Notes under the pieces: generated by a model
Seen by the model: only the letters and a program-made list of their open reading frames with translations
What the model was told of the DNA's origin: nothing
Database searches by the model: none
Position numbers and translations under genes: made by a program
DNA from: Methanoregula sp.
GTDB taxonomy: Archaea > Halobacteriota > Methanomicrobia > Methanomicrobiales > Methanospirillaceae
NCBI RefSeq assembly: GCF_028679125.1
Contig: NZ_JAJRCG010000001.1
Coordinates: 124,001-188,000 of the forward strand
Length of the DNA stretch: 64,000 bases
Reading direction: 5' to 3'
In this document: one piece after another, positions 1 to 64,000 of the stretch
Numbering within the stretch: the first letter of the stretch is position 1
Layout of the letters: each line of letters begins with the position of its first letter

Positions 1-294
1 ACCACAGGGTTTATAAGAGTAAGGGGAGGCAAAGGTGGTGTCAAATCCTGAAAGAATGAGGCACGAAAAAATTTGTCAAAATTTTCGAGTTGCGGTCCCG
101 AACTATGAGAATGGAGTAGGGGGATTTAGTAAATTTTGAGAGGGGTAAAAAAAATCTCGTTTCGAGAAACGATAATTTCGATTTTAACCTATCGTTTTTA
201 TGTGAGGCTATTTAGGTTAACAAAAATCTCCAAAAAATTTACATAATTTTATGTATTGTTATTTTAAAAGGTAGTCAACTGGAGTTCTTCTTTC
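1..294. other. A+T-rich non-coding lead-in with two inverted repeats
   Basis: No gene is visible. The stretch holds two overlapping inverted repeats: arms CGTTTC at 158-163 with GAAACG at 166-171, and ACGATA at 169-174 with TATCGT at 190-195. The second is followed by a short T run, so it could be a terminator for an off-window gene or an operator for the ATPase gene that starts at 295. Base composition is much more A+T rich than the rest of the window and continues so through 2052. Confidence 0.4.
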
Positions 295-1452
295 ATGAAA
301 GTAATTCGTTTGAAAGCGAAAAATTGGAGAAATTTTCAGGATGTTGATATCTCTCTTCAAGATATCACATTTTTAATAGGTCCAAATGCATCTGGCAAAT
401 CCAATTTTATTGATATTTTTAGATTTTTACATGATATTGTCGTAATTGGCCTTCAAAAAGCTATTACCACTCGTGGGGGAATGTCCAAAATTCGTTGTTT
501 GTCCGCGAGAAGATATCCAGATATTGAGATTGAAATCCATTTAGGGGAACGATATGACCAATCACCAACGTGGATTTATTCTCTACGGATCATGCAAGAA
601 GGCCGCAGAAAACATCAACATTTGGTGCGTTCAGAAGTTATTGTTAAAGAGGGAAAGCGGATTTTAAACCGACCTGATGATAAAGATAAATCAGATCGAG
701 AAAAATTATCGCGGACGCATCTCGAACAAATGCAAGTTAATGATGCGTTTCGTCCAATTTTCCAATATTTTGAGACATTTAAGTACTTTCATGTAATCCC
801 TCAATTAATTCGAAATCCTCAAGCATTCTCCGGCCCGGGAATTCCTGAAGATCCATATGGGCAACATTTTCTTGAATATTTGGCGAAAACAAATCCGAAA
901 TTAAGGAAAAATCGTTTAGATAAGATTCAGGATGCTCTACGAATTGCTGTTCCAAGATTACAAGAATTATCTTTTGTAAAAGATGAACTTGGCTTTCCAC
1001 ATTTAGAAGCTCATTATGATCATTGGCGGCCTAAAGCGGGAAAACAAAGAGAGGATCAATTTTCTGATGGCACCTTAAGGCTTATTGGACTCTTGTGGTC
1101 AATTTTAGATACGAGGGATTCTTTACTATTGCTTGAGGAACCTGAATTATCATTAAATTCTGGAATTATTCAAAATTTAGTTCCAATTATATATGAAATT
1201 CAAAAGAAAAAAACAAAACCTAGCCAAGTGGTAGTCAGTTCGCATAGTTGGGAATTATTATCATATTCCGGAATTCGAGGGGATGAAATTATTATTTTTA
1301 ATCCCACGCATGAAGGAACGGATATAAAATTAGCATCTGATATTAGAGAAATTCGGAAATTATTACAAAGTGGAATGCTTCCGGCAGATGCCATTTTCCC
1401 TGTAATATCTCCAAAAAATATTGGGACACAATTAACGTTATTGGAGTTTTGA
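295..1452 (+). CDS. AAA/OLD-like ATPase, first gene of a putative two-gene defence module
   Basis: A 385-residue ABC/SMC-type ATPase of the AAA_15/AAA_21 class that includes OLD, RloA, AbiL and PARIS AriA proteins. It shows a Walker A GPNASGKSN at residues 29-37, a signature-like SDGTLR near 258, a Walker B LLLLEEPELSL near 278 and a switch SSHSW near 315. The start ATG has GGAG 10 bases upstream. Its stop is followed with no gap by the next ATG, so the two genes are surely co-translated. The pair is A+T rich, unlike the neighbouring genes, which indicates recent transfer. Known relatives act as sensors that release or activate a partner effector on phage attack; that role is inferred from family and gene pairing. 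Plain DNA repair (RecF-like) is less likely because of the partner gene. Confidence 0.8.
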   Translation: MKVIRLKAKNWRNFQDVDISLQDITFLIGPNASGKSNFIDIFRFLHDIVVIGLQKAITTRGGMSKIRCLSARRYPDIEIEIHLGERYDQSPTWIYSLRIMQEGRRKHQHLVRSEVIVKEGKRILNRPDDKDKSDREKLSRTHLEQMQVNDAFRPIFQYFETFKYFHVIPQLIRNPQAFSGPGIPEDPYGQHFLEYLAKTNPKLRKNRLDKIQDALRIAVPRLQELSFVKDELGFPHLEAHYDHWRPKAGKQREDQFSDGTLRLIGLLWSILDTRDSLLLLEEPELSLNSGIIQNLVPIIYEIQKKKTKPSQVVVSSHSWELLSYSGIRGDEIIIFNPTHEGTDIKLASDIREIRKLLQSGMLPADAIFPVISPKNIGTQLTLLEF

Positions 1453-2052
1453 ATGGAAAAAATTCCAATTAATATTGTTTGTGAAGATGATTGTTCCGAG
1501 GCAACAATAAAAAAAATTATTGCTATGCGATCTGATTTGGAAATAGGTACAATTTACAAAAAAAGAGGAAGAAACTACATTCAAGAAAATATCAATTTCT
1601 TCAATGAAGTTGCTGAAGTCACACCATATATTGTGTTCTCAGATTTAGATTTCGATACATGTGCTCCAAATTTAATAAGAACATGGCTGAGAAAAGAGAA
1701 ACATAATAATCTTCTTTTTCGCATTGCAGTACCCGAAGTAGAAGCTTGGTTAATTGCCGATACCCAAAATTTTTCAAGATATTTTGAAGTACCAAAACAA
1801 GAAATTCGACAAGATGTTGAATTGTTATATGATGCAAAAAAATATCTTTTTCATATCATCGGAAAACATTGCAAAAAAGACATTCAAACTGATATTTTGC
1901 CGAAAGGAACGTCAACTGTCGGAAAAGGGTATAACAAACGTATGTTAATTTATATTTCGCGATATTGGAATCCGATGAAAGCAAAAGAAAATTCAGATAG
2001 TTTGGATCGTTGTATTAACAGGGTTTTAGAATTCTCACCTTCAATTGAATAA
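1453..2052 (+). CDS. TOPRIM/DUF4276-like partner of the OLD-like ATPase
   Basis: A 199-residue protein starting directly after the stop codon of the ATPase gene. It has an N-terminal strand ending in VCEDDCSE (residues 9-16), a DLDFD motif at 64-68 and EVEAWLIAD at 95-103. An acidic residue after the first strand plus a DxD motif is the TOPRIM pattern, and the EVEAWL stretch resembles DUF4276/RloB-type proteins found next to AAA_21 ATPases. By analogy with RloAB, AbiL and PARIS it would be the effector (nuclease or toxin) held or triggered by the ATPase. Codon use is A+T rich like its partner. The family name is from motif recognition, not a search; the catalytic role is inferred. Confidence 0.65.
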   Translation: MEKIPINIVCEDDCSEATIKKIIAMRSDLEIGTIYKKRGRNYIQENINFFNEVAEVTPYIVFSDLDFDTCAPNLIRTWLRKEKHNNLLFRIAVPEVEAWLIADTQNFSRYFEVPKQEIRQDVELLYDAKKYLFHIIGKHCKKDIQTDILPKGTSTVGKGYNKRMLIYISRYWNPMKAKENSDSLDRCINRVLEFSPSIE

Positions 2053-2096
2053 GGGTATCCCCCAATCGCCCCCCATTCTCTCAATAAGTGGATCAA

Positions 2097-2459
2097 CTAT
2101 CTTAGATTAAACCCCGGTCCATACCCCATCTCACTCATCACCCGCCCCGTCACCTTCAACACCGGCTCCCCGGTCTCAGCAACCGTCTCCTTCTTGATAG
2201 CGATCCACTCTTCGTCCGCGAGAAATGCCTTCCACTGGCGATCCATTGTCGCGACATCAGGCCAGCGCAGGATATAGATGAACTCAAAGTCCACAACCGA
2301 CGTACTTTCCCAGAGCGCAACAAACTCGAAACCGTACCGCTTCATGATCCGCATTGCGTGGTTCCTGAACCGGTTATGGAAGACCTCCTTCTTGTCGGGC
2401 GCGACCTCATAGATACGAATCTGGTAGACACCACGGGAATTGTTCTGCTCGTTCGTCAT
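2097..2459 (-). CDS. NIPSNAP family protein
   Basis: A 120-residue protein of the NIPSNAP family (dimeric alpha/beta-barrel fold). The segment YQIRIYEVAPDKKEVF, the later FEFVALWES and the YILRWPD motif with following tryptophan are the usual family landmarks. The start at 2459 is chosen because GGAG lies 8 bases upstream; an ATG nine codons earlier (2486) has no such site. The gene converges on the defence pair and has ordinary base composition, so it marks the edge of the A+T-rich insert. Family members are small cytosolic proteins of poorly defined role, some related to monooxygenase-like barrels; no catalytic function can be assigned here. Confidence 0.8.
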   Translation of the reverse strand: MTNEQNNSRGVYQIRIYEVAPDKKEVFHNRFRNHAMRIMKRYGFEFVALWESTSVVDFEFIYILRWPDVATMDRQWKAFLADEEWIAIKKETVAETGEPVLKVTGRVMSEMGYGPGFNLR

Positions 2460-2544
2460 GATTTGTACTCCAGTATCACGCTGCAAAAGATTCTCAAAAG
2501 GGATAGCAGTGCAACGATGATGTATCTTATCGTGTGATGGCGGA

Positions 2545-3000
2545 CCCCCCCTCCCGTACGTGGGGGGGGGGTCTCCCGGATACCCCCCGGCTCAAAAACG
2601 CCCCGCCTCAGCAGATGTACAGACGGCAGACCCGGCTCTACCGGTGATTTCCCGGAACCCCCCGGCCCCTGATCGAAGGGGGGTCTGGTGCATACCCCCC
2701 CACCCCCATGCAGGGGGGGTCTGATCGATTTGAAAAAAAGTGGAGGGGGGGTATGCCGGACACCCCCCTCCTCAAAAATGGGAACTGTGCATTATTGCAC
2801 ACGGATTTTTCAGGCCCGTGTATCCAAGGTCCGGGGGAGCGGTCGTTTCGAAGGCTTCCCAGAAATGATCACGGGGGGTCTGATCCGGCCGGAGGGGGGG
2901 AGGGGTATGCCGGATACCTCCCCCCCATGGGGGTGGGGGGGTCTGATCGATTTGAAAATAAAAGGGAGGGGGGGTATGCTGGATACCCCCCTGCATGCCA
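2545..3000. repeat. Poly-G/poly-C dispersed repeat, cluster A
   Basis: This non-coding stretch is packed with runs of 6-10 G or C. The recurring pieces are a hairpin core (a C run, the spacer ATGCA, a G run, then TCT), a linker beginning GATTTGAAAA, a second G run followed by TATGC, and a C run often followed by TCCTCAAAAATGG. About four imperfect copies are present (about 2560, 2671-2790, 2873-2930 and 2925-2990). A segment of about 50 bp starting at 2671 recurs almost exactly at 17136, and the hairpin core recurs again near 62045. The open frames through it are artefacts of repetitive sequence. Confidence 0.85.
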
Positions 3001-3067
3001 GCTCCCGGCATCGCCGTTCCATATCGCAGCCCGGATCCCCGCACGCGTACCTGAACGTCCGGGTACC

Positions 3068-3586
3068 TCAGATCGGGACACCCAGGCGCTGCTGACTGCA
3101 TTCCTCGACAGTATCGGTCATGGTATTGTAGGACAAATTCCTGTTGTATGCGTCCCGTACCAGAGGAATTCTCTTGTTCTCTCTTGCATATCCCGCACTG
3201 GTAGCGTCATCTTTTGTCGCTTTGAGGATGTTATACTTGTAGTTCACCGCACACACCCCTTTCGGGTCCGGAGTATTCTGCATGCAGGTGGTAAACGCCA
3301 GCTGGGTGGTTACATCGGAGATAACAGGGGTAGCAGCCAAACATACATTAGCCGCATTGAAAAATGCCGTGTCCGCAATTGCCGCCGTGTCCGGTTCCGG
3401 GGCTGGTGCGGATGTCGGCAGGGGGGTAACTGCGGGGGTCGGCGTTGGAGTATACGTGACCGCCTGAGTGTTTTCAACCTGACCAACCGGACCAACCGGC
3501 GTGTTACTGGTACTCGTACAACCACTTATAGCCGTCATCAGGACGACAACTGCCATCATTACCATGAGAACCGATGAACCTTTCAT
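3068..3586 (-). CDS. Predicted lipoprotein, function unknown
   Basis: A 172-residue secreted protein. Residues 1-23 form a lipoprotein signal with lipobox ISGC, so the mature protein should be lipid-anchored outside the membrane. A Pro/Thr-rich linker follows (repeated TPTP and PAPEP, about residues 40-66), then a globular part of about 100 residues with five cysteines that may form disulfides. I recognise no family. It reads away from cluster A repeats and lies at the left end of the island of secreted proteins; similar Pro/Thr-linker lipoproteins occur at 24164 and 25162. Confidence 0.7.
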   Translation of the reverse strand: MKGSSVLMVMMAVVVLMTAISGCTSTSNTPVGPVGQVENTQAVTYTPTPTPAVTPLPTSAPAPEPDTAAIADTAFFNAANVCLAATPVISDVTTQLAFTTCMQNTPDPKGVCAVNYKYNILKATKDDATSAGYARENKRIPLVRDAYNRNLSYNTMTDTVEECSQQRLGVPI

Positions 3587-3659
3587 GTTCCTTTAGATCG
3601 ACTGGGGGACGATAAACTCTTGGATTGGGGACCCGCTGCACACACGGTCTCACTCTCCT

Positions 3660-3883
3660 CTGGTATCCAACGTCCCGACCGTGCTGACCTTCGTTGTCGC
3701 GCTGATCATCTCAACGGTTATCATTTACTACGTTGCAAAATTCTTCGGTGCAAAGGACAGTCTGACCACGGCCGTCCTCGCTGCACTGATCGGCACCGCT
3801 GTGTACACGATCTTTTATTACGTGCTGGGCCAGGGGCTGCTGCCGGTATTGCAGAAACTGTACACGATCGGCTGGCTTCGGGC
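3660..3883 (+). pseudogene. Relic of the small membrane protein found intact at 11878-12198
   Basis: The sequence matches the N-terminal two thirds of the membrane protein gene at 11878 almost base for base. Three lesions make it a relic. The start ATG is replaced by CTG at 3660. An in-frame deletion of 30 bases removes the middle of the second hydrophobic stretch (the segment equivalent to 12065-12094). The match stops abruptly after the codons for GWLRA at 3883, where it runs into the 3' end of the convergent surface-protein gene. Relic and intact copy lie in the same orientation on either side of the 3.9-11.5 kb cluster. Confidence 0.8.
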
Positions 3884-3903
3884 CAAAAAAGAGTATTTCC
3901 CTT

Positions 3904-5427
3904 TTAGAAAACTCCTGACAGGAAACCCCAGACCTGGTCTATCAGGTTGGCGGATGCTGTAGTTTTTGTGTTCTGTCCGCTGGTCAACGGGTTCGGTGTT
4001 TCCGAAACCAGGTTCGATTGTACGGGTACGGTATCACCGGATCCGGCCGGGTTAACGGTTGAGGGGAAGATCACGATCGTGTCATCGACAGCCGGATCTT
4101 CGAATACCTGGACAAGCGCTTCGTAGGCATCGTTGCCCTGCAGGCTCCCGGCCCCGCGAATCTTGAATACGCGTGTACCATCTGCATTGGTGTTGTCCTT
4201 GAGCATCCGGTTCAGGACCCAGCCGTCCGCTGTGTTTCCTGCGGTATTGTTGGCCAGGTAAATATCAAAGACATTGTTCAGCATCGGGTGCTGGACGACA
4301 ACATGGAATTTGCCATCTTCCAGTCCGGTCGTTGCCCTGTCGAGATCCAGGGAATAGGATCCGGCGGGATTCGGGTGGACAATTACCTGGTCTGCGTAAC
4401 CCGCCATGCCGGAACCCGGCGCACCAATGATCCAGATGGCCACACCGGGACCCGGGTTGCCTTTTGCGGTACCGGAGATCGTGATCGTGTTTCCCTTCAT
4501 GACAACCGAGAGTGTCGAGAGATTGCCCTCCGGGGACTCGATGTTCGCCGGCCTCGCCATGATGAAGGAGACCCTGGCGTACTGCGTGTCGTTTATATGA
4601 GGGAGATCCCGGGGCGAACCGGCTGCAAACACCTCGAACATGCCGGCATCAATGAGGGCCTTCTGGCTGTTCCATGTATATGACCATTGGTGATCCGCAC
4701 CGACACTGGCTGCCAGGAACGTGGATGCATTGTTGTCGATAACGGGGGAGTTGCCCGGATGTGTACTCTGGATCTGTGCTCCCTTCGCGTCCAGGTTGGG
4801 CCCGGTGATAAAGAGATACGTTGTACCGGAACCGGTGTTGGTGCCGGAGAACGTGACCGTATCTCCTATGGAATACCTCCCGCTTTTAGGCTGGGTTATG
4901 GTTACGGATGCATTGCTTCCGGTTCCTGCCGGGTTCCCACTGGTGGATGTGTCCATGGCGGCCACTTGAGCGTTTGCCGGTCTTTTCATGATGAAGGTAA
5001 CCGTATCGAAACGCGTACTGTTGACATGCGGTAAATCCCGTGGTGTACTGGCTGCATAGACCGTGTACACTCCGGCATCGATGAGCACGTTCTTCGTATT
5101 CCATTCCCAGGACCATGTGTTACCTAGAGAACCCCTGATGGCGAGGAACGTGGATACATTGCCATCAGTAACGGGAGAATCGTGCGGATTGGTACTCTGG
5201 ATCTCTGATCCTTTCGTGTTCAGGTTGGGCCCGGTAATAAAGAGGTACGTTGTACCGGAAGCGTTGTTGGTACCGGAGAACGTGAGTGTATCTCCGATAG
5301 AATAAGCCCCCTCGTTGGGCTGGACGATTGTTACGGATCCTCCGTCTCCGGTGGATCCCGCGACCGGGATTATCGCAGCCAGGATCGACAGGCATACTGC
5401 GAAAAGTACAAACAGGTTTTTCTTCAT
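3904..5427 (-). CDS. Secreted surface protein with two DUF3821-like repeats and a GNPGPG domain
   Basis: A 507-residue secreted protein. The start at 5427 gives a clean signal peptide (residues 1-24); upstream in-frame codons are ignored. Two repeats of about 118 residues follow (30-148 and 173-291), each with YSIGDT.TFSGTN, TTYLFITGPNL, a W-rich strand, a tyrosine/phenylalanine-rich strand and PRDLPH. They resemble the Methanomicrobiales DUF3821 domain (family name from memory). A third domain at 307-457 is marked by GNPGPG, VVVQHPM and LQGNDAYEAL. There is no C-terminal membrane anchor. The third domain and one repeat recur in the receptor kinase at 9312 and the protein at 5657. Its promoter carries tandem palindromes (5493-5528), the same layout as the 5657 gene, implying shared control. 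Ligand or function unknown. Confidence 0.8.
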   Translation of the reverse strand: MKKNLFVLFAVCLSILAAIIPVAGSTGDGGSVTIVQPNEGAYSIGDTLTFSGTNNASGTTYLFITGPNLNTKGSEIQSTNPHDSPVTDGNVSTFLAIRGSLGNTWSWEWNTKNVLIDAGVYTVYAASTPRDLPHVNSTRFDTVTFIMKRPANAQVAAMDTSTSGNPAGTGSNASVTITQPKSGRYSIGDTVTFSGTNTGSGTTYLFITGPNLDAKGAQIQSTHPGNSPVIDNNASTFLAASVGADHQWSYTWNSQKALIDAGMFEVFAAGSPRDLPHINDTQYARVSFIMARPANIESPEGNLSTLSVVMKGNTITISGTAKGNPGPGVAIWIIGAPGSGMAGYADQVIVHPNPAGSYSLDLDRATTGLEDGKFHVVVQHPMLNNVFDIYLANNTAGNTADGWVLNRMLKDNTNADGTRVFKIRGAGSLQGNDAYEALVQVFEDPAVDDTIVIFPSTVNPAGSGDTVPVQSNLVSETPNPLTSGQNTKTTASANLIDQVWGFLSGVF

Positions 5428-5471
5428 AAGTATTCCCGGGATCGTTTTCTCCTGCAAGGTAATAAGCACCC

Positions 5472-5528
5472 AAAATATCCGGGGTTATGGGGTGAACCTC
5501 CCGGTTCAGCCCTGAAATGGCCGGTGCA
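5472..5528 (-). promoter_or_regulatory. TATA box with tandem palindromic sites upstream of the 3904-5427 gene
   Basis: Read on the minus strand, a TATA-like element lies at 5472-5480. Thirteen bases upstream of it is the perfect inverted repeat TGAACC-TCCC-GGTTCA (5493-5508), followed 20 bp further by a weaker copy at 5513-5528 (TGAAAT, GGCC, GGTGCA). The same two elements, with the same period and the same distance to TATA, stand before the paralogous gene at 8254. The position just upstream of the TATA box fits an activator site. Confidence 0.6.
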
Positions 5529-5656
5529 GCCGGAGAACAGGGTAAAAAGAGTGTATCCCTCGTTTTTCACAGGAGGAAGCATTTTTTAAAAAGAATCAGA
5601 TCTGGATATGCGGGACACTCCCTTCTCAGCCTTCGCGTCACGGAAAAAAGGCCCGA

Positions 5657-8254
5657 TCAGGTACGGTGGATGTAGTGCAACGACAGCAGGGTCCCGTTCT
5701 CTGAATCGACCCATCCCTCGGCCGGGTCGGGGTAATCCTGTGCCCGGATCGCGGTATCATCGAACCGGACATACCAGCCAAGCGGGATGACGCCGGGCGA
5801 TGGGAGGTACTGATCCTGGTTGTAGATATCCATCCACCGGAGGTCCGCAGATACGATCCTGAAACTGTCGGACGATTCCGGGTGGCATATCCTGGCATGC
5901 CGTTCAACAAGCGCTGTTGCTTCGTCACGGGAGATGGCCGGGGAAGATTGCGCTGCGACCGCATTCTCCGGAGTGTACCATGCCTTATAGTACCTGACGA
6001 CGTTACCGGTCCCCGGATCCACCGTAATGGTGATACCGTTATTGTTGCTGGGGACCCCCTGAATGATTCTCCGGTAATCAAAGAAGTAGGTGCCGTCATA
6101 ATCAGCCTGCGAATCGACCAGCGTTAAGGGGAGTCCGCCATTCCGTTCCCGGATCTCGTTCTCCGCAGCCCGCTGTGCAATCTCCATGGATACAGCGGCG
6201 AGACGGGGTACCTCCAGAGTACCCGTCCAGTACCGGGAAGGAACCTGGTACTCGGTAAGATCGCCGGTATTCGCATCGAGCGTGCCAAGGACAAGTTGCT
6301 GGTCGCCCTTACGCATGTCAAAATGCCACCAACGGGAGTTGACGGAGATATCGGAATAATCCATCACGATACGGTCGGGGGAATACTGCGGGAACGCGGA
6401 CCTGGCGATCTTTTCTGCCTGCTCTTTCGTTATCACTGCACCCTTCTTCGCAAAAGCGGAAGAGTAATTCCCCGCCGATACCGCAGTGAATACCGATGTA
6501 TTGTACCAGACGCACCCGATGATATCGCGGAAGTTTTCATTGTTAACCGGAGAGAAACCTGCAGGAATCACATTCAGACGGGAAAATCCTTCCATTGCCA
6601 TAGTTTCCCCGGCAGTTGTAACCTGATCGGCTGGAATTGCCTGGACGCCGGTCCCGGACAGGGCCGGTTGATCGGTCACCGGATTAATCCGGGCGGCAAG
6701 GATGAAATCGGATCCCGGGATGGGATTGCCGGCCGGATCGACCTCCGTCACCGTGAACAGCGTGACGTTTGCGGACGATGTTACGCGGGGTGCCGTTCCG
6801 TTCAGCGTTACTTTCAGCCATTCGCCGTTTGATGGCGGGTAGGACAACACCCATCCGCTGACACTCAATAATCGGCCGGCTGAATCCGGCTGGGGATTTT
6901 CAACGCCGTCAAGGACAAGAGAATACTCCCACCGGGGTTTCTCCAGGCCGGTTGACATCTGCAGAACGTCCGCCGAAGGGAAGGTCTCGTTACCGGTCTC
7001 CGAAAAGTTCACCCTGAACGAGACGGTTACCGGGATCCCGGATGCAAGGTCCCCCGTTGGATCGACCACGACCGAGTCCACTTCAAACGAGGATCCCGCC
7101 GCGGGTTCTGCATAGGGAAATTCATTCCGGGGCTGCGTGATTGCTGTTTCTCCCGTTTCTCCCGTGTCGTTTACGATCACCGGCCGGGACGTTTCCCCTG
7201 TTGTTACCCCGGCTGGAGTGACCGACGGTGAGGGAGCGATCGCAATAATATCATCGACATTCGGATCTTTGAACGCCTCGATGAGCGCCTTGTAGGCATT
7301 GTCACCCTGCAGGCCCCCGGGACCATACATCATGAAGATTTTTGAACCATTTGCATCGTTGTTCTCTTTGAGCATCCTGTTCCAGATCCAGGAGTTCATG
7401 CTATTTTCGTTGCCGTTGGTGTTGGGGGTGATATCAAAGACCTTGTTCTGCATCGGGTGCTGGACGACAACATGATAATTGCCGGCTTCTATCCGGCTGA
7501 TCGCATTGCTGTCGATGATGTAGGTGAAATAGTTCCCTGCCGGATCCGGGGAAACATATCCCCAGCCGGACCCGCCGCCCCCGTGTACCGGATCGGGATC
7601 CCACTCCGTGGTCCAGATCACGAGTTCGGGAGGCGGGTTGCCTTTTACCGTACCGGAGATCCTGATCCTGTCTCCCTCCCTGACAACAGAAGGCGGCGGG
7701 AGAATATCGTTATCCGAAATACTCTGCCGTTCCGGCCGGGTTATGATAATGGGTTCATTGCTGCCGGTCGATGCGATCATACCCGTCGGCATTCCCGTGT
7801 TTTCCGGCGAAAGTTTCAGGAACGATACCGTGTCGGAATTCGTTCTGTTGATATGGGCCAGATCCCGTGGCGCTCCGGCAGCATGGATCGTGAACGTACC
7901 GGGCCCGATGAGAACATTCCGGGTATCCCACGTGTATGACCACCGGTTATCTGGTCCGACAGGGACCGCCTGGAACGAAGATGCATCGCCATCGCTCACC
8001 GGAGACTGGTCCGGGTGCATGCTCTGGATCCGGGCACCGTTCATGTTCAGGCCGGGTCCGGTGATAAAGAGATACGTTGTACCGGAATCCGTATTTGTAC
8101 CGGAGAATGTGATGATATCTCCCCAGGTATACATCCCGCTTTGTGGCGCGGCGATTGTTACGGAGCCGCCATCTCCGGTTAATCCTGCTGCCGGACCAAT
8201 GACAGTCAGGAGAAACAGGCAGATGGCTGCAGGAACGAACAGGTTTTTTCTCAT
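5657..8254 (-). CDS. Secreted multidomain surface protein: DUF3821-like, GNPPPE, TFPsaD and PepSY-type domains
   Basis: An 865-residue exported protein. The start at 8254 is set by GAGGGGT immediately upstream and by a good signal peptide (residues 1-25). The order is: one DUF3821-like domain (about 30-148), a domain like the third domain of the 3904 gene (about 180-345, with GNPPPE, VVVQHPM and LQGDNAYKAL), and a module of about 140 residues containing TFPSAD, LVLDGVENP and LNGTAPRV that also occurs in the proteins at 14916 and 15913. The C-terminal region of about 280 residues has repeated elements such as ITKEQAEKIARSAF and SRDEATALVERHA, typical of PepSY/YcdB-type domains known as protease propeptides or inhibitors. 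No membrane anchor is visible. Promoter elements match those of the 3904 gene. Role unknown; a surface-bound protease-inhibitor-like or adhesion function is conceivable. Confidence 0.8.
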   Translation of the reverse strand: MRKNLFVPAAICLFLLTVIGPAAGLTGDGGSVTIAAPQSGMYTWGDIITFSGTNTDSGTTYLFITGPGLNMNGARIQSMHPDQSPVSDGDASSFQAVPVGPDNRWSYTWDTRNVLIGPGTFTIHAAGAPRDLAHINRTNSDTVSFLKLSPENTGMPTGMIASTGSNEPIIITRPERQSISDNDILPPPSVVREGDRIRISGTVKGNPPPELVIWTTEWDPDPVHGGGGSGWGYVSPDPAGNYFTYIIDSNAISRIEAGNYHVVVQHPMQNKVFDITPNTNGNENSMNSWIWNRMLKENNDANGSKIFMMYGPGGLQGDNAYKALIEAFKDPNVDDIIAIAPSPSVTPAGVTTGETSRPVIVNDTGETGETAITQPRNEFPYAEPAAGSSFEVDSVVVDPTGDLASGIPVTVSFRVNFSETGNETFPSADVLQMSTGLEKPRWEYSLVLDGVENPQPDSAGRLLSVSGWVLSYPPSNGEWLKVTLNGTAPRVTSSANVTLFTVTEVDPAGNPIPGSDFILAARINPVTDQPALSGTGVQAIPADQVTTAGETMAMEGFSRLNVIPAGFSPVNNENFRDIIGCVWYNTSVFTAVSAGNYSSAFAKKGAVITKEQAEKIARSAFPQYSPDRIVMDYSDISVNSRWWHFDMRKGDQQLVLGTLDANTGDLTEYQVPSRYWTGTLEVPRLAAVSMEIAQRAAENEIRERNGGLPLTLVDSQADYDGTYFFDYRRIIQGVPSNNNGITITVDPGTGNVVRYYKAWYTPENAVAAQSSPAISRDEATALVERHARICHPESSDSFRIVSADLRWMDIYNQDQYLPSPGVIPLGWYVRFDDTAIRAQDYPDPAEGWVDSENGTLLSLHYIHRT

Positions 8255-8297
8255 ACCCCTCACGGGATCTACTCTTTCCTGCAAGATAATAAGCGCC

Positions 8298-8376
8298 TCA
8301 TATAACCGGGGTTATGGGTTGAACTTCCCGGTTCAGCCCTGAACCGGCCGGTGCAACCCGGTAAAGAAGATATAAC
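8298..8376. promoter_or_regulatory. Divergent promoter region with tandem palindromic operators
   Basis: On the minus strand a TATA-like element GTTATATGAG lies at about 8299-8308 and serves the 5657-8254 gene. On the plus strand GATATAAC near 8369-8376 serves the FHA regulator. Between them sit two 16-bp palindromes with a 20-bp period: TGAAC-TTCCCG-GTTCA at 8320-8335 and TGAACC-GGCC-GGTGCA at 8340-8355. The first starts 12 bases upstream of the minus-strand TATA box, as in the paralogous promoter at 5472-5528. A dimeric winged-helix protein binding here could control both directions; the divergently encoded FHA-wHTH protein is the obvious candidate. Confidence 0.6.
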
Positions 8377-8409
8377 TCCGGAACGCATATGCTGAAAGAG
8401 GGAGTGGGT

Positions 8410-9231
8410 ATGAGGGAAACGGGTAGCAGGACCTGGGTACATCAGAATGACCCGGGCGAAAAGTTCCGGACGGTCGAGGGTCTCGGAGACCTGGACCCGC
8501 TTGCAGAACTCTCCGAATACCTCGATGTCCTTTCGAACAGCACCCGGCTTAAGATACTGAAATGCCTGGAGAAAAAACCCGGCACAACCCGGGAGATCTC
8601 GCAGGAGGTCGAGACCAGTTATGAGAATACGAAAAAGCATCTCGACCGGCTCTGTCAGATCGGGGTGATCAAAAAAGAGGCAGGGATCACGGACCCCCGG
8701 CAGAAAGGCGTCCAGCTCTTTTGGGAATACTCCCTTGTGCCCGGCGGGCTTGAACTGATGGTCCGCAATCTGGGACTGTTCTCCCACATGAAAATGCATA
8801 TTGTCAGGAACGATATATCCGAAAAGATCGACGAGACACGAAAAATGGTCTCCCGCGAACTCTTCGGAAATGCCCCGGTCCTCATCGTGCTTGGCGGGCA
8901 GGATGACGGGATGGCCTTCTCCCTCTCCCACGATATCATACTGATTGGCAGGACCGATCCTGAAAAACAGGCACTGGTCAGTCCCGGACAGGACCTTGTC
9001 CTGTCGCAGGGATATTCCTCCGTGAGCCGGGTCTCCCGGCCCCATGCCCGGCTTGTCCGGAACAAAAAAACCTGGTGCATCGAGGACTGCGGGAGCCGCG
9101 GGGGCACCACGATCAACAAAACCCCCCTCGGCCAGAACGAGTATGTTCCCCTCCATGACGGGGATCTTATCGAACTGTCGAAGGGAACGACCGGCGCAAA
9201 ACTTCTCGTGATCATCCCCCCGGGTACCTGA
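8410..9231 (+). CDS. Winged-helix transcription regulator with C-terminal FHA domain
   Basis: About 273 residues. The N-terminal part (about 25-95) is an ArsR/HTH_20-type winged helix: LSNSTRLKILKCLEKKPGTTREIS followed by KHLDRLCQIGVIKK. The C-terminal part (about 165-270) is an FHA domain with the expected phosphothreonine-binding landmarks IGR, SRPHARL and GGTTIN. FHA domains bind phosphothreonine peptides, so this protein probably changes activity after phosphorylation of itself or a partner. The start at 8410 is preferred because GGAG lies 5 bases upstream; an in-frame ATG at 8389 lies almost on the expected transcript start. It is transcribed away from the 5657 gene through a region with tandem palindromes and converges on the receptor kinase gene at 9312. 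Kinase substrate or reader is the natural inference. Confidence 0.85.
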   Translation: MRETGSRTWVHQNDPGEKFRTVEGLGDLDPLAELSEYLDVLSNSTRLKILKCLEKKPGTTREISQEVETSYENTKKHLDRLCQIGVIKKEAGITDPRQKGVQLFWEYSLVPGGLELMVRNLGLFSHMKMHIVRNDISEKIDETRKMVSRELFGNAPVLIVLGGQDDGMAFSLSHDIILIGRTDPEKQALVSPGQDLVLSQGYSSVSRVSRPHARLVRNKKTWCIEDCGSRGGTTINKTPLGQNEYVPLHDGDLIELSKGTTGAKLLVIIPPGT

Positions 9232-9311
9232 TGAGGCCCCCTCCTACGGCCGGGACGCCCGGGTTTCCGGCAGGGCCAGCAGGTCTATAAAACGGCAAAG
9301 AAGAGGTTCTT

Positions 9312-11504
9312 TCAGGACCCGTCACCAGGGAGGTCCGTGTCATGGTCACCCAGGTACCCCCCGAGGGCATCCAGTAACTCATCGGCTGACTGGTAACGCT
9401 GTTGTGGATCCTTGGCAAGGCATTTCAGGATAATTTTTTCCACGTCCGCTGCATCCGGATTAAAATATGAGGGGATGACCGGATCGTCATAGAGTATCTC
9501 ATTGACCATCTCCATCATGCTCGCGTCATCAAACGGTATCATGCCGGTGACGAGTTCGTAAAAGACCGCGCCAATCTGGTACATATCCGTCCGTTCATCC
9601 GTACTGCCGAATTTTTCCGGTGCGATCTGTTCCGGTGCCGCATACGAGAGAGAGAAGCCGGCAACCGTGGTATTCCTGGTATTTTCTTCAAGGACTTTGC
9701 TGATCCCCCAGTCGGTGATCTTCGGCACGATCTCAACCGTGAGGAGGATGTTCTGCGGCTTGATATCGCGGTGAATGCACCGGCGTGCATGGGCATACCG
9801 GATCCCTTCCGCAATACCCCGGATAATCCGGGCTGCCGTGAGGACCGGCACCGGTTTTGCCAGGGTATCGAGGGACCCGGCGACAAATTCCATCTCGACA
9901 TAGGGAACCGGGAGAATGTTTGCCGCTGTCACTTCGACAATATTGGGGTGGTGCATGGTCTCCCACACCTTTATCTCGTGCAAAAAGGACCTCCCGGTCC
10001 TTTCATTCGACCTGATGGGAATCTTGATGGCGACTTTCCGGTTGTCGCTTACACGGTACGCGGAATAGACCATGGCAAATCCCCCGCTGCCGATGGGGGA
10101 GATCTGCGTGTATTTACCCGCGAGTTCCTCGGGAAACGCATTCATCGGGGACGCCGGGGATGCAGGATCTCCTGCTGCCAGGGTTACCGGGAGAGCAATC
10201 CCGGTATCTCCCGTCCGCCCCTGTCCCGCCTTCCCCTCCGGGAGAAGGAGCGTATCGCAAGGAGAATTTTCCGGAACGGTGTTGTTTCTCTTTTTCCTGG
10301 AGAGAACTATCGCACCGCCGATACCTCCAAGGAGGACGATGCCGGAGATCCCCGCAAGGATTCCGTACGGCAGGCCGCCACCGGAGTTCGCTGCGGGTGA
10401 GATATTACCGGAAGAATTGCCGGGCACTCCCTGCACGGTCTCTGCCGGGATGGGGGTCGGTGAACTGCCGGCAGCTGCCGGTCCTGCGGTGTTGTTATTG
10501 ACGATCCTGGTGCCGGAACCCGTGGTTCCGTTGCCGTTGAAATACGTCACGTTAACCGACGGGGAATTGGATAATGCAGCGGCAGCGGTTGCCGGGGGTG
10601 TCCCAAAGGTGAATGAGACCGGTACGATCAGGTCATCATTCTTCGGGCCATTGACCGCGGCGGAAAATGCGGAATATGCAGCCTCTCCATAGAGTCTCCC
10701 GTTTCCCCGGAACGTGAATATGTTTGAACGGATCCTGTTGTTGAACAGGTAATCGCCGTTCAGGTCAAAATCAAACGCGTCATCGGCCGAGGGGTGTTCA
10801 ACAAACACATGATAATTCCCCGGGAGCAGGTGGGTGGCTGCACTGTCGATACCCAGGGAAAAGGACCCGTCAGGATCCTGTCCGACAACAGACCTGTCTG
10901 AATAGTTCGGGCCAATCACCCAGATGGCAATACCGGGTCCCGGGTTTCCGGTCGCCCTCCCGGAGATGGTGATCGTATCTCCCTGTTTCGCTGCCGTTGG
11001 ACTGACTGATGCGGAGAGTACTGGTTCTGTGATATTGATTGCCACACTGTCATAGATCGCACTGCCCAGGTGCGTTTTGTCACGCGGCGTACTGACCGCA
11101 TAGATCGTATAGGACCCGGTATTCAGGGGCACTTTATGGGTATCCCAAGTCCATGTCCACTGGTGGTCGGTCCCGACCGGGACAATCTTGAATGTGGATC
11201 CGACACTGTCAGTGACAGGCGAGATTCTCGAATCATTGCTCTCGATCTGTGAACCGGCAGCCAGAAGACTGGGTCCGGTGATGAAGAGATAGGTCCTGTT
11301 GGAATCGGTGTTGGTACCGGAAAACAGGATTTTGTCGCCAAAGATAAAGGATCCTCCTGCGGGTGGGGACGTGGCAATGGTGACGGCAGAAGGACTAATG
11401 ATTTGTGCCGGGCTCCCGTTAAGGGATGCCGAGACCGGTTGTATCGCAACGGGGATGACGAACAGACATGAAGCGACAATTATTAAAAAAATGACCTCTC
11501 TCAT
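9312..11504 (-). CDS. Receptor-like transmembrane Ser/Thr protein kinase with DUF3821-like ectodomain
   Basis: A 730-residue protein. The start at 11504 gives a signal peptide (1-26); a TATA-like AATATTT about 25 bases upstream suggests a nearly leaderless transcript. The outside part holds a DUF3821-like domain and a GNPGPG domain shared with the secreted proteins at 3904 and 5657, then a Thr/Pro/Gly-rich stalk. One membrane helix lies at about 380-402 and is followed by basic RKKR. The cytoplasmic kinase domain (about 465-715) is complete: glycine loop GSGGFAMV, VAIK lysine near 494, HRD aspartate in HRDIKPQN near 580, DWG in place of DFG near 598, and APE near 623. It is therefore a Hanks-type kinase likely to be active. 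It neighbours an FHA-wHTH regulator, the expected partner. Bacterial PASTA kinases have a comparable layout, but this ectodomain is different. Confidence 0.9.
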   Translation of the reverse strand: MREVIFLIIVASCLFVIPVAIQPVSASLNGSPAQIISPSAVTIATSPPAGGSFIFGDKILFSGTNTDSNRTYLFITGPSLLAAGSQIESNDSRISPVTDSVGSTFKIVPVGTDHQWTWTWDTHKVPLNTGSYTIYAVSTPRDKTHLGSAIYDSVAINITEPVLSASVSPTAAKQGDTITISGRATGNPGPGIAIWVIGPNYSDRSVVGQDPDGSFSLGIDSAATHLLPGNYHVFVEHPSADDAFDFDLNGDYLFNNRIRSNIFTFRGNGRLYGEAAYSAFSAAVNGPKNDDLIVPVSFTFGTPPATAAAALSNSPSVNVTYFNGNGTTGSGTRIVNNNTAGPAAAGSSPTPIPAETVQGVPGNSSGNISPAANSGGGLPYGILAGISGIVLLGGIGGAIVLSRKKRNNTVPENSPCDTLLLPEGKAGQGRTGDTGIALPVTLAAGDPASPASPMNAFPEELAGKYTQISPIGSGGFAMVYSAYRVSDNRKVAIKIPIRSNERTGRSFLHEIKVWETMHHPNIVEVTAANILPVPYVEMEFVAGSLDTLAKPVPVLTAARIIRGIAEGIRYAHARRCIHRDIKPQNILLTVEIVPKITDWGISKVLEENTRNTTVAGFSLSYAAPEQIAPEKFGSTDERTDMYQIGAVFYELVTGMIPFDDASMMEMVNEILYDDPVIPSYFNPDAADVEKIILKCLAKDPQQRYQSADELLDALGGYLGDHDTDLPGDGS

Positions 11505-11877
11505 TGTTTCCGGCTCTGGAGAAAAATATTGTGCTTTATTATTAATAACATGCTGATATTTCCGTCCTTTTCCTGCAAGGGAAACTAGAGACAAGAAACG
11601 GGGCTAAAGGGGATCTGGTTCGCGTATGGATCATTCAACTGCACACGCACAGAGGAATGGATGAATAAATAACAGAAAAATTACGAAGGCGATGGTGATT
11701 TCCTGAGTTCTTCCGTATCCGATTCGTGGGAATAAGGAGTGGTCACCTGGCAGATTTCCTCAAGCCCTCTGTCCGCTCCTCTGCAAATCCCCTTCATTCC
11801 TCCTCCCGGTACGATGCGTCGCTCCAATGAATATACCTCCACGACAGGATTAATTGCAAAAAGCACAAGCACTTTAC

Positions 11878-12198
11878 ATGGTATCGAACGTCTCGACCGT
11901 GCTGACCTTCGTTGTCGCACTGATCATTTCAACGGTCATCATTTACTATATCGCAAAACTCTTCGGTGCAAAGGACAGCCTGACCACGGCCGTCCTCGCT
12001 GCACTGATCGGCACCGCCGTGTACACGATCTTTTATTATGTGCTGGGCCAGGGGCTGCTGCCGGCATTCATTGCCGGGATCGTCTGGCTGTTGGCATTGC
12101 AGAAACTATACACGATCGGCTGGCTCCGGGCGTTCGTGATCGCGGTCTTCATCTGGATCGTGACCTCCATCGCCGGGTGGTTCCTGCCGGTGCTGTGA
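11878..12198 (+). CDS. Small integral membrane protein, three helices
   Basis: A 106-residue hydrophobic protein with about three membrane segments: residues 8-30, 38-75 (probably two close helices with FYYVLGQGLLP between) and 82-104. No charged catalytic motif is visible and I do not recognise the family. The ATG at 11878 is used; a TTG eight codons upstream (11854) is also open. A damaged copy of this gene lies at 3660-3883 in the same orientation, so the two copies flank the 3.9-11.5 kb cluster of kinase and surface proteins. It lies just upstream of a 600-base stretch without genes. Confidence 0.7.
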   Translation: MVSNVSTVLTFVVALIISTVIIYYIAKLFGAKDSLTTAVLAALIGTAVYTIFYYVLGQGLLPAFIAGIVWLLALQKLYTIGWLRAFVIAVFIWIVTSIAGWFLPVL

Positions 12199-12801
12199 TA
12201 CGGATTTGCACTACCGGGTACTACCCGGTATCCTCTTCCGTCACCTCATCTCCCCATCTGTCGGAACAATTCCCTGATTACTGCTCCCCCTGGCTCTCCC
12301 TCTCCGTCGGAGACCCCCCGTCACAACCTGTCTGACAACACCCCCCTACAAAATTCTCCGACGTGAAACATCCGTTCCGGATCTGATCCGCCTCTTCTTC
12401 GCCACTTCCGACACCCGGTGGCACCCCCCGATTTGCCTATAGAATGCGAATACGTGCTTCTTTTTGCTGGGTGATTTTCGCGTGTGCATGTGCAAAAAGG
12501 GGGAAGCCGGTTTTGGGGGCGATCGGCCGCTGGAACACTGCTAAATACTGTCATTGTCCGGGCACAGTTTACCTGGATTTACGCCAATCCGGGGGTATTT
12601 TGAACGAATCCCAAAACAATACTGTCGTTTTTCCGGGCAATACTGTCGGTGATGTAAAAAAACAGGGTGATCCGGGGCGGAAATGAGCCCGGATTGGGGG
12701 ATGTCAAAATCCATGGATCCCCCTACGTCCCTCAACGGTTGGAGCACAGCCCACCCATAACAGGGATCATGGGGCGTCTGGAGGGGCCGTGCCGGTATCC
12801 C
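12199..12801. other. Gene-free stretch with a short direct repeat
   Basis: No convincing gene. TACTGTC occurs three times (12546, 12620, 12641), and the first two copies are each followed within 4-6 bases by TCCGGGCA, giving a direct repeat of about 20 bases at 12544 and 12618. The open frames here lack codon bias, start sites and recognisable protein features. Confidence 0.45.
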
Positions 12802-13209
12802 TCACTTCAGCCCGTTCCTGATGAACGTGTCGGAATATTTCTTGTCCGTCTCCCTGATGTGAGTAGTCACCCAGTCTTTGAGGAAATTCATGAGATCAAG
12901 CGAGAGCCCGAGCTTCCCTGCCTGGTAATCCGCCTGGAACCCGGTGACCTTTTTAACAAACGCATCGTGTTTCAATTTGTGGCTGAGGTAACCGGGATAC
13001 TTGAACTGCTGCATGTACTTCTCCTCGGCCTGGAAATGGTACACCGCATAGGAAGCAAGCTCCTGCAGGGTCGTCTCCAGCACCTGCTTTGCCTGTCCGG
13101 CTTTCATTGCATCGTGCAGGGTATTGATCAGCTGGATGAGTTTTTTGTGCTGGCTGTCGATCTCCCCTACCCTGACACTCAGGTCTTCGTTCCAGTTCAT
13201 GAGAGCCAT
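12802..13209 (-). CDS. Bacteriohemerythrin-like oxygen-binding protein
   Basis: About 135 residues, the normal size of a single-domain hemerythrin. The start at 13209 gives the classic N-terminus MALMNWNEDLSV. Di-iron ligand motifs are present in order: DSQHKKL near residue 21, a histidine in NTLHDA, YHFQAEEKYM, HKLKHDAF and THIRETDKKY. The protein should bind O2 at a non-haem di-iron centre in the cytosol. In an anaerobic methanogen this would serve oxygen scavenging or sensing. It lies downstream of a histidine-kinase remnant and a FMN-binding PPOX-type protein on the same strand, so a redox-related context is possible. Confidence 0.92.
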   Translation of the reverse strand: MALMNWNEDLSVRVGEIDSQHKKLIQLINTLHDAMKAGQAKQVLETTLQELASYAVYHFQAEEKYMQQFKYPGYLSHKLKHDAFVKKVTGFQADYQAGKLGLSLDLMNFLKDWVTTHIRETDKKYSDTFIRNGLK

Positions 13210-13277
13210 AACGCTTGATTTTATCCGGGAAGTGATAAAGCCATCTACGGGACCGGTGGAGCAGCCGGGGCTCCGCA

Positions 13278-13650
13278 TTACCTGCGGAAGATTCCTTCCG
13301 GTACCGCGATCGCGAATCGAGCACCCTCCCCCGGGATACCGGTCTCGCTGATGGTGATGCCGGTGATTGACAGGATCTCCCGGGAGAGGAAAAGTTCGAG
13401 CCCGGTATTTTTCCCAAAACCGCGTTCGAACAGGTGCGTTTTGTCTTCCCGGGAAATGCCGGCCCCGTCATCAGCAACGGATATGACGAGTCCGGTGCCG
13501 GCGGGACGATGGGATACCGATATGCGGGTGACTGTCCCCCCGTGCTGCCGGGCATTATCGAACAGGTTGTAAGAGACCTTGATAAGGAGCGGGTCAGTAA
13601 AACCGGCCCCGGAAATGTGATCTTCCTCTCCCCTTACAGGAGAATACCGG
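13278..13650 (-). pseudogene. 3' remnant of a sensor histidine kinase (HATPase part)
   Basis: The readable part begins around DPLLIKVSYNLFDNARQHGG, the N-box of a histidine kinase ATPase domain. It continues with DDGAGI (G1 box), HLFERGFGKN and a G2-like GLELFLSREIL in which the usual second glycine is glutamate, and ends with GARFAIAVPEG. No phosphoacceptor histidine, sensor domain or start codon exists upstream: the frame runs straight into the PPOX gene at 13693, where it only shadows that gene. The left edge at 13650 is approximate. It is the C-terminal third of a methanogen PAS-type kinase, truncated at its 5' end. Confidence 0.75.
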
Positions 13651-13692
13651 AGAGCCGCTTCATTATTACCAGAAGGGTACTCTGTAACCGTA

Positions 13693-14106
13693 TCAGCGCT
13701 TCCAGACTTCCAGGCTTGACATATTTTTGCCGTGGTACGTGATCTCGCCCGCTTTGAATACGAGCACGACAAAATCCGGGTTCTCGGGTGTCTTGAAGAA
13801 TTGCTCGTACATCGGGATCCAGTACTTCTTCTTCGTTGCAACGTCCTCGTGGATCGTTCCTTTTGCCGCTATCTCGACATATGGTTCGGAGAGTTCCTTC
13901 CCCGACCAGATCGAGAGAGCTGCCGCAGCGTTCTTCTTCAGCTGGCCGACCTTTTTGCTGGCCTTCAGGCTCGCCCCGACAAGGGTCATATCGGGAAAAC
14001 CGGTAAGCACCATGAACCGGACGTCCGGCAGCTTCCCATCCACTGTTGCAACAGCGGCTGTATGCGGGCCGCCGATCACTTCCATAATCTGGTCTTTGAG
14101 TGCCAT
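13693..14106 (-). CDS. Pyridoxamine 5'-phosphate oxidase-like FMN-binding protein
   Basis: About 137 residues, typical of the short general-stress-protein-26/PPOX class (split beta-barrel). The motif order HTAAVATVDGKLPDVRFM, FVGAS-like LVGASLKASKKVGQL, then AALSIWSGK and a C-terminal VEIAAKGTI strand is characteristic. Members bind flavin or other cofactors (FMN, F420, haem) and reduce small substrates; the exact reaction cannot be told. The start at 14106 has AGGGA 9 bases upstream; the ATG at 14115 would overlap that site. It lies on the same strand as the kinase remnant and the hemerythrin gene downstream. Confidence 0.85.
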   Translation of the reverse strand: MALKDQIMEVIGGPHTAAVATVDGKLPDVRFMVLTGFPDMTLVGASLKASKKVGQLKKNAAAALSIWSGKELSEPYVEIAAKGTIHEDVATKKKYWIPMYEQFFKTPENPDFVVLVFKAGEITYHGKNMSSLEVWKR

Positions 14107-14181
14107 GCGGGACATTCCCTGTCATGATCCCATATACATTGGGATTGGGGAACCCCGATCGACGGGAACAGAGTTTTGATG

Positions 14182-14331
14182 CTCCTGCACCGGAACCGGT
14201 TCAGCCCGGGGGTTTGGGAACCATCGGTTACATTTCCTGCACTGCAGTTTCGGTCCGGTCTCTGTGGCACGCTACCGAAGCCCGCGGTGCGGGCAGGTGA
14301 ACGCGTGATCGTGGACAACGTCATCTGTCCT
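14182..14331 (-). pseudogene. Inactivated copy of the zinc-ribbon gene at 16714-16863
   Basis: This 150-base stretch aligns without gaps to the intact 49-codon zinc-ribbon gene at 16714-16863. The start ATG has become AGG (14331-14329). The second cysteine of the first CxxC (residue 16) has become arginine. The tryptophan codon 20 has become TAG (14274-14272). The rest still reads ETGPKL.C.KCNRWFPNP.AEP. The last codons of the overlapping 14321-14887 gene run into it. Relic and intact copies flank the three-gene secreted-protein operon at 14321-16542. Confidence 0.85.
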
Positions 14332-14887
14332 GTATGTTCGGAACCGGATTTACGTCATCACCCTGTACAGTTGTAGTTTCCCTGTTCGCAGCCGGCAAGC
14401 CGGTGCGATCCCATCCTGTCAGAAAAGATCGTGTAATACTGTCCATGATATTCGAAGACGGTGAAGAGGGGAAACATTCAGCACGCGTCTTGTTTTTACA
14501 TGCTGCATCATAAAACCGGTAAAGGTCACTTTCGTTCCCCTGGAACCAGGTTACAACGCGTGAACCGTAATTCCATGCAGCGGGATCGTTATTTACCCCC
14601 TGCATGGATCTCGCAAACTCGGGAAAATCTGCAAAATCATCCCGATTAAGGAGTATCATAGTCATATTCATTTTGTGAACTTTACTGAGATTCCATTCCT
14701 GAATCTCAAAATTCGTATCGATTATCTTCTGGCCCTGCACCAGGTGATCTCCCGGTGATGAAGAATGTACTGAGGGGAGATCCTTTGCAGGGAACAAGAT
14801 TCCGTATAGGGAAAAACCGCCCGCAATTCCCAGGACTACGATGATACTGATCAGGATAATAGTAAGTATCAGGACTTTTTTCTGCAT
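14321..14887 (-). CDS. Membrane-anchored extracytoplasmic protein, function unknown
   Basis: A 188-residue protein with an N-terminal membrane helix (about residues 5-28) not followed by a clear cleavage site, so it is probably an anchored outside protein. The outside part has a FPEFARSMQG segment, several tryptophans and two cysteines (KNKTRAECFP). I recognise no family. It is the third gene of a minus-strand operon after the genes at 15913 and 14916 (28-base gap). Its last 11 codons overlap the zinc-ribbon relic, suggesting that the original 3' end was lost and a new stop adopted, so the C-terminus may not be ancestral. Confidence 0.6.
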   Translation of the reverse strand: MQKKVLILTIILISIIVVLGIAGGFSLYGILFPAKDLPSVHSSSPGDHLVQGQKIIDTNFEIQEWNLSKVHKMNMTMILLNRDDFADFPEFARSMQGVNNDPAAWNYGSRVVTWFQGNESDLYRFYDAACKNKTRAECFPSSPSSNIMDSITRSFLTGWDRTGLPAANRETTTVQGDDVNPVPNIQDR

Positions 14888-14915
14888 AGTACCGTCGGGA
14901 TAAAGTGATGGTAAA

Positions 14916-15908
14916 TTATGGGTGCATCAATGGCGCTGTTGTCGGAGTGAGAGTCGGCTCACGCGGTGTTACTCCGTATAGGGGCATAACGGTAAGCTCC
15001 CTTGTTACGGTACTATTGGGGACAACATTCCCGAAATTATCCACAACGGATATCTGTACGACGTTTTTTGTCCTGCCTTCACGCACGGCCGGTGCGGTAC
15101 CCTGAAGCGTAACCACAACCCGCTCTTCGTTTACATTCCCCGGGTAGGAGAGTTCGAACCCGCTCAGGTCCAGCACCGTACCGGGCATGGCAGGCCGTTT
15201 GTTCTCGACACCATCAAGGACAAGGGTATATGACCACTGCGGGTTGTCAAGTGTTGTGGAGAAGACCAGGTCATGATCCGTGGGGAACGTCGTTGCCGTC
15301 CCCGTCAGTACAAAATTAATGGAGGATGTCACGGTCACGGGGGTTCCTGACGTAACAGGCCCGCCGGGATTCATGGTGACCAGTTCTTCCAGGATAAGTT
15401 TTTCCGGACTGACCGCTGCGGGCGATCCGGGTTTTACTAAAACGACTGATGTCGTGCCATAGGGGGAATATTCCAGGTGGTTTTTGTCATGCGGCTTACT
15501 GACGGCAAACACCGTGTACGCCCCGGGAGCAACGGTACTCTTTCCCGTGTCCCATGAAAAGGACCAGCGGCCATCCGCTCCCACGGCCGCTGTCGCGAAT
15601 GTGGAGGCATCGCCATCAGTGACCGGGGCGCCTTTCGGGTAATCACTCTGGATCTGTGCGCCGCCCTCGTCCAGGTTGGGCCCGGTGAGGAAGAGATAGG
15701 TTGTCCGGGAACCGGTGTTGGTGCCCGTGAGGTTGATCGTATCGCCATTCCGGAACTGGAAGACGGGGTCTGCCTGTGCACTTTCGGGAATCACTGCATA
15801 TACGACCACACTTCCCGGTTCGGCTGCAGGGGTTTGGGCTGCCACTGCCGTGACGATGGCGAGCAGGACTGCCACCACGATCAGAATCGAAGAGATTTTC
15901 CGGTCCAT
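14916..15908 (-). CDS. Secreted protein with one DUF3821-like and one TFPtdD-type domain
   Basis: 330 residues. The start at 15908 gives a signal peptide (1-25 ending AVAAQ) with GGGAGTG placed 5 bases upstream; that site overlaps the stop of the preceding gene, indicating translational coupling. Residues about 30-160 are a DUF3821-like domain (FRNGDTINLTGTNTGS, TTYLFLTGPNLDEGG, PHDKNHLEYS). Residues about 170-310 are the module with TFPTDHDLVFSTTLDNPQW, LVLDGVENKRP, SGFELSYPGN and LQGTAPAV, which is also in the upstream neighbour at 15913 and in the large protein at 5657. No C-terminal anchor. It probably acts on the cell surface together with its anchored neighbour; function unknown. Confidence 0.78.
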   Translation of the reverse strand: MDRKISSILIVVAVLLAIVTAVAAQTPAAEPGSVVVYAVIPESAQADPVFQFRNGDTINLTGTNTGSRTTYLFLTGPNLDEGGAQIQSDYPKGAPVTDGDASTFATAAVGADGRWSFSWDTGKSTVAPGAYTVFAVSKPHDKNHLEYSPYGTTSVVLVKPGSPAAVSPEKLILEELVTMNPGGPVTSGTPVTVTSSINFVLTGTATTFPTDHDLVFSTTLDNPQWSYTLVLDGVENKRPAMPGTVLDLSGFELSYPGNVNEERVVVTLQGTAPAVREGRTKNVVQISVVDNFGNVVPNSTVTRELTVMPLYGVTPREPTLTPTTAPLMHP

Positions 15909-15912
15909 TGTT

Positions 15913-16542
15913 TCACTCCCTGGAACTGGCTGACTGTCGTTTCCCGATGATGTGAACAATCCCGCACGCACTGGCAATCCCGCAGAAAATTACAATCGGG
16001 GCAGGGCTCCCCTTCTGCGTCGTCGGGATCGTTGTCGGGACCGGTGCCGGGGTTGTCGTCACCCGGGGATAGATGGGGATCTGGCTGTCCGAACGCGAGG
16101 TATTCGGGATGATCTTCCCGGCATCATCTCGTTCAGATGTATCCATGATGCTGGTCATCGTTACCCTGCTTACCTCGGGTGCGGTGCCATTCACGATAAC
16201 AACAACCGACTGCTGCACATTGGCCGGGTAGTTCAGTTCAAACCCGCTCAGGGTCAGTTGTTCGGCCGTGACCGTTTTGTCTGGATTCCTGAAGCCGTCA
16301 AGGATGAGTGCATAGGTCCAGAGCGGGTTCTCCAGCCTTGTCGTGAAAACCAGGTTATGATCTGCGGGAAATGTCCCCTCGGACCCGCGTGGCGGGAAAT
16401 CGATAACCGCTTTGTAGGTCACCGGGGACCCGGAGGTGATATTTTCAGAGGTTGGGAGTGCCCCGGAGGAGGGCTGGAATGCAGATGCTGTGCCGATGAG
16501 TGATATGAGGAAGAGGAGCACCAGAAATTGTTTAAATCTCAT
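15913..16542 (-). CDS. Membrane-anchored surface protein with TFPadD-type domain
   Basis: 209 residues: signal peptide (1-21), one module of about 140 residues (TFPADHNLVFTTRLENPLW, LILDGFRNP, SGFELNYPANV, VNGTAPEV), a Thr/Pro linker with TTTPAPVPTTIPTT, and a C-terminal membrane helix (about 178-197) followed by a basic tail. It is first in an operon with the genes at 14916 and 14321; only four bases separate it from the next start. A TATA-like element ACATAAATAG lies about 30 bases upstream of the start, which implies a very short leader. It looks like the anchor version of the module that its neighbour carries in soluble form. Confidence 0.75.
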   Translation of the reverse strand: MRFKQFLVLLFLISLIGTASAFQPSSGALPTSENITSGSPVTYKAVIDFPPRGSEGTFPADHNLVFTTRLENPLWTYALILDGFRNPDKTVTAEQLTLSGFELNYPANVQQSVVVIVNGTAPEVSRVTMTSIMDTSERDDAGKIIPNTSRSDSQIPIYPRVTTTPAPVPTTIPTTQKGSPAPIVIFCGIASACGIVHIIGKRQSASSRE

Positions 16543-16713
16543 GAGGAATTATAAGCCCAGTCTCTATTTATGTATTACATTATTATTCCCGGATTATGGC
16601 GATAGGCATACTGTCCCTTTTTAAAATGGTGTTCTCTTTCGTCCTCATTGTTGAGAATATGCTGACGGCTCCCGCTATACGGTGAGCCCTGCGTTTGGAA
16701 GATACCGGTGATG

Positions 16714-16863
16714 CTACTGCACCACAGCCGGTTCAGCCCAGGGGTTCGGGAACCATCGGTTACATTTCTTGCAATGCAGTTTCGGGCCGGTCTCTGTGGT
16801 GCGCCACCGAAGCCCGCAGTGCGGGCAGGTGAACGCATGATCATGGACAACGTCATCTGTCAT
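16714..16863 (-). CDS. Small zinc-ribbon protein
   Basis: 49 residues from the ATG at 16863; the frame is open to an ATG at 16932, but similarity to the damaged copy at 14182 ends exactly at 16863, which favours the shorter form. It holds CPHCGLRWRTTETGPKLHCKKC, two CxxC pairs separated by 16 residues, so it binds one zinc ion. The C-terminal WFPNPWAEP is conserved in the relic. Too short for an enzyme; probably a nucleic-acid- or protein-binding ribbon. Motif is seen, role is inferred. Confidence 0.7.
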   Translation of the reverse strand: MTDDVVHDHAFTCPHCGLRWRTTETGPKLHCKKCNRWFPNPWAEPAVVQ

Positions 16864-16982
16864 GTATGCCCGGTATGCCAAGGGTAATACATAGGCATAT
16901 CGATCGGGGAACCTGTCCAGACGGTACCGCACGGATGTATCGTCCCCTTATTTGGATCTCCTTTCTCCTCATCCAAAAAATA

Positions 16983-17274
16983 CTTGGAGGGGGGTCTCCC
17001 GCATACCCCCCCACCCGGGCCGGCACAATGCGATACGATTTCGTGCCCGGCAATTTCGAAATGTACCCGGGTAACGACGGCTGAGTGCGCCTGGCCCGGC
17101 TCCCGTGTGATCCGACCGGGAGAACGACCGGCCGTGATCGAAGGGGGGTCTGGTGCATACCCCCCACCCCCATGCAGGGGGGGTCTCCGCGATTTGAAAA
17201 TAAAAGGGAGGGGGGGTCTGTGTAAATATATTTCCTGATGATGGGGGGTATGCCGGAGATCCCCCCGTTTCCTC
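16983..17274. repeat. Poly-G/poly-C dispersed repeat, cluster B
   Basis: A second cluster of the repeat seen at 2545-3000. A copy at 16985-17017 is partial. The main copy, 17136-17220, shares its first roughly 50 bases with 2671-2721 apart from one C in a homopolymer, and its linker GATTTGAAAATAAAAGGG with 2948. A third partial copy lies at 17241-17268. Orientation is the same as in cluster A. No coding sequence is credible here. Confidence 0.85.
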
Positions 17275-17324
17275 CTGGGAAGCATGCCAACATATAAGAC
17301 ATGAAACCGCGAGAGGACTCGTGT

Positions 17325-17696
17325 ATGCCGGATTCCAGGACCCTCCTGTTCGTCCACAATCTTGACAGCGGGGTACTCCAGTCACTCCATGACTATTCCT
17401 CGGCTCATCCGGTTTCATCCAAATCGGATCCCTGCACTCTCAGCATAATGACCAACAGCCCGGTGGGGATGAAGAAGGAGTGGAAACGGTTCTTAAAAGA
17501 TTGTGCAATTCCGTCACGGACCCTTGACCGCGATGAGTTCTTATCAGAATTCGGATCCCGCCCGGTCACGTTCCCGGTTGTGCTTCTCAGGAAAGGAACG
17601 GAACTCTCGATTTTTATCAGCACGGAAGAGCTCAACCTGTGCCATGACCTCAGTGACCTTATCCTCCTTGTGAAAGAACGGATTCCCCGGGTATGA
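17325..17696 (+). CDS. Hypothetical protein, possibly thioredoxin-fold
   Basis: 123 residues. The start at 17325 has AGAGG 8 bases upstream, and a TATA-like CATATAAG lies at about 17290-17297. The pattern TLLFVHNLDSGVLQSLHDY, a mid-region FLKDC, a proline after strand-forming residues (RPVTFPVVLL) and a C-terminal helix LSDLILLVKERIP is what a thioredoxin/glutaredoxin fold looks like, with FPVV as the cis-proline strand. There is no CxxC at the usual place, so no redox activity can be claimed. It stands alone between cluster B and an apparently gene-free stretch. Confidence 0.6.
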   Translation: MPDSRTLLFVHNLDSGVLQSLHDYSSAHPVSSKSDPCTLSIMTNSPVGMKKEWKRFLKDCAIPSRTLDRDEFLSEFGSRPVTFPVVLLRKGTELSIFISTEELNLCHDLSDLILLVKERIPRV

Positions 17697-18076
17697 GATT
17701 CTCACCCACGCGGAGGATTTTTCCGGATGACCCTCCCGGTGACCCCGTACGAATGCTCACGGTTTTCCCGGTTTACCGAACCGTTGTTCAGCCGGAACTC
17801 TAAATAAAAACTACCTGTACGGCAGCCCAGATGATACCGAACCGTGAGTGGAGAAATGCGCCGATTACGGAGATCAGGTACGACACAGGATTTGATCCGA
17901 TAACAATTGTAATGGGATAATTTTCCTTGCAGCCCGTTTCCTGTATACCGGAATTAACGAATTAATGATATAATCGATTCCCTCATCATCCTCTGGCATC
18001 CCCGTTGTCTCTCCGTCTTTTATCCCAGGATTACCTGAACCTCCTATTGTCGCGACAACAAAGACAGACCGGATTC
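17697..18076. other. Gene-free stretch
   Basis: I see no gene, RNA or clear repeat. A TATA-like CTCTAAATAAAAA near 17801-17813 and another A+T-rich block near 17960-17975 could be promoters for an unrecognised transcript. Confidence 0.3.
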
Positions 18077-18376
18077 ATGATGCCCAAGGGTTTAGGTATT
18101 GCAGTTCCTGGTGATATTTTTCCCATGGCAGATTCTCCCAATATATCAGGTCTTGCCCGGAATTCTGATCTCGAACCCTCCATGACCCGAAAAAAACTTT
18201 CAGATTGTGTGCAATGCCCTCACATGTCCACGTGTGATGCTCATATTACCGGTGGCAGCCACGAACACCGGGAAGGACCCGATCCCTGCGAACTGAATCT
18301 CGAAAGCGAGTGCAGTCGTGATGATCAGAACCGTCTGGATATGGACCGGTTTATTAGGTCCATTTTATCACCCTAA
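18077..18376 (+). CDS. Doubtful small cysteine-containing ORF
   Basis: 99 codons from ATG 18077; the frame is open to a TTG at 18005. It contains CVQCPHMSTC and two further cysteines, which could bind a metal, and ends with a helix-like DQNRLDMDRFIRSIL. Codon use is plausible but less G+C rich than neighbours. No ribosome site is clear and I recognise no family. It may be a real orphan gene or a chance frame. Confidence 0.35.
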   Translation: MMPKGLGIAVPGDIFPMADSPNISGLARNSDLEPSMTRKKLSDCVQCPHMSTCDAHITGGSHEHREGPDPCELNLESECSRDDQNRLDMDRFIRSILSP

Positions 18377-18550
18377 GGTTGTCGCATGCAAAATTAAAAT
18401 GGGATCAGGGCGGTTCTGTAACTCCAGGATGTTATCGTTGCCCTGCGTTCGTTATCCTCTGCACACGGCTGATGATAACCCCGTTATCTTCCTGTTCCCT
18501 CCAAAATTCAATCCGCAAACATCATCTGTCATCATCAACAACCTCTGAGA

Positions 18551-20044
18551 ATGGAAAACCCGGATACCCGCGGGAACGAGAAGGGTCTTGGCCTCCTCGT
18601 CTTCTCCATCTCGCTTGCCATGTTCATGACAAGCCTTGACGGCACGATCGTCAATATCGCACTCCCGACCATCTCCGAAGCATTCAATGTCTCGACAAGC
18701 ACCGTGAGCTGGGTTGCCACGTCCTACCTGCTGGTGATGGTGGGCTGCGTGCTCGTGTTCGGGAAGATCTCGGATACGATTGGGTACAAGAAAATTTTCA
18801 TCTCCGGTTTTGCCATCTTCACGCTCGGATCGTTCTTCTGCGGTTTCCTCCCGGAGGTAATTGCGGGGTTCCCCTCGCTCGTGGGATCCCGGATGTTCCA
18901 GGCCGTTGGCGCAGCGATGCTCATGGCGGTGGCTGCTGCCATGATCTCCACCTATGTCCCCATGCAGCAGAAAGGAAAGGCAATGAGCATCATCATGATG
19001 CTCGCAGCACTCGGCACGGCCCTTGGCCCGACCATCGGCGGCATCCTCACCCAGTACCTCTCCTGGCACTGGATCTTCTTCATCAACATACCGGTCGGGA
19101 TTGTTGCGATCCTTCTCGGGGCAAAGGTCATCCCGGCGTCAGTCCCGGTGCAGCGCACCGGCAGTTTTGACAGGGCAGGTGCCGTGCTCGCGTTTGCCGG
19201 GCTTGCGTCGCTGGTCTTTGTTGTCTCAGAAGGTTCCGTGTTCGGCTGGACCTCCCCGGTGATCCTTGGCATTGCAGCACTCGCGATCATCTCCCTTGGC
19301 TGGTTCGCCCGGCACGAACTCGGGAGTGCCGATCCGCTGCTCGACCTGCGCATCTTCCGGAGCAGGAATTTCATCCTCGCAAACCTGCTCCTCTTCCTGG
19401 TCTTCTTCAGCCTGTCCGGGATCAGTTATCTCCTGCCCTTCTACCTGGAATATGTCCACAACTACGATACCTCGACTGCCGGTCTGATCATGACCTCGCT
19501 CTCGTTTGCCATGATGGTTGCCGGTCTCATTGCGGGCGCGACCTTCAACCGTGTAGGGCCGCGCCGGCTCTGCATCATGGCAGCCATTCCCCTTGTCATC
19601 GGGTACGTCATGATGACTCAGCTGCATGTCTATACCTCGACCGGGTTCGTCATCCTCGCCCTTGCCCTGATCGGCTTCGGGATGGGCCTGATGGTCAGTC
19701 CGTCCACGACGATGATCATGATGGCGGTCTCAAAGGCAAAGGCGGGGATGATCTCGAGCATGACCAGCCTGGAGAGGACCGCTCCCCAGTCCCTCGGGAT
19801 CGCGACCTTCAACGCGATCCTGATCGCGGGTGTCATCGCGGTTGCCAAAGGTTACGATGTGACCACGAAATCCCCGGTCAATATCAAGATGGAGGTGCTC
19901 TCTGCCGGGTTCGATATCGCGTTCATCCTGTCTGTCGTGCTGGGCATCGTGATCCTGATAATCACGCTCGTGGTGAAAGAGGAGATCCACCCGGACTATG
20001 CAGAGGATGCGAAGATCCTGCTCAAGAACAAGGATTCGCAGTAA
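18551..20044 (+). CDS. MFS multidrug exporter, DHA2 (EmrB/QacA) type with 14 helices
   Basis: 497 residues with about 14 membrane segments. Family motifs are present: LDGTIVNIALPTI in the first helix, SWVATSYLLV in the second, GKISDTIGYKKIF in the loop between helices 2 and 3 (motif A), and LGPTIGGILTQYLSWHWIFFINIPVG in helix 5 and the following loop (motif C). These define proton-driven drug or metabolite export from the cytosol. The gene is monocistronic: a palindrome plus T run follows the stop. The nature of the substrate cannot be deduced. No regulator gene is adjacent. Confidence 0.92.
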   Translation: MENPDTRGNEKGLGLLVFSISLAMFMTSLDGTIVNIALPTISEAFNVSTSTVSWVATSYLLVMVGCVLVFGKISDTIGYKKIFISGFAIFTLGSFFCGFLPEVIAGFPSLVGSRMFQAVGAAMLMAVAAAMISTYVPMQQKGKAMSIIMMLAALGTALGPTIGGILTQYLSWHWIFFINIPVGIVAILLGAKVIPASVPVQRTGSFDRAGAVLAFAGLASLVFVVSEGSVFGWTSPVILGIAALAIISLGWFARHELGSADPLLDLRIFRSRNFILANLLLFLVFFSLSGISYLLPFYLEYVHNYDTSTAGLIMTSLSFAMMVAGLIAGATFNRVGPRRLCIMAAIPLVIGYVMMTQLHVYTSTGFVILALALIGFGMGLMVSPSTTMIMMAVSKAKAGMISSMTSLERTAPQSLGIATFNAILIAGVIAVAKGYDVTTKSPVNIKMEVLSAGFDIAFILSVVLGIVILIITLVVKEEIHPDYAEDAKILLKNKDSQ

Positions 20045-20050
20045 CGTATC

Positions 20051-20075
20051 CGGGAAATTCCCGATCACGTTTTTT
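20051..20075 (+). terminator. Hairpin and T-run after the MFS gene
   Basis: CGGGAA and TTCCCG form a short perfect inverted repeat at 20051-20063, followed after a few bases by six T (20070-20075). A second imperfect hairpin (ATGAGTTC 20149-20156 with GAACTCAT 20171-20178) lies further on. Confidence 0.45.
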
Positions 20076-20230
20076 GGATTGTAGTGCTTCTTTTTTAAGG
20101 GGATTTCGCGGTTCCGTTATGATACGTTCCCGGCCGTGATATGAATACATGAGTTCGCCAGGTGGGCGCTGAACTCATTCATGAGGTTGTTTACTGCCGT
20201 TAATTATGGGTAATACCTCAGGACCCGGCG

Positions 20231-20240
20231 TTTTTATACA
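20231..20240 (+). promoter_or_regulatory. TATA-box-like element upstream of the pyrophosphatase gene
   Basis: TTTTTATACA at 20231-20240 is a good archaeal box A. Transcription would start near 20262, leaving a leader of about 300 bases before the pyrophosphatase start at 20568. This leader contains the small ORF at 20280. Confidence 0.5.
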
Positions 20241-20279
20241 TCTCTTTATCGTGTCACCCGCCAAGTATGCATCTATCCT

Positions 20280-20429
20280 ATGCAGTACTCCTTAAAAAAG
20301 ATCAAAACTATTCGTGACAAGCTGAGCAGGATCGGTATCCGGGAAAATAACCTTGACGATGCAGCGATCCTTGCTACGTACAGTATCAACCAGAAAGGCA
20401 ATCTCTGTCCGGTTCTCCGGATTCCCTGA
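20280..20429 (+). CDS. Possible small ORF in the pyrophosphatase leader
   Basis: 49 codons from ATG to TGA with codon use like real genes of this genome (ATC, CGG and CTG preferred). The peptide starts MQYSLKKIKTIRDKLSRIG and continues through NNLDDAAILATYS. It lies about 20 bases after the expected transcript start and 138 bases before the pyrophosphatase. It could be a real small protein, a regulatory leader peptide or chance. No family recognised. Confidence 0.3.
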   Translation: MQYSLKKIKTIRDKLSRIGIRENNLDDAAILATYSINQKGNLCPVLRIP

Positions 20430-20567
20430 TCCTTTTTTCCCGGTTCTCCGTGATGGCAGTATTGCCCGGCAGGAGATCGCGCCGCAGTTTTCCCCGGCTC
20501 CCCGTACGTTAAGACCCGGGACAACCCACCAGTTAGCAAGAAATCCTGGACAGCAGGAACCAGCACT

Positions 20568-22193
20568 ATGAACCAGATCTACCTTTTCGGTCACCGCCAG
20601 CCTGACACGGACAGCATCGCGAGTGTCATCGGGTACGCGGAGTTCCTGAACATGGCCGAGCCGGGGAAGTATATCCCGGCCCGGTGCGGCGAGCTGAACC
20701 CGGAGTCCCGGTACATGCTCGAACGGTTCGGCGTCAAAGAGCCGGTCTTCGTTGAATCGGTTGAACCAAAACTCTCGGATATTACCTACAAACCGGTCTT
20801 CTCGCTCCCGCAGGATGTCCCGACGGTTGATGTCGCGACGCTGATGGCAAAGGAAGGGATACGCAATGTTGTCATCACCGATTCCGCGGACCGGCCGGTC
20901 GGGATGGTGGGCGAACATGCGCTTGCCAATGCCTATATCCGGAAGATCCACCTCTCCGAGCTGACGGTCACGCCCATTCCGGTCGGGACGCTTGCACGGA
21001 TACTCAGCGCGGAGATCATCGTCTCTTCGCGTGAGACGCTCGAAGGCCGGGTCTACATCGCCATCGACGCCCTGCATGTCACCCTTGCGAAGATGACAAA
21101 GAACGATATCGCTGTTGTCGGGGACGATGAGCCCACCCAGCTCGCCCTCATCTCTGCGGGGATCGCCTGCCTGATCATTGCGGAAGGCGCACCCGTGGGC
21201 GAACGGGTATCCGCAGCCGCAACAAAAGGCGGAGTTACGGTCCTCTCCACCGATCTCGATGCATTCGGTGTCGGCAAGATGATGAACCTCTCCCTCCCGG
21301 CCCGGGAGGTCATGGAGACGGAAGTTCCGGTCCTCACGTTCGATGATACGCTTGCCCGGGCGAGAAAAGTGGTTACGTCATCGAAATTCCGGGCTGCCTG
21401 CGTTGTGACAAAGGAAGGCACGCTTGCCGGTGTTCTTACCCGGACAACGCTTTTAGACGAGGTCCGGAAACCGGTCATCCTCCTTGACCATAATGAATCC
21501 TCGCAGGCCGTGAGCGGGATTGAGGAGGCAGAGATCGTGGAGATCATCGATCACCACCGGCTCGGGACCATCACCACGTTAAAACCCATCCGGTTCCTCA
21601 ACGACCCGGTCGGGTCGACATCGACCATCATCGCGATGAAATTATCAGAGTCCGGGCAGAACCCCTCAAAAGCGGTTGCCGGGATCCTTCTCTGCGGCAT
21701 CCTGTCGGATACCCTTGCCCTGCGGATGTCAACGACCACCTCCCGTGATAAAAAGGCTGTGGAGTACCTTTCACAGGTTTCCGGGGAGAATCCGGATCAG
21801 CTGGGTATCGCCCTGCTGGAACGGGGCATGGATCTCTCGGGGGCATCCCTTGCAACCATCCTTGCCCGGGATACCAAGGTCTTCGACCTGTCCGGCAAAA
21901 AGGTGTTCATCTCGCAGGTCATGGTCCCGTCATTTGCCTGGAACCAGGAACGGGCACGGGAGATCCAGGCAGAACTCGCGAAGGTGAAGACAACGGGGGG
22001 TGCCGATCTTGCCTTTGTCCTCTTTACCAGCGTGATGGATAATTCGAGCGAGTGTTATGGTGAAGCGGACCCGGATCTGCTCCATATGGTTTTTGGAAAA
22101 TCCCTGCCGGTTCACCTTGACGGTGTCATGTCCCGGAAAAAAGATTTCCTTCCCTGGATTGGCTCGAAGCTCCGCACCTGTTCCGGAATGTAA
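20568..22193 (+). CDS. ppaC: Manganese-dependent family II inorganic pyrophosphatase with CBS and DRTGG domains
   Basis: 541 residues, the length of CBS-type family II pyrophosphatases. The DHH catalytic part is split: GHRQPDTDS at residues 8-16, then after the insert LLDHNES, IDHHRLG, GILSDTLAL and the C-terminal DHHA2 motif SRKKDFLPW. The insert holds a first CBS domain (about 65-115), a DRTGG-type domain (about 120-240) and a second CBS domain (about 245-300), which in characterised homologues bind adenine nucleotides and regulate activity. The enzyme hydrolyses cytosolic pyrophosphate made by biosynthesis. AGGA lies 9 bases before the start. The leader is long and may contain a small ORF. 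Confidence 0.95.
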   Translation: MNQIYLFGHRQPDTDSIASVIGYAEFLNMAEPGKYIPARCGELNPESRYMLERFGVKEPVFVESVEPKLSDITYKPVFSLPQDVPTVDVATLMAKEGIRNVVITDSADRPVGMVGEHALANAYIRKIHLSELTVTPIPVGTLARILSAEIIVSSRETLEGRVYIAIDALHVTLAKMTKNDIAVVGDDEPTQLALISAGIACLIIAEGAPVGERVSAAATKGGVTVLSTDLDAFGVGKMMNLSLPAREVMETEVPVLTFDDTLARARKVVTSSKFRAACVVTKEGTLAGVLTRTTLLDEVRKPVILLDHNESSQAVSGIEEAEIVEIIDHHRLGTITTLKPIRFLNDPVGSTSTIIAMKLSESGQNPSKAVAGILLCGILSDTLALRMSTTTSRDKKAVEYLSQVSGENPDQLGIALLERGMDLSGASLATILARDTKVFDLSGKKVFISQVMVPSFAWNQERAREIQAELAKVKTTGGADLAFVLFTSVMDNSSECYGEADPDLLHMVFGKSLPVHLDGVMSRKKDFLPWIGSKLRTCSGM

Positions 22194-22360
22194 TGGTTTT
22201 TTCACTTTTTGGATCCGGATAACAAATCTCCGGAAATCTGATCATGCCAATAATATCAGGGTTGTGGTTGGGTAACCATCCGGATATGATAAAAAGAACT
22301 CTTGTTTTTTTATAGAAGATCATTACTAATCTCCTCTATAGTACATTCTGTGGGAGGGAT

Positions 22361-24019
22361 TTGATTACGAATTACCTATCTCGATCTGGTGAACATCTCA
22401 CCGTTTCAAAAAACCCGGTGGCCGACCTGCGGCTGAACCGGGCAGACGGGATTACACTCTGGCTGTGTTTCCTTCTTTTTCTTGTCATGATCATTGGCCT
22501 GGTACCGGTGATAAGCGCCACTGCGCCGGATGCATCGTTTACAGTGAACCATACCAGCGGGGATAAACCCCTTGCCGTGCAGTTCATCGATACATCAACC
22601 CATACCCCGACCAAATGGTTCTGGTCGTTTGGTGATGGTGTGTCATCGGTAGACTCGGATCCGACCCATGCCTACACGAAGACGGGAACCTATACGGTCA
22701 CCCTCACGGTCACCAATGCAGACGGCAGTGATACCCTGAGCCGGGGTGATTATATCACCTGCACGGAATCCAATGCATCCCCGGTGGCGTCATTCACGTC
22801 CACGGGCGCGACCGGAGCAATACCCCTGACGGTCAAATTCATTGATACCTCGACGGAAAACCCGACCTCATGGGCCTGGTCATTCGGTGATGGCGGGACG
22901 TCAGCGGAGCAGGACCCGAGTCATACGTACACGAAGAAGGGTACCTATACGGTGACGATGACCGCCACGAACTCCGGTGGCAGTGCAACGGTGACGAAAG
23001 ACTCGTATGTCACTGTGAGCGAAGAAGCGATTGCACCGGATGCATCGTTCACGGCAACCACCACCGCGGGAACGATCCCGTTCACCGTGAAGTTTATCGA
23101 TACCTCCTCAAACAGCCCGACATCCTGGCTCTGGACGTTTGGCGACGGGTATTCCGCTCTTACCCAGAACCCCACCCATACGTATACTCAAGCGGGAGAC
23201 TACACGGTCACCATGACCGCCACGAACTCCCAGGGCAGTTCCACCGCTACAGAACCCGACTACATTACCGCGGAGATGGCAGTTCCAATCGCCTCCTTTA
23301 AAGCCGATGTCACTTCGGGGACTGCGCCGCTGGTTGTGCAGTTCAACGATACCTCCAATAACTCCCCGACCTCCTGGAGCTGGTATTTTGGCGATGAGGG
23401 CAGTTCAACCGTGCAGAACCCCCTGCACGTGTTTAACGACAAGGGCTCCTACACGATCGTCCTGACCGTAAAGAACAGTGAGGGATCCAATTCGACAAGC
23501 AGGCCAAAGTACATCAACGTCTCTGCACTGGTCACCCCATCGGCATCCTTTTCTGTTGACACTTCCAGCGGACTGGAACCGCTGACCGTGCACTTCACCG
23601 ATACCTCGATAAACAAGCCCACTTCATGGCAGTGGACGTTCGGTGACGGATCCTCGTCATCAGAACAGAATCCGGTTCATACGTATTACAGCGCCGGCAC
23701 GTATACGATAGTCCTCACAGTAACCAATTCCCAGGGAAGCGACACCTACACTTCTTCGGGCCGCATCACGGTTATGGGTACAACGACCCTGCCGACTGCC
23801 ACACCAGCCATTACTGAAGAAGTCATGACCATGGGGCCCACAAATGCACCCGAAGTGACGCAGACTCCTGCTGCTTCCGGAACCGGGTCATTGAGTGGTA
23901 CTCCGTCATGGCTCATCCCAGCCCTGTTCATTATTGTGATCGCTGTGGTTATCGTGATCCTGATCCTAAGGAGAAGGCCGCCCCGGGGTTATTCCGGATC
24001 ACGGGGAAGGGATCTCTGA
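22361..24019 (+). CDS. Surface protein with five PKD repeats and C-terminal membrane anchor
   Basis: 552 residues. The start is TTG at 22361, backed by the ribosome site GGGAGGG just upstream; no ATG fits. A hydrophobic signal follows at about residues 38-58. Five PKD domains of about 88 residues each follow, each with the WxFGDG core (FWSFGDG, AWSFGDG, LWTFGDG, SWYFGDE, QWTFGDG) and a YTVT.TVTNSxGS end strand. After a Thr/Pro stalk a membrane helix (about 515-535) ends with a basic tail. PKD domains are extracellular spacers or adhesion modules in S-layer-type proteins of methanogens. The paralogue at 27228 has the same five repeats in the same order, including the atypical fourth WYFGD. Confidence 0.9.
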   Translation: MITNYLSRSGEHLTVSKNPVADLRLNRADGITLWLCFLLFLVMIIGLVPVISATAPDASFTVNHTSGDKPLAVQFIDTSTHTPTKWFWSFGDGVSSVDSDPTHAYTKTGTYTVTLTVTNADGSDTLSRGDYITCTESNASPVASFTSTGATGAIPLTVKFIDTSTENPTSWAWSFGDGGTSAEQDPSHTYTKKGTYTVTMTATNSGGSATVTKDSYVTVSEEAIAPDASFTATTTAGTIPFTVKFIDTSSNSPTSWLWTFGDGYSALTQNPTHTYTQAGDYTVTMTATNSQGSSTATEPDYITAEMAVPIASFKADVTSGTAPLVVQFNDTSNNSPTSWSWYFGDEGSSTVQNPLHVFNDKGSYTIVLTVKNSEGSNSTSRPKYINVSALVTPSASFSVDTSSGLEPLTVHFTDTSINKPTSWQWTFGDGSSSSEQNPVHTYYSAGTYTIVLTVTNSQGSDTYTSSGRITVMGTTTLPTATPAITEEVMTMGPTNAPEVTQTPAASGTGSLSGTPSWLIPALFIIVIAVVIVILILRRRPPRGYSGSRGRDL

Positions 24020-24049
24020 TCCCCGTATGGAATTCTAATCCCTTTTTTT
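24001..24049 (+). terminator. Hairpin and T-run at the end of the first PKD gene
   Basis: ACGGGG (24001-24006) and CCCCGT (24021-24026) pair across the stop codon and a run of seven T follows at 24043-24049. Confidence 0.45.
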
Positions 24050-24163
24050 AATCCGTGTTAATGTTGTGCTGAAGGCCGCTGTCATGCACCTGCCATTTTC
24101 GATGAGTTCTTGCAAGCAGCATCCCGGGTGTCCCGGCAACAAAGGGGATTGTCAGAAACCCGC

Positions 24164-24964
24164 TCATGCGTTCTTATGGAATACCATCTCTAGGCTATCG
24201 AACCGGTCCATCTCCACAGTCTTTACCGGGACATACAGTTCATAGATAACCGGCTGGTCAAGAATCAGGGTCCGGTTCAGTCTCAGCTGCGCAGATACTT
24301 TTCCCCTGGACCGGATATTGATGCCGATGTCATAGTTCGTTGGCCTGGCATTCCGGGGCATGATGGTCGCATCAATCCTGACAAAATTCCATGTCGGTGA
24401 TGTAACCGTTCCCATGCAACTGGTACCCCCCAGGTTGTTGGTATCGACATAGTTGGCGATGTACGGATCAACCTCCATTAGATCGGAGGTATACGGCATG
24501 GCATTTGCCTTCAGGAATGCCAGCATCTGTTCTTTTGAGTATGCGTCCAGCCGGGTATTGGGTTCCTGGATGCCGTATCCCGTGTTGTTTGCCACTTGCG
24601 GGAATGCCATCCTCATACCGCAGTCGGGAAGGTCCGATCTGAAATAATCCTTCGAGAATTCCAGGATGACGATATAGGGGTCATTGGCTGCTTCGGTGAT
24701 GGATGATTTTTGTATCCAGGTGGTTGTTGGCGCAGGAGTAATCACGGGTGTTGTGGCGGCAGGTGATGGTGTGGGGGTTGCGACAGGAACCGGTTCACTC
24801 GCGAGAGTGGTAACCTGCAGAGAAACTGTCGGGGTTTCAGGAGCTGCAGGTGTCCGGGTGACCACAGTTACATTGCCCGCAGGTACTGAAGACATACACC
24901 CGGTACTGAATACTAATCCGGAGATCAGGATTATGCAGAAAATAATGAATGGAATTATTTTCAT
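24164..24964 (-). CDS. Predicted lipoprotein, function unknown
   Basis: 266 residues. The lipoprotein signal ends at lipobox STGC (about residue 23). A Thr/Pro/Ala linker of about 60 residues follows, then a globular domain of about 170 residues starting WIQKSSITEAANDPYIVILEFSKDYF. It ends with beta-rich LRLNRTLILDQPVIYELYVPVK. No family is recognised. It is divergent from the lipoprotein at 25162 across about 200 A+T-rich bases. The domain has two cysteines (PDCGM and SCMG) that could pair. Confidence 0.7.
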   Translation of the reverse strand: MKIIPFIIFCIILISGLVFSTGCMSSVPAGNVTVVTRTPAAPETPTVSLQVTTLASEPVPVATPTPSPAATTPVITPAPTTTWIQKSSITEAANDPYIVILEFSKDYFRSDLPDCGMRMAFPQVANNTGYGIQEPNTRLDAYSKEQMLAFLKANAMPYTSDLMEVDPYIANYVDTNNLGGTSCMGTVTSPTWNFVRIDATIMPRNARPTNYDIGINIRSRGKVSAQLRLNRTLILDQPVIYELYVPVKTVEMDRFDSLEMVFHKNA

Positions 24965-25161
24965 TGATTGGTTATACTACCGGGAATATGTTAAATACGA
25001 TCGGTTATGTTCCTGTTGGTTGTAACATGCGATCGATACACCCCGCTCCCGCACTTGCGTTCGTTCTGTTTTAGAATATTTAATGAGCTTACCCGACGAT
25101 TGGTCTTTAATATGCAAATCGGTATTCTAATAACAAAATACAGCATTTTCTCGTTGATAAC

Positions 25162-25866
25162 ATGAACCTTACTACCTCTCGCGTTTTTCCCGTACTGTGC
25201 TGGATCCTGATCCTGTCATGTGGCGTATTCTCTGCTGGGTGCACCACTTCCCCTACCCAATCCACTGGGTCACTGGCGTCTATCGGTACGACCGTAACAA
25301 CCGTGGTCCCGGTTGTAACTGCCGCGACAGCGACTCCCGCCCAGACCCAGATTCAGCTTGTTAAAGCCAATCTTGCTGATGGCGTTTCCGTTTCATATCC
25401 GGCTGACTGGCAGAAAGAAGAGATCTCGGAACTTGCCCTGCGTGACTACGGGCGCACTACCTTGAACATCGCCAACTTCTACTCTCCAGACATCTCGTCA
25501 GGGCAACAGAATCCCGATGGGACAAACCCTGACACGTCCGCCTATACAACACTCAGCATTGATGTCGACCCGAACACAGTCACGGATTTTGAGCAGTACT
25601 TCAATCTCGTAACACTTGCGCTGCAGAAGAGTTATGGTTCAATTACCATCACCAAGCATAATTATCAGCTCAAAATTTCCGGTTATGATTCCTACCAGAT
25701 GGACTTTGATACTAAAACTATGCGGGGATCCTACATCTTCACGGATGTGGACGGAACGATCTATATCTTTGCTTTTAAGAATCCCTCCCCAAACTCTTTG
25801 GAAGTTGAAAACATGTACAAGTCTGTTGTGATTACCCCGACGGTCACGACGACAAAGCACCGGTAG
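25162..25866 (+). CDS. Predicted lipoprotein with PsbP-like domain
   Basis: 234 residues. A lipoprotein signal ends at SAGC (about residue 27), then a Thr/Val-rich linker. From about residue 65 the sequence follows the PsbP/MOG1-like plan common in archaeal surface lipoproteins: GVSVSYPADWQKEE, TTLNIANFYSP, then LSIDVDP, a helix ending in LQKSYGSITITK, and the final strands SYQMDFDTKTMRGSYIFTDVDGTIYIFAFK. Function unknown; probably an exported binding domain. The promoter region shared with the 24164 gene is A+T rich. Confidence 0.72.
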   Translation: MNLTTSRVFPVLCWILILSCGVFSAGCTTSPTQSTGSLASIGTTVTTVVPVVTAATATPAQTQIQLVKANLADGVSVSYPADWQKEEISELALRDYGRTTLNIANFYSPDISSGQQNPDGTNPDTSAYTTLSIDVDPNTVTDFEQYFNLVTLALQKSYGSITITKHNYQLKISGYDSYQMDFDTKTMRGSYIFTDVDGTIYIFAFKNPSPNSLEVENMYKSVVITPTVTTTKHR

Positions 25867-26319
25867 GTGCAAACTCCTTTTTCTGGTGCCGGTTATTCCC
25901 AGGTGTTTTGACCTCGTTGGAGCATAATCTTGCTAACCGCAATCAACCCCATTCCCAATCCTTATTGGCCATGCAACTTGACAACTGCTGATACTATATA
26001 GGTCCTGCCCTTCGTCTTCTACCGGTATGTATGTCGGCTGTACGGTATCCACATGTACATAAATAATCTGTTCAATCTGCATTGATACAGAAGCAGGCTG
26101 ATTGGAAATCACATGAGCACAACGATTCTCCAACCAGTGTTATAAAATAATGGCAATCGGCAGGGTGAACCACACCTTTTCCGGGGTACTGGGAGTTCAG
26201 GAGAAGTTAGATTTCTTACCTGCCCAATCGCACACCAGTGAAATTACTCCTGCCGGTTTTTTATAGATATGAGCCGTATTGGAAATACGCCGGACATCGG
26301 TACAAGGTGAAACACAGTT
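25867..26319. other. Gene-free stretch with a promoter at its end
   Basis: No gene is credible in about 450 bases. TTTTTTATAGAT at about 26259-26270 is a good TATA box for the downstream membrane protein gene, whose start has AGGTGA 9 bases upstream. Confidence 0.4.
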
Positions 26320-26982
26320 ATGGATTACGGAAGTGTTCTTGGTGACTCCTTTGGTTATGCAAAGGATTCAGTGATTGGTAAGTGGAAACAGTGGCTGTTG
26401 TTCCTTATCGCAACAATTCTCTTAACGATTCCGCTGCTCGGGTACGTTTTAAAGGTCTTCCGTGGCGAGAAGCCCGCGCCGGAAGTAGACGGGTGGGGCA
26501 CCCTCATCATTGACGGTATCAAGTATGCGATCGTCAGCATCATCTGGGCTATTCCCTGTATAATTATCCTCGTTCTGCTGGCTGGCAGCCTGATTGGAGC
26601 TATTGCAACGATGAACACGGCAGCCATGATGGCATTCGTCACCGGAGCCATCATCAGCTTCATACTCCTCGTGATCGTTGCCATCATCACCGGGCTCCTT
26701 GCCACCATCGGTATCATCCGCTTTGCACGGACCGGCAGCATGGGTGAGGCTTTCAACTTCGGTGCCATCCTTGAGACTATCGGTAAGATCGGCTGGGGCA
26801 CCTACATCATTGCCATGATCGTCCTGATCATCGTCCAGGTCATCTTCTTCGCGGTCATCAGCGGTCTGAACATGATCGTACCGATGCTGGGCCTCGTGGT
26901 GGAGTTCATCATCCTTGCACCCTACTCGATCTTTGTGGCCCGCTACCTCTGCCAGGTCTATGACGCGGCAGGGACAGCGTAA
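26320..26982 (+). CDS. DUF4013 family integral membrane protein
   Basis: 220 residues. The N-terminus MDYGSVLGDSFGYAKDSVIGKWKQWLLF followed by GYVLKVFRGEKPAPEVDGW is the hallmark of DUF4013 proteins, found widely in methanogens. About six membrane segments follow, with a conserved FARTGSMGEAFNF loop and a final APYSIFVARYLCQVYD helix. The function of the family is unknown. AGGTGA lies nine bases before the start and a TATA box about 55 bases upstream. It is monocistronic. Confidence 0.88.
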   Translation: MDYGSVLGDSFGYAKDSVIGKWKQWLLFLIATILLTIPLLGYVLKVFRGEKPAPEVDGWGTLIIDGIKYAIVSIIWAIPCIIILVLLAGSLIGAIATMNTAAMMAFVTGAIISFILLVIVAIITGLLATIGIIRFARTGSMGEAFNFGAILETIGKIGWGTYIIAMIVLIIVQVIFFAVISGLNMIVPMLGLVVEFIILAPYSIFVARYLCQVYDAAGTA

Positions 26983-27227
26983 CCCCCCAACATCTCACAT
27001 CACTTTTTTCCTATCAGGGAACACGCCACCGCAATTTTCCCCGTGAAAAACGCAAATAACCGCGTTCCGGATAAAGGATCCATCCGGGTTCAATTATTCA
27101 CCTGTAGCGATCAAGGCATCACTCCCCCGATGCACCGAAAATATATACCCCGGTGCAGTATCAGGTATCATCACCGTCCCGGCAATAGTTACCCTCTCAC
27201 CGGGGCGGTTACCTTCTATTTATCTGG

Positions 27228-28817
27228 ATGACTCGTATGAAACAAACCGTGTGGCTCTTCCTTTTTCTTGCTGCCGGGCTCTTAATTCTGCCGGCAGTTG
27301 CCGGTGCCAGCGCACCGGACGCATCGCTCACCGCAAACATCACGAGCGGGGGCATCCCTCTCTCCGTCAAGTTCATTGATACCTCGACAAACAGTCCCTC
27401 CACGTGGACATGGTCATTTGGCGACGGTGGCACGTCAACGGAGGAAGACCCGGTACATACATATACTTCAGCAGGCACCTATACGGTCACACTGACCGTA
27501 ATCAATTCTGACGGAAGCGATACGACCACCAAGTCCGGGTATATTACCCTGAGCAAGTCCGCATCATCCCCTTCTGCGACATTCATCGCCAATATCACCT
27601 CGGGAACGCAGCCACTCGCGGTTCAGTTTGTCGATGCCTCCACGAATTCCCCCTCCACCTGGGCATGGTCGTTTGGTGACGGCGGAACTTCGACTTCACA
27701 AAATCCGACCCACACCTACACGAGCACCGGAAGCTTCACGGTAACACTCACCGCAGTCAATACCGCGGGGAGTTCCACGGTCTCCAAGGAGGCCTATATC
27801 ACGGTATCGTCAACCTCATCATCCCCGGGCGCCTCGTTCACATCTACCGAGACCTCGGGATCGTGCCCGCTCACGATCCAGTTCATTGATACCTCCTCCA
27901 ACTCCCCGAACTCGTGGGTCTGGTCGTTTGGCGATGGCGGGACTTCAACCTTGCAGAATCCGTCCCACAAGTACGTGACCTCCGGTACCTATACTGTTAC
28001 GATGACCGCAACAAATTCCGGCGGCAGCGACACGGATACCGAGACGGATTACATCACAGTGGATGAAACTGAACCGATATCCACATTCAAAACCAACGTG
28101 ACGTCCGGTCCCGTCCCGATGGCAGTCCAGTTCAATGATACGTCGCTGAATTCCCCGACTTCGTGGTACTGGTACTTCGGGGATGGCGGGACCTCAACAG
28201 AACAGAACCCGGTGAACACGTATACTGCTGAAGGAACCTATACCGTGGTCTTCACCGCAACAAACTCCGAAGGCAGCAACACCACCTCGATTGCGGACTA
28301 CATCAACGTGACTGCCGTCACTCCCCCGACCCCTTCGTTCACGGCGGATGTCATGACCGGTACTGCCCCGCTCACGGTCCAGTTCACCGACACTACCACG
28401 CATTCTCCGACCTCGTGGGAATGGAGTTTTGGTGACGGTGACACATCAACGCTCCAGAACCCGAAGCACCGGTATACCTCGGTGGGTACCTATACCGTGT
28501 CCCTGATTGCCAGCAATGCAGGGGGGAGTCGGACGATAACGACCAGCAGTTTCATCATTGTCATGTCTGATGGTTCGACCTCCGCAACCATGACCGGGAC
28601 GCCGGCACCTGCAGCCACCGAGGCTGCCATGCAACAACCCCCGGCTGCTGTAACACCGGAGGTCACAGCCACATCTGAAGCATCTTCGCAGGGAGAATCA
28701 TCCAATATATTCGTGATCGTTGGTGTGGTCATCCTTGTGGGTGTTGGTGCCCTTGGTTTTCTCCGCATGAGAAGACCCCCTCAGGGACAGGTACATTCAC
28801 ACCGGAAGGATCTCTGA
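27228..28817 (+). CDS. Surface protein with five PKD repeats and C-terminal membrane anchor
   Basis: 529 residues. A signal peptide (about 1-27, ending VAGAS) is followed by five PKD domains of about 88 residues with cores TWSFGDG, AWSFGDG, VWSFGDG, YWYFGDG and EWSFGDG. A Thr/Pro/Ala stalk and a membrane helix near 497-517 precede a short basic tail ending RKDL. The second ATG at 27237 would also serve as a start. The whole plan, and the aromatic WYFGD in repeat four, matches the paralogue at 22361, so one arose from the other by duplication. Expected role is cell-surface structure or adhesion. Confidence 0.9.
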   Translation: MTRMKQTVWLFLFLAAGLLILPAVAGASAPDASLTANITSGGIPLSVKFIDTSTNSPSTWTWSFGDGGTSTEEDPVHTYTSAGTYTVTLTVINSDGSDTTTKSGYITLSKSASSPSATFIANITSGTQPLAVQFVDASTNSPSTWAWSFGDGGTSTSQNPTHTYTSTGSFTVTLTAVNTAGSSTVSKEAYITVSSTSSSPGASFTSTETSGSCPLTIQFIDTSSNSPNSWVWSFGDGGTSTLQNPSHKYVTSGTYTVTMTATNSGGSDTDTETDYITVDETEPISTFKTNVTSGPVPMAVQFNDTSLNSPTSWYWYFGDGGTSTEQNPVNTYTAEGTYTVVFTATNSEGSNTTSIADYINVTAVTPPTPSFTADVMTGTAPLTVQFTDTTTHSPTSWEWSFGDGDTSTLQNPKHRYTSVGTYTVSLIASNAGGSRTITTSSFIIVMSDGSTSATMTGTPAPAATEAAMQQPPAAVTPEVTATSEASSQGESSNIFVIVGVVILVGVGALGFLRMRRPPQGQVHSHRKDL

Positions 28818-28879
28818 ACGGCAGAGCAAGAGGTGATCCGGTAGATTTGAATTTTAAAAATATTTTTCAGGATTGGTTT

Positions 28880-30220
28880 TCAGGAACGGCGCCTGTTCTC
28901 CTTTCGGACGGTGCTGATATGCTCGTGGCAATAACAGCGCCTGTCGCTCCCGATGTGGTGGGGCAGTTCCTTTCTTCCGCAGATAACGCAGGCACAGGAA
29001 TCCGGGAGATCCTCTTCCGTAATCCAGGTTACCGCACCCGGTTGTTTGGTTGGATCCGTGCCTGACGAGTTCCCCCCTGGGGCGGTGGGCCTGGTGACCT
29101 GTCCGGGGCCCGGCATACCCGCATGGCTCTCGTAGATCTTTTTGAGGTAAGCGATCTGCTCTTCCTCGCGTGCCATCGGCCTGCACATGAACGTCTCCAG
29201 CATCTGCCGGGCCTTCTGCGGGTCGGGAATGCCGAAGAGGCAGTCGAGGGGATACCGCGAAGCCTCTTCCCTGCCTTTTGCATACCCGATCCCGACACCA
29301 AGGTTATCCTTCTGCCCGCTGGCACCAACGCCCCTGAACGATGTCTCTGCACCCCAGCGGGTGATGCTCTGCGCGATCACCGTCCCGTAATTGTACCGAG
29401 CACCAAGGAAATCCTGTTCCAGCACCACCCTCCCGATCTGGTGGTGAGGGATCATGTGCTCCTGCCGCTTCCAGACTCCTCCCCGGATGTAAATCCCGTT
29501 GCTGGTGATGGTATACGTGATTGATTGCCGGAATTTCTCTGTGGTGGCAAGTACGATGACCGTGGCAACGATGCTGAATGGCTGGACCAGGAATGCGATC
29601 CACTGCAACAGGACTGAAATGAATGTTCCGGAGATCTCCGGGCCTGCCGAACCGTGCGTAAGTACGAACGCCGTGATGGCGCTCAGGCCAAGGGTAATGA
29701 ACGGCCCGGTCCACATTGCTGCATTACGCATCGCCCAGCCTGCCGCGATCACCGCAAGGAAAATCCCTATCGGGGCGATGAACAGGATCGTGAGCGCTGC
29801 TGAATCGTTGATCCCGTTCGAGTACTGGCTGACCGTTGAGGTATACTGGGTCATCACATCAGGATACCCTGCAACCGACCCGGTTGTTGCAGCAGGAGCA
29901 AGGGATGGGATCGATGAGGACACGGCTGAGGATGCTGCAAGGTACATCCCGTCCAGCAGCCAGCGTATGGCCACACAGGCGATAACAAGATAGATCGCAA
30001 TGGGTGCCATGAGATATTTCCCGATGAAACTCAGTGCTTCCGGTCTGGCCGAGAAGAGGGGTTTATCATCGGCAGTGTCCGGTCCGCCGCGGTTTTCCGG
30101 GAAGGGTTGCGGAAAGGAAACCGGCTGAACTGTGCCCAGCGGGCAGCCGCAGTCAGGGCAGTGGTTATTGGCCGGATCCGTGCTGCGATTGCATCGGGGA
30201 CATACGTTGACCGGTTTCAT
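28880..30220 (-). CDS. Zinc-ribbon membrane protein with bacterial PH-like domain
   Basis: 446 residues. The N-terminus has a zinc ribbon CPRC...CPDCGCP (residues 8-27). Several membrane helices follow, grouped at about 65-90, 145-205 and 210-230. After them comes a YdbS-like bPH2 domain: SITYTITSNGIYIRGGVWKRQEHMIPHHQIGRVVLEQDFLGARYNYGTV. A long C-terminal tail includes a second cysteine/histidine cluster (CACVICGRKEL...CYCHEH), which could be another metal site. Related PH-domain membrane proteins are implicated in envelope functions in bacteria, but the exact role here is unknown. It is convergent with the PKD gene and divergent from the transglutaminase-like gene. Confidence 0.82.
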   Translation of the reverse strand: MKPVNVCPRCNRSTDPANNHCPDCGCPLGTVQPVSFPQPFPENRGGPDTADDKPLFSARPEALSFIGKYLMAPIAIYLVIACVAIRWLLDGMYLAASSAVSSSIPSLAPAATTGSVAGYPDVMTQYTSTVSQYSNGINDSAALTILFIAPIGIFLAVIAAGWAMRNAAMWTGPFITLGLSAITAFVLTHGSAGPEISGTFISVLLQWIAFLVQPFSIVATVIVLATTEKFRQSITYTITSNGIYIRGGVWKRQEHMIPHHQIGRVVLEQDFLGARYNYGTVIAQSITRWGAETSFRGVGASGQKDNLGVGIGYAKGREEASRYPLDCLFGIPDPQKARQMLETFMCRPMAREEEQIAYLKKIYESHAGMPGPGQVTRPTAPGGNSSGTDPTKQPGAVTWITEEDLPDSCACVICGRKELPHHIGSDRRCYCHEHISTVRKENRRRS

Positions 30221-30337
30221 GTATCGTCAGGTCACTATTGCGCAGAGCGGATAAAATAAATTCCTGTTTGCTCCCGGCGATCGGCAGGCAGAAGGAGGCA
30301 CTATCCTTTTTTATTGCACGTCCACGTATCGTATTCT

Positions 30338-31339
30338 GTGACATGGGCAGACCGGGTTTTGTTGATTTTTATTATCGTACTCCTTGCCGGTGCCGGGTGT
30401 ATCATGCCCCGTGGCAATGATGCTGCGGTGCCGGCATCGTCCCCCACCATGACGTCGTTTGTTATCGTGGAGACGGAGACCGTAACACCCTCCCCGGTAC
30501 CCCCCGGCCCTGCCACGGCAACCCCGGTTATTACGGCAGAACCCACGATACCCCCGCAGGATGTTCTTGAGACCGGCGGGAAGAAGAAGCCCTTCGCGTA
30601 TGCGATACGAAGCCGCTCGCAGTTCCTGTATTACACCACCTATGACGGCGTGCGGGATTACCTCCGGGACCGGTATCCCGATCGCCCTACGGACTTTTAC
30701 AATCTCTCCACGCTTGAAGTCTATTACCGGCAGTATGTCAGCGATCCCGTCCAGAGATCCTATCTCGATGCATTCGTGGAGAACCTGAACGACCGGAGCA
30801 CCCTGCGTCCCGAGCGGGCCCGTATTGCCGTGAGCCTGATCCAGCATATTCCCTATGCCGAGACCACCCGGACGCTCTACCCGTATGAAGTCCTGTATTA
30901 TGATATGGGGAAATGCGAGGACAAATCGATCCTGATGGCCTATGTCCTCTCAGAGATGGGATACGGGACTGCCCTTCTCCTGTATTACCCGGAGCACCAC
31001 ATGGCGCTCGGGCTTAAATGCCCGAAACAGTACAGTATCGACGGATCCGGTTACTGTTTTATCGAGACTACCACGCCCAGCATCATGACATTTGACAATG
31101 GTACGTACGCGGGTATCGGGAAACTCAGATCGCGGCCGGAGATCATCCGGATATCTGACGGGGATTCGTTTGACCAGATCAGCGAGGAGTATACCGATGC
31201 ACAGGCCTTTGATGCGGTGCTGAACAGTGCCGAATGGGACGAGAAGGGGATGTACCTTGACGATTTCAACTACGGGCAACTCGGGTATCTCCGTGAGAAA
31301 TACGGGCTGCTTGAACTCGATCCCCTGAGCGTCTCGTAG
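30338..31339 (+). CDS. Transglutaminase-like lipoprotein
   Basis: About 333 residues. A GTG start at 30338 gives a compact lipoprotein signal ending in lipobox AGAGC. A TATA-like TTTTTTATTG lies about 27 bases upstream, so the mRNA is probably leaderless. After a Thr/Pro linker the domain carries the papain/transglutaminase triad pattern: MGKCEDKSILMAYVLSEMGY (cysteine nucleophile), HHMALG (histidine) and CFIETTTP (acidic partner). It thus resembles archaeal outside transglutaminase-like enzymes or thiol proteases. Lipid anchoring puts it on the outer face of the membrane, where it could cleave or cross-link surface proteins. Substrate unknown. Confidence 0.78.
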   Translation: MTWADRVLLIFIIVLLAGAGCIMPRGNDAAVPASSPTMTSFVIVETETVTPSPVPPGPATATPVITAEPTIPPQDVLETGGKKKPFAYAIRSRSQFLYYTTYDGVRDYLRDRYPDRPTDFYNLSTLEVYYRQYVSDPVQRSYLDAFVENLNDRSTLRPERARIAVSLIQHIPYAETTRTLYPYEVLYYDMGKCEDKSILMAYVLSEMGYGTALLLYYPEHHMALGLKCPKQYSIDGSGYCFIETTTPSIMTFDNGTYAGIGKLRSRPEIIRISDGDSFDQISEEYTDAQAFDAVLNSAEWDEKGMYLDDFNYGQLGYLREKYGLLELDPLSVS

Positions 31340-31457
31340 CTGTGCGGGTGGTTCTGCTATCCCCGGCACTCCCGGTGGCAGGGCGGGACCACACTTTCAC
31401 CTCCTGCATGCCGGAGGTTCATCTGCCCACCCTTCCAACGGGGATCCGGTGAACAGT

Positions 31458-31727
31458 ATGAAACGGACGGAACTGGACCCGCTGATCTTCCGGTGGAAGA
31501 AGACCACCCGGGCCCTGAAGATCCATGAGCAGCCCTACGGACGGTATATCACGGATATCCTGGAACAGCGGACCGATGCGGAACTGGCCCGGTTCTCCGA
31601 CCCGGTCGAGGCTGCGGCATTCTTCTGCCTGCTTGCGCTCTCAAAGGAGGTCTGGCCGGAAGGACTCCCGGGGCGTCAGCCTGTGCCGGGACAGTCCACA
31701 CTCGTGTCCGGGCAGGGTATGACATGA
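31458..31727 (+). CDS. Small hypothetical protein
   Basis: 89 residues. The start at 31458 has GGTGA 5 bases upstream; an in-frame GTG at 31449 is less likely. The sequence MKRTELDPLIFRWKKTTRALKIHEQPYGRYI followed by LARFSDPVEAAAFFCLLALSKEVWPE looks like a compact helical protein. No motif allows a function. It lies between the transglutaminase-like gene and hisI, which points the other way. Confidence 0.6.
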   Translation: MKRTELDPLIFRWKKTTRALKIHEQPYGRYITDILEQRTDAELARFSDPVEAAAFFCLLALSKEVWPEGLPGRQPVPGQSTLVSGQGMT

Positions 31728-31813
31728 GGGGATGTGAGAGCATGACGATGACTGCGGGATATCCGGGAATGATCAGGTAAAATCAGAATATGAAAACCGG
31801 GCGGGACGGACTG

Positions 31814-32182
31814 TTAGTGCCCGGGTTTCTTGTATACTTTTTCAGGGTCAAAGACCTTGGTGCCGATCACGGTACCGTCAAGCGTGCGGTAGAAACAGGT
31901 CCGGTATCCGGTGTGGCAGGCAGCGCCGGTCTGTTCAACTTCGTAGATGAGGCAGTCCTCGTCACAGTCCGCAAAGATCCGCAGCACCTTCTGGAAATGG
32001 CCGCTCTCCTCTCCCTTTTTCCAGAGTTTCTTCCGGCTCCGGCTGTAGTAGTGGGCAAAGCCGGTCTCCTGCGTGAGGCGGACCGCTTCGTCGTTTGCAT
32101 AGGCCATCATCAGTACCTCGCGGCTCTGTGCATCCTGTACGATGACGGGGATCAGCCCGTCGGCAAATTTCAGGGGTAACAT
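31814..32182 (-). CDS. hisI: Phosphoribosyl-AMP cyclohydrolase
   Basis: 122 residues, the usual size of the stand-alone archaeal enzyme. It opens the adenine ring of phosphoribosyl-AMP in the third step of histidine synthesis. The zinc/magnesium site motif [21 protein letters not shown] is complete, as are [31 protein letters not shown] and the C-terminal CFYR. The ATG follows the stop codon of the prepilin peptidase gene with no gap, so the two are co-transcribed although functionally unrelated. No other his genes are in the window. Confidence 0.96.
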
Positions 32183-33382
32183 CTAGATTCCTCCGGTAAC
32201 CAGTTTCATAATCACAAACAGGAAATCCCCGAAGATCACGGCAGTGACGAATCCTGCGGTGATGGGGATGATGAACGGCACGGCATAGGAGATCCAGACC
32301 GTGCCGGCTTTTTTGTATGTCGCGAGTTCGCGGGTGAACTCTTCCGGGTGCTCCCGGAGATCCTTGGTATAGATCCTTCCCTCTCCGGCATACATCCTCC
32401 TGATCGAATCGAAGAACCCGATGAATTTCCTGCTGACCTTACCCTCCTTCTCTTCGAACTCCTCCATCACAAAACCCCATTCGTTCTGGATTGCCGAGCC
32501 CTTGACCGGGAAGCCGAAGAAGAGGTACATGAGCGGGGCCCGGTTGCCCCGGACAATGTTGATGACGAAGATTGCTACTGGTGCAACAAGGTTGAGCAGG
32601 AGGGCATTGATCAGCGCCGAGAATGCAAGGAACCCGATCGGGGAGGTGCCAAGGAGCGGGGTGAACGGGAAGGTTGGCACACAGAGCGAGATGAAAACAA
32701 GCGCCCAGGCATCAGCACCGCCAAAGAGGTGCATCCGGCCAAAGGTGTAAAAAACCCCGCAGAAGACTGCAAGAAGCAGGATCACGATGGCTGATGTGCC
32801 CCACCCCCCGGTACTGCCATACATCAGGACGGAGGTGATCGCGAAGATCAGGACAATCAGCACAAAATACCAGCGGGTCAGTACTTCGCTTACGTTCGAT
32901 TCCCGGTGTGCATCCTTCTGTTTCCCCTTCTTCTTTGGCTCCTCCGGCCATCCCCGGTACTCCATCCAGGAGATGTACCCAAAAACCCCGGCAAACATCG
33001 CGTACCAGGGAATAAGCTGGATATTCACCGACGGGGCAAGAACGAACCATGACAGCGCCGGCAGAATGAGTACGGGGGCAAGGTACCAGAAGATGCGGGA
33101 CTTTGCATAATACCCGGTCAGGCCCAATGAATCGGTCCGGCCCCGGTTATCGAGATAGTCCGCGTACAGGAAACTTGCCACGAGCGCAAGGTACCCGGTG
33201 ACGAGGCTCATGCTTGCCGTCTGCTGCCAGAGGAATACCGATGTGCAGGTTACACCCACGGCGAGCATGGGGAGCCAGTGGATGAACGGCACGCGGCGAT
33301 CCCGGATGTCCAGGTACGATGTGTAGACCAGCGTAATGAGGACCGCGATCGCCGAGATGATGAGTGGGTAGAACAGTTCCAT
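32183..33382 (-). CDS. Prepilin/preflagellin-type peptidase (A24, FlaK/PibD-like)
   Basis: 399 residues with about eight to ten membrane segments. Two aspartates in the expected settings define an A24 membrane aspartic peptidase: SYLDIRDRRVP (D25) early in the chain and FGGADAWALV near residue 222 (GxGD-like, here GGAD). A cytosolic insert (about 140-165, KKKGKQKDAHRE) and a C-terminal domain of about 90 residues make it longer than the usual 230-280. Such enzymes cleave class III signal peptides of archaellins and pilins at the inner membrane face. Its likely clients are filament proteins assembled by the ATPase and membrane proteins at 41.4-45.8 kb. hisI follows directly. Confidence 0.85.
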   Translation of the reverse strand: MELFYPLIISAIAVLITLVYTSYLDIRDRRVPFIHWLPMLAVGVTCTSVFLWQQTASMSLVTGYLALVASFLYADYLDNRGRTDSLGLTGYYAKSRIFWYLAPVLILPALSWFVLAPSVNIQLIPWYAMFAGVFGYISWMEYRGWPEEPKKKGKQKDAHRESNVSEVLTRWYFVLIVLIFAITSVLMYGSTGGWGTSAIVILLLAVFCGVFYTFGRMHLFGGADAWALVFISLCVPTFPFTPLLGTSPIGFLAFSALINALLLNLVAPVAIFVINIVRGNRAPLMYLFFGFPVKGSAIQNEWGFVMEEFEEKEGKVSRKFIGFFDSIRRMYAGEGRIYTKDLREHPEEFTRELATYKKAGTVWISYAVPFIIPITAGFVTAVIFGDFLFVIMKLVTGGI

Positions 33383-33544
33383 AGATCCGGTATACTGTCT
33401 CTTCTTGGAACACTTATGTATGGCGATTTTTCAAAACGCCCGTAAAGCTTCCGTAATTATATATTATCCTGTATCGCATATCACCATGCGTATGAATCAC
33501 GGGTTTTTGGGCATTCACTGACTGAAAACCGGTGGAGTCTGTTC

Positions 33545-34156
33545 ATGGATATTCAGGACCTGATAGATACTGTTCTTAAAAATGCAAAAAAAATGGGCAC
33601 CTTCCCGCTTCCCGATCTGCTGAAGGCAGCCATGAAAGACAAAGTCAGCGGTATTGCCATTGCACCGGAGCCCGGGATAATTGCCTGCCTTGCCTTTGTC
33701 AGCGGTGAACCGGATGGAGCTATCTACATCGATGCAAAGGGGGAGCTCTATGGGGACCGGGCGGTCATGCCGCTCACGCATATGGATTCGTTTACGCTCT
33801 GTGAAGTGCAGCAGGATATCGTCGAGGCCCTGGTTATGGGATGCCGAATCTTCGAGAAGAATCACCTGACACGGGGCAGTACGCATGAAATCCAAGAAAT
33901 TGGTATCAAGCGGGAGGCGATCGGGCACCTTACCCTCCATATTATGAAGGACCGGGAGCCGCAGAAAGGTGTACGCGTTACGATGCGGAAAGATGGCCGG
34001 GTGGTTGGCAGCGACGTGACGTTCGACGATGGCAGCGTGGGGTTCCGGATACTGTTCGGGATCTATGAATGCGTTGTACAGAACCGCAGCCAGAGCATCC
34101 GGGCCTTCCCTGTGCAATTCACTGAAGCATCACCGGACCAGGTAATTGATCTCTGA
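33545..34156 (+). CDS. Conserved-looking hypothetical protein upstream of the V4R sensor
   Basis: 203 residues, no signal or membrane segment, so cytosolic. An N-terminal part MDIQDLIDTVLKNAKKMGTFPLPDLLKAAMKDKVSG leads into a beta-rich domain with FVSGEPDGAIYIDAKGELYG, a DUF2226/DUF4388-like hint of effector-type domains seen elsewhere in this window. The C-terminal half has a beta-sandwich look: KGVRVTMRKDGRVVGSDVTFDDGSVGFRILFGIYEC. GGAG lies 7 bases before the start and a TATA box ATTATATATT at 33456-33465. It precedes the V4R-Cache-V4R gene on the same strand, so a signalling role is possible but unproven. Confidence 0.65.
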   Translation: MDIQDLIDTVLKNAKKMGTFPLPDLLKAAMKDKVSGIAIAPEPGIIACLAFVSGEPDGAIYIDAKGELYGDRAVMPLTHMDSFTLCEVQQDIVEALVMGCRIFEKNHLTRGSTHEIQEIGIKREAIGHLTLHIMKDREPQKGVRVTMRKDGRVVGSDVTFDDGSVGFRILFGIYECVVQNRSQSIRAFPVQFTEASPDQVIDL

Positions 34157-34287
34157 AGTCGATTTTTCCCAGGCAGTATTTAAGGTTTGACCCCTGTCAT
34201 TTTTTAATTAAATCATGTTTTTAACTATTTACTTTGTAAAATACAATTCGAAATCCTTTTAATTGAATAATACCAGAATTGAGATTC

Positions 34288-35853
34288 ATGAAGATTGGTC
34301 GCGAAGATTTTGAGGCGCTGATCAGAGGCGACAAGACCATCGTCCCCTATATCGAACTCGACCCGCTTGCGGGAACGTACTCGGTATTCGGGGTAAAAAC
34401 AGCCGGCAACCCGAATTATCTTATCAAGGCTATTTATGAGATGTACGAGGCCAATCTTAACCGGAAACTTGCCGTCAAAGCGGTGCGCAAGCTCTTCCGG
34501 TCAGTCGGGGCGGGCTCCGTCGGGCTGAACAATATGCTGAAGAAGCTCGGCATGGAATTAAAACCCGAAGAGTTCCTGATGCTGGTCTTCAAGCTCCAGC
34601 ACCAGCAGGGCTGGGGTGCCCCGTTTGAGCTGGTTTCGGCCAGTGACAAGCGGATCGTCGTCAGGACCAAGCACACGTTTGAGTCCGTGGTGCTCAAGGA
34701 CTGGAACATGGCAGTCTGTGGCGTCCACCAGGGCTGGATCGAAGGAGTCCTCATGTCAGTGACCGGCAAGTCGTGGTATTGTCTTGAGAAGAGCTGCCAT
34801 GCGAAAGGCGACGAGTATTGCGAGTTCGTTGCCGACCGGGTCCCTGCGAGCTGGAGGTTCAAGGCTGAAGCCATTGTCAAGGGCGAATCTGCCATCACCG
34901 AGTTTATCGAGCACAAACCCCTTGAGGGCAAGATCTCCCTCATGGATGAACCGGTGGTCATGATGCCCCGCTTCATCTTCACGTCCATGACCAATTCATT
35001 GAAGAAGACCATGGGAGAGGCGCCGGCAAGCGGTGTCAATTATCGTGCATACAAGGACATGGGCAAGGAAAATGTCGAGCACTACAAGAAGATGAGTGTC
35101 TCGTTTGACCTCTCAAGGACCAAACTTGACAACGATCTCACCCTGCTGGACAGCCGTTTCACCGCATTCGGGGCGCCTTCAGTTTCCGGAGGCAAGATTG
35201 CGTATGGCAGCCATATCGTCAACGATAACTTCGAGGTTGTTGATTCCGTCGAGAAGGAAGTGGGCAGCAAGGCCACCGTATTCCAGAAAATCGGCGATAA
35301 GGCAATCCGTGTATCTACCAACGTTATTGGCGCTGACGGCAAGCGGGCTGTCGGGACCGAGATTTCAAGCATTGTCTACGATGCCGTGATCAAGAACGGG
35401 CAGACCTATTACGGCACTGCAGATGTTGTTGGTAAAAAGATGGTCGTGGCATATGAGCCAATCAGGAATTCCGCAGGAGAGATCATCGGTATCCTTTTTG
35501 TCGGAATCCCTGAAGACATGGTCTACGGCACGTTAATGGAAGAGAAACTTAAAAAGATCAATCCCAAGACCATCTGCGATATGGCGTTTGCCTTCTACTC
35601 CCAGATGGGCTGGTTCAATTTCGTCAAGGAAGACTGGGACGAGGCATCAAAGACCAGGACCATTACGCTTTCCCATACGGTCGAGTCCGAATCCTTCGGG
35701 AACATCGGCAAGAATGTCTGTTACTGCACTGCCGGCCTGCTCGCCGGAATCATCGAGGGATCGTTCGGGATCAGGGTCGATGCAAAAGAGATCCAGTGCA
35801 AGTCCAAAGGGGACGAGCACTGTGTCTTTGCGATTACCAATAAAAAGGAGTAA
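34288..35853 (+). CDS. Cytosolic sensor with V4R - Cache - V4R architecture
   Basis: 521 residues without signal peptide or membrane helix. The first V4R domain (about 60-205) ends in the typical C..KSCHAKGDEYCEF. The middle part (about 265-415) matches Cache_3-Cache_2/sCache domains: AYGSHIVNDNFEVVDSVEKEVG, ATVFQKIGDKAIRVSTNV, GTEISS, YYGTADVVGKKMVVAYEPI and IGILFVGI. The second V4R domain (about 425-518) ends in C.SKGDEHCVF. V4R domains bind small hydrophobic ligands and Cache domains bind small metabolites, normally outside the cell; here Cache is intracellular. The start at 34288 lies about 28 bases from a TATA-like TTTTAATTG, implying a leaderless mRNA. A REC-PAS regulator follows 58 bases downstream; the two may form a signalling pair. 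Confidence 0.85.
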   Translation: MKIGREDFEALIRGDKTIVPYIELDPLAGTYSVFGVKTAGNPNYLIKAIYEMYEANLNRKLAVKAVRKLFRSVGAGSVGLNNMLKKLGMELKPEEFLMLVFKLQHQQGWGAPFELVSASDKRIVVRTKHTFESVVLKDWNMAVCGVHQGWIEGVLMSVTGKSWYCLEKSCHAKGDEYCEFVADRVPASWRFKAEAIVKGESAITEFIEHKPLEGKISLMDEPVVMMPRFIFTSMTNSLKKTMGEAPASGVNYRAYKDMGKENVEHYKKMSVSFDLSRTKLDNDLTLLDSRFTAFGAPSVSGGKIAYGSHIVNDNFEVVDSVEKEVGSKATVFQKIGDKAIRVSTNVIGADGKRAVGTEISSIVYDAVIKNGQTYYGTADVVGKKMVVAYEPIRNSAGEIIGILFVGIPEDMVYGTLMEEKLKKINPKTICDMAFAFYSQMGWFNFVKEDWDEASKTRTITLSHTVESESFGNIGKNVCYCTAGLLAGIIEGSFGIRVDAKEIQCKSKGDEHCVFAITNKKE

Positions 35854-35911
35854 ATCCAATTTTTTTAAATAGCATCTCCACCAATTTTTATAAAACTTTT
35901 CCCTGATTCCC

Positions 35912-36706
35912 ATGGTATCCATCCCCCGTATCCTGATCGTTGAAGACGATGAGATCATCTCTAACCTGATCACCACCATGCTGGAGCGGAGAGGGTACAG
36001 TGTTGTCGGGAAGATCGATTCCGGCGAGGGAGCGATCCTCAAGGCGGCTGAACTGGAACCCGATCTCGTGTTGATGGATATCACCCTGAAAGGACAGATG
36101 GATGGCGTGGCCGCGGCACAGTTCATCTTCCAGCTCTTCCATATGCCTATCGTCTTCCTGACGGCCCATTGCGACGATACCCTGCTGGAACGCGCAAAGA
36201 ATGCCCAGCCGCTTGGCTATATCCTCAAGCCGTTCTCCGACAAGGATCTCTCGTCGAATGTCGAGCTGGCCCTGTACAACCATGGCATCCGGAAGAAATA
36301 CTTTGATGTCCCGCCGATCGGCGAACCAAAGAAGCTCATGATGATCATGGATCCGGTCTTCGTCCTGGATACCCGGGGCAGGATTGTCTTTTTCAACCCC
36401 TATGCGGCGCGGTTTCTTGAACTTGGGGAGAAGGAGATCCTGATGAACCACTGGCGCAAGGTGATGATGATCATCAACGATACAAGCGGGGACGAAGTCC
36501 CTGACCCGGTCCCCGAAGTGGTTAAACAGATGCTCGTTGTCACCTATGAATTCAATACTGCAATCGTGACCACGACCGGCAAGACCCGTAAGGTATCGGT
36601 TACGGTGCGCCCTATCAAGGATGACAATCACGAACTGATCGGGGTGCTCATGCATGTCCGGGAAAAGACCCTCGACCAGATCCGGATGGCTGCGATTAAA
36701 AAATAA
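35912..36706 (+). CDS. Response regulator with REC and PAS domains
   Basis: 264 residues. The receiver domain (about 5-120) is complete: acidic pocket E11-D12-D13, phosphoacceptor D56 in DLVLMDITLKG, threonine in VFLTAH and lysine in ILKPF. A PAS domain follows (about 140-255): MMIMDPVFVLDTRGRIVFFNPYAARFLELGEKEIL. There is no DNA-binding or kinase output, so it must signal through protein contacts. REC-PAS proteins of this kind are typical of Methanomicrobia. It stands 58 bases downstream of the V4R-Cache-V4R gene on the same strand. The cognate kinase is not in this stretch. Confidence 0.9.
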   Translation: MVSIPRILIVEDDEIISNLITTMLERRGYSVVGKIDSGEGAILKAAELEPDLVLMDITLKGQMDGVAAAQFIFQLFHMPIVFLTAHCDDTLLERAKNAQPLGYILKPFSDKDLSSNVELALYNHGIRKKYFDVPPIGEPKKLMMIMDPVFVLDTRGRIVFFNPYAARFLELGEKEILMNHWRKVMMIINDTSGDEVPDPVPEVVKQMLVVTYEFNTAIVTTTGKTRKVSVTVRPIKDDNHELIGVLMHVREKTLDQIRMAAIKK

Positions 36707-36820
36707 CAGCCGGCAAGGTATCCAAAACGGTATACCTGCAACCCCGAGGTCTTCGCGATGGGGATTGCCGGAGAAATAACCTGCCGCTGGTTAACGTGGC
36801 AGGGAAAAATACCTGATGAA

Positions 36821-37612
36821 TTATTCAGGCTTCTTCCTGAACAGAACCCGGCTGAACCGGTCGATGAATCCTTCTTTTGCTTCCGTTGTCTTCTCTTCCT
36901 TGTATGCGATACCTGCGAGATCCGATGCGATCTTCTTTATCGCCCGTGACGCCGGCGATGTCGGGTACTTGATAACAATCGGGGTCTTGGCAGATGATGC
37001 ACGCCGCACATTGGCATCCTCCGGGATGATGCCGATTACCCGGACGCCCAGGACCTTCTCCATCTTCTTGGTGATGACATCGCTCTTTTCCTGGTCCGTG
37101 CGGTTAATGATGCATCCCAGGACATGCCCGCCAACAACCTCGGTCAGGATCTTGGTCTTGAGGGCATCGACAATAGAGGAGATCTCCGGATTGACAACAA
37201 GGATCACTTCATCGGCAATGGCAAGGGGGACGACACCATCCTTGCTGATACCCGCCGGGGCATCGATCAGCAGGAATTCGCATCGCTTGACCAGTTCGCT
37301 CATCACATCCCGGATCTTCTCAGGATCGGCCTGCTGGAATCCCTGAAGAGAGATGCCGCTGGGGATCACCTTGAGGTTGCCCGGCGTGGTATAAATTGCA
37401 TCATCGATCTTTCCCTTTCCGGCCAGCACCTCGTGCAGGGTGACCGGGGCATCCTGGAGCCCCATGATAAGGCCGACATTGGCCATACCGATATCGGCAT
37501 CCATGAGATAGGTCTCTTTCCCCAGCTGGGCAAGCATGGTGCCGAGGTTGACGGACACCATGGTCTTACCTGTTCCGCCTTTGCCGGAAGCGATGGTATA
37601 TACCTTAACCAT
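36821..37612 (-). CDS. minD: MinD/ParA-family ATPase
   Basis: 263 residues. The deviant Walker A KGGTGKT is at residues 11-17, followed by LMDADIGMANVGLIMGL (switch I region) and DAPAGISKDGVVPLAIADEVILVVNPE (Walker B and switch II). The C-terminus GFIDRFSRVLFRKKPE can form an amphipathic membrane-targeting helix as in MinD. Archaea carry several such proteins; some position archaella and chemotaxis arrays. It is the last of three minus-strand genes after a DUF2226-like and a Roadblock-like membrane protein, close to filament assembly genes. A role in positioning or regulating a surface filament is therefore likely but inferred. Confidence 0.88.
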   Translation of the reverse strand: MVKVYTIASGKGGTGKTMVSVNLGTMLAQLGKETYLMDADIGMANVGLIMGLQDAPVTLHEVLAGKGKIDDAIYTTPGNLKVIPSGISLQGFQQADPEKIRDVMSELVKRCEFLLIDAPAGISKDGVVPLAIADEVILVVNPEISSIVDALKTKILTEVVGGHVLGCIINRTDQEKSDVITKKMEKVLGVRVIGIIPEDANVRRASSAKTPIVIKYPTSPASRAIKKIASDLAGIAYKEEKTTEAKEGFIDRFSRVLFRKKPE

Positions 37613-37683
37613 GGGGTGACCTGATCTGCGATGCGTGATCGGTGAACTGCATAATCCAGTGTCTGCTCCTTCTTATATTCGTT

Positions 37684-38211
37684 TTATAGCCACCAGTTTA
37701 AAATAACTTGGGTTTCTTCGGCAATCATCCTGCGCCTTTCCCTGGGGATTTGGAGCGTTGTACGGGCAATTCCAACAAGATCAGATCCCTGGTGGGTAAG
37801 TCCGATAAGGACAATGTCCCCGGATTCGTCAGTGGGACTGCTGGCATACAGCGCGGCATACTGTGCAGCATCCTCGTATGCAGATGTTCCCCCGCTTGAA
37901 GCAAACAGGAGCCCGTCGGATGTGGCGATGGTAAACTGGTCCAGGGAGTATTTCACCGCAAGGGCACGCAGGCTCCCGTTTATCGTGGTCTGGCCATCAA
38001 TAACATTACCCGGTTTAACCGGAGGAAGTACAGGTGAGACCGGGACATTCGTTTCGGGTGCAGTCCGTTTTGCCAGGGGGAATACCGGTCTGAGTTCCGG
38101 CTGGTAGGCAAAGTTCTGGCGGGGCCCTTCCCGTTTCCTGGACCGTGCACGGAAAAGGAGCATTGCTGCGGCAATGATGGCAAGTATAACAACCAGTGTA
38201 AGGATGATCAC
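37684..38211 (-). CDS. Membrane-anchored Roadblock/LC7-like protein
   Basis: 175 residues from a GTG start: one membrane helix (about 3-20), a basic stretch RARSRKREG, a Pro-rich linker and a domain of about 100 residues. In that domain LAVKYSLDQFTIATSDGLLFASSG, AAQYAALYA and IVLIGLTHQGSDLVGIART follow the Roadblock/LC7 plan. The frame remains open upstream without a normal start codon, including a GGAG near 38255, so the true N-terminus could be longer. It lies between the DUF2226-like gene (56 bases upstream) and minD on the same strand. Roadblock proteins regulate small GTPases or ATPases; here MinD or the filament ATPase could be the partner. Confidence 0.65.
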   Translation of the reverse strand: MIILTLVVILAIIAAAMLLFRARSRKREGPRQNFAYQPELRPVFPLAKRTAPETNVPVSPVLPPVKPGNVIDGQTTINGSLRALAVKYSLDQFTIATSDGLLFASSGGTSAYEDAAQYAALYASSPTDESGDIVLIGLTHQGSDLVGIARTTLQIPRERRRMIAEETQVILNWWL

Positions 38212-38267
38212 CAGCGAATCGGAAAGAGGAAGTATGGCAGGAATAACGATCCACTCCGGTAAACGGG

Positions 38268-38948
38268 TCAGCGTTCCATCAGATGATCCATCTGGAGCTG
38301 CTTGATAAGATTCTTGCAGTCGCTCCGGATACGGGTTGTTACGTGATCAAGGTCCATGCTGTCCAGCGCATCGATATTGCTCTCGAGATCATCATCGACG
38401 GGGGGAACTGCGGCACTCTCTGGTTCAGTCCTGGCTTCCGGAACTGCATTCACTGGTTCGCGGCGGTGTACCACGGTCGCGGAGGGTGTTGCTGATAAGG
38501 GAATTTTATTGCGGAATGCAGGAGCTGCTGGTGCCGGTATTGTGGTTTTGGGGTGCTGGACCGGTGCAACCGGGAATGCTGCTGATTGCACAGCCGGGAT
38601 TTTTCGTGCCTTCCCGGGGTGAGATGCACCGATCGTACCCGTTTTTACGATTTTACAGGTTGGATTGAACTCAATGGAGAGTTTGAGTTGAGCCTCGTCC
38701 AGCGATGCAAGTATCACATCCACCATTTCTCCGAGGGCAGTTTGCATCTCTGCCCACCCGGTGTCCCCGCCTTTTCCCCGGAACTTTATAAGGATGCAGG
38801 TACCTTCCCGAAAGACGAAGGTTGCTGTGACCGGGCCGGAAAAGATGCTGCCCGTACCGGTGAACCTCTTCTGTTCCATTTCGGCAATAATGCTCTCTAT
38901 GGATATGTTCTTCCGGATCTCAAGGAAGGTACCCCGCGGGAGTTGCAT
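38268..38948 (-). CDS. DUF2226-like protein
   Basis: 226 residues, cytosolic. The N-terminal domain (1-100) has PRGTFLEIRKNISIESIIAEMEQKRFTGTGSIFSGPVTATFVFREGTCILIKFRGKGG, shaped like archaeal DUF2226/DUF4388-type effector domains (family from memory). A long Ala/Pro-rich linker follows, then a short acidic C-terminal part with DVTTRIRSDCKNLIKQL-like helix. A similar N-terminal domain stands in the protein at 40453, where it is fused to a Roadblock domain. It is the first gene of the three-gene operon ending in minD. Function unknown. Confidence 0.6.
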   Translation of the reverse strand: MQLPRGTFLEIRKNISIESIIAEMEQKRFTGTGSIFSGPVTATFVFREGTCILIKFRGKGGDTGWAEMQTALGEMVDVILASLDEAQLKLSIEFNPTCKIVKTGTIGASHPGKARKIPAVQSAAFPVAPVQHPKTTIPAPAAPAFRNKIPLSATPSATVVHRREPVNAVPEARTEPESAAVPPVDDDLESNIDALDSMDLDHVTTRIRSDCKNLIKQLQMDHLMER

Positions 38949-39325
38949 TCATTAGGGTGTTACGATATTCTCCTATTTAGTTTCTTTTTATTGATGTCGG
39001 CATATGAAAATGGGCAGGGCGATCCTCCTGTTCGTACTCACAGAAATTATGGGGCCCGTACTTCTCTCATAATTCCTCCGTGAATCCTGGTAATGTACAT
39101 TGCCTGCCAAAAACCTGAGTGAATAGTTACACCATTATCAGCATCGCAATCGATCCCTGATTAAAAAAAAACTCTGGAGAAATCCCTTTTTGATAGGGCA
39201 TCTGTCATGCACCCTGTTTGTACACCGTCCGACCCCCGCTCCCACCGGAGCCAGGACAATCCCTTCAGTCATCCCGTAAAACTGCATGAATCCGGCTCGG
39301 AAATGGGAGGGGCTTGGGGGGGTAG

Positions 39326-39502
39326 GGCGGTGTACTTTGATATTTTACCGCCCGTGACCAACAGGTCAGGGAGAAAATTTCCGACTGTCTTTACGTGAAT
39401 CACGTTGGTTTGTCCGCACGGGAAGTACACCGCCAGACCCTCGCTCAACGAGTGCAATATAAGCCCGGGAGCGTTAGCATATCGAAATGCTTTCTACCGG
39501 GC
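39326..39502. ncRNA. Candidate structured RNA (nested stems plus two hairpins)
   Basis: A perfect 12-bp stem joins 39326-39337 to 39423-39434 (GGCGGTGTACTT with its complement). Nested inside are CCCGTG 39351-39356 with CACGGG 39417-39422, and ACCAAC 39357-39362 with GTTGGT 39404-39409. The loop holds two small hairpins (about 39365-39385 and 39393-39405). Outside follow CTCG/CGAG (39440-39452) and GCCCGG/CCGGGC (39463-39468 with 39497-39502), the latter enclosing AGCAT/ATGCT. Such nesting is unlikely by chance in 180 bases. The strand is not decided: a run of eight A follows on the plus strand. I do not recognise it as RNase P, SRP or a known riboswitch; it could also be the end structure of a mobile element. 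Confidence 0.45.
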
Positions 39503-39541
39503 AAAAAAAAATTTCAACCACCCCCTCGACCCCTACTCAAA

Positions 39542-39698
39542 ATTTTTCAGGCAGGGTCTGGTAGATCAATCCCTCACAACACGCCGGAAACTGCAAAATA
39601 TTGTCGGTTATTCAATTGAATTATCGGTTAATTAACCGGTAACCGGTTCGTTAACTTACACCCTGTGATCGCGATTGAACATTTTTCAGCAGGGTCTG
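39542..39698. repeat. Direct repeat pair enclosing a palindrome cluster
   Basis: ATTTTTCAG(G)CAGGGTCTG occurs at 39542-39560 and, lacking one G, at 39681-39698. Between the copies lie the palindromes TTCAATTGAA (39611-39620), CGGTTAATTAACCG (39625-39638), AACCGGTT (39641-39648) and GTTAAC (39650-39655) within 45 bases. This could be a binding region or the trace of a small insertion. Confidence 0.5.
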
Positions 39699-40092
39699 CT
39701 TGAAAAAATATGCTCTGGAGAATACCTTAATCCAGACGAATTGCAGGAATCCCGTACGTCCCTGAAATATGCTTTGTGAATAGTGGATAGTCGGCAGGTA
39801 CCGGGTCGCAATGTTTCTGGAAGATGGTTGAATATTCGGCTGGCTTGTTTGCTGTAGAGTGACCATATCCGGTGCCCACTGCCGGTTTGGATCGTAACTT
39901 TTCTTTGGTTCGGGCAGGCATTGAGTGAAGTACTGGGGGCAGAGCGGTATTCTTCAATACTTATTTCAGGATCGAACGATATCCTCTTACATTGCGTGAT
40001 TATCCTTAAATACACTCAATTTTCCGTAAAATTAAAAAACAATCTATTAATAGATGAAACACAAGAGGATATTTTTATATCACGGTGGGTAT

Positions 40093-40440
40093 ATGCTAAA
40101 ACCATTATTAGAAGAGTTCCTTAAAGTGGAAGGAGTATCCGCTGCCGTAGTGGTGGGACGGGACGGCTTTGTTATTGAGAGTGCTGTCTCGGGAAAGGTG
40201 GATCTTGAGGCTCTCGGCGCCATGGCATCGACCGGTCTGGGAACTTCCGAGGCCATGGGAAATACCTTGGGGAAGGGCGAACTCCTGCAGATGCTGGTGG
40301 AACTTGAAAAAGGGCCGATCCTCTTATCCCCCTTATCGGCGGATGAACTCATCGCCCTGGTGGCCGATACCTCGGCAAATGTCGGGCGGATCCGGTACGA
40401 ACTGAAGAAGAACAAAGAGAGAATTGTTGCAGCGCTCTGA
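40093..40440 (+). CDS. Roadblock/LC7 domain protein
   Basis: 115 residues, a single stand-alone Roadblock domain. MLKPLLEEFLKVEGVSAAVVVGRDGFVIESAV, the central ALGAMASTGLGTSEAMGNTLGKGELLQMLVELEKGPILLSPL and ADELIALVADTSANVGRIRYELKKN are typical of archaeal and MglB-like members. The start at 40093 has GGTGGG four bases upstream; an earlier in-frame ATG at 40054 lacks one. These proteins dimerise and control small GTPases. No MglA-type GTPase is visible here; the partner could be the MinD-like ATPase or the filament ATPase. The DUF2226-Roadblock gene follows 12 bases downstream, and the filament genes after that. Confidence 0.88.
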   Translation: MLKPLLEEFLKVEGVSAAVVVGRDGFVIESAVSGKVDLEALGAMASTGLGTSEAMGNTLGKGELLQMLVELEKGPILLSPLSADELIALVADTSANVGRIRYELKKNKERIVAAL

Positions 40441-40452
40441 TCCCCATTTTTT

Positions 40453-41211
40453 ATGAAATTTCCCGCAGGAACTGACGGAGGAACCATCTCCACACCTCGT
40501 GACGAGGATGCCGCCCGGGAACTGCGGTCTTTCACCGGGGCCATTGAGGTCGAGTCCGGGTCAGGCAAGGGATTTGTCCTTGCCGATAAGGGGACCCTGT
40601 TTGCTGCGTATTTCCGATCAGATCAGGGCAGTTTCAAAGGAAATGCGGCCCTCTCCCATATCTCGTTTGACACCGACAGCGGGGATGACGAGATCTTCAG
40701 CCTGCGGAGTTACAATCCCTCGGAATTCTCCCGGGCGATCAGTATATCCCGGGAAGAAGGACTCATCCTCCCCTCTGTTGTAAGGATACTTCCATCCGAA
40801 GAAGAAACAGCGGTGTCGTCTCTTCCGCCATCCCCTTCCGTGAACAAGATAGTCTCCCCGGTACCGGTTACCCCCCGTCTCCCCGATGAGGCCAGGTTCC
40901 GGAAGATCATGAGCCTGCCGGGAGTACTTGCAGTTTCAGCATTCTTTGAAGGGTTCCCGGTACAGTCGTACGGGGACAAGGATTTCGAGCATGTGGCGGC
41001 ATTTGCAGAGGATTTCGTGCGGGCCGGGACAAAGGTTGCCCAGGAGATGGGGATTGGCGATCTCGATCAGCTTATCCTTGAGACCGGCAGCAACAAGTTG
41101 ATCATCGCTCCGTGTGGTGACCTGTATCTCTGCCTCTTCACCTCGTCCGATGCCCAGCTCGGATTAATCAGGGTGCTGCTCAGAAGTATCCAGAAGGAGA
41201 GTGCCGGATGA
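40453..41211 (+). CDS. Fusion of a DUF2226-like domain with a Roadblock/LC7 domain
   Basis: 252 residues, cytosolic. The N-terminal half (about 20-115) reads ELRSFTGAIEVESGSGKGFVLADKGTLFAAYFRS, akin to the N-terminal domain at 38268. A Pro/Ser linker (about 118-145) leads to a C-terminal Roadblock-like domain (about 150-250): FRKIMSLPGVLAVSAFFEGFPVQSYG, then HVAAFAEDFVRAGTKVAQEMGIGDLDQLILETGSNKLIIAPCGDLYLCLFTS. It begins 12 bases after the stand-alone Roadblock gene. The filament assembly ATPase gene starts 181 bases downstream on the same strand. It probably links an input domain to a switch protein controlling the filament machine; this is inference. Confidence 0.75.
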   Translation: MKFPAGTDGGTISTPRDEDAARELRSFTGAIEVESGSGKGFVLADKGTLFAAYFRSDQGSFKGNAALSHISFDTDSGDDEIFSLRSYNPSEFSRAISISREEGLILPSVVRILPSEEETAVSSLPPSPSVNKIVSPVPVTPRLPDEARFRKIMSLPGVLAVSAFFEGFPVQSYGDKDFEHVAAFAEDFVRAGTKVAQEMGIGDLDQLILETGSNKLIIAPCGDLYLCLFTSSDAQLGLIRVLLRSIQKESAG

Positions 41212-41392
41212 GGGAGATGTATGGACCCCATGATTGATGTGGGTTCGCAACCGGTGACTATAGTTCATAAAAGACCATCATCCGGTTCAGGGAATGCCAG
41301 TATGTATGTACAGATCATCCGGTCTCCCTGGAGAAAAGACAGGGAAATAACGATGTCTGGGGATTGCGAACAGTACTTTGGAGGGATCAGGT

Positions 41393-43822
41393 TTGGGTAA
41401 TGACGATGATGATTCGTTCGGCGATGTGGACGGTCTCCTGGAGCAGATCGGAGGAAAGAAGAAACCAAATCAGCCGGATGCGAAAAAAGAGGTTCCTTCT
41501 GTCCCGGTAACTCCTGCACCGCCTGCTCCCGCGTCCGTGCCCAAATCCCCGTCAGCCAGGGGGGATTTCTCGCTTCTCATGAAAAAACTGGGCATCGCTT
41601 CAAAGGATGGTGCGCCGGTTGTATCAAAGCCGGATCCCTCCAGCATATCATCACCGGAAAAAGCATCGCTGCCGGAACCTGCAGCCCCGCCGATTCTGAA
41701 TCTCGATGATCTTCTGGAGGATGAACCTCCTGCACCGGCTCCTGTCCGTAATGTTTCATCGACCCCGGTTGAATCCGCTCCATCTCAACCTCCCGCAGCC
41801 CGAAAGGACGTGCTGTCGGAAGACCCATCCCCCTCATCCCAAGAGACCCCGTCTCCTGCAGCGGAAAAAGAGATTCTCCCTGAGATCCGGGATGACGATC
41901 CCCGTATCGTCACCAAAAAGGAACAACTCGCAAGAAAAGCCAAGGCGGTCCAGGAAGATGAGCCCCTCTCAGAATCCGAGGATGTTACTGATGAGAAGAT
42001 CATCTCCGTTGACCAGATCTCCGACATTACCGGCCTGATCCTGCCCAAGGGTGCAACATTCCATATCGAGGAACTCAAACTGCACAGCCGCATCAATGCT
42101 TTTGAAAGCACCGGCATCGGCGAGCTCCCGGATGAGTTTGCTGAGATCTGGAAAAAGGAGTTCTCAACGGCAGGTTTCCATGATCTGGATCTTGCGGATA
42201 CGGCACTCAGCGACAAGGAAACCCTCAAACCCGCGGTAAAAAAATTCAGTATTGCCAGCCTGTTTGCAGCCATACGGACCACCGAAGAGGAGTATGATGC
42301 CAGGAAACACGGGGCGCTTGTGGATCTCGCGTTTGCTCCCAAGGCGGGCATCGAGGAGATGGAGATGTACCCGGTCAACGAGCCCTATGCCTATGTCCGG
42401 ATCACCTATGATCACTCCACCCACGAATATACCTACAATGTGCTCGAACCGGTCCTTACGGAACCTGAGAAGAACCTGTTAAAGGAGATCAAGGAACGCC
42501 TCTTCGAGACGCTTGATATTAACACCAAAGACCTCTCCCGTGAGGAGGCCAGGCAGAAGCTCAGATCTGCAACAAATGAGATCCTGCAGGATTATGGCAT
42601 CCGTCTTACCCCGGTACAGAAAGAGAAACTCCATTACAACATGCACAAGGATTTCCTCGGTGACGGCCTGATCGATCCGATCATGCACGACAAATATATC
42701 GAGGATATCTCGTGCGATGGTGTCCATACGCCGATCTTCGCCTTCCATGCCAGCTATGAATCGATGAAGACCACGCTTGCGTACCACACCTCCGAAGAGC
42801 TGGACTCATTCGTCACCAAACTCGCCCAGCGTGCCGGGAAATATATCTCCATTGCCGAACCGATTCTCGATGCCTCCATGCAGGACGGGTCCCGTATCCA
42901 GATGACTCTTGGCACCGAAGTGACCGCCCATGGGTCCACCTTCACCATCCGTAAGTTCAAGGACGAACCGATCACGCCAACGGATCTCATCGAGTGGCAC
43001 ACGTTTGCCCCGCTCTCGATCGCCTACATCTGGCTTGCGGTAGAGACCGGCAAATCGGCAATCTTTGCGGGCGGCACCGCATCGGGAAAGACCACGGCCC
43101 TCAACGCCATCTCGCTCTTCATCCCCCCGATGGCCAAGATCGTCTCGCTTGAAGATACCCGGGAACTGAAGCTTCCGCACCCGAACTGGATCCCGAGTGT
43201 CACCCGTGACTCGTTCGATTCTGCCGGGCGGGGCGAGATCAACATGTATGAACTCCTCCGTGCTGCAATGCGTCAGCGTCCCGAGTACATCATTGTCGGG
43301 GAGGTTCGTGGCAAGGAATGCCAGACCCTCTTCCAGGCAATGAGCACGGGGCACGTGACTTACTCCACAACGCACGCGGACTCGGTAGCCAGTGTCGTGC
43401 ACCGTATCGAGAACCCGCCCATGGACGTGCCGCGGAACATGCTCTCATCCCTTGACTTCATCTGTATCCAGGTACAGGCACGGGTTGGCGGGAAACGGAT
43501 CCGGAGGAACAAGCAGATCGTTGAGATCCTCGATATCGACCCGAGGACCAACGAGCTGATCACGAACGAGGTCTTCAAGTGGCGTTCGGCAACCGATGAG
43601 ATCAGTTACTCCGGCAAGTCCTATATCCTCGAGGAGATTATGGAGGCAAAAGGCTGGAGCGAGAACCGGATGCGCGAGGAGCTGAAACGCCGGCAGGAAG
43701 TGCTGGAGTGGATGCGCATCAAGAAGATCCGCCACTACAAGGACGTGGCAAAGATCCTGATCTCCTACCACCGCGACCCCGAGGCCGTCATCGAGAAAGT
43801 CCGGAAAGACCTGTATGAATAG
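41393..43822 (+). CDS. Type IV filament/secretion assembly ATPase (GspE/FlaI/TadA family) with long N-terminal extension
   Basis: 809 residues from a TTG start at 41393 with GGAGG 8 bases upstream (another in-frame TTG at 41378 overlaps that site). The C-terminal ATPase is complete: Walker A GGTASGKT at residues 560-567, an Asp box VSLEDTRELKLPHPNW, Walker B VGEVRGKE and a His box TGHVTYSTTHADS. A GspE N-terminal-like domain precedes it (about 215-500). Residues 1-215 are Pro/Ser/Glu-rich and probably disordered, with a short conserved-looking island FSLLMKKLGIASK; usual archaeal FlaI or PilB-like proteins are about 500-600 residues. It powers assembly or retraction of a surface filament. It overlaps the first membrane-protein gene by 8 bases. 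Confidence 0.92.
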   Translation: MGNDDDDSFGDVDGLLEQIGGKKKPNQPDAKKEVPSVPVTPAPPAPASVPKSPSARGDFSLLMKKLGIASKDGAPVVSKPDPSSISSPEKASLPEPAAPPILNLDDLLEDEPPAPAPVRNVSSTPVESAPSQPPAARKDVLSEDPSPSSQETPSPAAEKEILPEIRDDDPRIVTKKEQLARKAKAVQEDEPLSESEDVTDEKIISVDQISDITGLILPKGATFHIEELKLHSRINAFESTGIGELPDEFAEIWKKEFSTAGFHDLDLADTALSDKETLKPAVKKFSIASLFAAIRTTEEEYDARKHGALVDLAFAPKAGIEEMEMYPVNEPYAYVRITYDHSTHEYTYNVLEPVLTEPEKNLLKEIKERLFETLDINTKDLSREEARQKLRSATNEILQDYGIRLTPVQKEKLHYNMHKDFLGDGLIDPIMHDKYIEDISCDGVHTPIFAFHASYESMKTTLAYHTSEELDSFVTKLAQRAGKYISIAEPILDASMQDGSRIQMTLGTEVTAHGSTFTIRKFKDEPITPTDLIEWHTFAPLSIAYIWLAVETGKSAIFAGGTASGKTTALNAISLFIPPMAKIVSLEDTRELKLPHPNWIPSVTRDSFDSAGRGEINMYELLRAAMRQRPEYIIVGEVRGKECQTLFQAMSTGHVTYSTTHADSVASVVHRIENPPMDVPRNMLSSLDFICIQVQARVGGKRIRRNKQIVEILDIDPRTNELITNEVFKWRSATDEISYSGKSYILEEIMEAKGWSENRMREELKRRQEVLEWMRIKKIRHYKDVAKILISYHRDPEAVIEKVRKDLYE

Positions 43823-44738
43823 TTACGAGCGACTCTGTTTCAATCTCCTTGGCAACCGGATGAAAGGGAAACGGGAGGAATATGCCCAGCTCAAGAACGA
43901 CCTGATATCCGCCCGGCTCAAGACACCGTTTGAGGTCTACCTCTCCACGGCGTTTATCAGTTCCATCATTGTCGGGTTCTGCATGGCAGTAGTAATCGGC
44001 TTGTTCTCCTGGATCCTGAAACTTCCCGCCCTGATCAAGTACAAGGGCGCGGTTCCCGGTTTTATTGTCCCGCTCGCAGCCCACAGCCTGGTGATCGGTA
44101 CGATTCTCATCACGATCTTTTCTCTCCTGATCTTCGGTGGGATTACCTATGCCGCATTCATTCTGTATCCTGGTATCGAAGCGGGGAACCGGCAGCGCAA
44201 TATCGATGCAACCCTGCCGTATGCAATCAATTATGTCACCTCGATGTCCACCGCCGGTATCACCCCGGCAGAGGTGTTCCGCCTCTTGGGCGACAGCCCG
44301 ATCTATGGGGAAAGTTCGGTAGAAGCCCGGTATGTGGCCCGCGAGATCGATATCTTCGGCAGGGATCTCGTCGACGCCCTGAGACTGGTGTCCGCAAGTA
44401 CGCCGAGCAAGCGGATGAAGGAATTCCTGCAGGGTGCCATGGCGAGCATATCGAGCGGCGGCAACCTGACGGAGTATTTCCGGATCAAGGCCGACCAGTA
44501 TGCCCTTGAGAACCGGCAGACCCAGAAACTCTTCCTCGATACCCTGGCGCTCATCTCGGAATCCTATGTCACGGCCATGGTCGCAGGAACGTTGTTCCTG
44601 ATCATCCTCCAGTCCATCATGTCGGTGATATCAGGGGACAATAATCCGATGTTCCTCTATGCGGTCATCTACCTTATGATACCTCTGGGAAGCGTTGCAT
44701 TTGTGGTTATGATCAGTACCATGACTCCGGAGACCTGA
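43815..44738 (+). CDS. TadC/FlaJ-like membrane protein of the filament machine (first copy)
   Basis: 307 residues of the type II secretion F family. An N-terminal cytosolic stretch MNSYERLCFNLLGNRMKGKREEYAQLKNDLISAR leads to two membrane helices. The conserved cytosolic helical bundle follows: LPYAINYVTSMSTAGITPAEVFRLLG, SPIYGESSVEARYVAREIDIFGRDL and AISSGG-like ASISSGGNLTEYF. Two to three further helices end the protein. It is the membrane platform on which the ATPase at 41393 acts. Its start overlaps the ATPase stop by 8 bases. It is shorter than FlaJ, which fuses two such units; the second unit is the next gene. Confidence 0.9.
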   Translation: MNSYERLCFNLLGNRMKGKREEYAQLKNDLISARLKTPFEVYLSTAFISSIIVGFCMAVVIGLFSWILKLPALIKYKGAVPGFIVPLAAHSLVIGTILITIFSLLIFGGITYAAFILYPGIEAGNRQRNIDATLPYAINYVTSMSTAGITPAEVFRLLGDSPIYGESSVEARYVAREIDIFGRDLVDALRLVSASTPSKRMKEFLQGAMASISSGGNLTEYFRIKADQYALENRQTQKLFLDTLALISESYVTAMVAGTLFLIILQSIMSVISGDNNPMFLYAVIYLMIPLGSVAFVVMISTMTPET

Positions 44739-44740
44739 TT

Positions 44741-45799
44741 ATGGGTATACAGGATATTCTCGGGAAGGTTACCGGTAAAGCCGGGGTACCGGATACTCCC
44801 GGTGTAGTAAAGACACCCGGGCCAGGGAGATCCGACCTGAACACTACCGAAGAAGAGCAGCTCAACGAGATCACCGAAAAGATTGAACTGGAACGGAAGA
44901 ACCGCGAAGGGATAGGGAAGTTCCTGAAACATCCTGTCCAGGTTCTCACGGAACGGCCCGAGAACATCCTGGTCGTCTGCCTCCCTGTGGCGCTCCTGGT
45001 CTTTTTCGGGGGTTTCATCTTCATGGTGCAGACCTATGGCATGAAGGTCATCTTCACTACCACGTCCGTTGATGACTTCCTGGTGTTCGCTGTCATGATT
45101 GCCATCGTTCCCATGGCCCTCCTTGACTTCAAGGAACAGAGCCGGGTCAAGAACCTTGAGAATTCCCTGCCCAACTTCTTCCGGGATCTTGCCGGCATGA
45201 ATGATTCCGGTATGACCCTGCCCAATGCCGTCCATATTGTGGCATCGTCCGAGTACGGGACCCTGACACCCCATATCCGGAAACTCGACAACGAGATGTC
45301 ATGGGGTGTAGGTTTTGTCGAGGCACTCTACCATTTCGGTAAAGGGCTTGGCACCTCGCTTGCTGACAGGAGCGTTGATTTGATTGCAAAGGCCAGCAAG
45401 GCCGGCGGTGATGTCAGTGAGGTGCTGCGGGCCGCAGCAAAAGATACCTTTGAAGTTGTCAACCTCCAGTCTGAACGATCCAATAACATGCTGATCTACG
45501 TGGTCATCGTGCTGGTCTCGTTTGCGGTCTTCCTCTTTGTCATTGCCATCCTCGTCTCATCGTTCCTGACCACGATGGCAACCGCCGGTGCCTCAGCAAG
45601 CGCTTCAGGTGCAAAGGGTTTCGGGGGGAATGTAGATATCTTCGTGTACAAACGACTCTTCTCCCATGCTGCCATGATGCAGGGATTCTTCTCGGGTCTT
45701 GTTGCCGGGCAGATGGGTGAAGGACGGTTTATTGGCGGCCTGAAGTACTCGGCGCTCATGCTTCTGATTGCATGGGTGACCTTCCGGTTCTTCATCTGA
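44741..45799 (+). CDS. TadC/FlaJ-like membrane protein of the filament machine (second copy)
   Basis: 352 residues, starting two bases after the previous stop. After an N-terminal cytosolic region of about 80 residues with a charged helix (EEEQLNEITEKIELERKNREG), two membrane helices precede the F-domain bundle: LENSLPNFFRDLAGMNDSGMTLPNAVHIVASSEYG, MSWGVGFVEALYHFGKGLG and ASKAGGDVSEVLRAAAKDT. Further helices and a Gly/Ala/Ser-rich loop end the protein. Paired F proteins (TadB/TadC style) are known in Tad-type and some archaeal pili. A T-rich run follows the stop. No pilin-like gene with a class III signal is visible nearby. Confidence 0.9.
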   Translation: MGIQDILGKVTGKAGVPDTPGVVKTPGPGRSDLNTTEEEQLNEITEKIELERKNREGIGKFLKHPVQVLTERPENILVVCLPVALLVFFGGFIFMVQTYGMKVIFTTTSVDDFLVFAVMIAIVPMALLDFKEQSRVKNLENSLPNFFRDLAGMNDSGMTLPNAVHIVASSEYGTLTPHIRKLDNEMSWGVGFVEALYHFGKGLGTSLADRSVDLIAKASKAGGDVSEVLRAAAKDTFEVVNLQSERSNNMLIYVVIVLVSFAVFLFVIAILVSSFLTTMATAGASASASGAKGFGGNVDIFVYKRLFSHAAMMQGFFSGLVAGQMGEGRFIGGLKYSALMLLIAWVTFRFFI

Positions 45800-45813
45800 T
45801 TTTTTCTTTTTTT
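45800..45813 (+). terminator. T-rich terminator after the filament operon
   Basis: Thirteen T interrupted by a single C start right after the stop codon at 45799, the usual form of archaeal termination signal. Confidence 0.55.
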
Positions 45814-45889
45814 ACCGCGTCTGCTCCAAAAAGAGTACGGAATTACGTAAATCTCGCAGGAAATTGAAAAAAAGAAAATATCCGTCTGA

Positions 45890-46195
45890 TCAGGAAATAT
45901 TTTCCATGTTGTAACCTTTGAGGGTAAGGAGTTCCTTGACCCGTTCCCGGTGGTTGCCCTGCAGCTCAATGGAATTACCTTTTACGGTTCCACCGCAGGC
46001 AAGTTTGCTTTTCATGAATTTTGAAAGATCTTCAAGATCGATATCAGTTGGATCAAGTCCCTCGATAACGGTCACTTCTTTCCCGTACCGGCGTTTATTG
46101 ACTTTGACATTGATCCTCTGCTGTTCCTTTGCTACCTCCTCACAGATACACAGTTCCTTAGGTAGACCACACGTCGGGCAAATCCCACCAATCAT
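45890..46195 (-). CDS. Translation initiation factor 1 (SUI1/eIF1 family)
   Basis: 101 residues. A short zinc-binding N-terminus [13 protein letters not shown] precedes the SUI1 domain: [22 protein letters not shown], then [34 protein letters not shown]. The domain binds near the ribosomal P site and enforces start codon choice. Length and motifs match archaeal aIF1. It is convergent with the filament operon and divergent from cobQ. Confidence 0.95.
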
Positions 46196-46365
46196 TGCAT
46201 GTATTTTTACGTCTCACTTTATTTATGTCTTGGCATTGTCTGGCGGAAAATGTGTTTTTTTTCCTGAATCGGAGGGCATTTCTGGCTGTACACGGAATTT
46301 CGATCAGGATCCGGTCCGGAGTATACCTGTTTTTATGATCCGGGACACGATGTTATACCAACGAT

Positions 46366-47808
46366 ATGTCATTGTTTGTGGTGGGAACATCATCCCATGT
46401 GGGAAAGAGCGTGACGGTGGCTGCCATCTGTCGGTGTCTTGTCCGCCGCGGGATCCCGGTTGCCCCGTTCAAGTCCCAGAACATGAGCCTGAACTCGTTC
46501 GTAACTCCGGATGGAGGGGAGATCGGCATGGCACAGGCAATGCAGGCGGCTGCGGCACGGGTGAGTCCCCACACGGATATGAACCCGATCCTCCTCAAAC
46601 CGAAGGGAGACTGCGTCTCGCAGGTTATCCTGAACGGGAAGCCGTACAGGGATGTCAGGATCACCGAGTATTACAAGGAGACCCCCGAACTGCTGGAGCA
46701 GGCGCTTGCGGCCTATGACAGGCTGAAGGATGAATACGGTCAGGTAGTGGTCGAGGGCGCCGGCGGGGCCGCGGAGCTGAACCTCTATGACCGGGATATT
46801 GCAAACACCCTGCCAGCCCGGCGGCTCAAAATCCCGCTCATCCTGGTAGCGGATATTGAGCGGGGCGGTGTTTTTGCGCAGGTGTACGGGACAATCAAGC
46901 TCCTTCCCGATGAGATCCGCCCGCTGGTCCGGGGGATCATTATCAACAAGTTCAGGGGGGATCCGTCCATCTTTGCATCAGGGATCACGATGATCGAAGA
47001 TCTCTGTGGTGTCCCGGTGCTGGGTGTTGTACCGTATTTCTCTCTCCCGTTGCCAAGCGAGGATTCGCTCTCGATCGGCGACAAGAAAACCGGGTCAGCC
47101 AGCGTCAGGATCGCCGTGATCCGGCTCCCGAGGATTGCCAATTTCACGGACTTCGAGCTTCTCGAACAGTATGTTTCCGTGGAGTATGTTGCGCCGGGTG
47201 CGTCCCTTACCGGGTTTGACTGCGTGATCATCCCCGGGACGAAGAATACCATCGAAGATCTCAACGATCTTGTCAGGCATGGCACGGACAGCGAGATCCG
47301 CCGGGTACGGGCGCTAGGCATTCCTGTTATCGGCATCTGCGGCGGGTACCAGATGCTCGGAACCACCCTGATCGATGCCGGGTTCGAGTCTGTTGCCGGC
47401 ACGTACCCCGGCCTGGGACTGCTGGATTGTGTCACACACTTTGCTTCCTATGACAAGAACACAACGCAGGTGACGCGGAAAGCCTGCGATGTCTCTCCCA
47501 TTCTCTCCGCCATGGGGGAGGTATCCGGCTACGAGATCCACATGGGCGTTACCGAACCGGGAAGCAGCCGGGAAGCCCTGCACGGGGATGGCAGGGTCAG
47601 CGACGATGGCCTGGTGTTTGGTACGTACCTGCACGGGCTCTTCCAGAACGTTTCAGCAGCAAATGCGCTGCTCTCGTTCCTGCACCGGAAAAGAGGGCTG
47701 CCCTTTATCCCGATCCCGGAAACGGCTGCCGACCCGTACGAGACGCTCGCCGATCTGTTCGAGCAGCATGTGGATATGGATGCAATCGTGGCGCTGGTCC
47801 GGGAATAA
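46366..47808 (+). CDS. cobQ: Cobyric acid synthase
   Basis: 480 residues, full length. The enzyme amidates four side chains of adenosyl-cobyrinic acid a,c-diamide using glutamine and ATP in cobalamin synthesis. The ATPase part starts GTSSHVGKSVTVAAICR and continues KSQNMSLNSFVTPDGGEIGMAQA, EGAGGAAELNL and VADIERGGVFAQ. The C-terminal glutamine amidotransferase part has the nucleophile motif GICGGYQMLG and the histidine motif FGTYLHGLF. Cobamides are essential cofactors of methanogen methyltransferases. It is not in a cob operon here: the next plus-strand gene is a sugar nucleotidyltransferase. Confidence 0.96.
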   Translation: MSLFVVGTSSHVGKSVTVAAICRCLVRRGIPVAPFKSQNMSLNSFVTPDGGEIGMAQAMQAAAARVSPHTDMNPILLKPKGDCVSQVILNGKPYRDVRITEYYKETPELLEQALAAYDRLKDEYGQVVVEGAGGAAELNLYDRDIANTLPARRLKIPLILVADIERGGVFAQVYGTIKLLPDEIRPLVRGIIINKFRGDPSIFASGITMIEDLCGVPVLGVVPYFSLPLPSEDSLSIGDKKTGSASVRIAVIRLPRIANFTDFELLEQYVSVEYVAPGASLTGFDCVIIPGTKNTIEDLNDLVRHGTDSEIRRVRALGIPVIGICGGYQMLGTTLIDAGFESVAGTYPGLGLLDCVTHFASYDKNTTQVTRKACDVSPILSAMGEVSGYEIHMGVTEPGSSREALHGDGRVSDDGLVFGTYLHGLFQNVSAANALLSFLHRKRGLPFIPIPETAADPYETLADLFEQHVDMDAIVALVRE

Positions 47809-47822
47809 CGCCGGTGCTGTGA

Positions 47823-48089
47823 TCAACTGATGAGATTGGTGATGCTGTGAAATCCCCCGCCCTGCCGGTCAGCACACTTCACGGCATCGGCTTTTGCATA
47901 ATCCACCCGCTCGGTCACCCGGCATTTCGTGCAATAGGCAAGTGAGGGGGACTTCACCCACTTTGCGCCAACCCGGAACTCCCTGCTGTGGATGCAGAAC
48001 CCGCAGTTCTCCAGCGGTTCTTTCTTGTCGGGAAGGCACGGGACTTTTCCCTGGCTTGACGGTAAAATACGGTAATCTTCATCGGTCAT
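47823..48089 (-). CDS. Small cysteine-rich hypothetical protein
   Basis: 88 residues from ATG 48089 (the frame is open to 48173, but this start leaves room for the divergent promoter of the gene at 48208). Cysteines occur as CLPDKKEPLENCGFCIHS, YCTKCRV and VKCADRQGG, which suggests a metal site or an Fe-S cluster. The type is common in methanogens without assigned function. It is convergent with cobQ. Confidence 0.7.
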   Translation of the reverse strand: MTDEDYRILPSSQGKVPCLPDKKEPLENCGFCIHSREFRVGAKWVKSPSLAYCTKCRVTERVDYAKADAVKCADRQGGGFHSITNLIS

Positions 48090-48207
48090 GATGCACACTT
48101 CCGGAACGGTACGATGTATTCTTCCCGCGACCATATAAAACCGGAGAACCGGGACCGTACCCTTTGAAAACATCAGCCTTAAACGGTACCCGGACGAAAC
48201 CTACTGT

Positions 48208-49386
48208 ATGAAGGTGTGTATCATGTGCGGGGGAGAAGGCACCCGTCTTCGCCCCCTCACCTTCGAACGGCCCAAGCCCTGTATCCCTATTGTCAACCGA
48301 CCTTCCATCCAGCACCTTGTTGCACACCTGACGAATCTCGGGTTCCGGGAAGTGGTGCTCACACTCGGCTATATGGGGGATGCGATCGAGGAGGCGCTGG
48401 GCGACGGCTCGCTCTTTGGCGCCGAGATCACCTATGTCCATGAGAAGTGCAAGCTCGGAACGGCCGGCAGTGTGAAGAATGCACAGGAATACCTCGATGG
48501 TCAGGACTTCCTTATCGTTGGCGGTGACCATGTCACCGATCTGAATTTACTGGAGTTCTACCGGGCACACCAGAAGGAGAAGGCCACGGTGAGCATTGGT
48601 CTCATCTCCATTGATGACCCCGGGGAATACGGTATTGCGGAGATCGATGTCGGGTACGAGATCAAGCGTTTCAAGGAGAAACCCTCTCCCGGTGAGATCT
48701 TCTCCAACCTTGCCAGCACCGGCATGTACGTCTGCAGCCCTGAGGTTTTCGACTATATCCCTGAAGGAATCAAGTATGATTTTGCCCGGGATCTCTTCCC
48801 CCGTCTTATGGAAGAAGGCCACTCCCTGAAAGGCTGGCTTGCCCGGGGGAACTGGACGGATGTCGGGAGCCCGCACTCCCTGCGGCATGCGGAGCGGTGG
48901 AAACTCCAGGACATTGAGTTCACCGACATCATCGGCGATCTCTCGATGCATGGCGCACAGGTGCAGGGCCCCGTCCAGCTGGGCGGGTCAATCACCCTTG
49001 GCAAGAATACCCGGGTCATCGGGCCGGTGGCGATCGGGCCCGGTACGACTATCGGGGACAATGTACTGATCGGACCCTATACGAGCATCGGGGAGAAATG
49101 CATCATCCGGAGTAATGTGAAGATCTTCTCATCCTCGCTCTATAACCGGGTGGTTATCGGGGCGAACAGCACGGTCTCCGGCAGTATCATGGACAACGAC
49201 ACCCATATCGGGGAGCACTGCAGCATTGAGAACGATACGGTGATCGGCCCCCGGGTCGTCATGCGGAACCATGTGGTTGTCCATTCCAAGACCCGGCTCT
49301 GGCCGGAGGTTGTCATACCCGAAGGAACCATTGTCAAAGAGCACGTACTGAACGAGAAGTTCGACCTGCGGTATGATGGATCGTAA
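48208..49386 (+). CDS. Sugar-1-phosphate nucleotidyltransferase with left-handed beta-helix
   Basis: 392 residues. The N-terminal nucleotidyltransferase domain (1-235) has the signature GGEGTRLRPLTFERPKPCIPIVNRP, FLIVGGDHVTDLNL with the metal aspartate, and GNWTDVGSP. The C-terminal part (about 255-370) has hexapeptide repeats such as IGPVAIGPGTTIGDNVLIGPYTSIGEKC. It activates a sugar 1-phosphate to an NDP-sugar for glycans; mannose or glucose 1-phosphate are the usual substrates in this subfamily and cannot be separated by eye. S-layer glycosylation is a likely use. It is divergent from the cysteine-rich gene. Confidence 0.9.
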   Translation: MKVCIMCGGEGTRLRPLTFERPKPCIPIVNRPSIQHLVAHLTNLGFREVVLTLGYMGDAIEEALGDGSLFGAEITYVHEKCKLGTAGSVKNAQEYLDGQDFLIVGGDHVTDLNLLEFYRAHQKEKATVSIGLISIDDPGEYGIAEIDVGYEIKRFKEKPSPGEIFSNLASTGMYVCSPEVFDYIPEGIKYDFARDLFPRLMEEGHSLKGWLARGNWTDVGSPHSLRHAERWKLQDIEFTDIIGDLSMHGAQVQGPVQLGGSITLGKNTRVIGPVAIGPGTTIGDNVLIGPYTSIGEKCIIRSNVKIFSSSLYNRVVIGANSTVSGSIMDNDTHIGEHCSIENDTVIGPRVVMRNHVVVHSKTRLWPEVVIPEGTIVKEHVLNEKFDLRYDGS

Positions 49387-49479
49387 TAACCTCTGATATC
49401 CTCTGTTTTTTGATTTTGCCGGGCAACCGGGAGAGTCCCGTCAACAAAAAGGCATTCTGCCAAAAAAGAAAAACTGAAC

Positions 49480-50265
49480 TCAGTCTCTCTTGACAAGCCG
49501 GTGCGTTATTGCAACGAGCGGGTGTCGGGCGTAGTCGAGTACCTGCACATCGTCAAGGGTTTTTAAGTTCATGGCCAGTGCGGTGCGCTCAAGACCCAGT
49601 TCGATATCCTCCCTGATGGTAATAATATACGCATCCAGTGCCGTGATCCCGAGTTTCTTTGCTGCCATGGCCCGGTGATGGCCATCGACAAGGATCGTGC
49701 GGCCGGGGCGTTTCACGACAATGATCGGTTCGGCCAGTCCCTTCTTGATCTCGTATACCCGGCCTTCCAGTTCGTCCTCGTAAATCTTCGACTGGGTTGG
49801 CAGGAGATCCTTGACCGGCACGATACCCCGGTCAAGGGTAGGGTCCACATTGTACAACTTCTTGAGCGTTGTGATAAAATTGAAGACTTTTTCCGGGGAC
49901 ACATGTTCTATCTGTGACCGGATAACGTCAGAGTTGGAGATGATGCCCAGAAGGTTGTTCTTCTCGTCAACCACCGGCAGTTTCTGGATGCCGCTCCTGA
50001 AGATGACGCGTGCTGCATCGTTGATATCCATCTCCGGGTCGGCAACAATGAGGTTTGCCGACATCACCTGTTCAACCGGGGTGGACGGCTGGACGAAGAG
50101 CAGGTCGCGGGCGGATATATACCCGACAACCCTGCTGCCGCTGACCACCGGGAAACCATCGTGATTGGTCTTCTGGATCCGGTCGATGACGTCCTTTGCA
50201 GTACCGGCAAGATCGACACTGACGACATCATAGGTCATGTAATCTTTGACCTTCTTCTTGTCCAT
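49480..50265 (-). CDS. CBS-domain pair fused to a ParB/Srx-like domain
   Basis: 261 residues. Two CBS domains fill residues 5-120 (VKDYMTYDVVSVDLAGTAKDVID, DGFPVVSGSRVVGYISARDLL; VMSANLIVADPEMDINDAARVI, LPVVDEKNNLLGIISNSDVI). The rest contains a ParB/sulfiredoxin-like core: GLAEPIIVVKRPGRTILVDGHHRAMAAKKLG, where DGHHR is the usual nucleotide-binding motif. ParB-type domains bind CTP or ATP and include nucleases, kinases and DNA-partition proteins. The combination is known in methanogens without firm function; CBS domains would sense adenine nucleotides. Cytosolic, monocistronic. Confidence 0.88.
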   Translation of the reverse strand: MDKKKVKDYMTYDVVSVDLAGTAKDVIDRIQKTNHDGFPVVSGSRVVGYISARDLLFVQPSTPVEQVMSANLIVADPEMDINDAARVIFRSGIQKLPVVDEKNNLLGIISNSDVIRSQIEHVSPEKVFNFITTLKKLYNVDPTLDRGIVPVKDLLPTQSKIYEDELEGRVYEIKKGLAEPIIVVKRPGRTILVDGHHRAMAAKKLGITALDAYIITIREDIELGLERTALAMNLKTLDDVQVLDYARHPLVAITHRLVKRD

Positions 50266-50340
50266 CAGTACAGCTTTACAGCGCCCTGCACTTTAAAACA
50301 TCGGTACGGTTCAAAAAAAGTGAGTGGCAGACACTTCCCG

Positions 50341-50469
50341 CTATTCGATAGAGATACGGGGCCTGTCTGCATCTTTTGACTTGTTCAGGGTCACCTCAGG
50401 AACACCGTTCTTGAAACCGGCTTTTGCCTTGTGCCCATCGGAATACCGATGAGTTACTCCAGGATAGTA
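50341..50469 (-). pseudogene. Relic of a small heat-shock protein (Hsp20 C-terminus)
   Basis: The minus-strand frame ending with TAG at 50341 reads GVTHRYSDGHKAKAGFKNGV, then PEVTLNKS and a terminal RISIE. The KAxxKNGVxEVTLxKS pattern and a final I-x-I are hallmarks of the end of the alpha-crystallin domain and tail of archaeal Hsp20. The frame is closed by TGA only 40 codons upstream (50472) and no alpha-crystallin beginning is found. So only a 43-codon tail remains. Confidence 0.6.
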
Positions 50470-50571
50470 TCAATTTGTTATATCTGTTTTCTATACTGCC
50501 CATGCTGTCACGCTGTAAATCGGAATAGTTTATAGCAAGTGGTCACGAAGTTATAAGGAGGATCGTTAAAT

Positions 50572-51267
50572 ATGGGTGAAAAGAAGAAGAAAGAGGCAGC
50601 ACAAAACAAGTGGAAGAAGATTCTCTTTGTTGCAGCTGCGGTATTGTTTGTCTTTGTCATGGTGATCTCTTCCATGGGTACGCACTGGATCACCGGAATT
50701 GCACCGGTCAAAGCCGGGGATTCAGTAGTGCTTGAATACACCATTTATGATGCATCCGGCATGCCGTTCCTGACAACCGATGAGACGCTGTATGAAAAGA
50801 ATGCGGGCGCCGGGCAGGCGATCATGTATGGCAAAGATATCAGCCTGACTGCCAACCAGTCCATAAAACAGGCAATCTACCCGGTTGATGTCTATTCTAC
50901 CAACACTGGCAGCGTGCAGCAATTCGCGCTCTATAACCCTGAATACAATGCGATCAGCAGCGGGGTTGTCGGCATGCGGACAGGTGAGATCAAGAAGATT
51001 CCATTATCGACCAACAGTACAATGAGTGCGCTGTTCTCACCGGAAGATCTTGCGCAGGTTCATGTGAACATGAGCTCGCTTTCAATAGGCGACTCCCTTG
51101 TGATGGGTGTTTCTGAGACCCAGAATGCAACTGCAACCAACTCGACTGCGGTCAGTTATCTCCGTCTCGGGGATGTGACCCGGATAAACACGAACGGTGT
51201 TGTCGTGGAGTTCGGCTATCCCTATGCAGAAATCACCCTCAAATCATTCACAGCAAGTAATTCCTAA
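50572..51267 (+). CDS. Membrane-anchored FKBP-like protein
   Basis: 231 residues. Strong AAGGAGG 10 bases upstream fixes the start. A positively charged N-terminus precedes one membrane helix (about 17-37), with the rest outside. The pattern GDSVVLEYTIYDASGMPFLTT, GVVGMRTGEIKKIPL and LSIGDSLVMG corresponds to FKBP/SlyD-type peptidyl-prolyl isomerases of archaea with an insert in the flap, so it could help fold exported proteins. Active-site residues cannot be verified by eye. A TATA-like AGTTTATAGC lies at 50527-50536. It follows the Hsp20 relic. Confidence 0.72.
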   Translation: MGEKKKKEAAQNKWKKILFVAAAVLFVFVMVISSMGTHWITGIAPVKAGDSVVLEYTIYDASGMPFLTTDETLYEKNAGAGQAIMYGKDISLTANQSIKQAIYPVDVYSTNTGSVQQFALYNPEYNAISSGVVGMRTGEIKKIPLSTNSTMSALFSPEDLAQVHVNMSSLSIGDSLVMGVSETQNATATNSTAVSYLRLGDVTRINTNGVVVEFGYPYAEITLKSFTASNS

Positions 51268-51532
51268 ACCATATCTTTTTTTATTGCCAGGACGGGTTTC
51301 CTGTTCATTGCTCTTTGTATCCTTTTTCAAGACAGGCGATGAGCGGCTTGGACCCGGGCTCCTCAATACCGTGGTGGCGATAAACCGGTATTACCATCGA
51401 GAAATCGATGTGAGTAAAAGTGTAATATATATAGTACCGTCTGAAAACAACCGCTTCCATCTAGTGCTTGCCCGTGGAGAAAAGGAGCAGTTAATAAGAG
51501 TGGTCCAATTTGGGCAGTATTCGCCTAAAAGA

Positions 51533-52108
51533 TTATAATCGGACCCCGTAGATCCGCTTGATGCGATGGGCTACCGTCTTCCACCCCTCTTTTCGCATGA
51601 GCGGGCCGTCACGGAGTTTGAGGTGCGAGATCCGGAACCGTTTCCCTGATGCCACGTACATCTCGTTGACAACAAACGGCTGTTCACCGTCGCATTCCAT
51701 GTACACCGGGATTGTCTTACGGCCATCGTGGATGGAGACCTTGACCACGACATTCTCGATTGTACGGGTCCAGAGCGTTGTGATGTCGGGGGCCTTTGCC
51801 CGCGTCACCCGCTTGTCGCCGCACTCGATAGAGGTTACTTCGACACCGAAGGCATCATCGCCGCACTCGGCAACAAGGTGGTCGTCGACAAAGCATTCAT
51901 CTTCTTCTGCAAGTTCGATCCCACAGACTTTTGAGGCACCTTCGCGGGATACGATTGCCTTGATCATGAGCGCCTGGGGCTCTTTCTCTTTCGGGAGACG
52001 CCGGTGATGACCGCAGGTGGTGCACCGGACGAGCATATCGCGGGAATCCGCAAGTACCTCATGCTCGGTCTCATCGTTGCATTCGGGGCAGTTGGCGGTG
52101 ATAAACAT
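51533..52108 (-). CDS. HVO_0476-family zinc finger protein
   Basis: 191 residues. An N-terminal zinc ribbon CPECNDETEHEVL...CTTCGHHR (residues 7-35) is followed by an archaeal-specific domain with repeated charged strands: VVSREGASKVCGIELAEEDECFVDDHLVAE, VTSIECGDKRVTRAKAPDITTLWTRTIENVVVKVSIHDG, then GKRFRISHLKLRDGPLMRKEGWKTVAHRIKRIYG. This is the plan of the HVO_0476 family, common in Euryarchaeota, with a possible nucleic acid role. It is divergent from the DUF371 gene across only 33 bases. Confidence 0.85.
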   Translation of the reverse strand: MFITANCPECNDETEHEVLADSRDMLVRCTTCGHHRRLPKEKEPQALMIKAIVSREGASKVCGIELAEEDECFVDDHLVAECGDDAFGVEVTSIECGDKRVTRAKAPDITTLWTRTIENVVVKVSIHDGRKTIPVYMECDGEQPFVVNEMYVASGKRFRISHLKLRDGPLMRKEGWKTVAHRIKRIYGVRL

Positions 52109-52141
52109 TGAATATCAATGGCAACCCTCACATGATAAAGC

Positions 52142-52570
52142 ATGGAGGCACAGGAGATCATCCGGTGCCGGGGACACCCGCTGGTCCTTGGCACGCACCC
52201 GACAACCTTTGAGGTGACCTGCGAGGATCACCTGACCGAAAACGGGAATTGTATCATCGGGATTGCCGCGGACAAGGGCTGTGCCGGGCTCTCACCGGAA
52301 TTCAGAAAGGCGCTGGCCCATGATGATGCGATCCTGCGGACCCGGCTGGAATGCGGAGGGATTGTCGCGGAGATCACGTCCCGGGGCTCTGCGCAGATGA
52401 CCCTTGACCACCCGACAGATATGGTCTGGCGCAGGAGCACGTTTGTCTGCGGGCGCACGATCGGAATCCTCTCGGATTCGGTTGCAGGAACGCTCCCACG
52501 CGATCTTATACGGAACCTTGTCCTGGGAAAAGAGATGCTTGTGACCCTGGCGGTTACCTGTCCCGGCTGA
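52142..52570 (+). CDS. DUF371 family protein
   Basis: 142 residues, normal length for DUF371, an archaeal family of unknown function. Landmarks are the N-terminal CRGHPLVLGTHPTTFEVT, CIIGIAADKGCAGLS, the LTLDHPTDMVWRRSTFVCGRTI-like stretch near 90-110 and the end RDLIRNLVLGKEMLV. It is cytosolic. The last 17 bases overlap the end of xseB on the other strand. Divergent from the zinc finger gene. Confidence 0.88.
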   Translation: MEAQEIIRCRGHPLVLGTHPTTFEVTCEDHLTENGNCIIGIAADKGCAGLSPEFRKALAHDDAILRTRLECGGIVAEITSRGSAQMTLDHPTDMVWRRSTFVCGRTIGILSDSVAGTLPRDLIRNLVLGKEMLVTLAVTCPG

Positions 52571-52739
52571 GCGTGGTAATCTTTACTTCCGCTTCGGCGA
52601 GCATGCTCTCGCACTGCTTCACGAGGGCCGCACCCTGCTCGTAGAGTTTCATGCTCTCGTCAAGGCTTGTATTCCCGTCCTCGATCTTCTCGATGATCTT
52701 CTTCAGCTGTTCGATCGTTGTCTCATATGTTTCCGTCAT
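52554..52739 (-). CDS. xseB: Exodeoxyribonuclease VII small subunit
   Basis: 61 residues from ATG 52739, typical of the short helical-hairpin subunit: YETTIEQLKKIIEKIEDGNTSLDESMKLYEQGAALVKQCESMLAEAEVKI. Several copies coat each large subunit of exonuclease VII, which digests single-stranded DNA into oligonucleotides. The gene overlaps the xseA end by 17 bases, so the two are translationally coupled. Its tail overlaps the DUF371 gene tail by 17 bases on the opposite strand. Confidence 0.93.
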   Translation of the reverse strand: MTETYETTIEQLKKIIEKIEDGNTSLDESMKLYEQGAALVKQCESMLAEAEVKITTLSRDR

Positions 52740-53976
52740 GATCCACACGCTCCACGTTCACGAGACTGCTCCCGTCATAAAACTGTATCTTCATGCGATC
52801 CCCCGGGGTAATGCCCGCAACCCCCCGCACGACCGCGCCCTCTTTCTCCACCACACAATATCCCCTGGCCAGGAGCGCACGGGGGCTTCTCCCTTCCAGC
52901 GCGTTTCTCATCCCCGCAAGGAGGAGGCGCTCGCGTTCGAGCCGGGTGGAAAATCCCCGTTCGAGCCGTTCGGCAAGATCGGCTGCATCCGTCTTCCGCT
53001 CGTCCAGTTTCCGGAGGAACCGTTGGGGCCGGAGCCGGTCGCGGAGGCCGGTGATCTCCTCTTTTACCCATGCAACCCTCTCGATCAGGGCATCACTCAT
53101 CCGGCATCGCAGTTCCGCAAGCTGCGAGCGCAGGATGTTCCGGTCCGGCACGACAAGCTCGGCAGCAGCCGATGGTGTCGGCGCCCGCATATCCGCAGCA
53201 AGATCGGCGAGCGTGACATCCACCTCGTGGCCGATGGCGCTGACAACCGGTACCGGGCAGGCAGCGATCGCCATAACGACCTCCGGGTGGTTGAACGGGA
53301 AGAGGTCCTCGAAGCTTCCCCCGCCCCGGGCCACGATCACGACATCCACAAGCCCGGCAAGGCGCTCAATTGCCGCCGCGATCTCGTGGTGCGCCGTCTC
53401 GCCCTGCACGGCCGTAGGCGAGATGACGATCTCCACCGGATACCGCCGCCCGATCACGTTCCGGATATCATGGATCACGGCACCTGTTTCTGAAGTAACC
53501 ACACCGATCCGTGCGGGAAATGCGGGGAGCTGCCGTTTCCGCTCCTGTGCAAACAGGCCCCGTGCGTCAAGGTCCTTCTTCCACTTCTCAACGAGCAGGT
53601 ATTTCTCGCCAAGGCCGGCTTTCTCCATACTCTTAACCTGGAACTGGTAGGCGCCGTGGGGAGCATATACCACCACAGACCCGGAGACCACCACCTCCAT
53701 CCCTTCCTCCGGTGTGAACGCGAGCCGGTCTGCATCAGACCTCCACATCACGCACTTGATCACCGCAGCAGTGGATCCCCCGCCCTTCTCCGAGAGCGAG
53801 AAGTACCGGTGTCCCCGGCTATGGTGCTTGTAGTTGGTCACCTCGCCCCGGACCCGGATATCCTGCAACCGGGAGTCGTCGAGGAGCCCGGCAATGACTG
53901 CCGAGAGCTCCGAGACGAGCAGGGGCGCACTTGCACCGGCGGCAGCAGGTTCCTCGGGGGTATTGAACCAGTCCAT
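52723..53976 (-). CDS. xseA: Exodeoxyribonuclease VII large subunit
   Basis: 417 residues from ATG 53976; two TTG codons upstream are ignored. It has the OB-fold N-terminus (LSAVIAGLLDDSRLQDIRVRGEVTNYKHHSRGHRYFSLSEKGG) and the catalytic core with RIGVVTSETGAVIHDI, VVIVARGGGSFEDLFPFN and AIGHEVDVTLADLAADMRAPTPSAAAEL. It forms the ssDNA exonuclease with XseB in the cytosol. This is a bacterial repair enzyme found in some methanogens, probably by old transfer. It is divergent from the sugar-isomerase-like gene by about 40 bases. Confidence 0.95.
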   Translation of the reverse strand: MDWFNTPEEPAAAGASAPLLVSELSAVIAGLLDDSRLQDIRVRGEVTNYKHHSRGHRYFSLSEKGGGSTAAVIKCVMWRSDADRLAFTPEEGMEVVVSGSVVVYAPHGAYQFQVKSMEKAGLGEKYLLVEKWKKDLDARGLFAQERKRQLPAFPARIGVVTSETGAVIHDIRNVIGRRYPVEIVISPTAVQGETAHHEIAAAIERLAGLVDVVIVARGGGSFEDLFPFNHPEVVMAIAACPVPVVSAIGHEVDVTLADLAADMRAPTPSAAAELVVPDRNILRSQLAELRCRMSDALIERVAWVKEEITGLRDRLRPQRFLRKLDERKTDAADLAERLERGFSTRLERERLLLAGMRNALEGRSPRALLARGYCVVEKEGAVVRGVAGITPGDRMKIQFYDGSSLVNVERVDHDGNI

Positions 53977-54018
53977 CAACAACTATTAGGCTAAAACCGC
54001 ATATCAAGTAGTACTACC

Positions 54019-54840
54019 ATGGTGTCGTTCTCCGTCGCCAGCATGTTCTTCCACGAGTACACGCTTCCCGAGATCTTCTCGTTTGTCTCCCGGTCAGGAC
54101 TCAACGGGCTGGAATTCTGGCTGGAGACTCCCCATTTCTGGCTCCGGGATATGCCCATGGACGAGGTGGTTGCCTGCCGGAGAGAGCACCCGGAACTGAC
54201 AACCTTCACCGTACACACACCGATCCTCGACCTCAACCCCTGTTCCATTAATCCTGCTGTGGCCGATGTCTCGGTGGAATATGCCGTCAGGTCGCTGGAG
54301 ATCGCCGGTCAGATGGGTGCGGGCGTCTTTACGGTCCACCCGGGAAGGAGAACAGCAAAACGCCCCCCGGGCGAGGCGGACTTTGTCCGTTTCCGTCACT
54401 ATATCAGCGTCCTCCGCGAGGCGGCGATGCGCGACTCTATCCGGGTCTGCATGGAGAACATGGAGCCTGCGGTCAACTCCCTGCTCTGCACTCCGGAGCG
54501 GATGCGGGAACTCCTTGATGATGAACCGTGGCTCTTCTTCACGCTCGACGTCTCCCATGCCCTTGCGAAATCCGAAGAAGAGCCGATCCGGTATATCGAG
54601 CTCTGCCATGACCGTCTTGCGAACGTGCATATCAGCAGGGTCGAGAAAAAGACCCTGCACCTCCCGCTTGCAAAAAGCCCGGTTATGGCAGACGTCATGC
54701 GTTCTCTTGCGGACGCTGGTTATACCGGCAGCCTCACCCTCGAGATTGAGGACCTGAACTTCGGCCGGCCCTACTCGGCCGATGAGAAGATTGCCCTGCT
54801 CGCACAGGACTGCGCCTTCATGCACGAATGCATGGACTAA
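54019..54840 (+). CDS. Xylose isomerase-like TIM-barrel protein (sugar phosphate isomerase/epimerase family)
   Basis: 273 residues, a full AP2Ec-type TIM barrel. Landmarks: FSVASMFFHEYTLPEIFSFVSRSGLNGLEFWLE, TVHTPILDLNP with a metal-site histidine, GVFTVHPGR, VCMENMEPAVNS, FFTLDVSHALAKSEEEP, and NVHISRVEKKTLHLPLA. These fit metal-dependent endonuclease IV/isomerase relatives; the remaining acidic residue is E in LTLEIEDL. The reaction cannot be assigned: sugar epimerase, hydroxypyruvate isomerase and AP endonuclease all share the fold. Stands alone between xseA and the CorC-like gene. Confidence 0.85.
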   Translation: MVSFSVASMFFHEYTLPEIFSFVSRSGLNGLEFWLETPHFWLRDMPMDEVVACRREHPELTTFTVHTPILDLNPCSINPAVADVSVEYAVRSLEIAGQMGAGVFTVHPGRRTAKRPPGEADFVRFRHYISVLREAAMRDSIRVCMENMEPAVNSLLCTPERMRELLDDEPWLFFTLDVSHALAKSEEEPIRYIELCHDRLANVHISRVEKKTLHLPLAKSPVMADVMRSLADAGYTGSLTLEIEDLNFGRPYSADEKIALLAQDCAFMHECMD

Positions 54841-54934
54841 TCGCTGGTTTTATTAAATTTGCTCCCGAATATAGGTATGAAATTCCCGCGGTATGCGGGA
54901 GAGATATGCGTGCACCCGCACGTTGTGAAACCCA

Positions 54935-56212
54935 ATGATTCTGGACGCCCTGGAAATCCTTCTCTTCATCATCTGTGTCCTGCTCTCCGCGTTTTTCTCC
55001 AGTTCGGAAGTGGCTCTCGTTGCTATGACCCGTGCCAAGGCACGGACGCTTGTCAACGAGGGAAAACCCGGTGCGCAGGCTGTGGCAGCCCTCAAGGAAT
55101 CGCCGGAACATCTCCTGATCACGATCCTTGTCGGTAACAATATTGTCAATATCGCTGCGGCGTCAATTGCCACGGCAGCGGCGATCCGGATGTTCGGCGA
55201 CCTCGGTGTCGGCATTGCCACGGGATTTGTGGTGATCGTGCTCCTGGTTTTCGGCGAGATCGGTCCCAAGATCTATGCCGCACGGGCAACAGACTCGTTT
55301 GCCCTGACGGTCGCGCCGGTGGTCCTCGTCCTCTCCCGGGTGTTAAGCCCGGTCATCTGGCTTGTGGAGAAGGTTAGCCCGACATTTGGTATCGGCAAGG
55401 AGGTCTCCGAGCCCGCGGTCACGGAAGAGGAGATCAAGGAGTGGATCGATGTCGGCAAGGAAGAGGGCACGATCGAGCAGGGCGAGCAGGACATGCTCTA
55501 CTCGGTGCTCGAGTTCGGCGACACCCCCGTCAGAGAGATCATGACGCCCCGGGTCGACGCGATCCTCATGGAGGACACCCTGACGTTCGAGGAGGCGATC
55601 CGGATCTTCAACGAGACGGGTTTCTCGCGGATCCCCGTCTACCACGACCGCATCGACAATATCAACGGCATCCTGAACGTCAAGGATGTCTTCGCCGCCA
55701 TGGTCTCGCACCGCAAATCATCGACTATCAAGGAGGTCATGTATGACCCGATGTTCGTGCCCGAGACCAAGAAGATCGATGACCTGTTAAAGGAACTCCA
55801 GGTCCACCGGGTCCAGATGGCGATCATCATCGATGAGTACGGCAGTTTCGTCGGGATCGCGACGGTCGAGGACATCCTGGAGGAACTTGTCGGGGATATC
55901 ATGGATGAGTTCGACAAGGAAGAGCCTGATGTCCAGGAACTCTCCCCCGGTGTCTCTGTTGTCGATGCCCAGATGTGGGTCGAGGACATCAACGAGCAGA
56001 TGCATCTTAACCTCCCGACCGATGAATCCTACGAGACCGTAGGAGGACTAGTTATCGACCGGCTCGGGCACCTCCCTCAGCACCCGGGCGAGAAAGTGGA
56101 GATCGATGAGGGCAGGGTAACGCTCGTTGTCATGCAGATGCACGGGCGGCGCATCGTGAAGGTGAAGATCGTTGTCCGGGCAGAGAACACGAACGGTTCG
56201 GGTCTGGCCTGA
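54935..56212 (+). CDS. HlyC/CorC (CNNM-type) membrane transport protein
   Basis: 425 residues. The DUF21 membrane domain (about 1-180) has SAFFSSSEVALVAMTRAKARTLVNEG and LLITILVGNNIVNIAAASIATAAA. A CBS pair follows (about 205-320; IMTPRVDAILMEDTLTFEEAIRIF, FSRIPVYHDRIDNINGILNVKDVF, VQMAIIIDEYGSFVGIATVEDILEELVGDI). The CorC_HlyC domain closes the chain. Relatives handle Mg2+/Co2+ efflux or sodium-coupled Mg2+ transport. Seen features are clear; the ion is inferred. The start at 54935 is the only good ATG before the first helix. Confidence 0.93.
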   Translation: MILDALEILLFIICVLLSAFFSSSEVALVAMTRAKARTLVNEGKPGAQAVAALKESPEHLLITILVGNNIVNIAAASIATAAAIRMFGDLGVGIATGFVVIVLLVFGEIGPKIYAARATDSFALTVAPVVLVLSRVLSPVIWLVEKVSPTFGIGKEVSEPAVTEEEIKEWIDVGKEEGTIEQGEQDMLYSVLEFGDTPVREIMTPRVDAILMEDTLTFEEAIRIFNETGFSRIPVYHDRIDNINGILNVKDVFAAMVSHRKSSTIKEVMYDPMFVPETKKIDDLLKELQVHRVQMAIIIDEYGSFVGIATVEDILEELVGDIMDEFDKEEPDVQELSPGVSVVDAQMWVEDINEQMHLNLPTDESYETVGGLVIDRLGHLPQHPGEKVEIDEGRVTLVVMQMHGRRIVKVKIVVRAENTNGSGLA

Positions 56213-56238
56213 TCCATCATTATCTGAGAGGTACGGGT

Positions 56239-56847
56239 ATGAAAAAACGCATTGCAGTCCTCGCATCGGGAAGGGGTTCGAACTTCCAGGCTATTATTGA
56301 TGCCATTGGTGCGGGAACGATCCCCGCAACCTGCGTTGCACTCATCACGGACAACCCGACGGCCTATGCAATAGAACGGGCAGAAAAAGCCGGCATCCCG
56401 GTAAAGGTCATCGATTTCAGATCATTTCCCTCGCGTGAAGCGTACGAGCGTGCCCTGCTTGCTGCTATGCAGGAAGCACGGGCGGATCTCTACGTCCTTG
56501 CCGGGTACATGCGTATCCTGGGAAACGAGGTGGTGCGGGCGTTCCCGGGGAAGATGGTGAACATCCACCCGGCCCTTCTCCCGAGTTTCACCGGCCTCCA
56601 TGCCCAGCGCCAGGCCATACTCCATGGCGTGAAGGTTGCGGGGTGCACGGTGCACTTCGTTGACGAGAGCCTTGACTGCGGCCCCATCATCCTCCAGAAG
56701 TGCGTCCCGGTCCTGGATGGCGATGACGAGGATACCCTTGCCGATCGCATCCTTGAACAGGAACATACTGCGTTCCCCGAAGCGGTCCGGCTCTTCTGCG
56801 AAGACCGGCTGGAGATCGCAGGCAGAACCGTCCGGGTGCGGAAGTAA
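56239..56847 (+). CDS. purN: Phosphoribosylglycinamide formyltransferase
   Basis: 202 residues. The enzyme transfers a formyl group from 10-formyl-tetrahydrofolate to GAR in purine synthesis. It opens with IAVLASGRGSNFQAIIDAI (phosphate-binding loop) and carries GYMRILGNEVVRAFPGKMVNIHPALLPSFTG, with catalytic N and H in VNIHPALLP and the D in CTVHFVDESLDCGPII. Methanogens use folates or methanopterin derivatives variably, so the formyl donor in this organism is uncertain. It begins 26 bases after the CorC-like gene and may be co-transcribed with it. Confidence 0.95.
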   Translation: MKKRIAVLASGRGSNFQAIIDAIGAGTIPATCVALITDNPTAYAIERAEKAGIPVKVIDFRSFPSREAYERALLAAMQEARADLYVLAGYMRILGNEVVRAFPGKMVNIHPALLPSFTGLHAQRQAILHGVKVAGCTVHFVDESLDCGPIILQKCVPVLDGDDEDTLADRILEQEHTAFPEAVRLFCEDRLEIAGRTVRVRK

Positions 56848-56943
56848 GTATTCACCCTGAACCGTTCCTGGTCCCGGGCGAACCCGAAGATTATTATCCG
56901 GGACGCTGATAGTGTACCAGAACCGGGAGCCATATCACGGATT

Positions 56944-57273
56944 ATGAAAGAGAGATCGAGGAACCCGGCAACAAAGAAGATCGCAAAGGAGCGCATAAGC
57001 GAACTCTTCGTGCAGGCACAGGGGGCATTCGCCGAGCACCCGGAACGGAGCAACCGTTACGTGGAACTTGCCCGGAAGATCGCAATGCGCCAGCGTGTCC
57101 GGATCGACCGGGAACTCCGTCGGCAGTACTGCCACCACTGTTACGCGTTTCTCGTCCCGGGCAACAATATGCGGGTGCGGGTACACCGGGGGAATGTCGT
57201 GGTCACCTGCCGCACCTGCAACAAAAAGACGCGATACCGCGTGGTGAGACCTGATGGCGGAACCGAACAATAA
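56944..57273 (+). CDS. rnp4: Ribonuclease P protein component 4 (Rpp21)
   Basis: 109 residues. The Rpr2/Rpp21 zinc ribbon is formed by YCHHCYAFLVPG and VTCRTCNKKTRYR (four cysteines). The N-terminal helices RISELFVQAQGAFAEHPERSNRYVELARKIAMRQRVRI complete the family pattern. It is one of the archaeal RNase P proteins that assist 5' tRNA trimming. The CRM-domain gene overlaps its end by 20 bases; RNase P subunit plus RNA-binding CRM protein is a functional pair by context. Confidence 0.94.
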   Translation: MKERSRNPATKKIAKERISELFVQAQGAFAEHPERSNRYVELARKIAMRQRVRIDRELRRQYCHHCYAFLVPGNNMRVRVHRGNVVVTCRTCNKKTRYRVVRPDGGTEQ

Positions 57274-57793
57274 CTCAATGCAGGATCTGAAGCCGACCGT
57301 CTGGATCGGCAAGCAGGGAAGTACGGAAACGATGATCGAAGAGATCGCATCCCAGCTCAAGAAACGTAAAATAATCAAGGTCAAGTGGCTCCAGAACACG
57401 GAGGTTGACCCGGAGGCGATAGCAGCGCAGGCAAAAGCGAAGCTGGTCGAAGTGCGGGGCAGGACGATGGTCCTGGCAGACAAGAGCCGGGCACCGGGGA
57501 CTCCGTCAAAGCCCGCGAAATCTCCCGCAAAAGCCACCGCCAAGGCAACCGCCCGGGCTTCGGTAACCGCCCTGGATCGATCCAGGGCAAAGGCTCCGGC
57601 AAAATCACGGTCACGGGTCTCCACCAGGGAACCTACCCGATCTGCGGCCACATCCCCGGCCCGATCTCCCTCCGGATCATCCCCCCGGACTTCTGGCAGA
57701 TCCCCGGCCCGATCCTCCGCGAAAACGCCGGCAAAAGAGACTGCAACGGTAAAACGGCGCCAGACCGGTACCATGCAGCGGGGACGAAAGTGA
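57254..57793 (+). CDS. CRM/YhbY-domain RNA-binding protein with long basic tail
   Basis: 179 residues. The start at 57254 lies within the RNase P subunit gene and has GGTGA upstream; ATG 57278 is a second option. The CRM domain (about 13-80) has PTVWIGKQGSTETMIEEIASQLKKRKIIKVKWL and an AKLVEVRGRTMVL strand. From about 85 on the chain is nearly all Ala, Lys, Arg, Ser, Pro and Thr, with repeats such as SPAKATAKATARAS and SRSRVSTREPTRS, resembling histone H1 or SR-type tails. CRM proteins bind pre-ribosomal RNA. The tail would bind RNA or DNA unspecifically; typical YhbY proteins end near residue 95, so this is a lineage extension. Confidence 0.88.
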   Translation: MAEPNNNSMQDLKPTVWIGKQGSTETMIEEIASQLKKRKIIKVKWLQNTEVDPEAIAAQAKAKLVEVRGRTMVLADKSRAPGTPSKPAKSPAKATAKATARASVTALDRSRAKAPAKSRSRVSTREPTRSAATSPARSPSGSSPRTSGRSPARSSAKTPAKETATVKRRQTGTMQRGRK

Positions 57794-57890
57794 GTCTGGT
57801 ATCACGGTGACCGTCCGCAGGAACACATCTGCGCGATCTCCCCCGTCCCGTACCTTTTTTTCTCCGATCCGTCAGGGCTTCTGCCCTTGG

Positions 57891-57900
57891 AAATATATAA
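57891..57900 (+). promoter_or_regulatory. TATA box of the S19e ribosomal operon
   Basis: AAATATATAA is a near-perfect archaeal box A. Transcription would start near 57925, about 35 bases before the S19e start; GAGGT stands before the ATG. Confidence 0.65.
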
Positions 57901-57960
57901 GAACCATCCTCACAAATAACATAAGACTGTTATTTCATTATTCAACAGTGAGGTAGTAGA

Positions 57961-58548
57961 ATGACAACAGTATACGATGTCCCCGCTGACCACATCATCC
58001 GGAGGGTCGCCGAGGAGCTCAAGAAACGGAAGGAGATCGTCCCTCCCGCCTGGGCAGCCTTCGCTAAAACCGGTGTGCACAAAGAGATGCCGCCGGAAGA
58101 TCCCGACTGGTGGTTCATACGGGTAGCAGCAGTGTTGAGACGCGTCTATGTCGACGGCCCGATGGGTGTCGAGAGGATGCGGAGTTTTTACGGCGGTAAC
58201 AAGAACCGTGGGTCAAGACCCAACAAGTTCCGCAAGGGCAGCGGGTCTATCCTGCGCAAGTCTGTCCAGCAGCTCGAAGCAGCAGGTCTCGTCATCCACG
58301 ACAAGACCGGTCGCCGGGTTTCTCCTGAAGGAATGAAGTTCCTGGACAACCTCTCGCTGGAAGTCCTAAAGAGCCCGCCAGCACCTGTCCCGAAGCGTGT
58401 CAAGCCGGTTGTCGAAGAGGCCAAGAAGGCCGACGGCAAGGGCAAGAAGAAGAGCGCAAAGGAACCGGCAGCAGAAGGCGCCGACGGTGCAAAGGCCGAG
58501 AAGAAACCGGGAAAGAAGAAAGCCGAAAAGACTGAAGCCCCCCAGTGA
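57961..58548 (+). CDS. rps19e: Ribosomal protein S19e with basic C-terminal extension
   Basis: 195 residues. The first 145 are a normal archaeal S19e: TVYDVPADHIIRRVAEELKKRKEIVPPAWAAFAKTGVHKEMPPEDPDWWFIRVAAVLRRVYVDGPMGVERMRSFYGG and RGSRPNKFRKGSGSILRKSVQQLEAAGLV. About 50 extra residues of Lys, Ala, Pro and Glu (for example KGKKKSAKEPAAEG) are added, which are not part of the common family length of about 150. First gene of the operon S19e, PDCD5, PP-loop, L39e, L31e, aIF6, L18Ae. Part of the small ribosomal subunit. Confidence 0.97.
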   Translation: MTTVYDVPADHIIRRVAEELKKRKEIVPPAWAAFAKTGVHKEMPPEDPDWWFIRVAAVLRRVYVDGPMGVERMRSFYGGNKNRGSRPNKFRKGSGSILRKSVQQLEAAGLVIHDKTGRRVSPEGMKFLDNLSLEVLKSPPAPVPKRVKPVVEEAKKADGKGKKKSAKEPAAEGADGAKAEKKPGKKKAEKTEAPQ

Positions 58549-58557
58549 GGTAACAGC

Positions 58558-58896
58558 ATGGGTGACGACGAGCTTAACGAAATCCGCAGACGCAGGATGG
58601 CACAGCTGCAACAGCAGGCTGGCGATCAACAGGGTATGCAGGAAGAGCTCGAACGCCAGCAGCGTCAGAAACAACAGATCCAGATGATACTCATGCAGGT
58701 TCTCGAGCCGGATGCGAGAGAACGGCTGAATACCATCAAGCTCACCAAGCCGGATTTCGCCGGCGCGGTCGAGCAGCAGCTCATCCAGCTCGCACAGAGC
58801 GGACGGTTGCAGAAGAAGATCACCGATGCACAGCTCAAGGAGCTGCTCAGGCAGCTCGCGCCAGCCAAACGGGATTACTCCATAACAAGGAAATAA
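58558..58896 (+). CDS. PDCD5/TFAR19-like DNA-binding protein
   Basis: 112 residues. [16 protein letters not shown] at the start and the helical bundle [65 protein letters not shown] are diagnostic of this archaeal/eukaryal family. It binds nucleic acids weakly; its cellular role in archaea is unsettled, though it is regularly encoded beside S19e, as here. The stop TAA shares one base with the next ATG. Confidence 0.95.
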
Positions 58897-59486
58897 TGAA
58901 AGCCGGAGTGCTTTACAGCGGCGGTAAGGACAGTTCCCTTGCAGCAATCCTGCTGGGTACGTATTACCAGGTCGAACTCAACACGTTCGTGTTCGACCAG
59001 GACCGCCTAATCCCCTCGGTTGAGGCTGCGGCAGACGCGCTGGGATATCCCATAAAAAAACGAGTATTCGAGGAAGGGATGCTGAACAAAATGGTCGACC
59101 TGGTCGTGGAGAAGGGGTATCCGAATGATGCCATCAACTTCGTGCACAAGTCGGCCGTGGAATCGCTCGCAGGAGAGTATGACGTGGTCGGGGACGGCAC
59201 ACGGTTTGATGACCGGGTCCCGATGCTCTCCCGCGAGGCGGTCCAGAGCCTGATGAGCCGGACAGGGAGTTCGTACGTGCGACCCCTGCTCGGTGTTCCC
59301 AGGCGCGAAGTCGACCGGCTGGTGGATCAGCTCCTCGTCGTCCAGTACGGCGAGACCGGTACCATCGAGAACGGCGATTACGAATCCGAGATCCGGGATG
59401 CGTTCCGGGCCCGCGGGCTCGATTACACAACCCTGTTCCCGCAACATCACGAGCAGTCGCTTGTGGTCGGCAGGAAAGTTAATTAA
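58896..59486 (+). CDS. PP-loop ATP pyrophosphatase family protein
   Basis: 196 residues. The PP-loop SGGKDSSLAAILL lies at residues 8-20. The rest has FVFDQDRLIPSVEAAADALGYPIKKRVFEEGMLN, DAINFVHKSAVESLAGEYDVVGDGTRFDDR and PMLSREAVQSLMSRTGSSYVRPLLGVPRREVDRLV. This type of ATPase activates a carbonyl oxygen by adenylation, as in tRNA thiolases and asparagine synthase relatives. It is conserved between PDCD5 and L39e in archaeal operons and probably modifies tRNA or rRNA; the substrate is unknown. It overlaps PDCD5 by one base. Confidence 0.88.
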   Translation: MKAGVLYSGGKDSSLAAILLGTYYQVELNTFVFDQDRLIPSVEAAADALGYPIKKRVFEEGMLNKMVDLVVEKGYPNDAINFVHKSAVESLAGEYDVVGDGTRFDDRVPMLSREAVQSLMSRTGSSYVRPLLGVPRREVDRLVDQLLVVQYGETGTIENGDYESEIRDAFRARGLDYTTLFPQHHEQSLVVGRKVN

Positions 59487-59498
59487 AGGTGAACGGAA

Positions 59499-59651
59499 AT
59501 GAGCAAACTAAGCAAAGGCAGGAAAATCCGGCTTGCGAAGGCATGCGACCAGAACCGGCGCGTGCCCCAGTGGGTTATGGTCAGGACCAAGAGGGCGGTT
59601 GTTTCGCACCCGAGACGGCGGAACTGGCGCAAGAGCACGCTGAAGGTGTAA
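59499..59651 (+). CDS. rpl39e: Ribosomal protein L39e
   Basis: 50 residues, extremely basic: [20 protein letters not shown], then [17 protein letters not shown] and [12 protein letters not shown]. This is a full-length L39e, the small protein lining the ribosomal exit tunnel. ATG 59499 lies 12 bases after the PP-loop gene stop and the stop TAA ends at 59651, three bases before L31e. Too short for usual ORF cut-offs, so easily missed. Confidence 0.97.
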
Positions 59652-59654
59652 TCA

Positions 59655-59921
59655 ATGGCAGACAAGATGGAAGAGCATGTCTATGTAATCCCTCTCAGGG
59701 ATGCCCGCCGCATGCCCCGCTGGAAGCGGAGTAATGGTGCGATCAAGGATATCAGGAAGTACCTGGCCAAGCACATGAAGAGCGAAGATGTCAAGCTCGA
59801 CCAGGCAATCAACGAGAAGGTATGGTCACGGGGCAGCTCCAAGCCGCCATCAAAGATCCGTGTCCGTGCCATGAAGATGGAGGACGGGCAGGTTCAGGCA
59901 GAACTTGCACCGGAATCGTAG
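59655..59921 (+). CDS. rpl31e: Ribosomal protein L31e
   Basis: 88 residues, archaeal length. [67 protein letters not shown] is the full L31e signature. Large-subunit protein near the tunnel exit. Three bases separate it from L39e; aIF6 starts immediately after its stop. Confidence 0.97.
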
Positions 59922-60584
59922 ATGCAAAGGACGATCACGTTCGACGGCGATCCGAACATCGGGGTTTTTGCCCGGGTGCTCGGGGATATCGCGATTATTC
60001 CCCCGGAATCACCGGAGGATTTCAGGGCAGCAGTAAAAGAAGCGCTCGATGTAACGCTTATCGAGACCACGATCCAGGGCAGTGCCATCATCGGTTCGCT
60101 CGTTGCCGGCAACAGCCGTGGTGCCGTGGTCTCGGGGCTTGCCACGAAAGAGGAGATTGCCCTCCTGGCGGAGTACCGCGAGGTTATGCTGCTCAATGAA
60201 TCGATGAACGCCGCGGGCAACGTGATCATGGCAAACGATACCTTTGCCGCAGTCCACCCGGACATGCCCGCTGACCTGATGAACGTGATCGGCGAGTTCC
60301 TTAAGGTCGAGATCTTCCCTCTCGTGCTCGGCGGCGTCAAGACCGTCGGCATGGCAGGCGTTGCCACGAACAAGGGTATCATCGTGCACCCGCGTGCAAC
60401 AGACCGTCAGATCGAACAGATCGAGTCGGTGGCGAAGATTCCGGTCGGAACAGGCTCGATCAACATGGGCAGCGGTCTCGTGGGAACCGGTCTTCTCGTT
60501 AACGAGAAAGGGTATCTCACGGGCAATGCCACGAGCGGGTTTGAACTGGGCAGGATTGAGGATGTATTTGGTTTTCTGGAGTGA
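59922..60584 (+). CDS. eif6: Translation initiation factor 6 (aIF6)
   Basis: 220 residues with the five-fold pentein repeat. Landmarks are [96 protein letters not shown] and [44 protein letters not shown]. It binds the large subunit and prevents early joining with the small subunit. The start follows the L31e stop with no gap. Confidence 0.97.
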
Positions 60585-60591
60585 ATGAATT

Positions 60592-60783
60592 ATGGCAGAT
60601 CAGAAGTTTGAAGTGAAAGGCACATTCCTGATGGGCGAGAACTGGATGCCCTACACGAAAGTGATCGAGGCACCCAACGAGCGGCAGGCGCAGGAGCGCA
60701 CCTTTGCCGTCATCGGCAGCAAGCACAACCTGAAGCGGCGCTACATCAAGATAGACGGCGTCAAGGCTGTGAAAGCCGAGTAA
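60592..60783 (+). CDS. rpl18a: Ribosomal protein L18Ae (LX)
   Basis: 63 residues. FEVKGTFLMGENWMPYTKVIEAPNERQAQERTFAVIGSKHNLKRRYIKIDGVKAV is the complete short archaeal LX form (half the size of eukaryal L18a). Last gene of the ribosomal operon, seven bases after aIF6. A pyrimidine-rich run follows. Confidence 0.96.
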   Translation: MADQKFEVKGTFLMGENWMPYTKVIEAPNERQAQERTFAVIGSKHNLKRRYIKIDGVKAVKAE

Positions 60784-60800
60784 TTTTTTTCTCTTTTCTC
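60784..60800 (+). terminator. Pyrimidine-rich terminator of the ribosomal operon
   Basis: A run of T with few C begins within two bases of the L18Ae stop, fitting archaeal termination. Confidence 0.5.
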
Positions 60801-60874
60801 ACGACTTCAAAACAGTCTATCCGTGCGTTGTTCTCATCGGTGTTTTTATCCCATACCGTGCCGGATATCTCCCC

Positions 60875-61618
60875 ATGAAGGAAGAAACCCGCTGGAAACT
60901 GCTCGTGGCTCTTGCGCTCGTAACGGTCACGCTGTTCCTGATGACAATCCATCTCCTGATCTACCGGGATCCCAACCACCTGTTCATGTACTTCCTCGGG
61001 GACCTGGTCTTTGTCCCGATCGAGGTGCTCTGCGTGACGCTGATCATCGATGAGATGCTGGAATCGCGGGAGAAGCAGCAGCGGATGGAGAAGCTGAACA
61101 TGGTGATCGGGATCTTCTTCTCCCGGTTCGGCACCCCGCTCATTGCCCGGCTCGCGAATGCGGACCCGTGTGTCTCCCGGCTCCAGAAGGAGATGGCAGC
61201 AGGTGCAGACTGGACTGCCGACCGGTTCCGCACGGTCCGGGCAGGTCTTGACGGGTCGAAGTGCACCATCGATCCTGCCCGCGCCGACCTCGAATCCTTA
61301 CAGGGGTTCCTGCTCAACAACGAGGATTTCCTCATCAGCATTGTCGAGAACCCGATGGTCTTTGAGCACGAGTCGTTCACGGAACTGATCTTTGCCGTCA
61401 CGCATTTTGCTGAAGAACTGAAAGCCCGGAGCGATCTTGCGAACCTGCCCCCGACCGATATCGCCCATCTCAGGGGTGATATGGAACGGGTGTATTCGCG
61501 TCTCGTGCCGGAATGGCTGAAGTACATGGAGTACCTGAAGAACCATTACCCGTACCTGTTCAGCCTCGCGATGCGGCAGAACCCGTTCGATGAGAAGGCG
61601 AGTGTAATCGTGAAGTAG
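60875..61618 (+). CDS. Membrane protein with helical cytosolic domain, function unknown
   Basis: 247 residues. Two membrane helices (about 8-32 and 38-62) are followed by a charged region EMLESREKQQRMEKLNM and an all-helical domain of about 170 residues containing FFSRFGTPLIARLANADPC, LQGFLLNNEDFLISIVENP and FTELIFAVTHFAEELKARSDLANLPPTD. No catalytic motif is seen. Similar two-helix proteins occur in methanogens, but I know of no function. It stands alone between the ribosomal operon and repeat cluster C. Confidence 0.72.
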   Translation: MKEETRWKLLVALALVTVTLFLMTIHLLIYRDPNHLFMYFLGDLVFVPIEVLCVTLIIDEMLESREKQQRMEKLNMVIGIFFSRFGTPLIARLANADPCVSRLQKEMAAGADWTADRFRTVRAGLDGSKCTIDPARADLESLQGFLLNNEDFLISIVENPMVFEHESFTELIFAVTHFAEELKARSDLANLPPTDIAHLRGDMERVYSRLVPEWLKYMEYLKNHYPYLFSLAMRQNPFDEKASVIVK

Positions 61619-61644
61619 GGGATCATCCCTCCCAAAAATCCAAT

Positions 61645-62130
61645 CGGGAGGGGGGTATGCCGGAGACCCCCCCTCCCCCCAACATGAGCATATCAGCGTT
61701 GTTCCTGCTGCCCGGACCCGGGTGGTGTGGCATGGTGTCGTCAGAGTGTCACGGCCGGATGAGGTTTTTAAAAAAAGGATCGGTGCTGCGATCTTTCCTG
61801 AAGATTGGGGGGTACCCCCCCTTCCAATAATAATGTGGGTGGGGGGGTCTCCGCGATTTGAAAAAATAATGGAGGGGGGGTATGCGGGACACCCCCCTCC
61901 TCAAAAATGGTATTGCACATCTATTGCACACGTTCCGGGCCCCCTTCCGGAATGGTGTCTCCGGTGAGATACCTCTTCCATGTGCTTACTCAAAAATGAT
62001 CGGAGGGGGTATGATCCGGCTAACTGGGGGGAGGGGTCTCCCGGATACCCCCCCACCCCCATGCAGGGGGGGTCTGCACAAAATAAAATCAAACGGGCGG
62101 GGGGGTATGGCAGAGACCCCCCTCCCCCCA
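61645..62130. repeat. Poly-G/poly-C dispersed repeat, cluster C
   Basis: Third cluster of the repeat at 2545 and 16983. Copies: 61645-61680 (partial), 61805-61931 and 62004-62130. The stretch 61855-61931 (GATTTGAAAA, G run, TATGC, C run, TCCTCAAAAATGG, then TTGCACA twice) follows 2727-2802 closely. The hairpin core near 62045-62075 matches cluster A exactly, with seven C before ACCCCC. Open frames on both strands are by-products of the runs. Confidence 0.85.
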
Positions 62131-62224
62131 ATCAGCAGCAGGATTCCGACATGTATATCGTGAACTCCGCGTACTCTTCTCACACTATACGGTAGGTGCG
62201 ATCCTGAACACAATCCATAAGAAG

Positions 62225-62692
62225 ATGCTACTCCTTGTGCTGATCTTTGCCTGCGGGGTATTCCTCGGCGCAGTATATACCACGTATCTCACTCCCCCGG
62301 CAGTACACCCGGCAAAGCAGGCGGTCTTTTCAAAGAATGCACCGGAACCCATCGGGCCGTACAGCCAGGCCATCGAGTCCGGCGATTACGTGTACCTGTC
62401 CGGCCAGATCGGCCTGGATCCTGCAACCGGCAACCTGACTGCCGGAGGCGCACAGGAACAGACCGTCCGGGCCATGGAGAACCTCCACGCCGTCCTCAGT
62501 GCTTCCGGGCTCTCGTTCTCCGATGTGGTCCAGACGCGGATCTATCTCACCAGCATGAGTGATTTTACCACGGTGAACCAGGTCTATGGCACGTATTTCA
62601 ACGATACCTGGCCGGCACGCTCCACGGTGCAGGTTGCCGGTCTTCCCAAAGGGGGGGTAGTCGAGATCGAGATGGTGGCGCAGAAGCGGTAG
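62225..62692 (+). CDS. RidA family protein with N-terminal membrane anchor or signal
   Basis: 155 residues: about 28 hydrophobic N-terminal residues (LLLVLIFACGVFLGAVYTTYL) precede a complete RidA domain (about 33-155). The domain has PIGPYSQAIESGDYVYLSGQIGLDPATGNL, AMENLHAVLSASGLSFSDVVQTRIYLTSMSDF, the catalytic arginine in PARSTVQVAGLPKGGVVEIEMVAQ and the final glutamate. RidA proteins hydrolyse reactive enamine/imine intermediates in the cytosol. Here the leader would put the domain outside the membrane, which is unusual. The start is clear, as the hydrophobic stretch is in frame. It lies just downstream of repeat cluster C. Confidence 0.88.
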   Translation: MLLLVLIFACGVFLGAVYTTYLTPPAVHPAKQAVFSKNAPEPIGPYSQAIESGDYVYLSGQIGLDPATGNLTAGGAQEQTVRAMENLHAVLSASGLSFSDVVQTRIYLTSMSDFTTVNQVYGTYFNDTWPARSTVQVAGLPKGGVVEIEMVAQKR

Positions 62693-62736
62693 GCCTCATT
62701 CGCCTGTGCACTCAGGCAATGCCCCGGTTGCTTATG

Positions 62737-64000
62737 TTATGCAGTGCCTTCGGGTGAATCCGTCGGCCCGCATCTCATCTCATTCTCTTCAAGGATATGA
62801 AGCAGCCCTTCAACTCCCGCAGGCCGGTCCATCTCGTCATAATAAATGTGGCTTGTTGCCGTCACTTCCATCTTTGAGCCGTCACGTTTCTTCAGGGCAA
62901 GACGATATCCTTTCAGTTCCCTGGATGCAGAGATCTGTCTGAAGAATTCGTCCCGGTCCGATGGATGGTAATAAAACGATCCGGCAACATTTTTCCCGAT
63001 GATTTCGTCAATGGAATCATATCCCATCGCCCTGACAAAGGACGGGCTGACGAGAATAATATTGCCTTCCTTATCCGTCCGGTAAAATGCGTCCTGGAGG
63101 TTCTCGATGATAGAGCGGTAGTTTCGCTCGCTCTCCTGTATCTTCTTCTGGCTGTGGTCCAGTTCCTCATACTGTGCCCGCAGTTCCTCTTCCGTTGCGG
63201 TCAGCTGCTCGTACGTTGCCCTCAGTTCATCCTCGGCCTTTCTCCGGGCGGTGATGTCCACGAGGGATACCACGCTGTTGGTAGTGCCCGGGATCATGCG
63301 GACGTTCACGATGCAGTAGCGTACAGAGGTATCACCGCCGATCATCCGGCATTCGTACACACCGGGAGCCGACGACGGATCGTTCCTCCGTGCATAGTGG
63401 TACTGCTTCAGTCTCTCCACGTCATCGGGATCGATGAAGACCGTCCAGCTCATCCGGTTCTCCTGCTGTTCCCGCACAACACCCGTCAGTGTCTCCCACC
63501 CGGCATTGGCGAGCAGGATCGTGGTGTTGTGGGCTGTGATGATCGTGGCGGCGCCCGTTGTGTTGAAGATCGTCCGGTACAGGTCCTCCGACACTTTGAG
63601 AGCCTCTTCGGCGGTCTTCCGGTCGGTGATATCTTTTCCTGCCGACTGGTACTCGGCAACCCTGCCCTGGTCGTCAAAGATGGCCCGGTCGCTCCACCAC
63701 TGCCAGCGGATCTGGCCGTCGGGCAGGATGACCCGGTGTTCGATCTCGGCAACCGGGTGTTCCCTGCTCAGCGATCGGATATGCCGGTGTATCAGTTCCC
63801 GGTCTTCCGGCAGGGTGCCCGGGACAAACCGGTGCCCGACAATCTCCTCCCGCTGCTTCCCGAAATACCGGCAATAGGCTTCGTTGACAAAGACATGAGT
63901 CCCATCCGGCAGGAAGCGGCAGATGAATTCGGTCTGGGTCTCGACCACGTCGCGGTATCTTCGTTCGCTCTCTGCAAGTGCCACGACTGCCTGCCGCCGC
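62737..64000 (-). CDS. Multi-PAS signalling protein (3' part; start lies beyond the window)
   Basis: At least 420 residues are readable and the frame stays open to the window edge. Three PAS domains are visible: one near the start of the readable part (ETQTEFICRFLPDGTHVFVNEAYCRYFGKQREEIVGH with a PAC end DITDRKTAEEAL), a second (YRTIFNTTGAATIITAHNTTILLANAGWETLTG), then a coiled coil (about 35 residues, LRATYEQLTATEEELRAQYEELDHSQKKIQESE), and a third (YRSIIENLQDAFYRTDKEGNIILVSPSFVRAMGYDS). It ends after the third PAS with a short acidic tail and no kinase domain. So it is either a PAS-only regulator or a kinase gene truncated at its 3' end. Downstream lies the RidA gene in convergent orientation. 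Confidence 0.88.
   Translation of the reverse strand, partial: RRQAVVALAESERRYRDVVETQTEFICRFLPDGTHVFVNEAYCRYFGKQREEIVGHRFVPGTLPEDRELIHRHIRSLSREHPVAEIEHRVILPDGQIRWQWWSDRAIFDDQGRVAEYQSAGKDITDRKTAEEALKVSEDLYRTIFNTTGAATIITAHNTTILLANAGWETLTGVVREQQENRMSWTVFIDPDDVERLKQYHYARRNDPSSAPGVYECRMIGGDTSVRYCIVNVRMIPGTTNSVVSLVDITARRKAEDELRATYEQLTATEEELRAQYEELDHSQKKIQESERNYRSIIENLQDAFYRTDKEGNIILVSPSFVRAMGYDSIDEIIGKNVAGSFYYHPSDRDEFFRQISASRELKGYRLALKKRDGSKMEVTATSHIYYDEMDRPAGVEGLLHILEENEMRCGPTDSPEGTA

Follow-up and report, generated by a model that had tools for sequence, protein, structure and literature searches.

The locus raises the question of whether a membrane kinase, a DNA-binding regulator carrying an FHA domain and two secreted proteins, encoded as neighbours, form one signalling system of the archaeal surface. 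The window, by which we mean the whole 64,000-nucleotide stretch of Methanoregula sp. DNA analysed here, contains all four genes where the preliminary description had placed them (Table 1). ATG 11504 is the likely start of the kinase gene, because residue 1 of its counterpart in the related locus L011 aligns to kinase residue 31; the likely starts of the other two minus-strand genes, named 3904 and 5657 after their lower coordinates, are ATG 5427 and ATG 8254. The YcdB/DUF4901 region of the 5657 product is an addition to the earlier account. Unlike the usual arrangement of such pairs, the kinase and regulator genes are convergent in the window. No phosphatase gene was seen in the cassette. The genome has two PP2C-like genes, both on other contigs.

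Table 1 Features of the kinase/regulator locus, in window coordinates.
Feature	Position	Strand	Remarks
Receptor Ser/Thr kinase gene	9312-11504	-	730 aa from ATG 11504; listed ORF begins TTG 11594
Ectodomain, two S-layer Ig-like domains	10596-11387	-	NCBIfam NF041431 positions 392-655
Membrane helix	10320-10376	-	Hydropathy; ~70 residues past ectodomain match
Hanks-type kinase domain	9375-10112	-	Catalytic residues intact
wHTH-FHA regulator gene	8410-9231	+	273 aa; likely start ATG 8410, by eye against L011
ArsR-like winged helix	8536-8673	+	TSYENTKKHLD is conserved; presumed recognition helix
FHA domain	8941-9177	+	Phosphothreonine-site residues present
Secreted protein gene 3904	3904-5427	-	S-layer domains 4978-5343, 4075-4908; predicted target
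Secreted protein gene 5657	5657-8254	-	S-layer domains 7820-8170, 7250-7690; predicted target
YcdB/DUF4901 region of 5657 product	5984-6319	-	Pfam
Predicted operator, overlapping dyads	8320-8355		TGAACTTCCCGGTTCA (8320-8335) and GGTTCAGCCCTGAACC (8330-8345); between divergent 5657 and regulator genes
Second copy of predicted operator	5493-5518		Upstream of 3904 gene
TATA-like box, regulator gene	8369-8376	+	By eye
TATA-like box, 5657 gene	8299-8307	-	By eye

The receptor had been described as a Hanks-type kinase with all key residues and one membrane helix, and both statements held. It matched Pkinase at E 4.7e-43 (Pfam), and hydropathy gave a signal peptide followed by a single membrane helix. 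The VAIK Lys, C-helix Glu, HRD Asp, Asn and DFG-position Asp were kept in 75 of 75 relatives, including the window kinase, which reads DWG at the DFG position; judged by its sequence, the enzyme thus appears catalytically intact. The PASTA kinase family NF033483 (PknB/Stk1) matched the kinase part only (model positions 4-269 of 563), and the search for a PASTA ectodomain gave no Pfam match at E 0.1.

The regulator was likewise as described, matching FHA at E 8.2e-15 together with HTH_24/HTH_5. Across 84 such regulators, the phosphothreonine-site Arg was present in all 84, the Ser in 79 (Thr in four, Ala in one) and the Asn in 83, and the window domain has the GR Arg, the SxxH Ser and the Asn. 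The regulator can probably read a phosphorylation mark of the kinase. Its fold matches include EmbR (2ff4, 2fez), at the level of single domains only.

That the two proteins belong together is strongly supported by their genomic distribution. The host's own genome has FHA domains and strong Hanks kinases in equal number, three of each, and they were matched one to one. A lack of co-occurrence in relatives had been named beforehand as a refuting outcome, and the test did not refute the pairing: the kinase lay within the locus for 76 of 84 wHTH-FHA reading frames (74 on the same strand), and the remaining eight were all near contig ends. The regulator and kinase matches were on separate contigs in three genomes of one genus. 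Of 232 genomes in the host's class, 153 have the regulator, against 0 of 52 sampled elsewhere in its phylum. Conserved neighbourhood and the three-to-three pairing therefore point to a genuine pair. The same one-to-one pairing, together with matching trees and a partnership kept through gene inversion and sensor exchange, weighs against a different idea, namely that the kinase acts mainly on other targets while the FHA protein reads the marks of several kinases, the genes being neighbours for historical reasons and not as parts of a dedicated relay. Cross-talk is conceivable among three similar pairs in one genome, and the half-sites close to the L091 regulator look like those of the window; we nevertheless consider this idea improbable.

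The kinase might also be an anti-virus sensor whose S-layer part detects virus attachment. PADLOC models for the PD-T4-6 kinase matched it (best E 7e-56), and HEC-01A/B models matched the adjoining genes at 295-2052. However, the PD-T4-6 match covers the kinase domain only, models for the kinase domains of other systems give matches as well, and the pair is found widely across the class, its sensors differing (the beta-helix type is common), which makes this explanation very improbable.

What the window kinase may sense depends on its outer part. The 3904 and 5657 products had been described as secreted proteins with the receptor's ectodomain, and the shared ectodomain was borne out by blastp (39% and 34% identity, respectively). 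The label "DUF3821-like", on the other hand, was wrong: no window protein scanned matched DUF3821 (PF12863) at E 0.1, the locus was not among the matches of a genome-wide DUF3821 search, and the ectodomain instead matched the S-layer glycoprotein family NF041431 beyond its DUF3821 part. By their order, we infer that its domains correspond to S-layer D4-D5. NF041431 scores were 207.8 for the kinase and 319.9 for the 3904 product, and the kinase, 3904 and 5657 proteins all fall well under the family cut-off, a whole-protein score of at least 600 bits; the genome's own S-layer gene sits on contig C24. Pfam matches to carbohydrate-binding or Big_7 domains were sub-threshold only, and these names were rejected. 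A phmmer search of the 3904 protein against solved structures found no relative at E 1. The ectodomain model was weak (pLDDT 67.9, four sequences); the 50 matches that Foldseek listed for it consisted of generic beta proteins, Ig-like ones included, and a structural S-layer match was obtained by VIA-align on the top Foldseek candidates. Only two of 68 kinases scanned, the window kinase included, carry an S-layer ectodomain, and the sensor of the window kinase is best read as borrowed.

The interpretation given in the preliminary description held in part. Its proposal that the regulator controls the surface genes gained support from the DNA: a dyad recurring upstream of regulator genes also precedes the 3904 gene and lies in the promoter region shared by 5657 and the regulator. 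Dyad counts in the window were not above chance (6 against 3.4 and 4 against 3.2 for two patterns). The dyad AACY-N4-RGTT occurs upstream of 37 of 84 regulator reading frames against a shuffle mean of 0.7, a count made on the same sequences from which the dyad was selected, among relatives that cannot be treated as independent samples. Beyond the Methanoregula-type set, 11 of 56 reading frames have it. The genome-wide count of four equals that of the backward control (four), and therefore the placing of the dyads, not their number, is the evidence. The other two genome-wide dyads are near reading frames that by eye appear to encode secreted or membrane-bound proteins. None was found upstream of the kinase gene in the window. 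A count over 977 kb of loci gave 26 instances of the strict form TNAACYN4RGTTNA: 12 in regulator upstream regions, one at window position 5493, one in L075, ten past the kinase at a distance of 0.3-0.73 kb and two at its 3' end. Two strict-form sites precede a receiver-like gene (by eye). A general rule of a dyad at every surface gene was not supported.

These sites bear on another explanation, in which the pair is real and the regulator controls its own promoter only, the coat-like neighbours being tandem duplicates and the source of the kinase ectodomain, and the second operator copy a duplication remnant. The dyad indeed accompanies the regulator gene in several genera, and also in L011, where the only matches to 3904 and 5657 are in the kinase ectodomain, and 74% identical DNA common to the two genes (5145-5528 and 7972-8355) runs from coding sequence through the predicted operator. 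Against this, the operator block is 95% identical between the two genes whereas the rest of the upstream region and the coding start are 67-68% identical, the 5657 gene directly shares the regulator's upstream region, and L011 retains much of the divergent leader. We judge this explanation unlikely, if less so than the two above.

We therefore favour, as reasonably probable, a cognate Ser/Thr relay in which a kinase with an S-layer-type sensor and its FHA regulator act on the regulator gene itself and on the coat-like neighbours. Since the paired S-layer Ig-like domains stand on a linker of ~70 residues, the kinase could be part of the S-layer lattice or in contact with it. A change in lattice contact, whether from damage or growth or by way of a loose S-layer subunit or a secreted neighbour, might alter kinase activity, and the autophosphorylated kinase or the phosphorylated regulator would then engage the FHA domain. 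Engagement may alter regulator binding at the two predicted operators and hence how strongly the regulator, 3904 and 5657 genes are expressed, the surface itself providing feedback. Counting against this reading are the chance-level dyad counts in the window, the missing dyad upstream of the kinase gene, the DNA shared by 3904 and 5657, which may make the second operator a duplication remnant, the rarity of S-layer ectodomains among kinases, the weak ectodomain model and the three genomes with the pair on separate contigs. Both operators are just upstream of TATA-like boxes, a position that leans towards an activator rather than a repressor. We propose more tentatively, as possible and still rather doubtful, that the cell keeps watch on its S-layer in this way: the kinase would be disguised as a subunit, with its D4-D5-like ectodomain at inter-hexamer lattice junctions, so that loss or change of a neighbour switches it and the FHA regulator resets the lattice-like proteins. 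The locus thus offers a candidate envelope sensor assembled from domains of the envelope itself, together with its cognate regulator and short DNA sites proposed as operators. To our knowledge, archaeal sensing of envelope state is largely open, and no description of such a system was found in the literature searched.

In mycobacteria, the pknH and embR genes are adjacent. The available text on PknH-EmbR describes a Hanks kinase partnered with a DNA-binding FHA protein (PMC2877116, PMC1262709), and EmbR carries a BTAD domain (PMC1262709). The window similarly joins wHTH and FHA in one protein beside a receptor kinase; its regulator differs in having an ArsR-like wHTH and no BTAD match at E 0.1, and the pair is archaeal with an S-layer or beta-helix sensor. 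In Sulfolobus, ArnA/ArnB with the kinases ArnC/ArnD likewise tie an archaeal FHA protein to phosphorylation-dependent control of surface structures, as far as the available sections relate (PMC10470591, PMC13286277). That crenarchaeal FHA protein is paired with a vWA protein, and the same sections name neither a fused wHTH nor an adjacent receptor kinase of the window type. In the window, a Pfam scan of eight proteins gave no vWA partner. In the Methanospirillum S-layer protein Mhun_2263, Ig-like domains follow DUF3821, according to the portion available (PMC11641113). The kinase ectodomain and the 3904 and 5657 products have these Ig-like domains in common with it; the three proteins differ from Mhun_2263 and NF041431 in lacking DUF3821, in scoring well below 600 bits and, for the receptor, in the attached kinase domain.

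Histidine-kinase two-component systems combine an exchangeable sensor with a cognate DNA-binding partner encoded alongside and signal by His-Asp transfer. The window pair resembles them in its exchangeable sensor, its cognate same-locus partner and its probable self-control, but uses a Ser/Thr kinase and an FHA reader. By this analogy, the pair is best read as a Ser/Thr-kinase analogue, in Methanomicrobiales, of two-component systems, consisting of a membrane kinase whose outer sensor can be exchanged and a DNA-binding partner that would dock on phosphothreonine through its FHA domain. An S-layer self-monitoring kinase, if real, would be one sensor version of this widespread archaeal counterpart of two-component signalling.

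The four neighbouring genes of the preliminary description (kinase, wHTH-FHA regulator and two coat-like genes for secreted proteins with S-layer domains like those of the kinase ectodomain) were all found in the window as described. The window spans positions 124001-188000 of contig C1 in the host Methanoregula sp. genome (2.67 Mb, 33 contigs), which has an estimated completeness of 94%. The nearest relative is L011, from Methanoregula sp. PtaB.Bin085. Alignment with L011 backs the kinase start at 11504 and, as judged by eye, the regulator start at 8410. Probable starts of the secreted proteins are 5427 (3904 gene) and 8254 (5657 gene).

The genome contained three FHA matches and, among its kinase matches, three with E < 1e-40 and four weak ones, one of which reached the family cut-off only when its in-frame neighbours were added. 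Every FHA match had one of the strong kinases no further than 2 kb away. At a distance from these pairs, a weak kinase match adjoins a PP2C-type phosphatase gene (G000:C10:71653-73079). In the other two pairs of this genome, L091 and L092, the wHTH-FHA gene directly precedes the kinase on one strand, and in L092 the ends of the two genes overlap. Upstream of the common regulator-kinase operon, L091 also carries a gene (6632-7594) for a secreted, probably surface-anchored protein; of the 80 related loci, 24 have a homologue, which always shares the strand of the regulator and in 23 cases lies 0.36-2.05 kb upstream.

A conserved kinase/wHTH-FHA neighbourhood in relatives had been proposed as a check, and the pairing held. 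Scanning genome contigs gave 111 relatives, from which 80 loci were kept and combined with L091, L092 and the window. Among the 84 wHTH-FHA ORFs of this sample, 76 shared their locus with a kinase, which was on the ORF's own strand in 74; for the other eight, 345-1944 bases of contig remained downstream. Regulator-kinase gaps exceeded 300 bases in three loci (L014, L028, L082), L082 has one kinase and two FHA ORFs, and the convergent order was confined, among the collected loci, to the window and L011. In a second sample, the 68 kinase matches of a family search, at least 58 had an FHA match within 4 kb, at least 56 on the same strand; of the remaining ten, six had their listed FHA match on a different contig, and for four there was none among the matches listed. 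Kinase and regulator may lie apart in one genus (g2, three genomes). To our mind it is beyond doubt that they form a conserved module.

Within the class, 153 of 232 genomes, from 33 of 40 genera, carried the regulator profile. When 60 genomes were sampled evenly across the phylum (threshold E 1e-20), the profile was detected in six of the eight from the window's order and in 0 of the 52 outside it. Kinase and regulator distances were strongly correlated (Mantel r 0.88, best of 999 permutations 0.16, 68 pairs), which shows joint inheritance rather than interaction, since shared species history gives such a correlation too. In both trees, the window and L011 branched together as sister to a set of 23 rows, mostly Methanoregula (in the kinase tree, among the rows listed).

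The catalytic Lys, Glu, Asp, Asn and Asp were all present in 75 of 75 kinases. The FHA Arg and His occurred in all 84 regulator ORFs, the Asn in 83 and the Ser in 79 (otherwise Thr in four and Ala in one), and the winged-helix motif TSYENTKKHLD was near-invariant. The predicted regulator structure (pLDDT 80.8) matches FHA structures, one of them GarA bound to PknB; EmbR was among its matches at domain level. A kinase-to-FHA function of the pair is likely.

An inverted repeat, the predicted operator, lies upstream of the regulator gene and is retained in L011. Across 28 aligned Methanoregula-type upstreams, alternating GGTT and AACC half-sites are followed downstream by a TATA-like box. The dyad AACY-N4-RGTT occurred in 37 of 84 regulator upstream stretches (26 of 28 Methanoregula-type against 11 of 56 other ORFs), compared with a mean of 0.7 (maximum 3) in shuffles and 1.7 (maximum 6) in random segments from the same loci, counts that are a description and no test because the pattern was picked on these sequences and the relatives share history. 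The control arrangement RGTT-N6-AACY was found in none of the 84 stretches. A strict dyad was also seen 0.3-0.73 kb past the kinase in ten loci (L057 at 9618, L068 at 9595, L065, L069-L071, L073, L076, L078, L081), directly ahead of a receiver-like gene by eye in L057 and L068, and at the kinase 3' end in L089 and L090.

Genes and predicted operator elements of the window locus.
Feature	Position	Strand	Remark
Kinase gene	9312-11504	-	
wHTH-FHA regulator gene	8410-9231	+	
5657 gene	5657-8254	-	coat-like
3904 gene	3904-5427	-	coat-like
Operator element	8320-8355		between divergent 5657 and regulator genes
Operator element, second copy	5493-5518		ahead of 3904 gene

Genome-wide, the 24-base element (up to three mismatches) had no further site except an overlapping reverse match at 8332-8355. 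The other-phase dyad GGTTCA-N4-TGAACC gave one exact site (8330) and 11 with one mismatch (backward control 0), and the looser TRAACY-N4-RGTTYA gave four sites, two of them the tabulated elements and the total equal to the backward control; pattern counts in the window alone were not above chance (6 against 3.4, 4 against 3.2). No such element was found upstream of the window kinase gene; in the usual gene order, both genes could be transcribed from the promoter of the regulator.

When the promoters of the 3904 and 5657 genes were compared, an operator block of 38 bases, picked by eye, was identical at 36 positions, against 50 of 73 in the rest of the upstream and 322 of 480 in the coding start. 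The two genes are products of a duplication, so this identity speaks for constraint and not for an independent origin. L011 retained the operator block along with a large part of the divergent leader, although it matched the 3904 and 5657 proteins solely within its kinase ectodomain. Control of the two coat-like genes by the module is probable.

The entire locus is flanked by a 190-base direct repeat (3661-3850 and 11879-12068, 93% identical), with a gene for a small hydrophobic protein, apparently intact, at 11854-12198 and a truncated-looking copy at 3681; L011 has a homologue. A further S-layer-domain protein, the fourth (14916-15977; NF041431, E 1.6e-30), adjoins a smaller secreted-looking one (15913-16542), and an 81-base stretch here shares 88% identity with a portion of the 3904 gene. 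Beside the locus, two adjoining genes (295-2052) match HEC-01A/B, a candidate defence system, with E 4e-140 and 3e-54, and a hemerythrin-domain protein is encoded close by (12802-13278, E 3e-15). A short dispersed repeat family, about 74-93% identical, occurs at 2662-2992, 17128-17217 and 61833-62125; no tandem array was reported within positions 1-17000.

The components of the proposed mechanism, their pairing, the intact residues, the sensor identity and a recurrent DNA element with its placing were observed. Contact with the S-layer would be the signal, upon which the kinase would autophosphorylate, the FHA domain would dock and regulator binding at the dyads would change, with the effect falling on the regulator gene and the 3904 and 5657 genes. 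S-layer sensing by the kinase is plausible. By the curated cut-off, the kinase does not itself count as an S-layer protein. The operator elements lie upstream of TATA-like boxes placed by eye, a placing that hints at an activator rather than a blocker. The module is of high interest because it is widespread and every step is open to direct test.

The literature searches, with most subscription journals outside their scope, listed no description of such a pair. Scanning the window kinase revealed no PASTA domain. The pair would work like PknH-EmbR, but it is not assigned to that system because no BTAD domain was detected in the window regulator. It also differs from Sulfolobus ArnA/ArnB, where the partner is a vWA protein (PMC13286277, PMC10470591).
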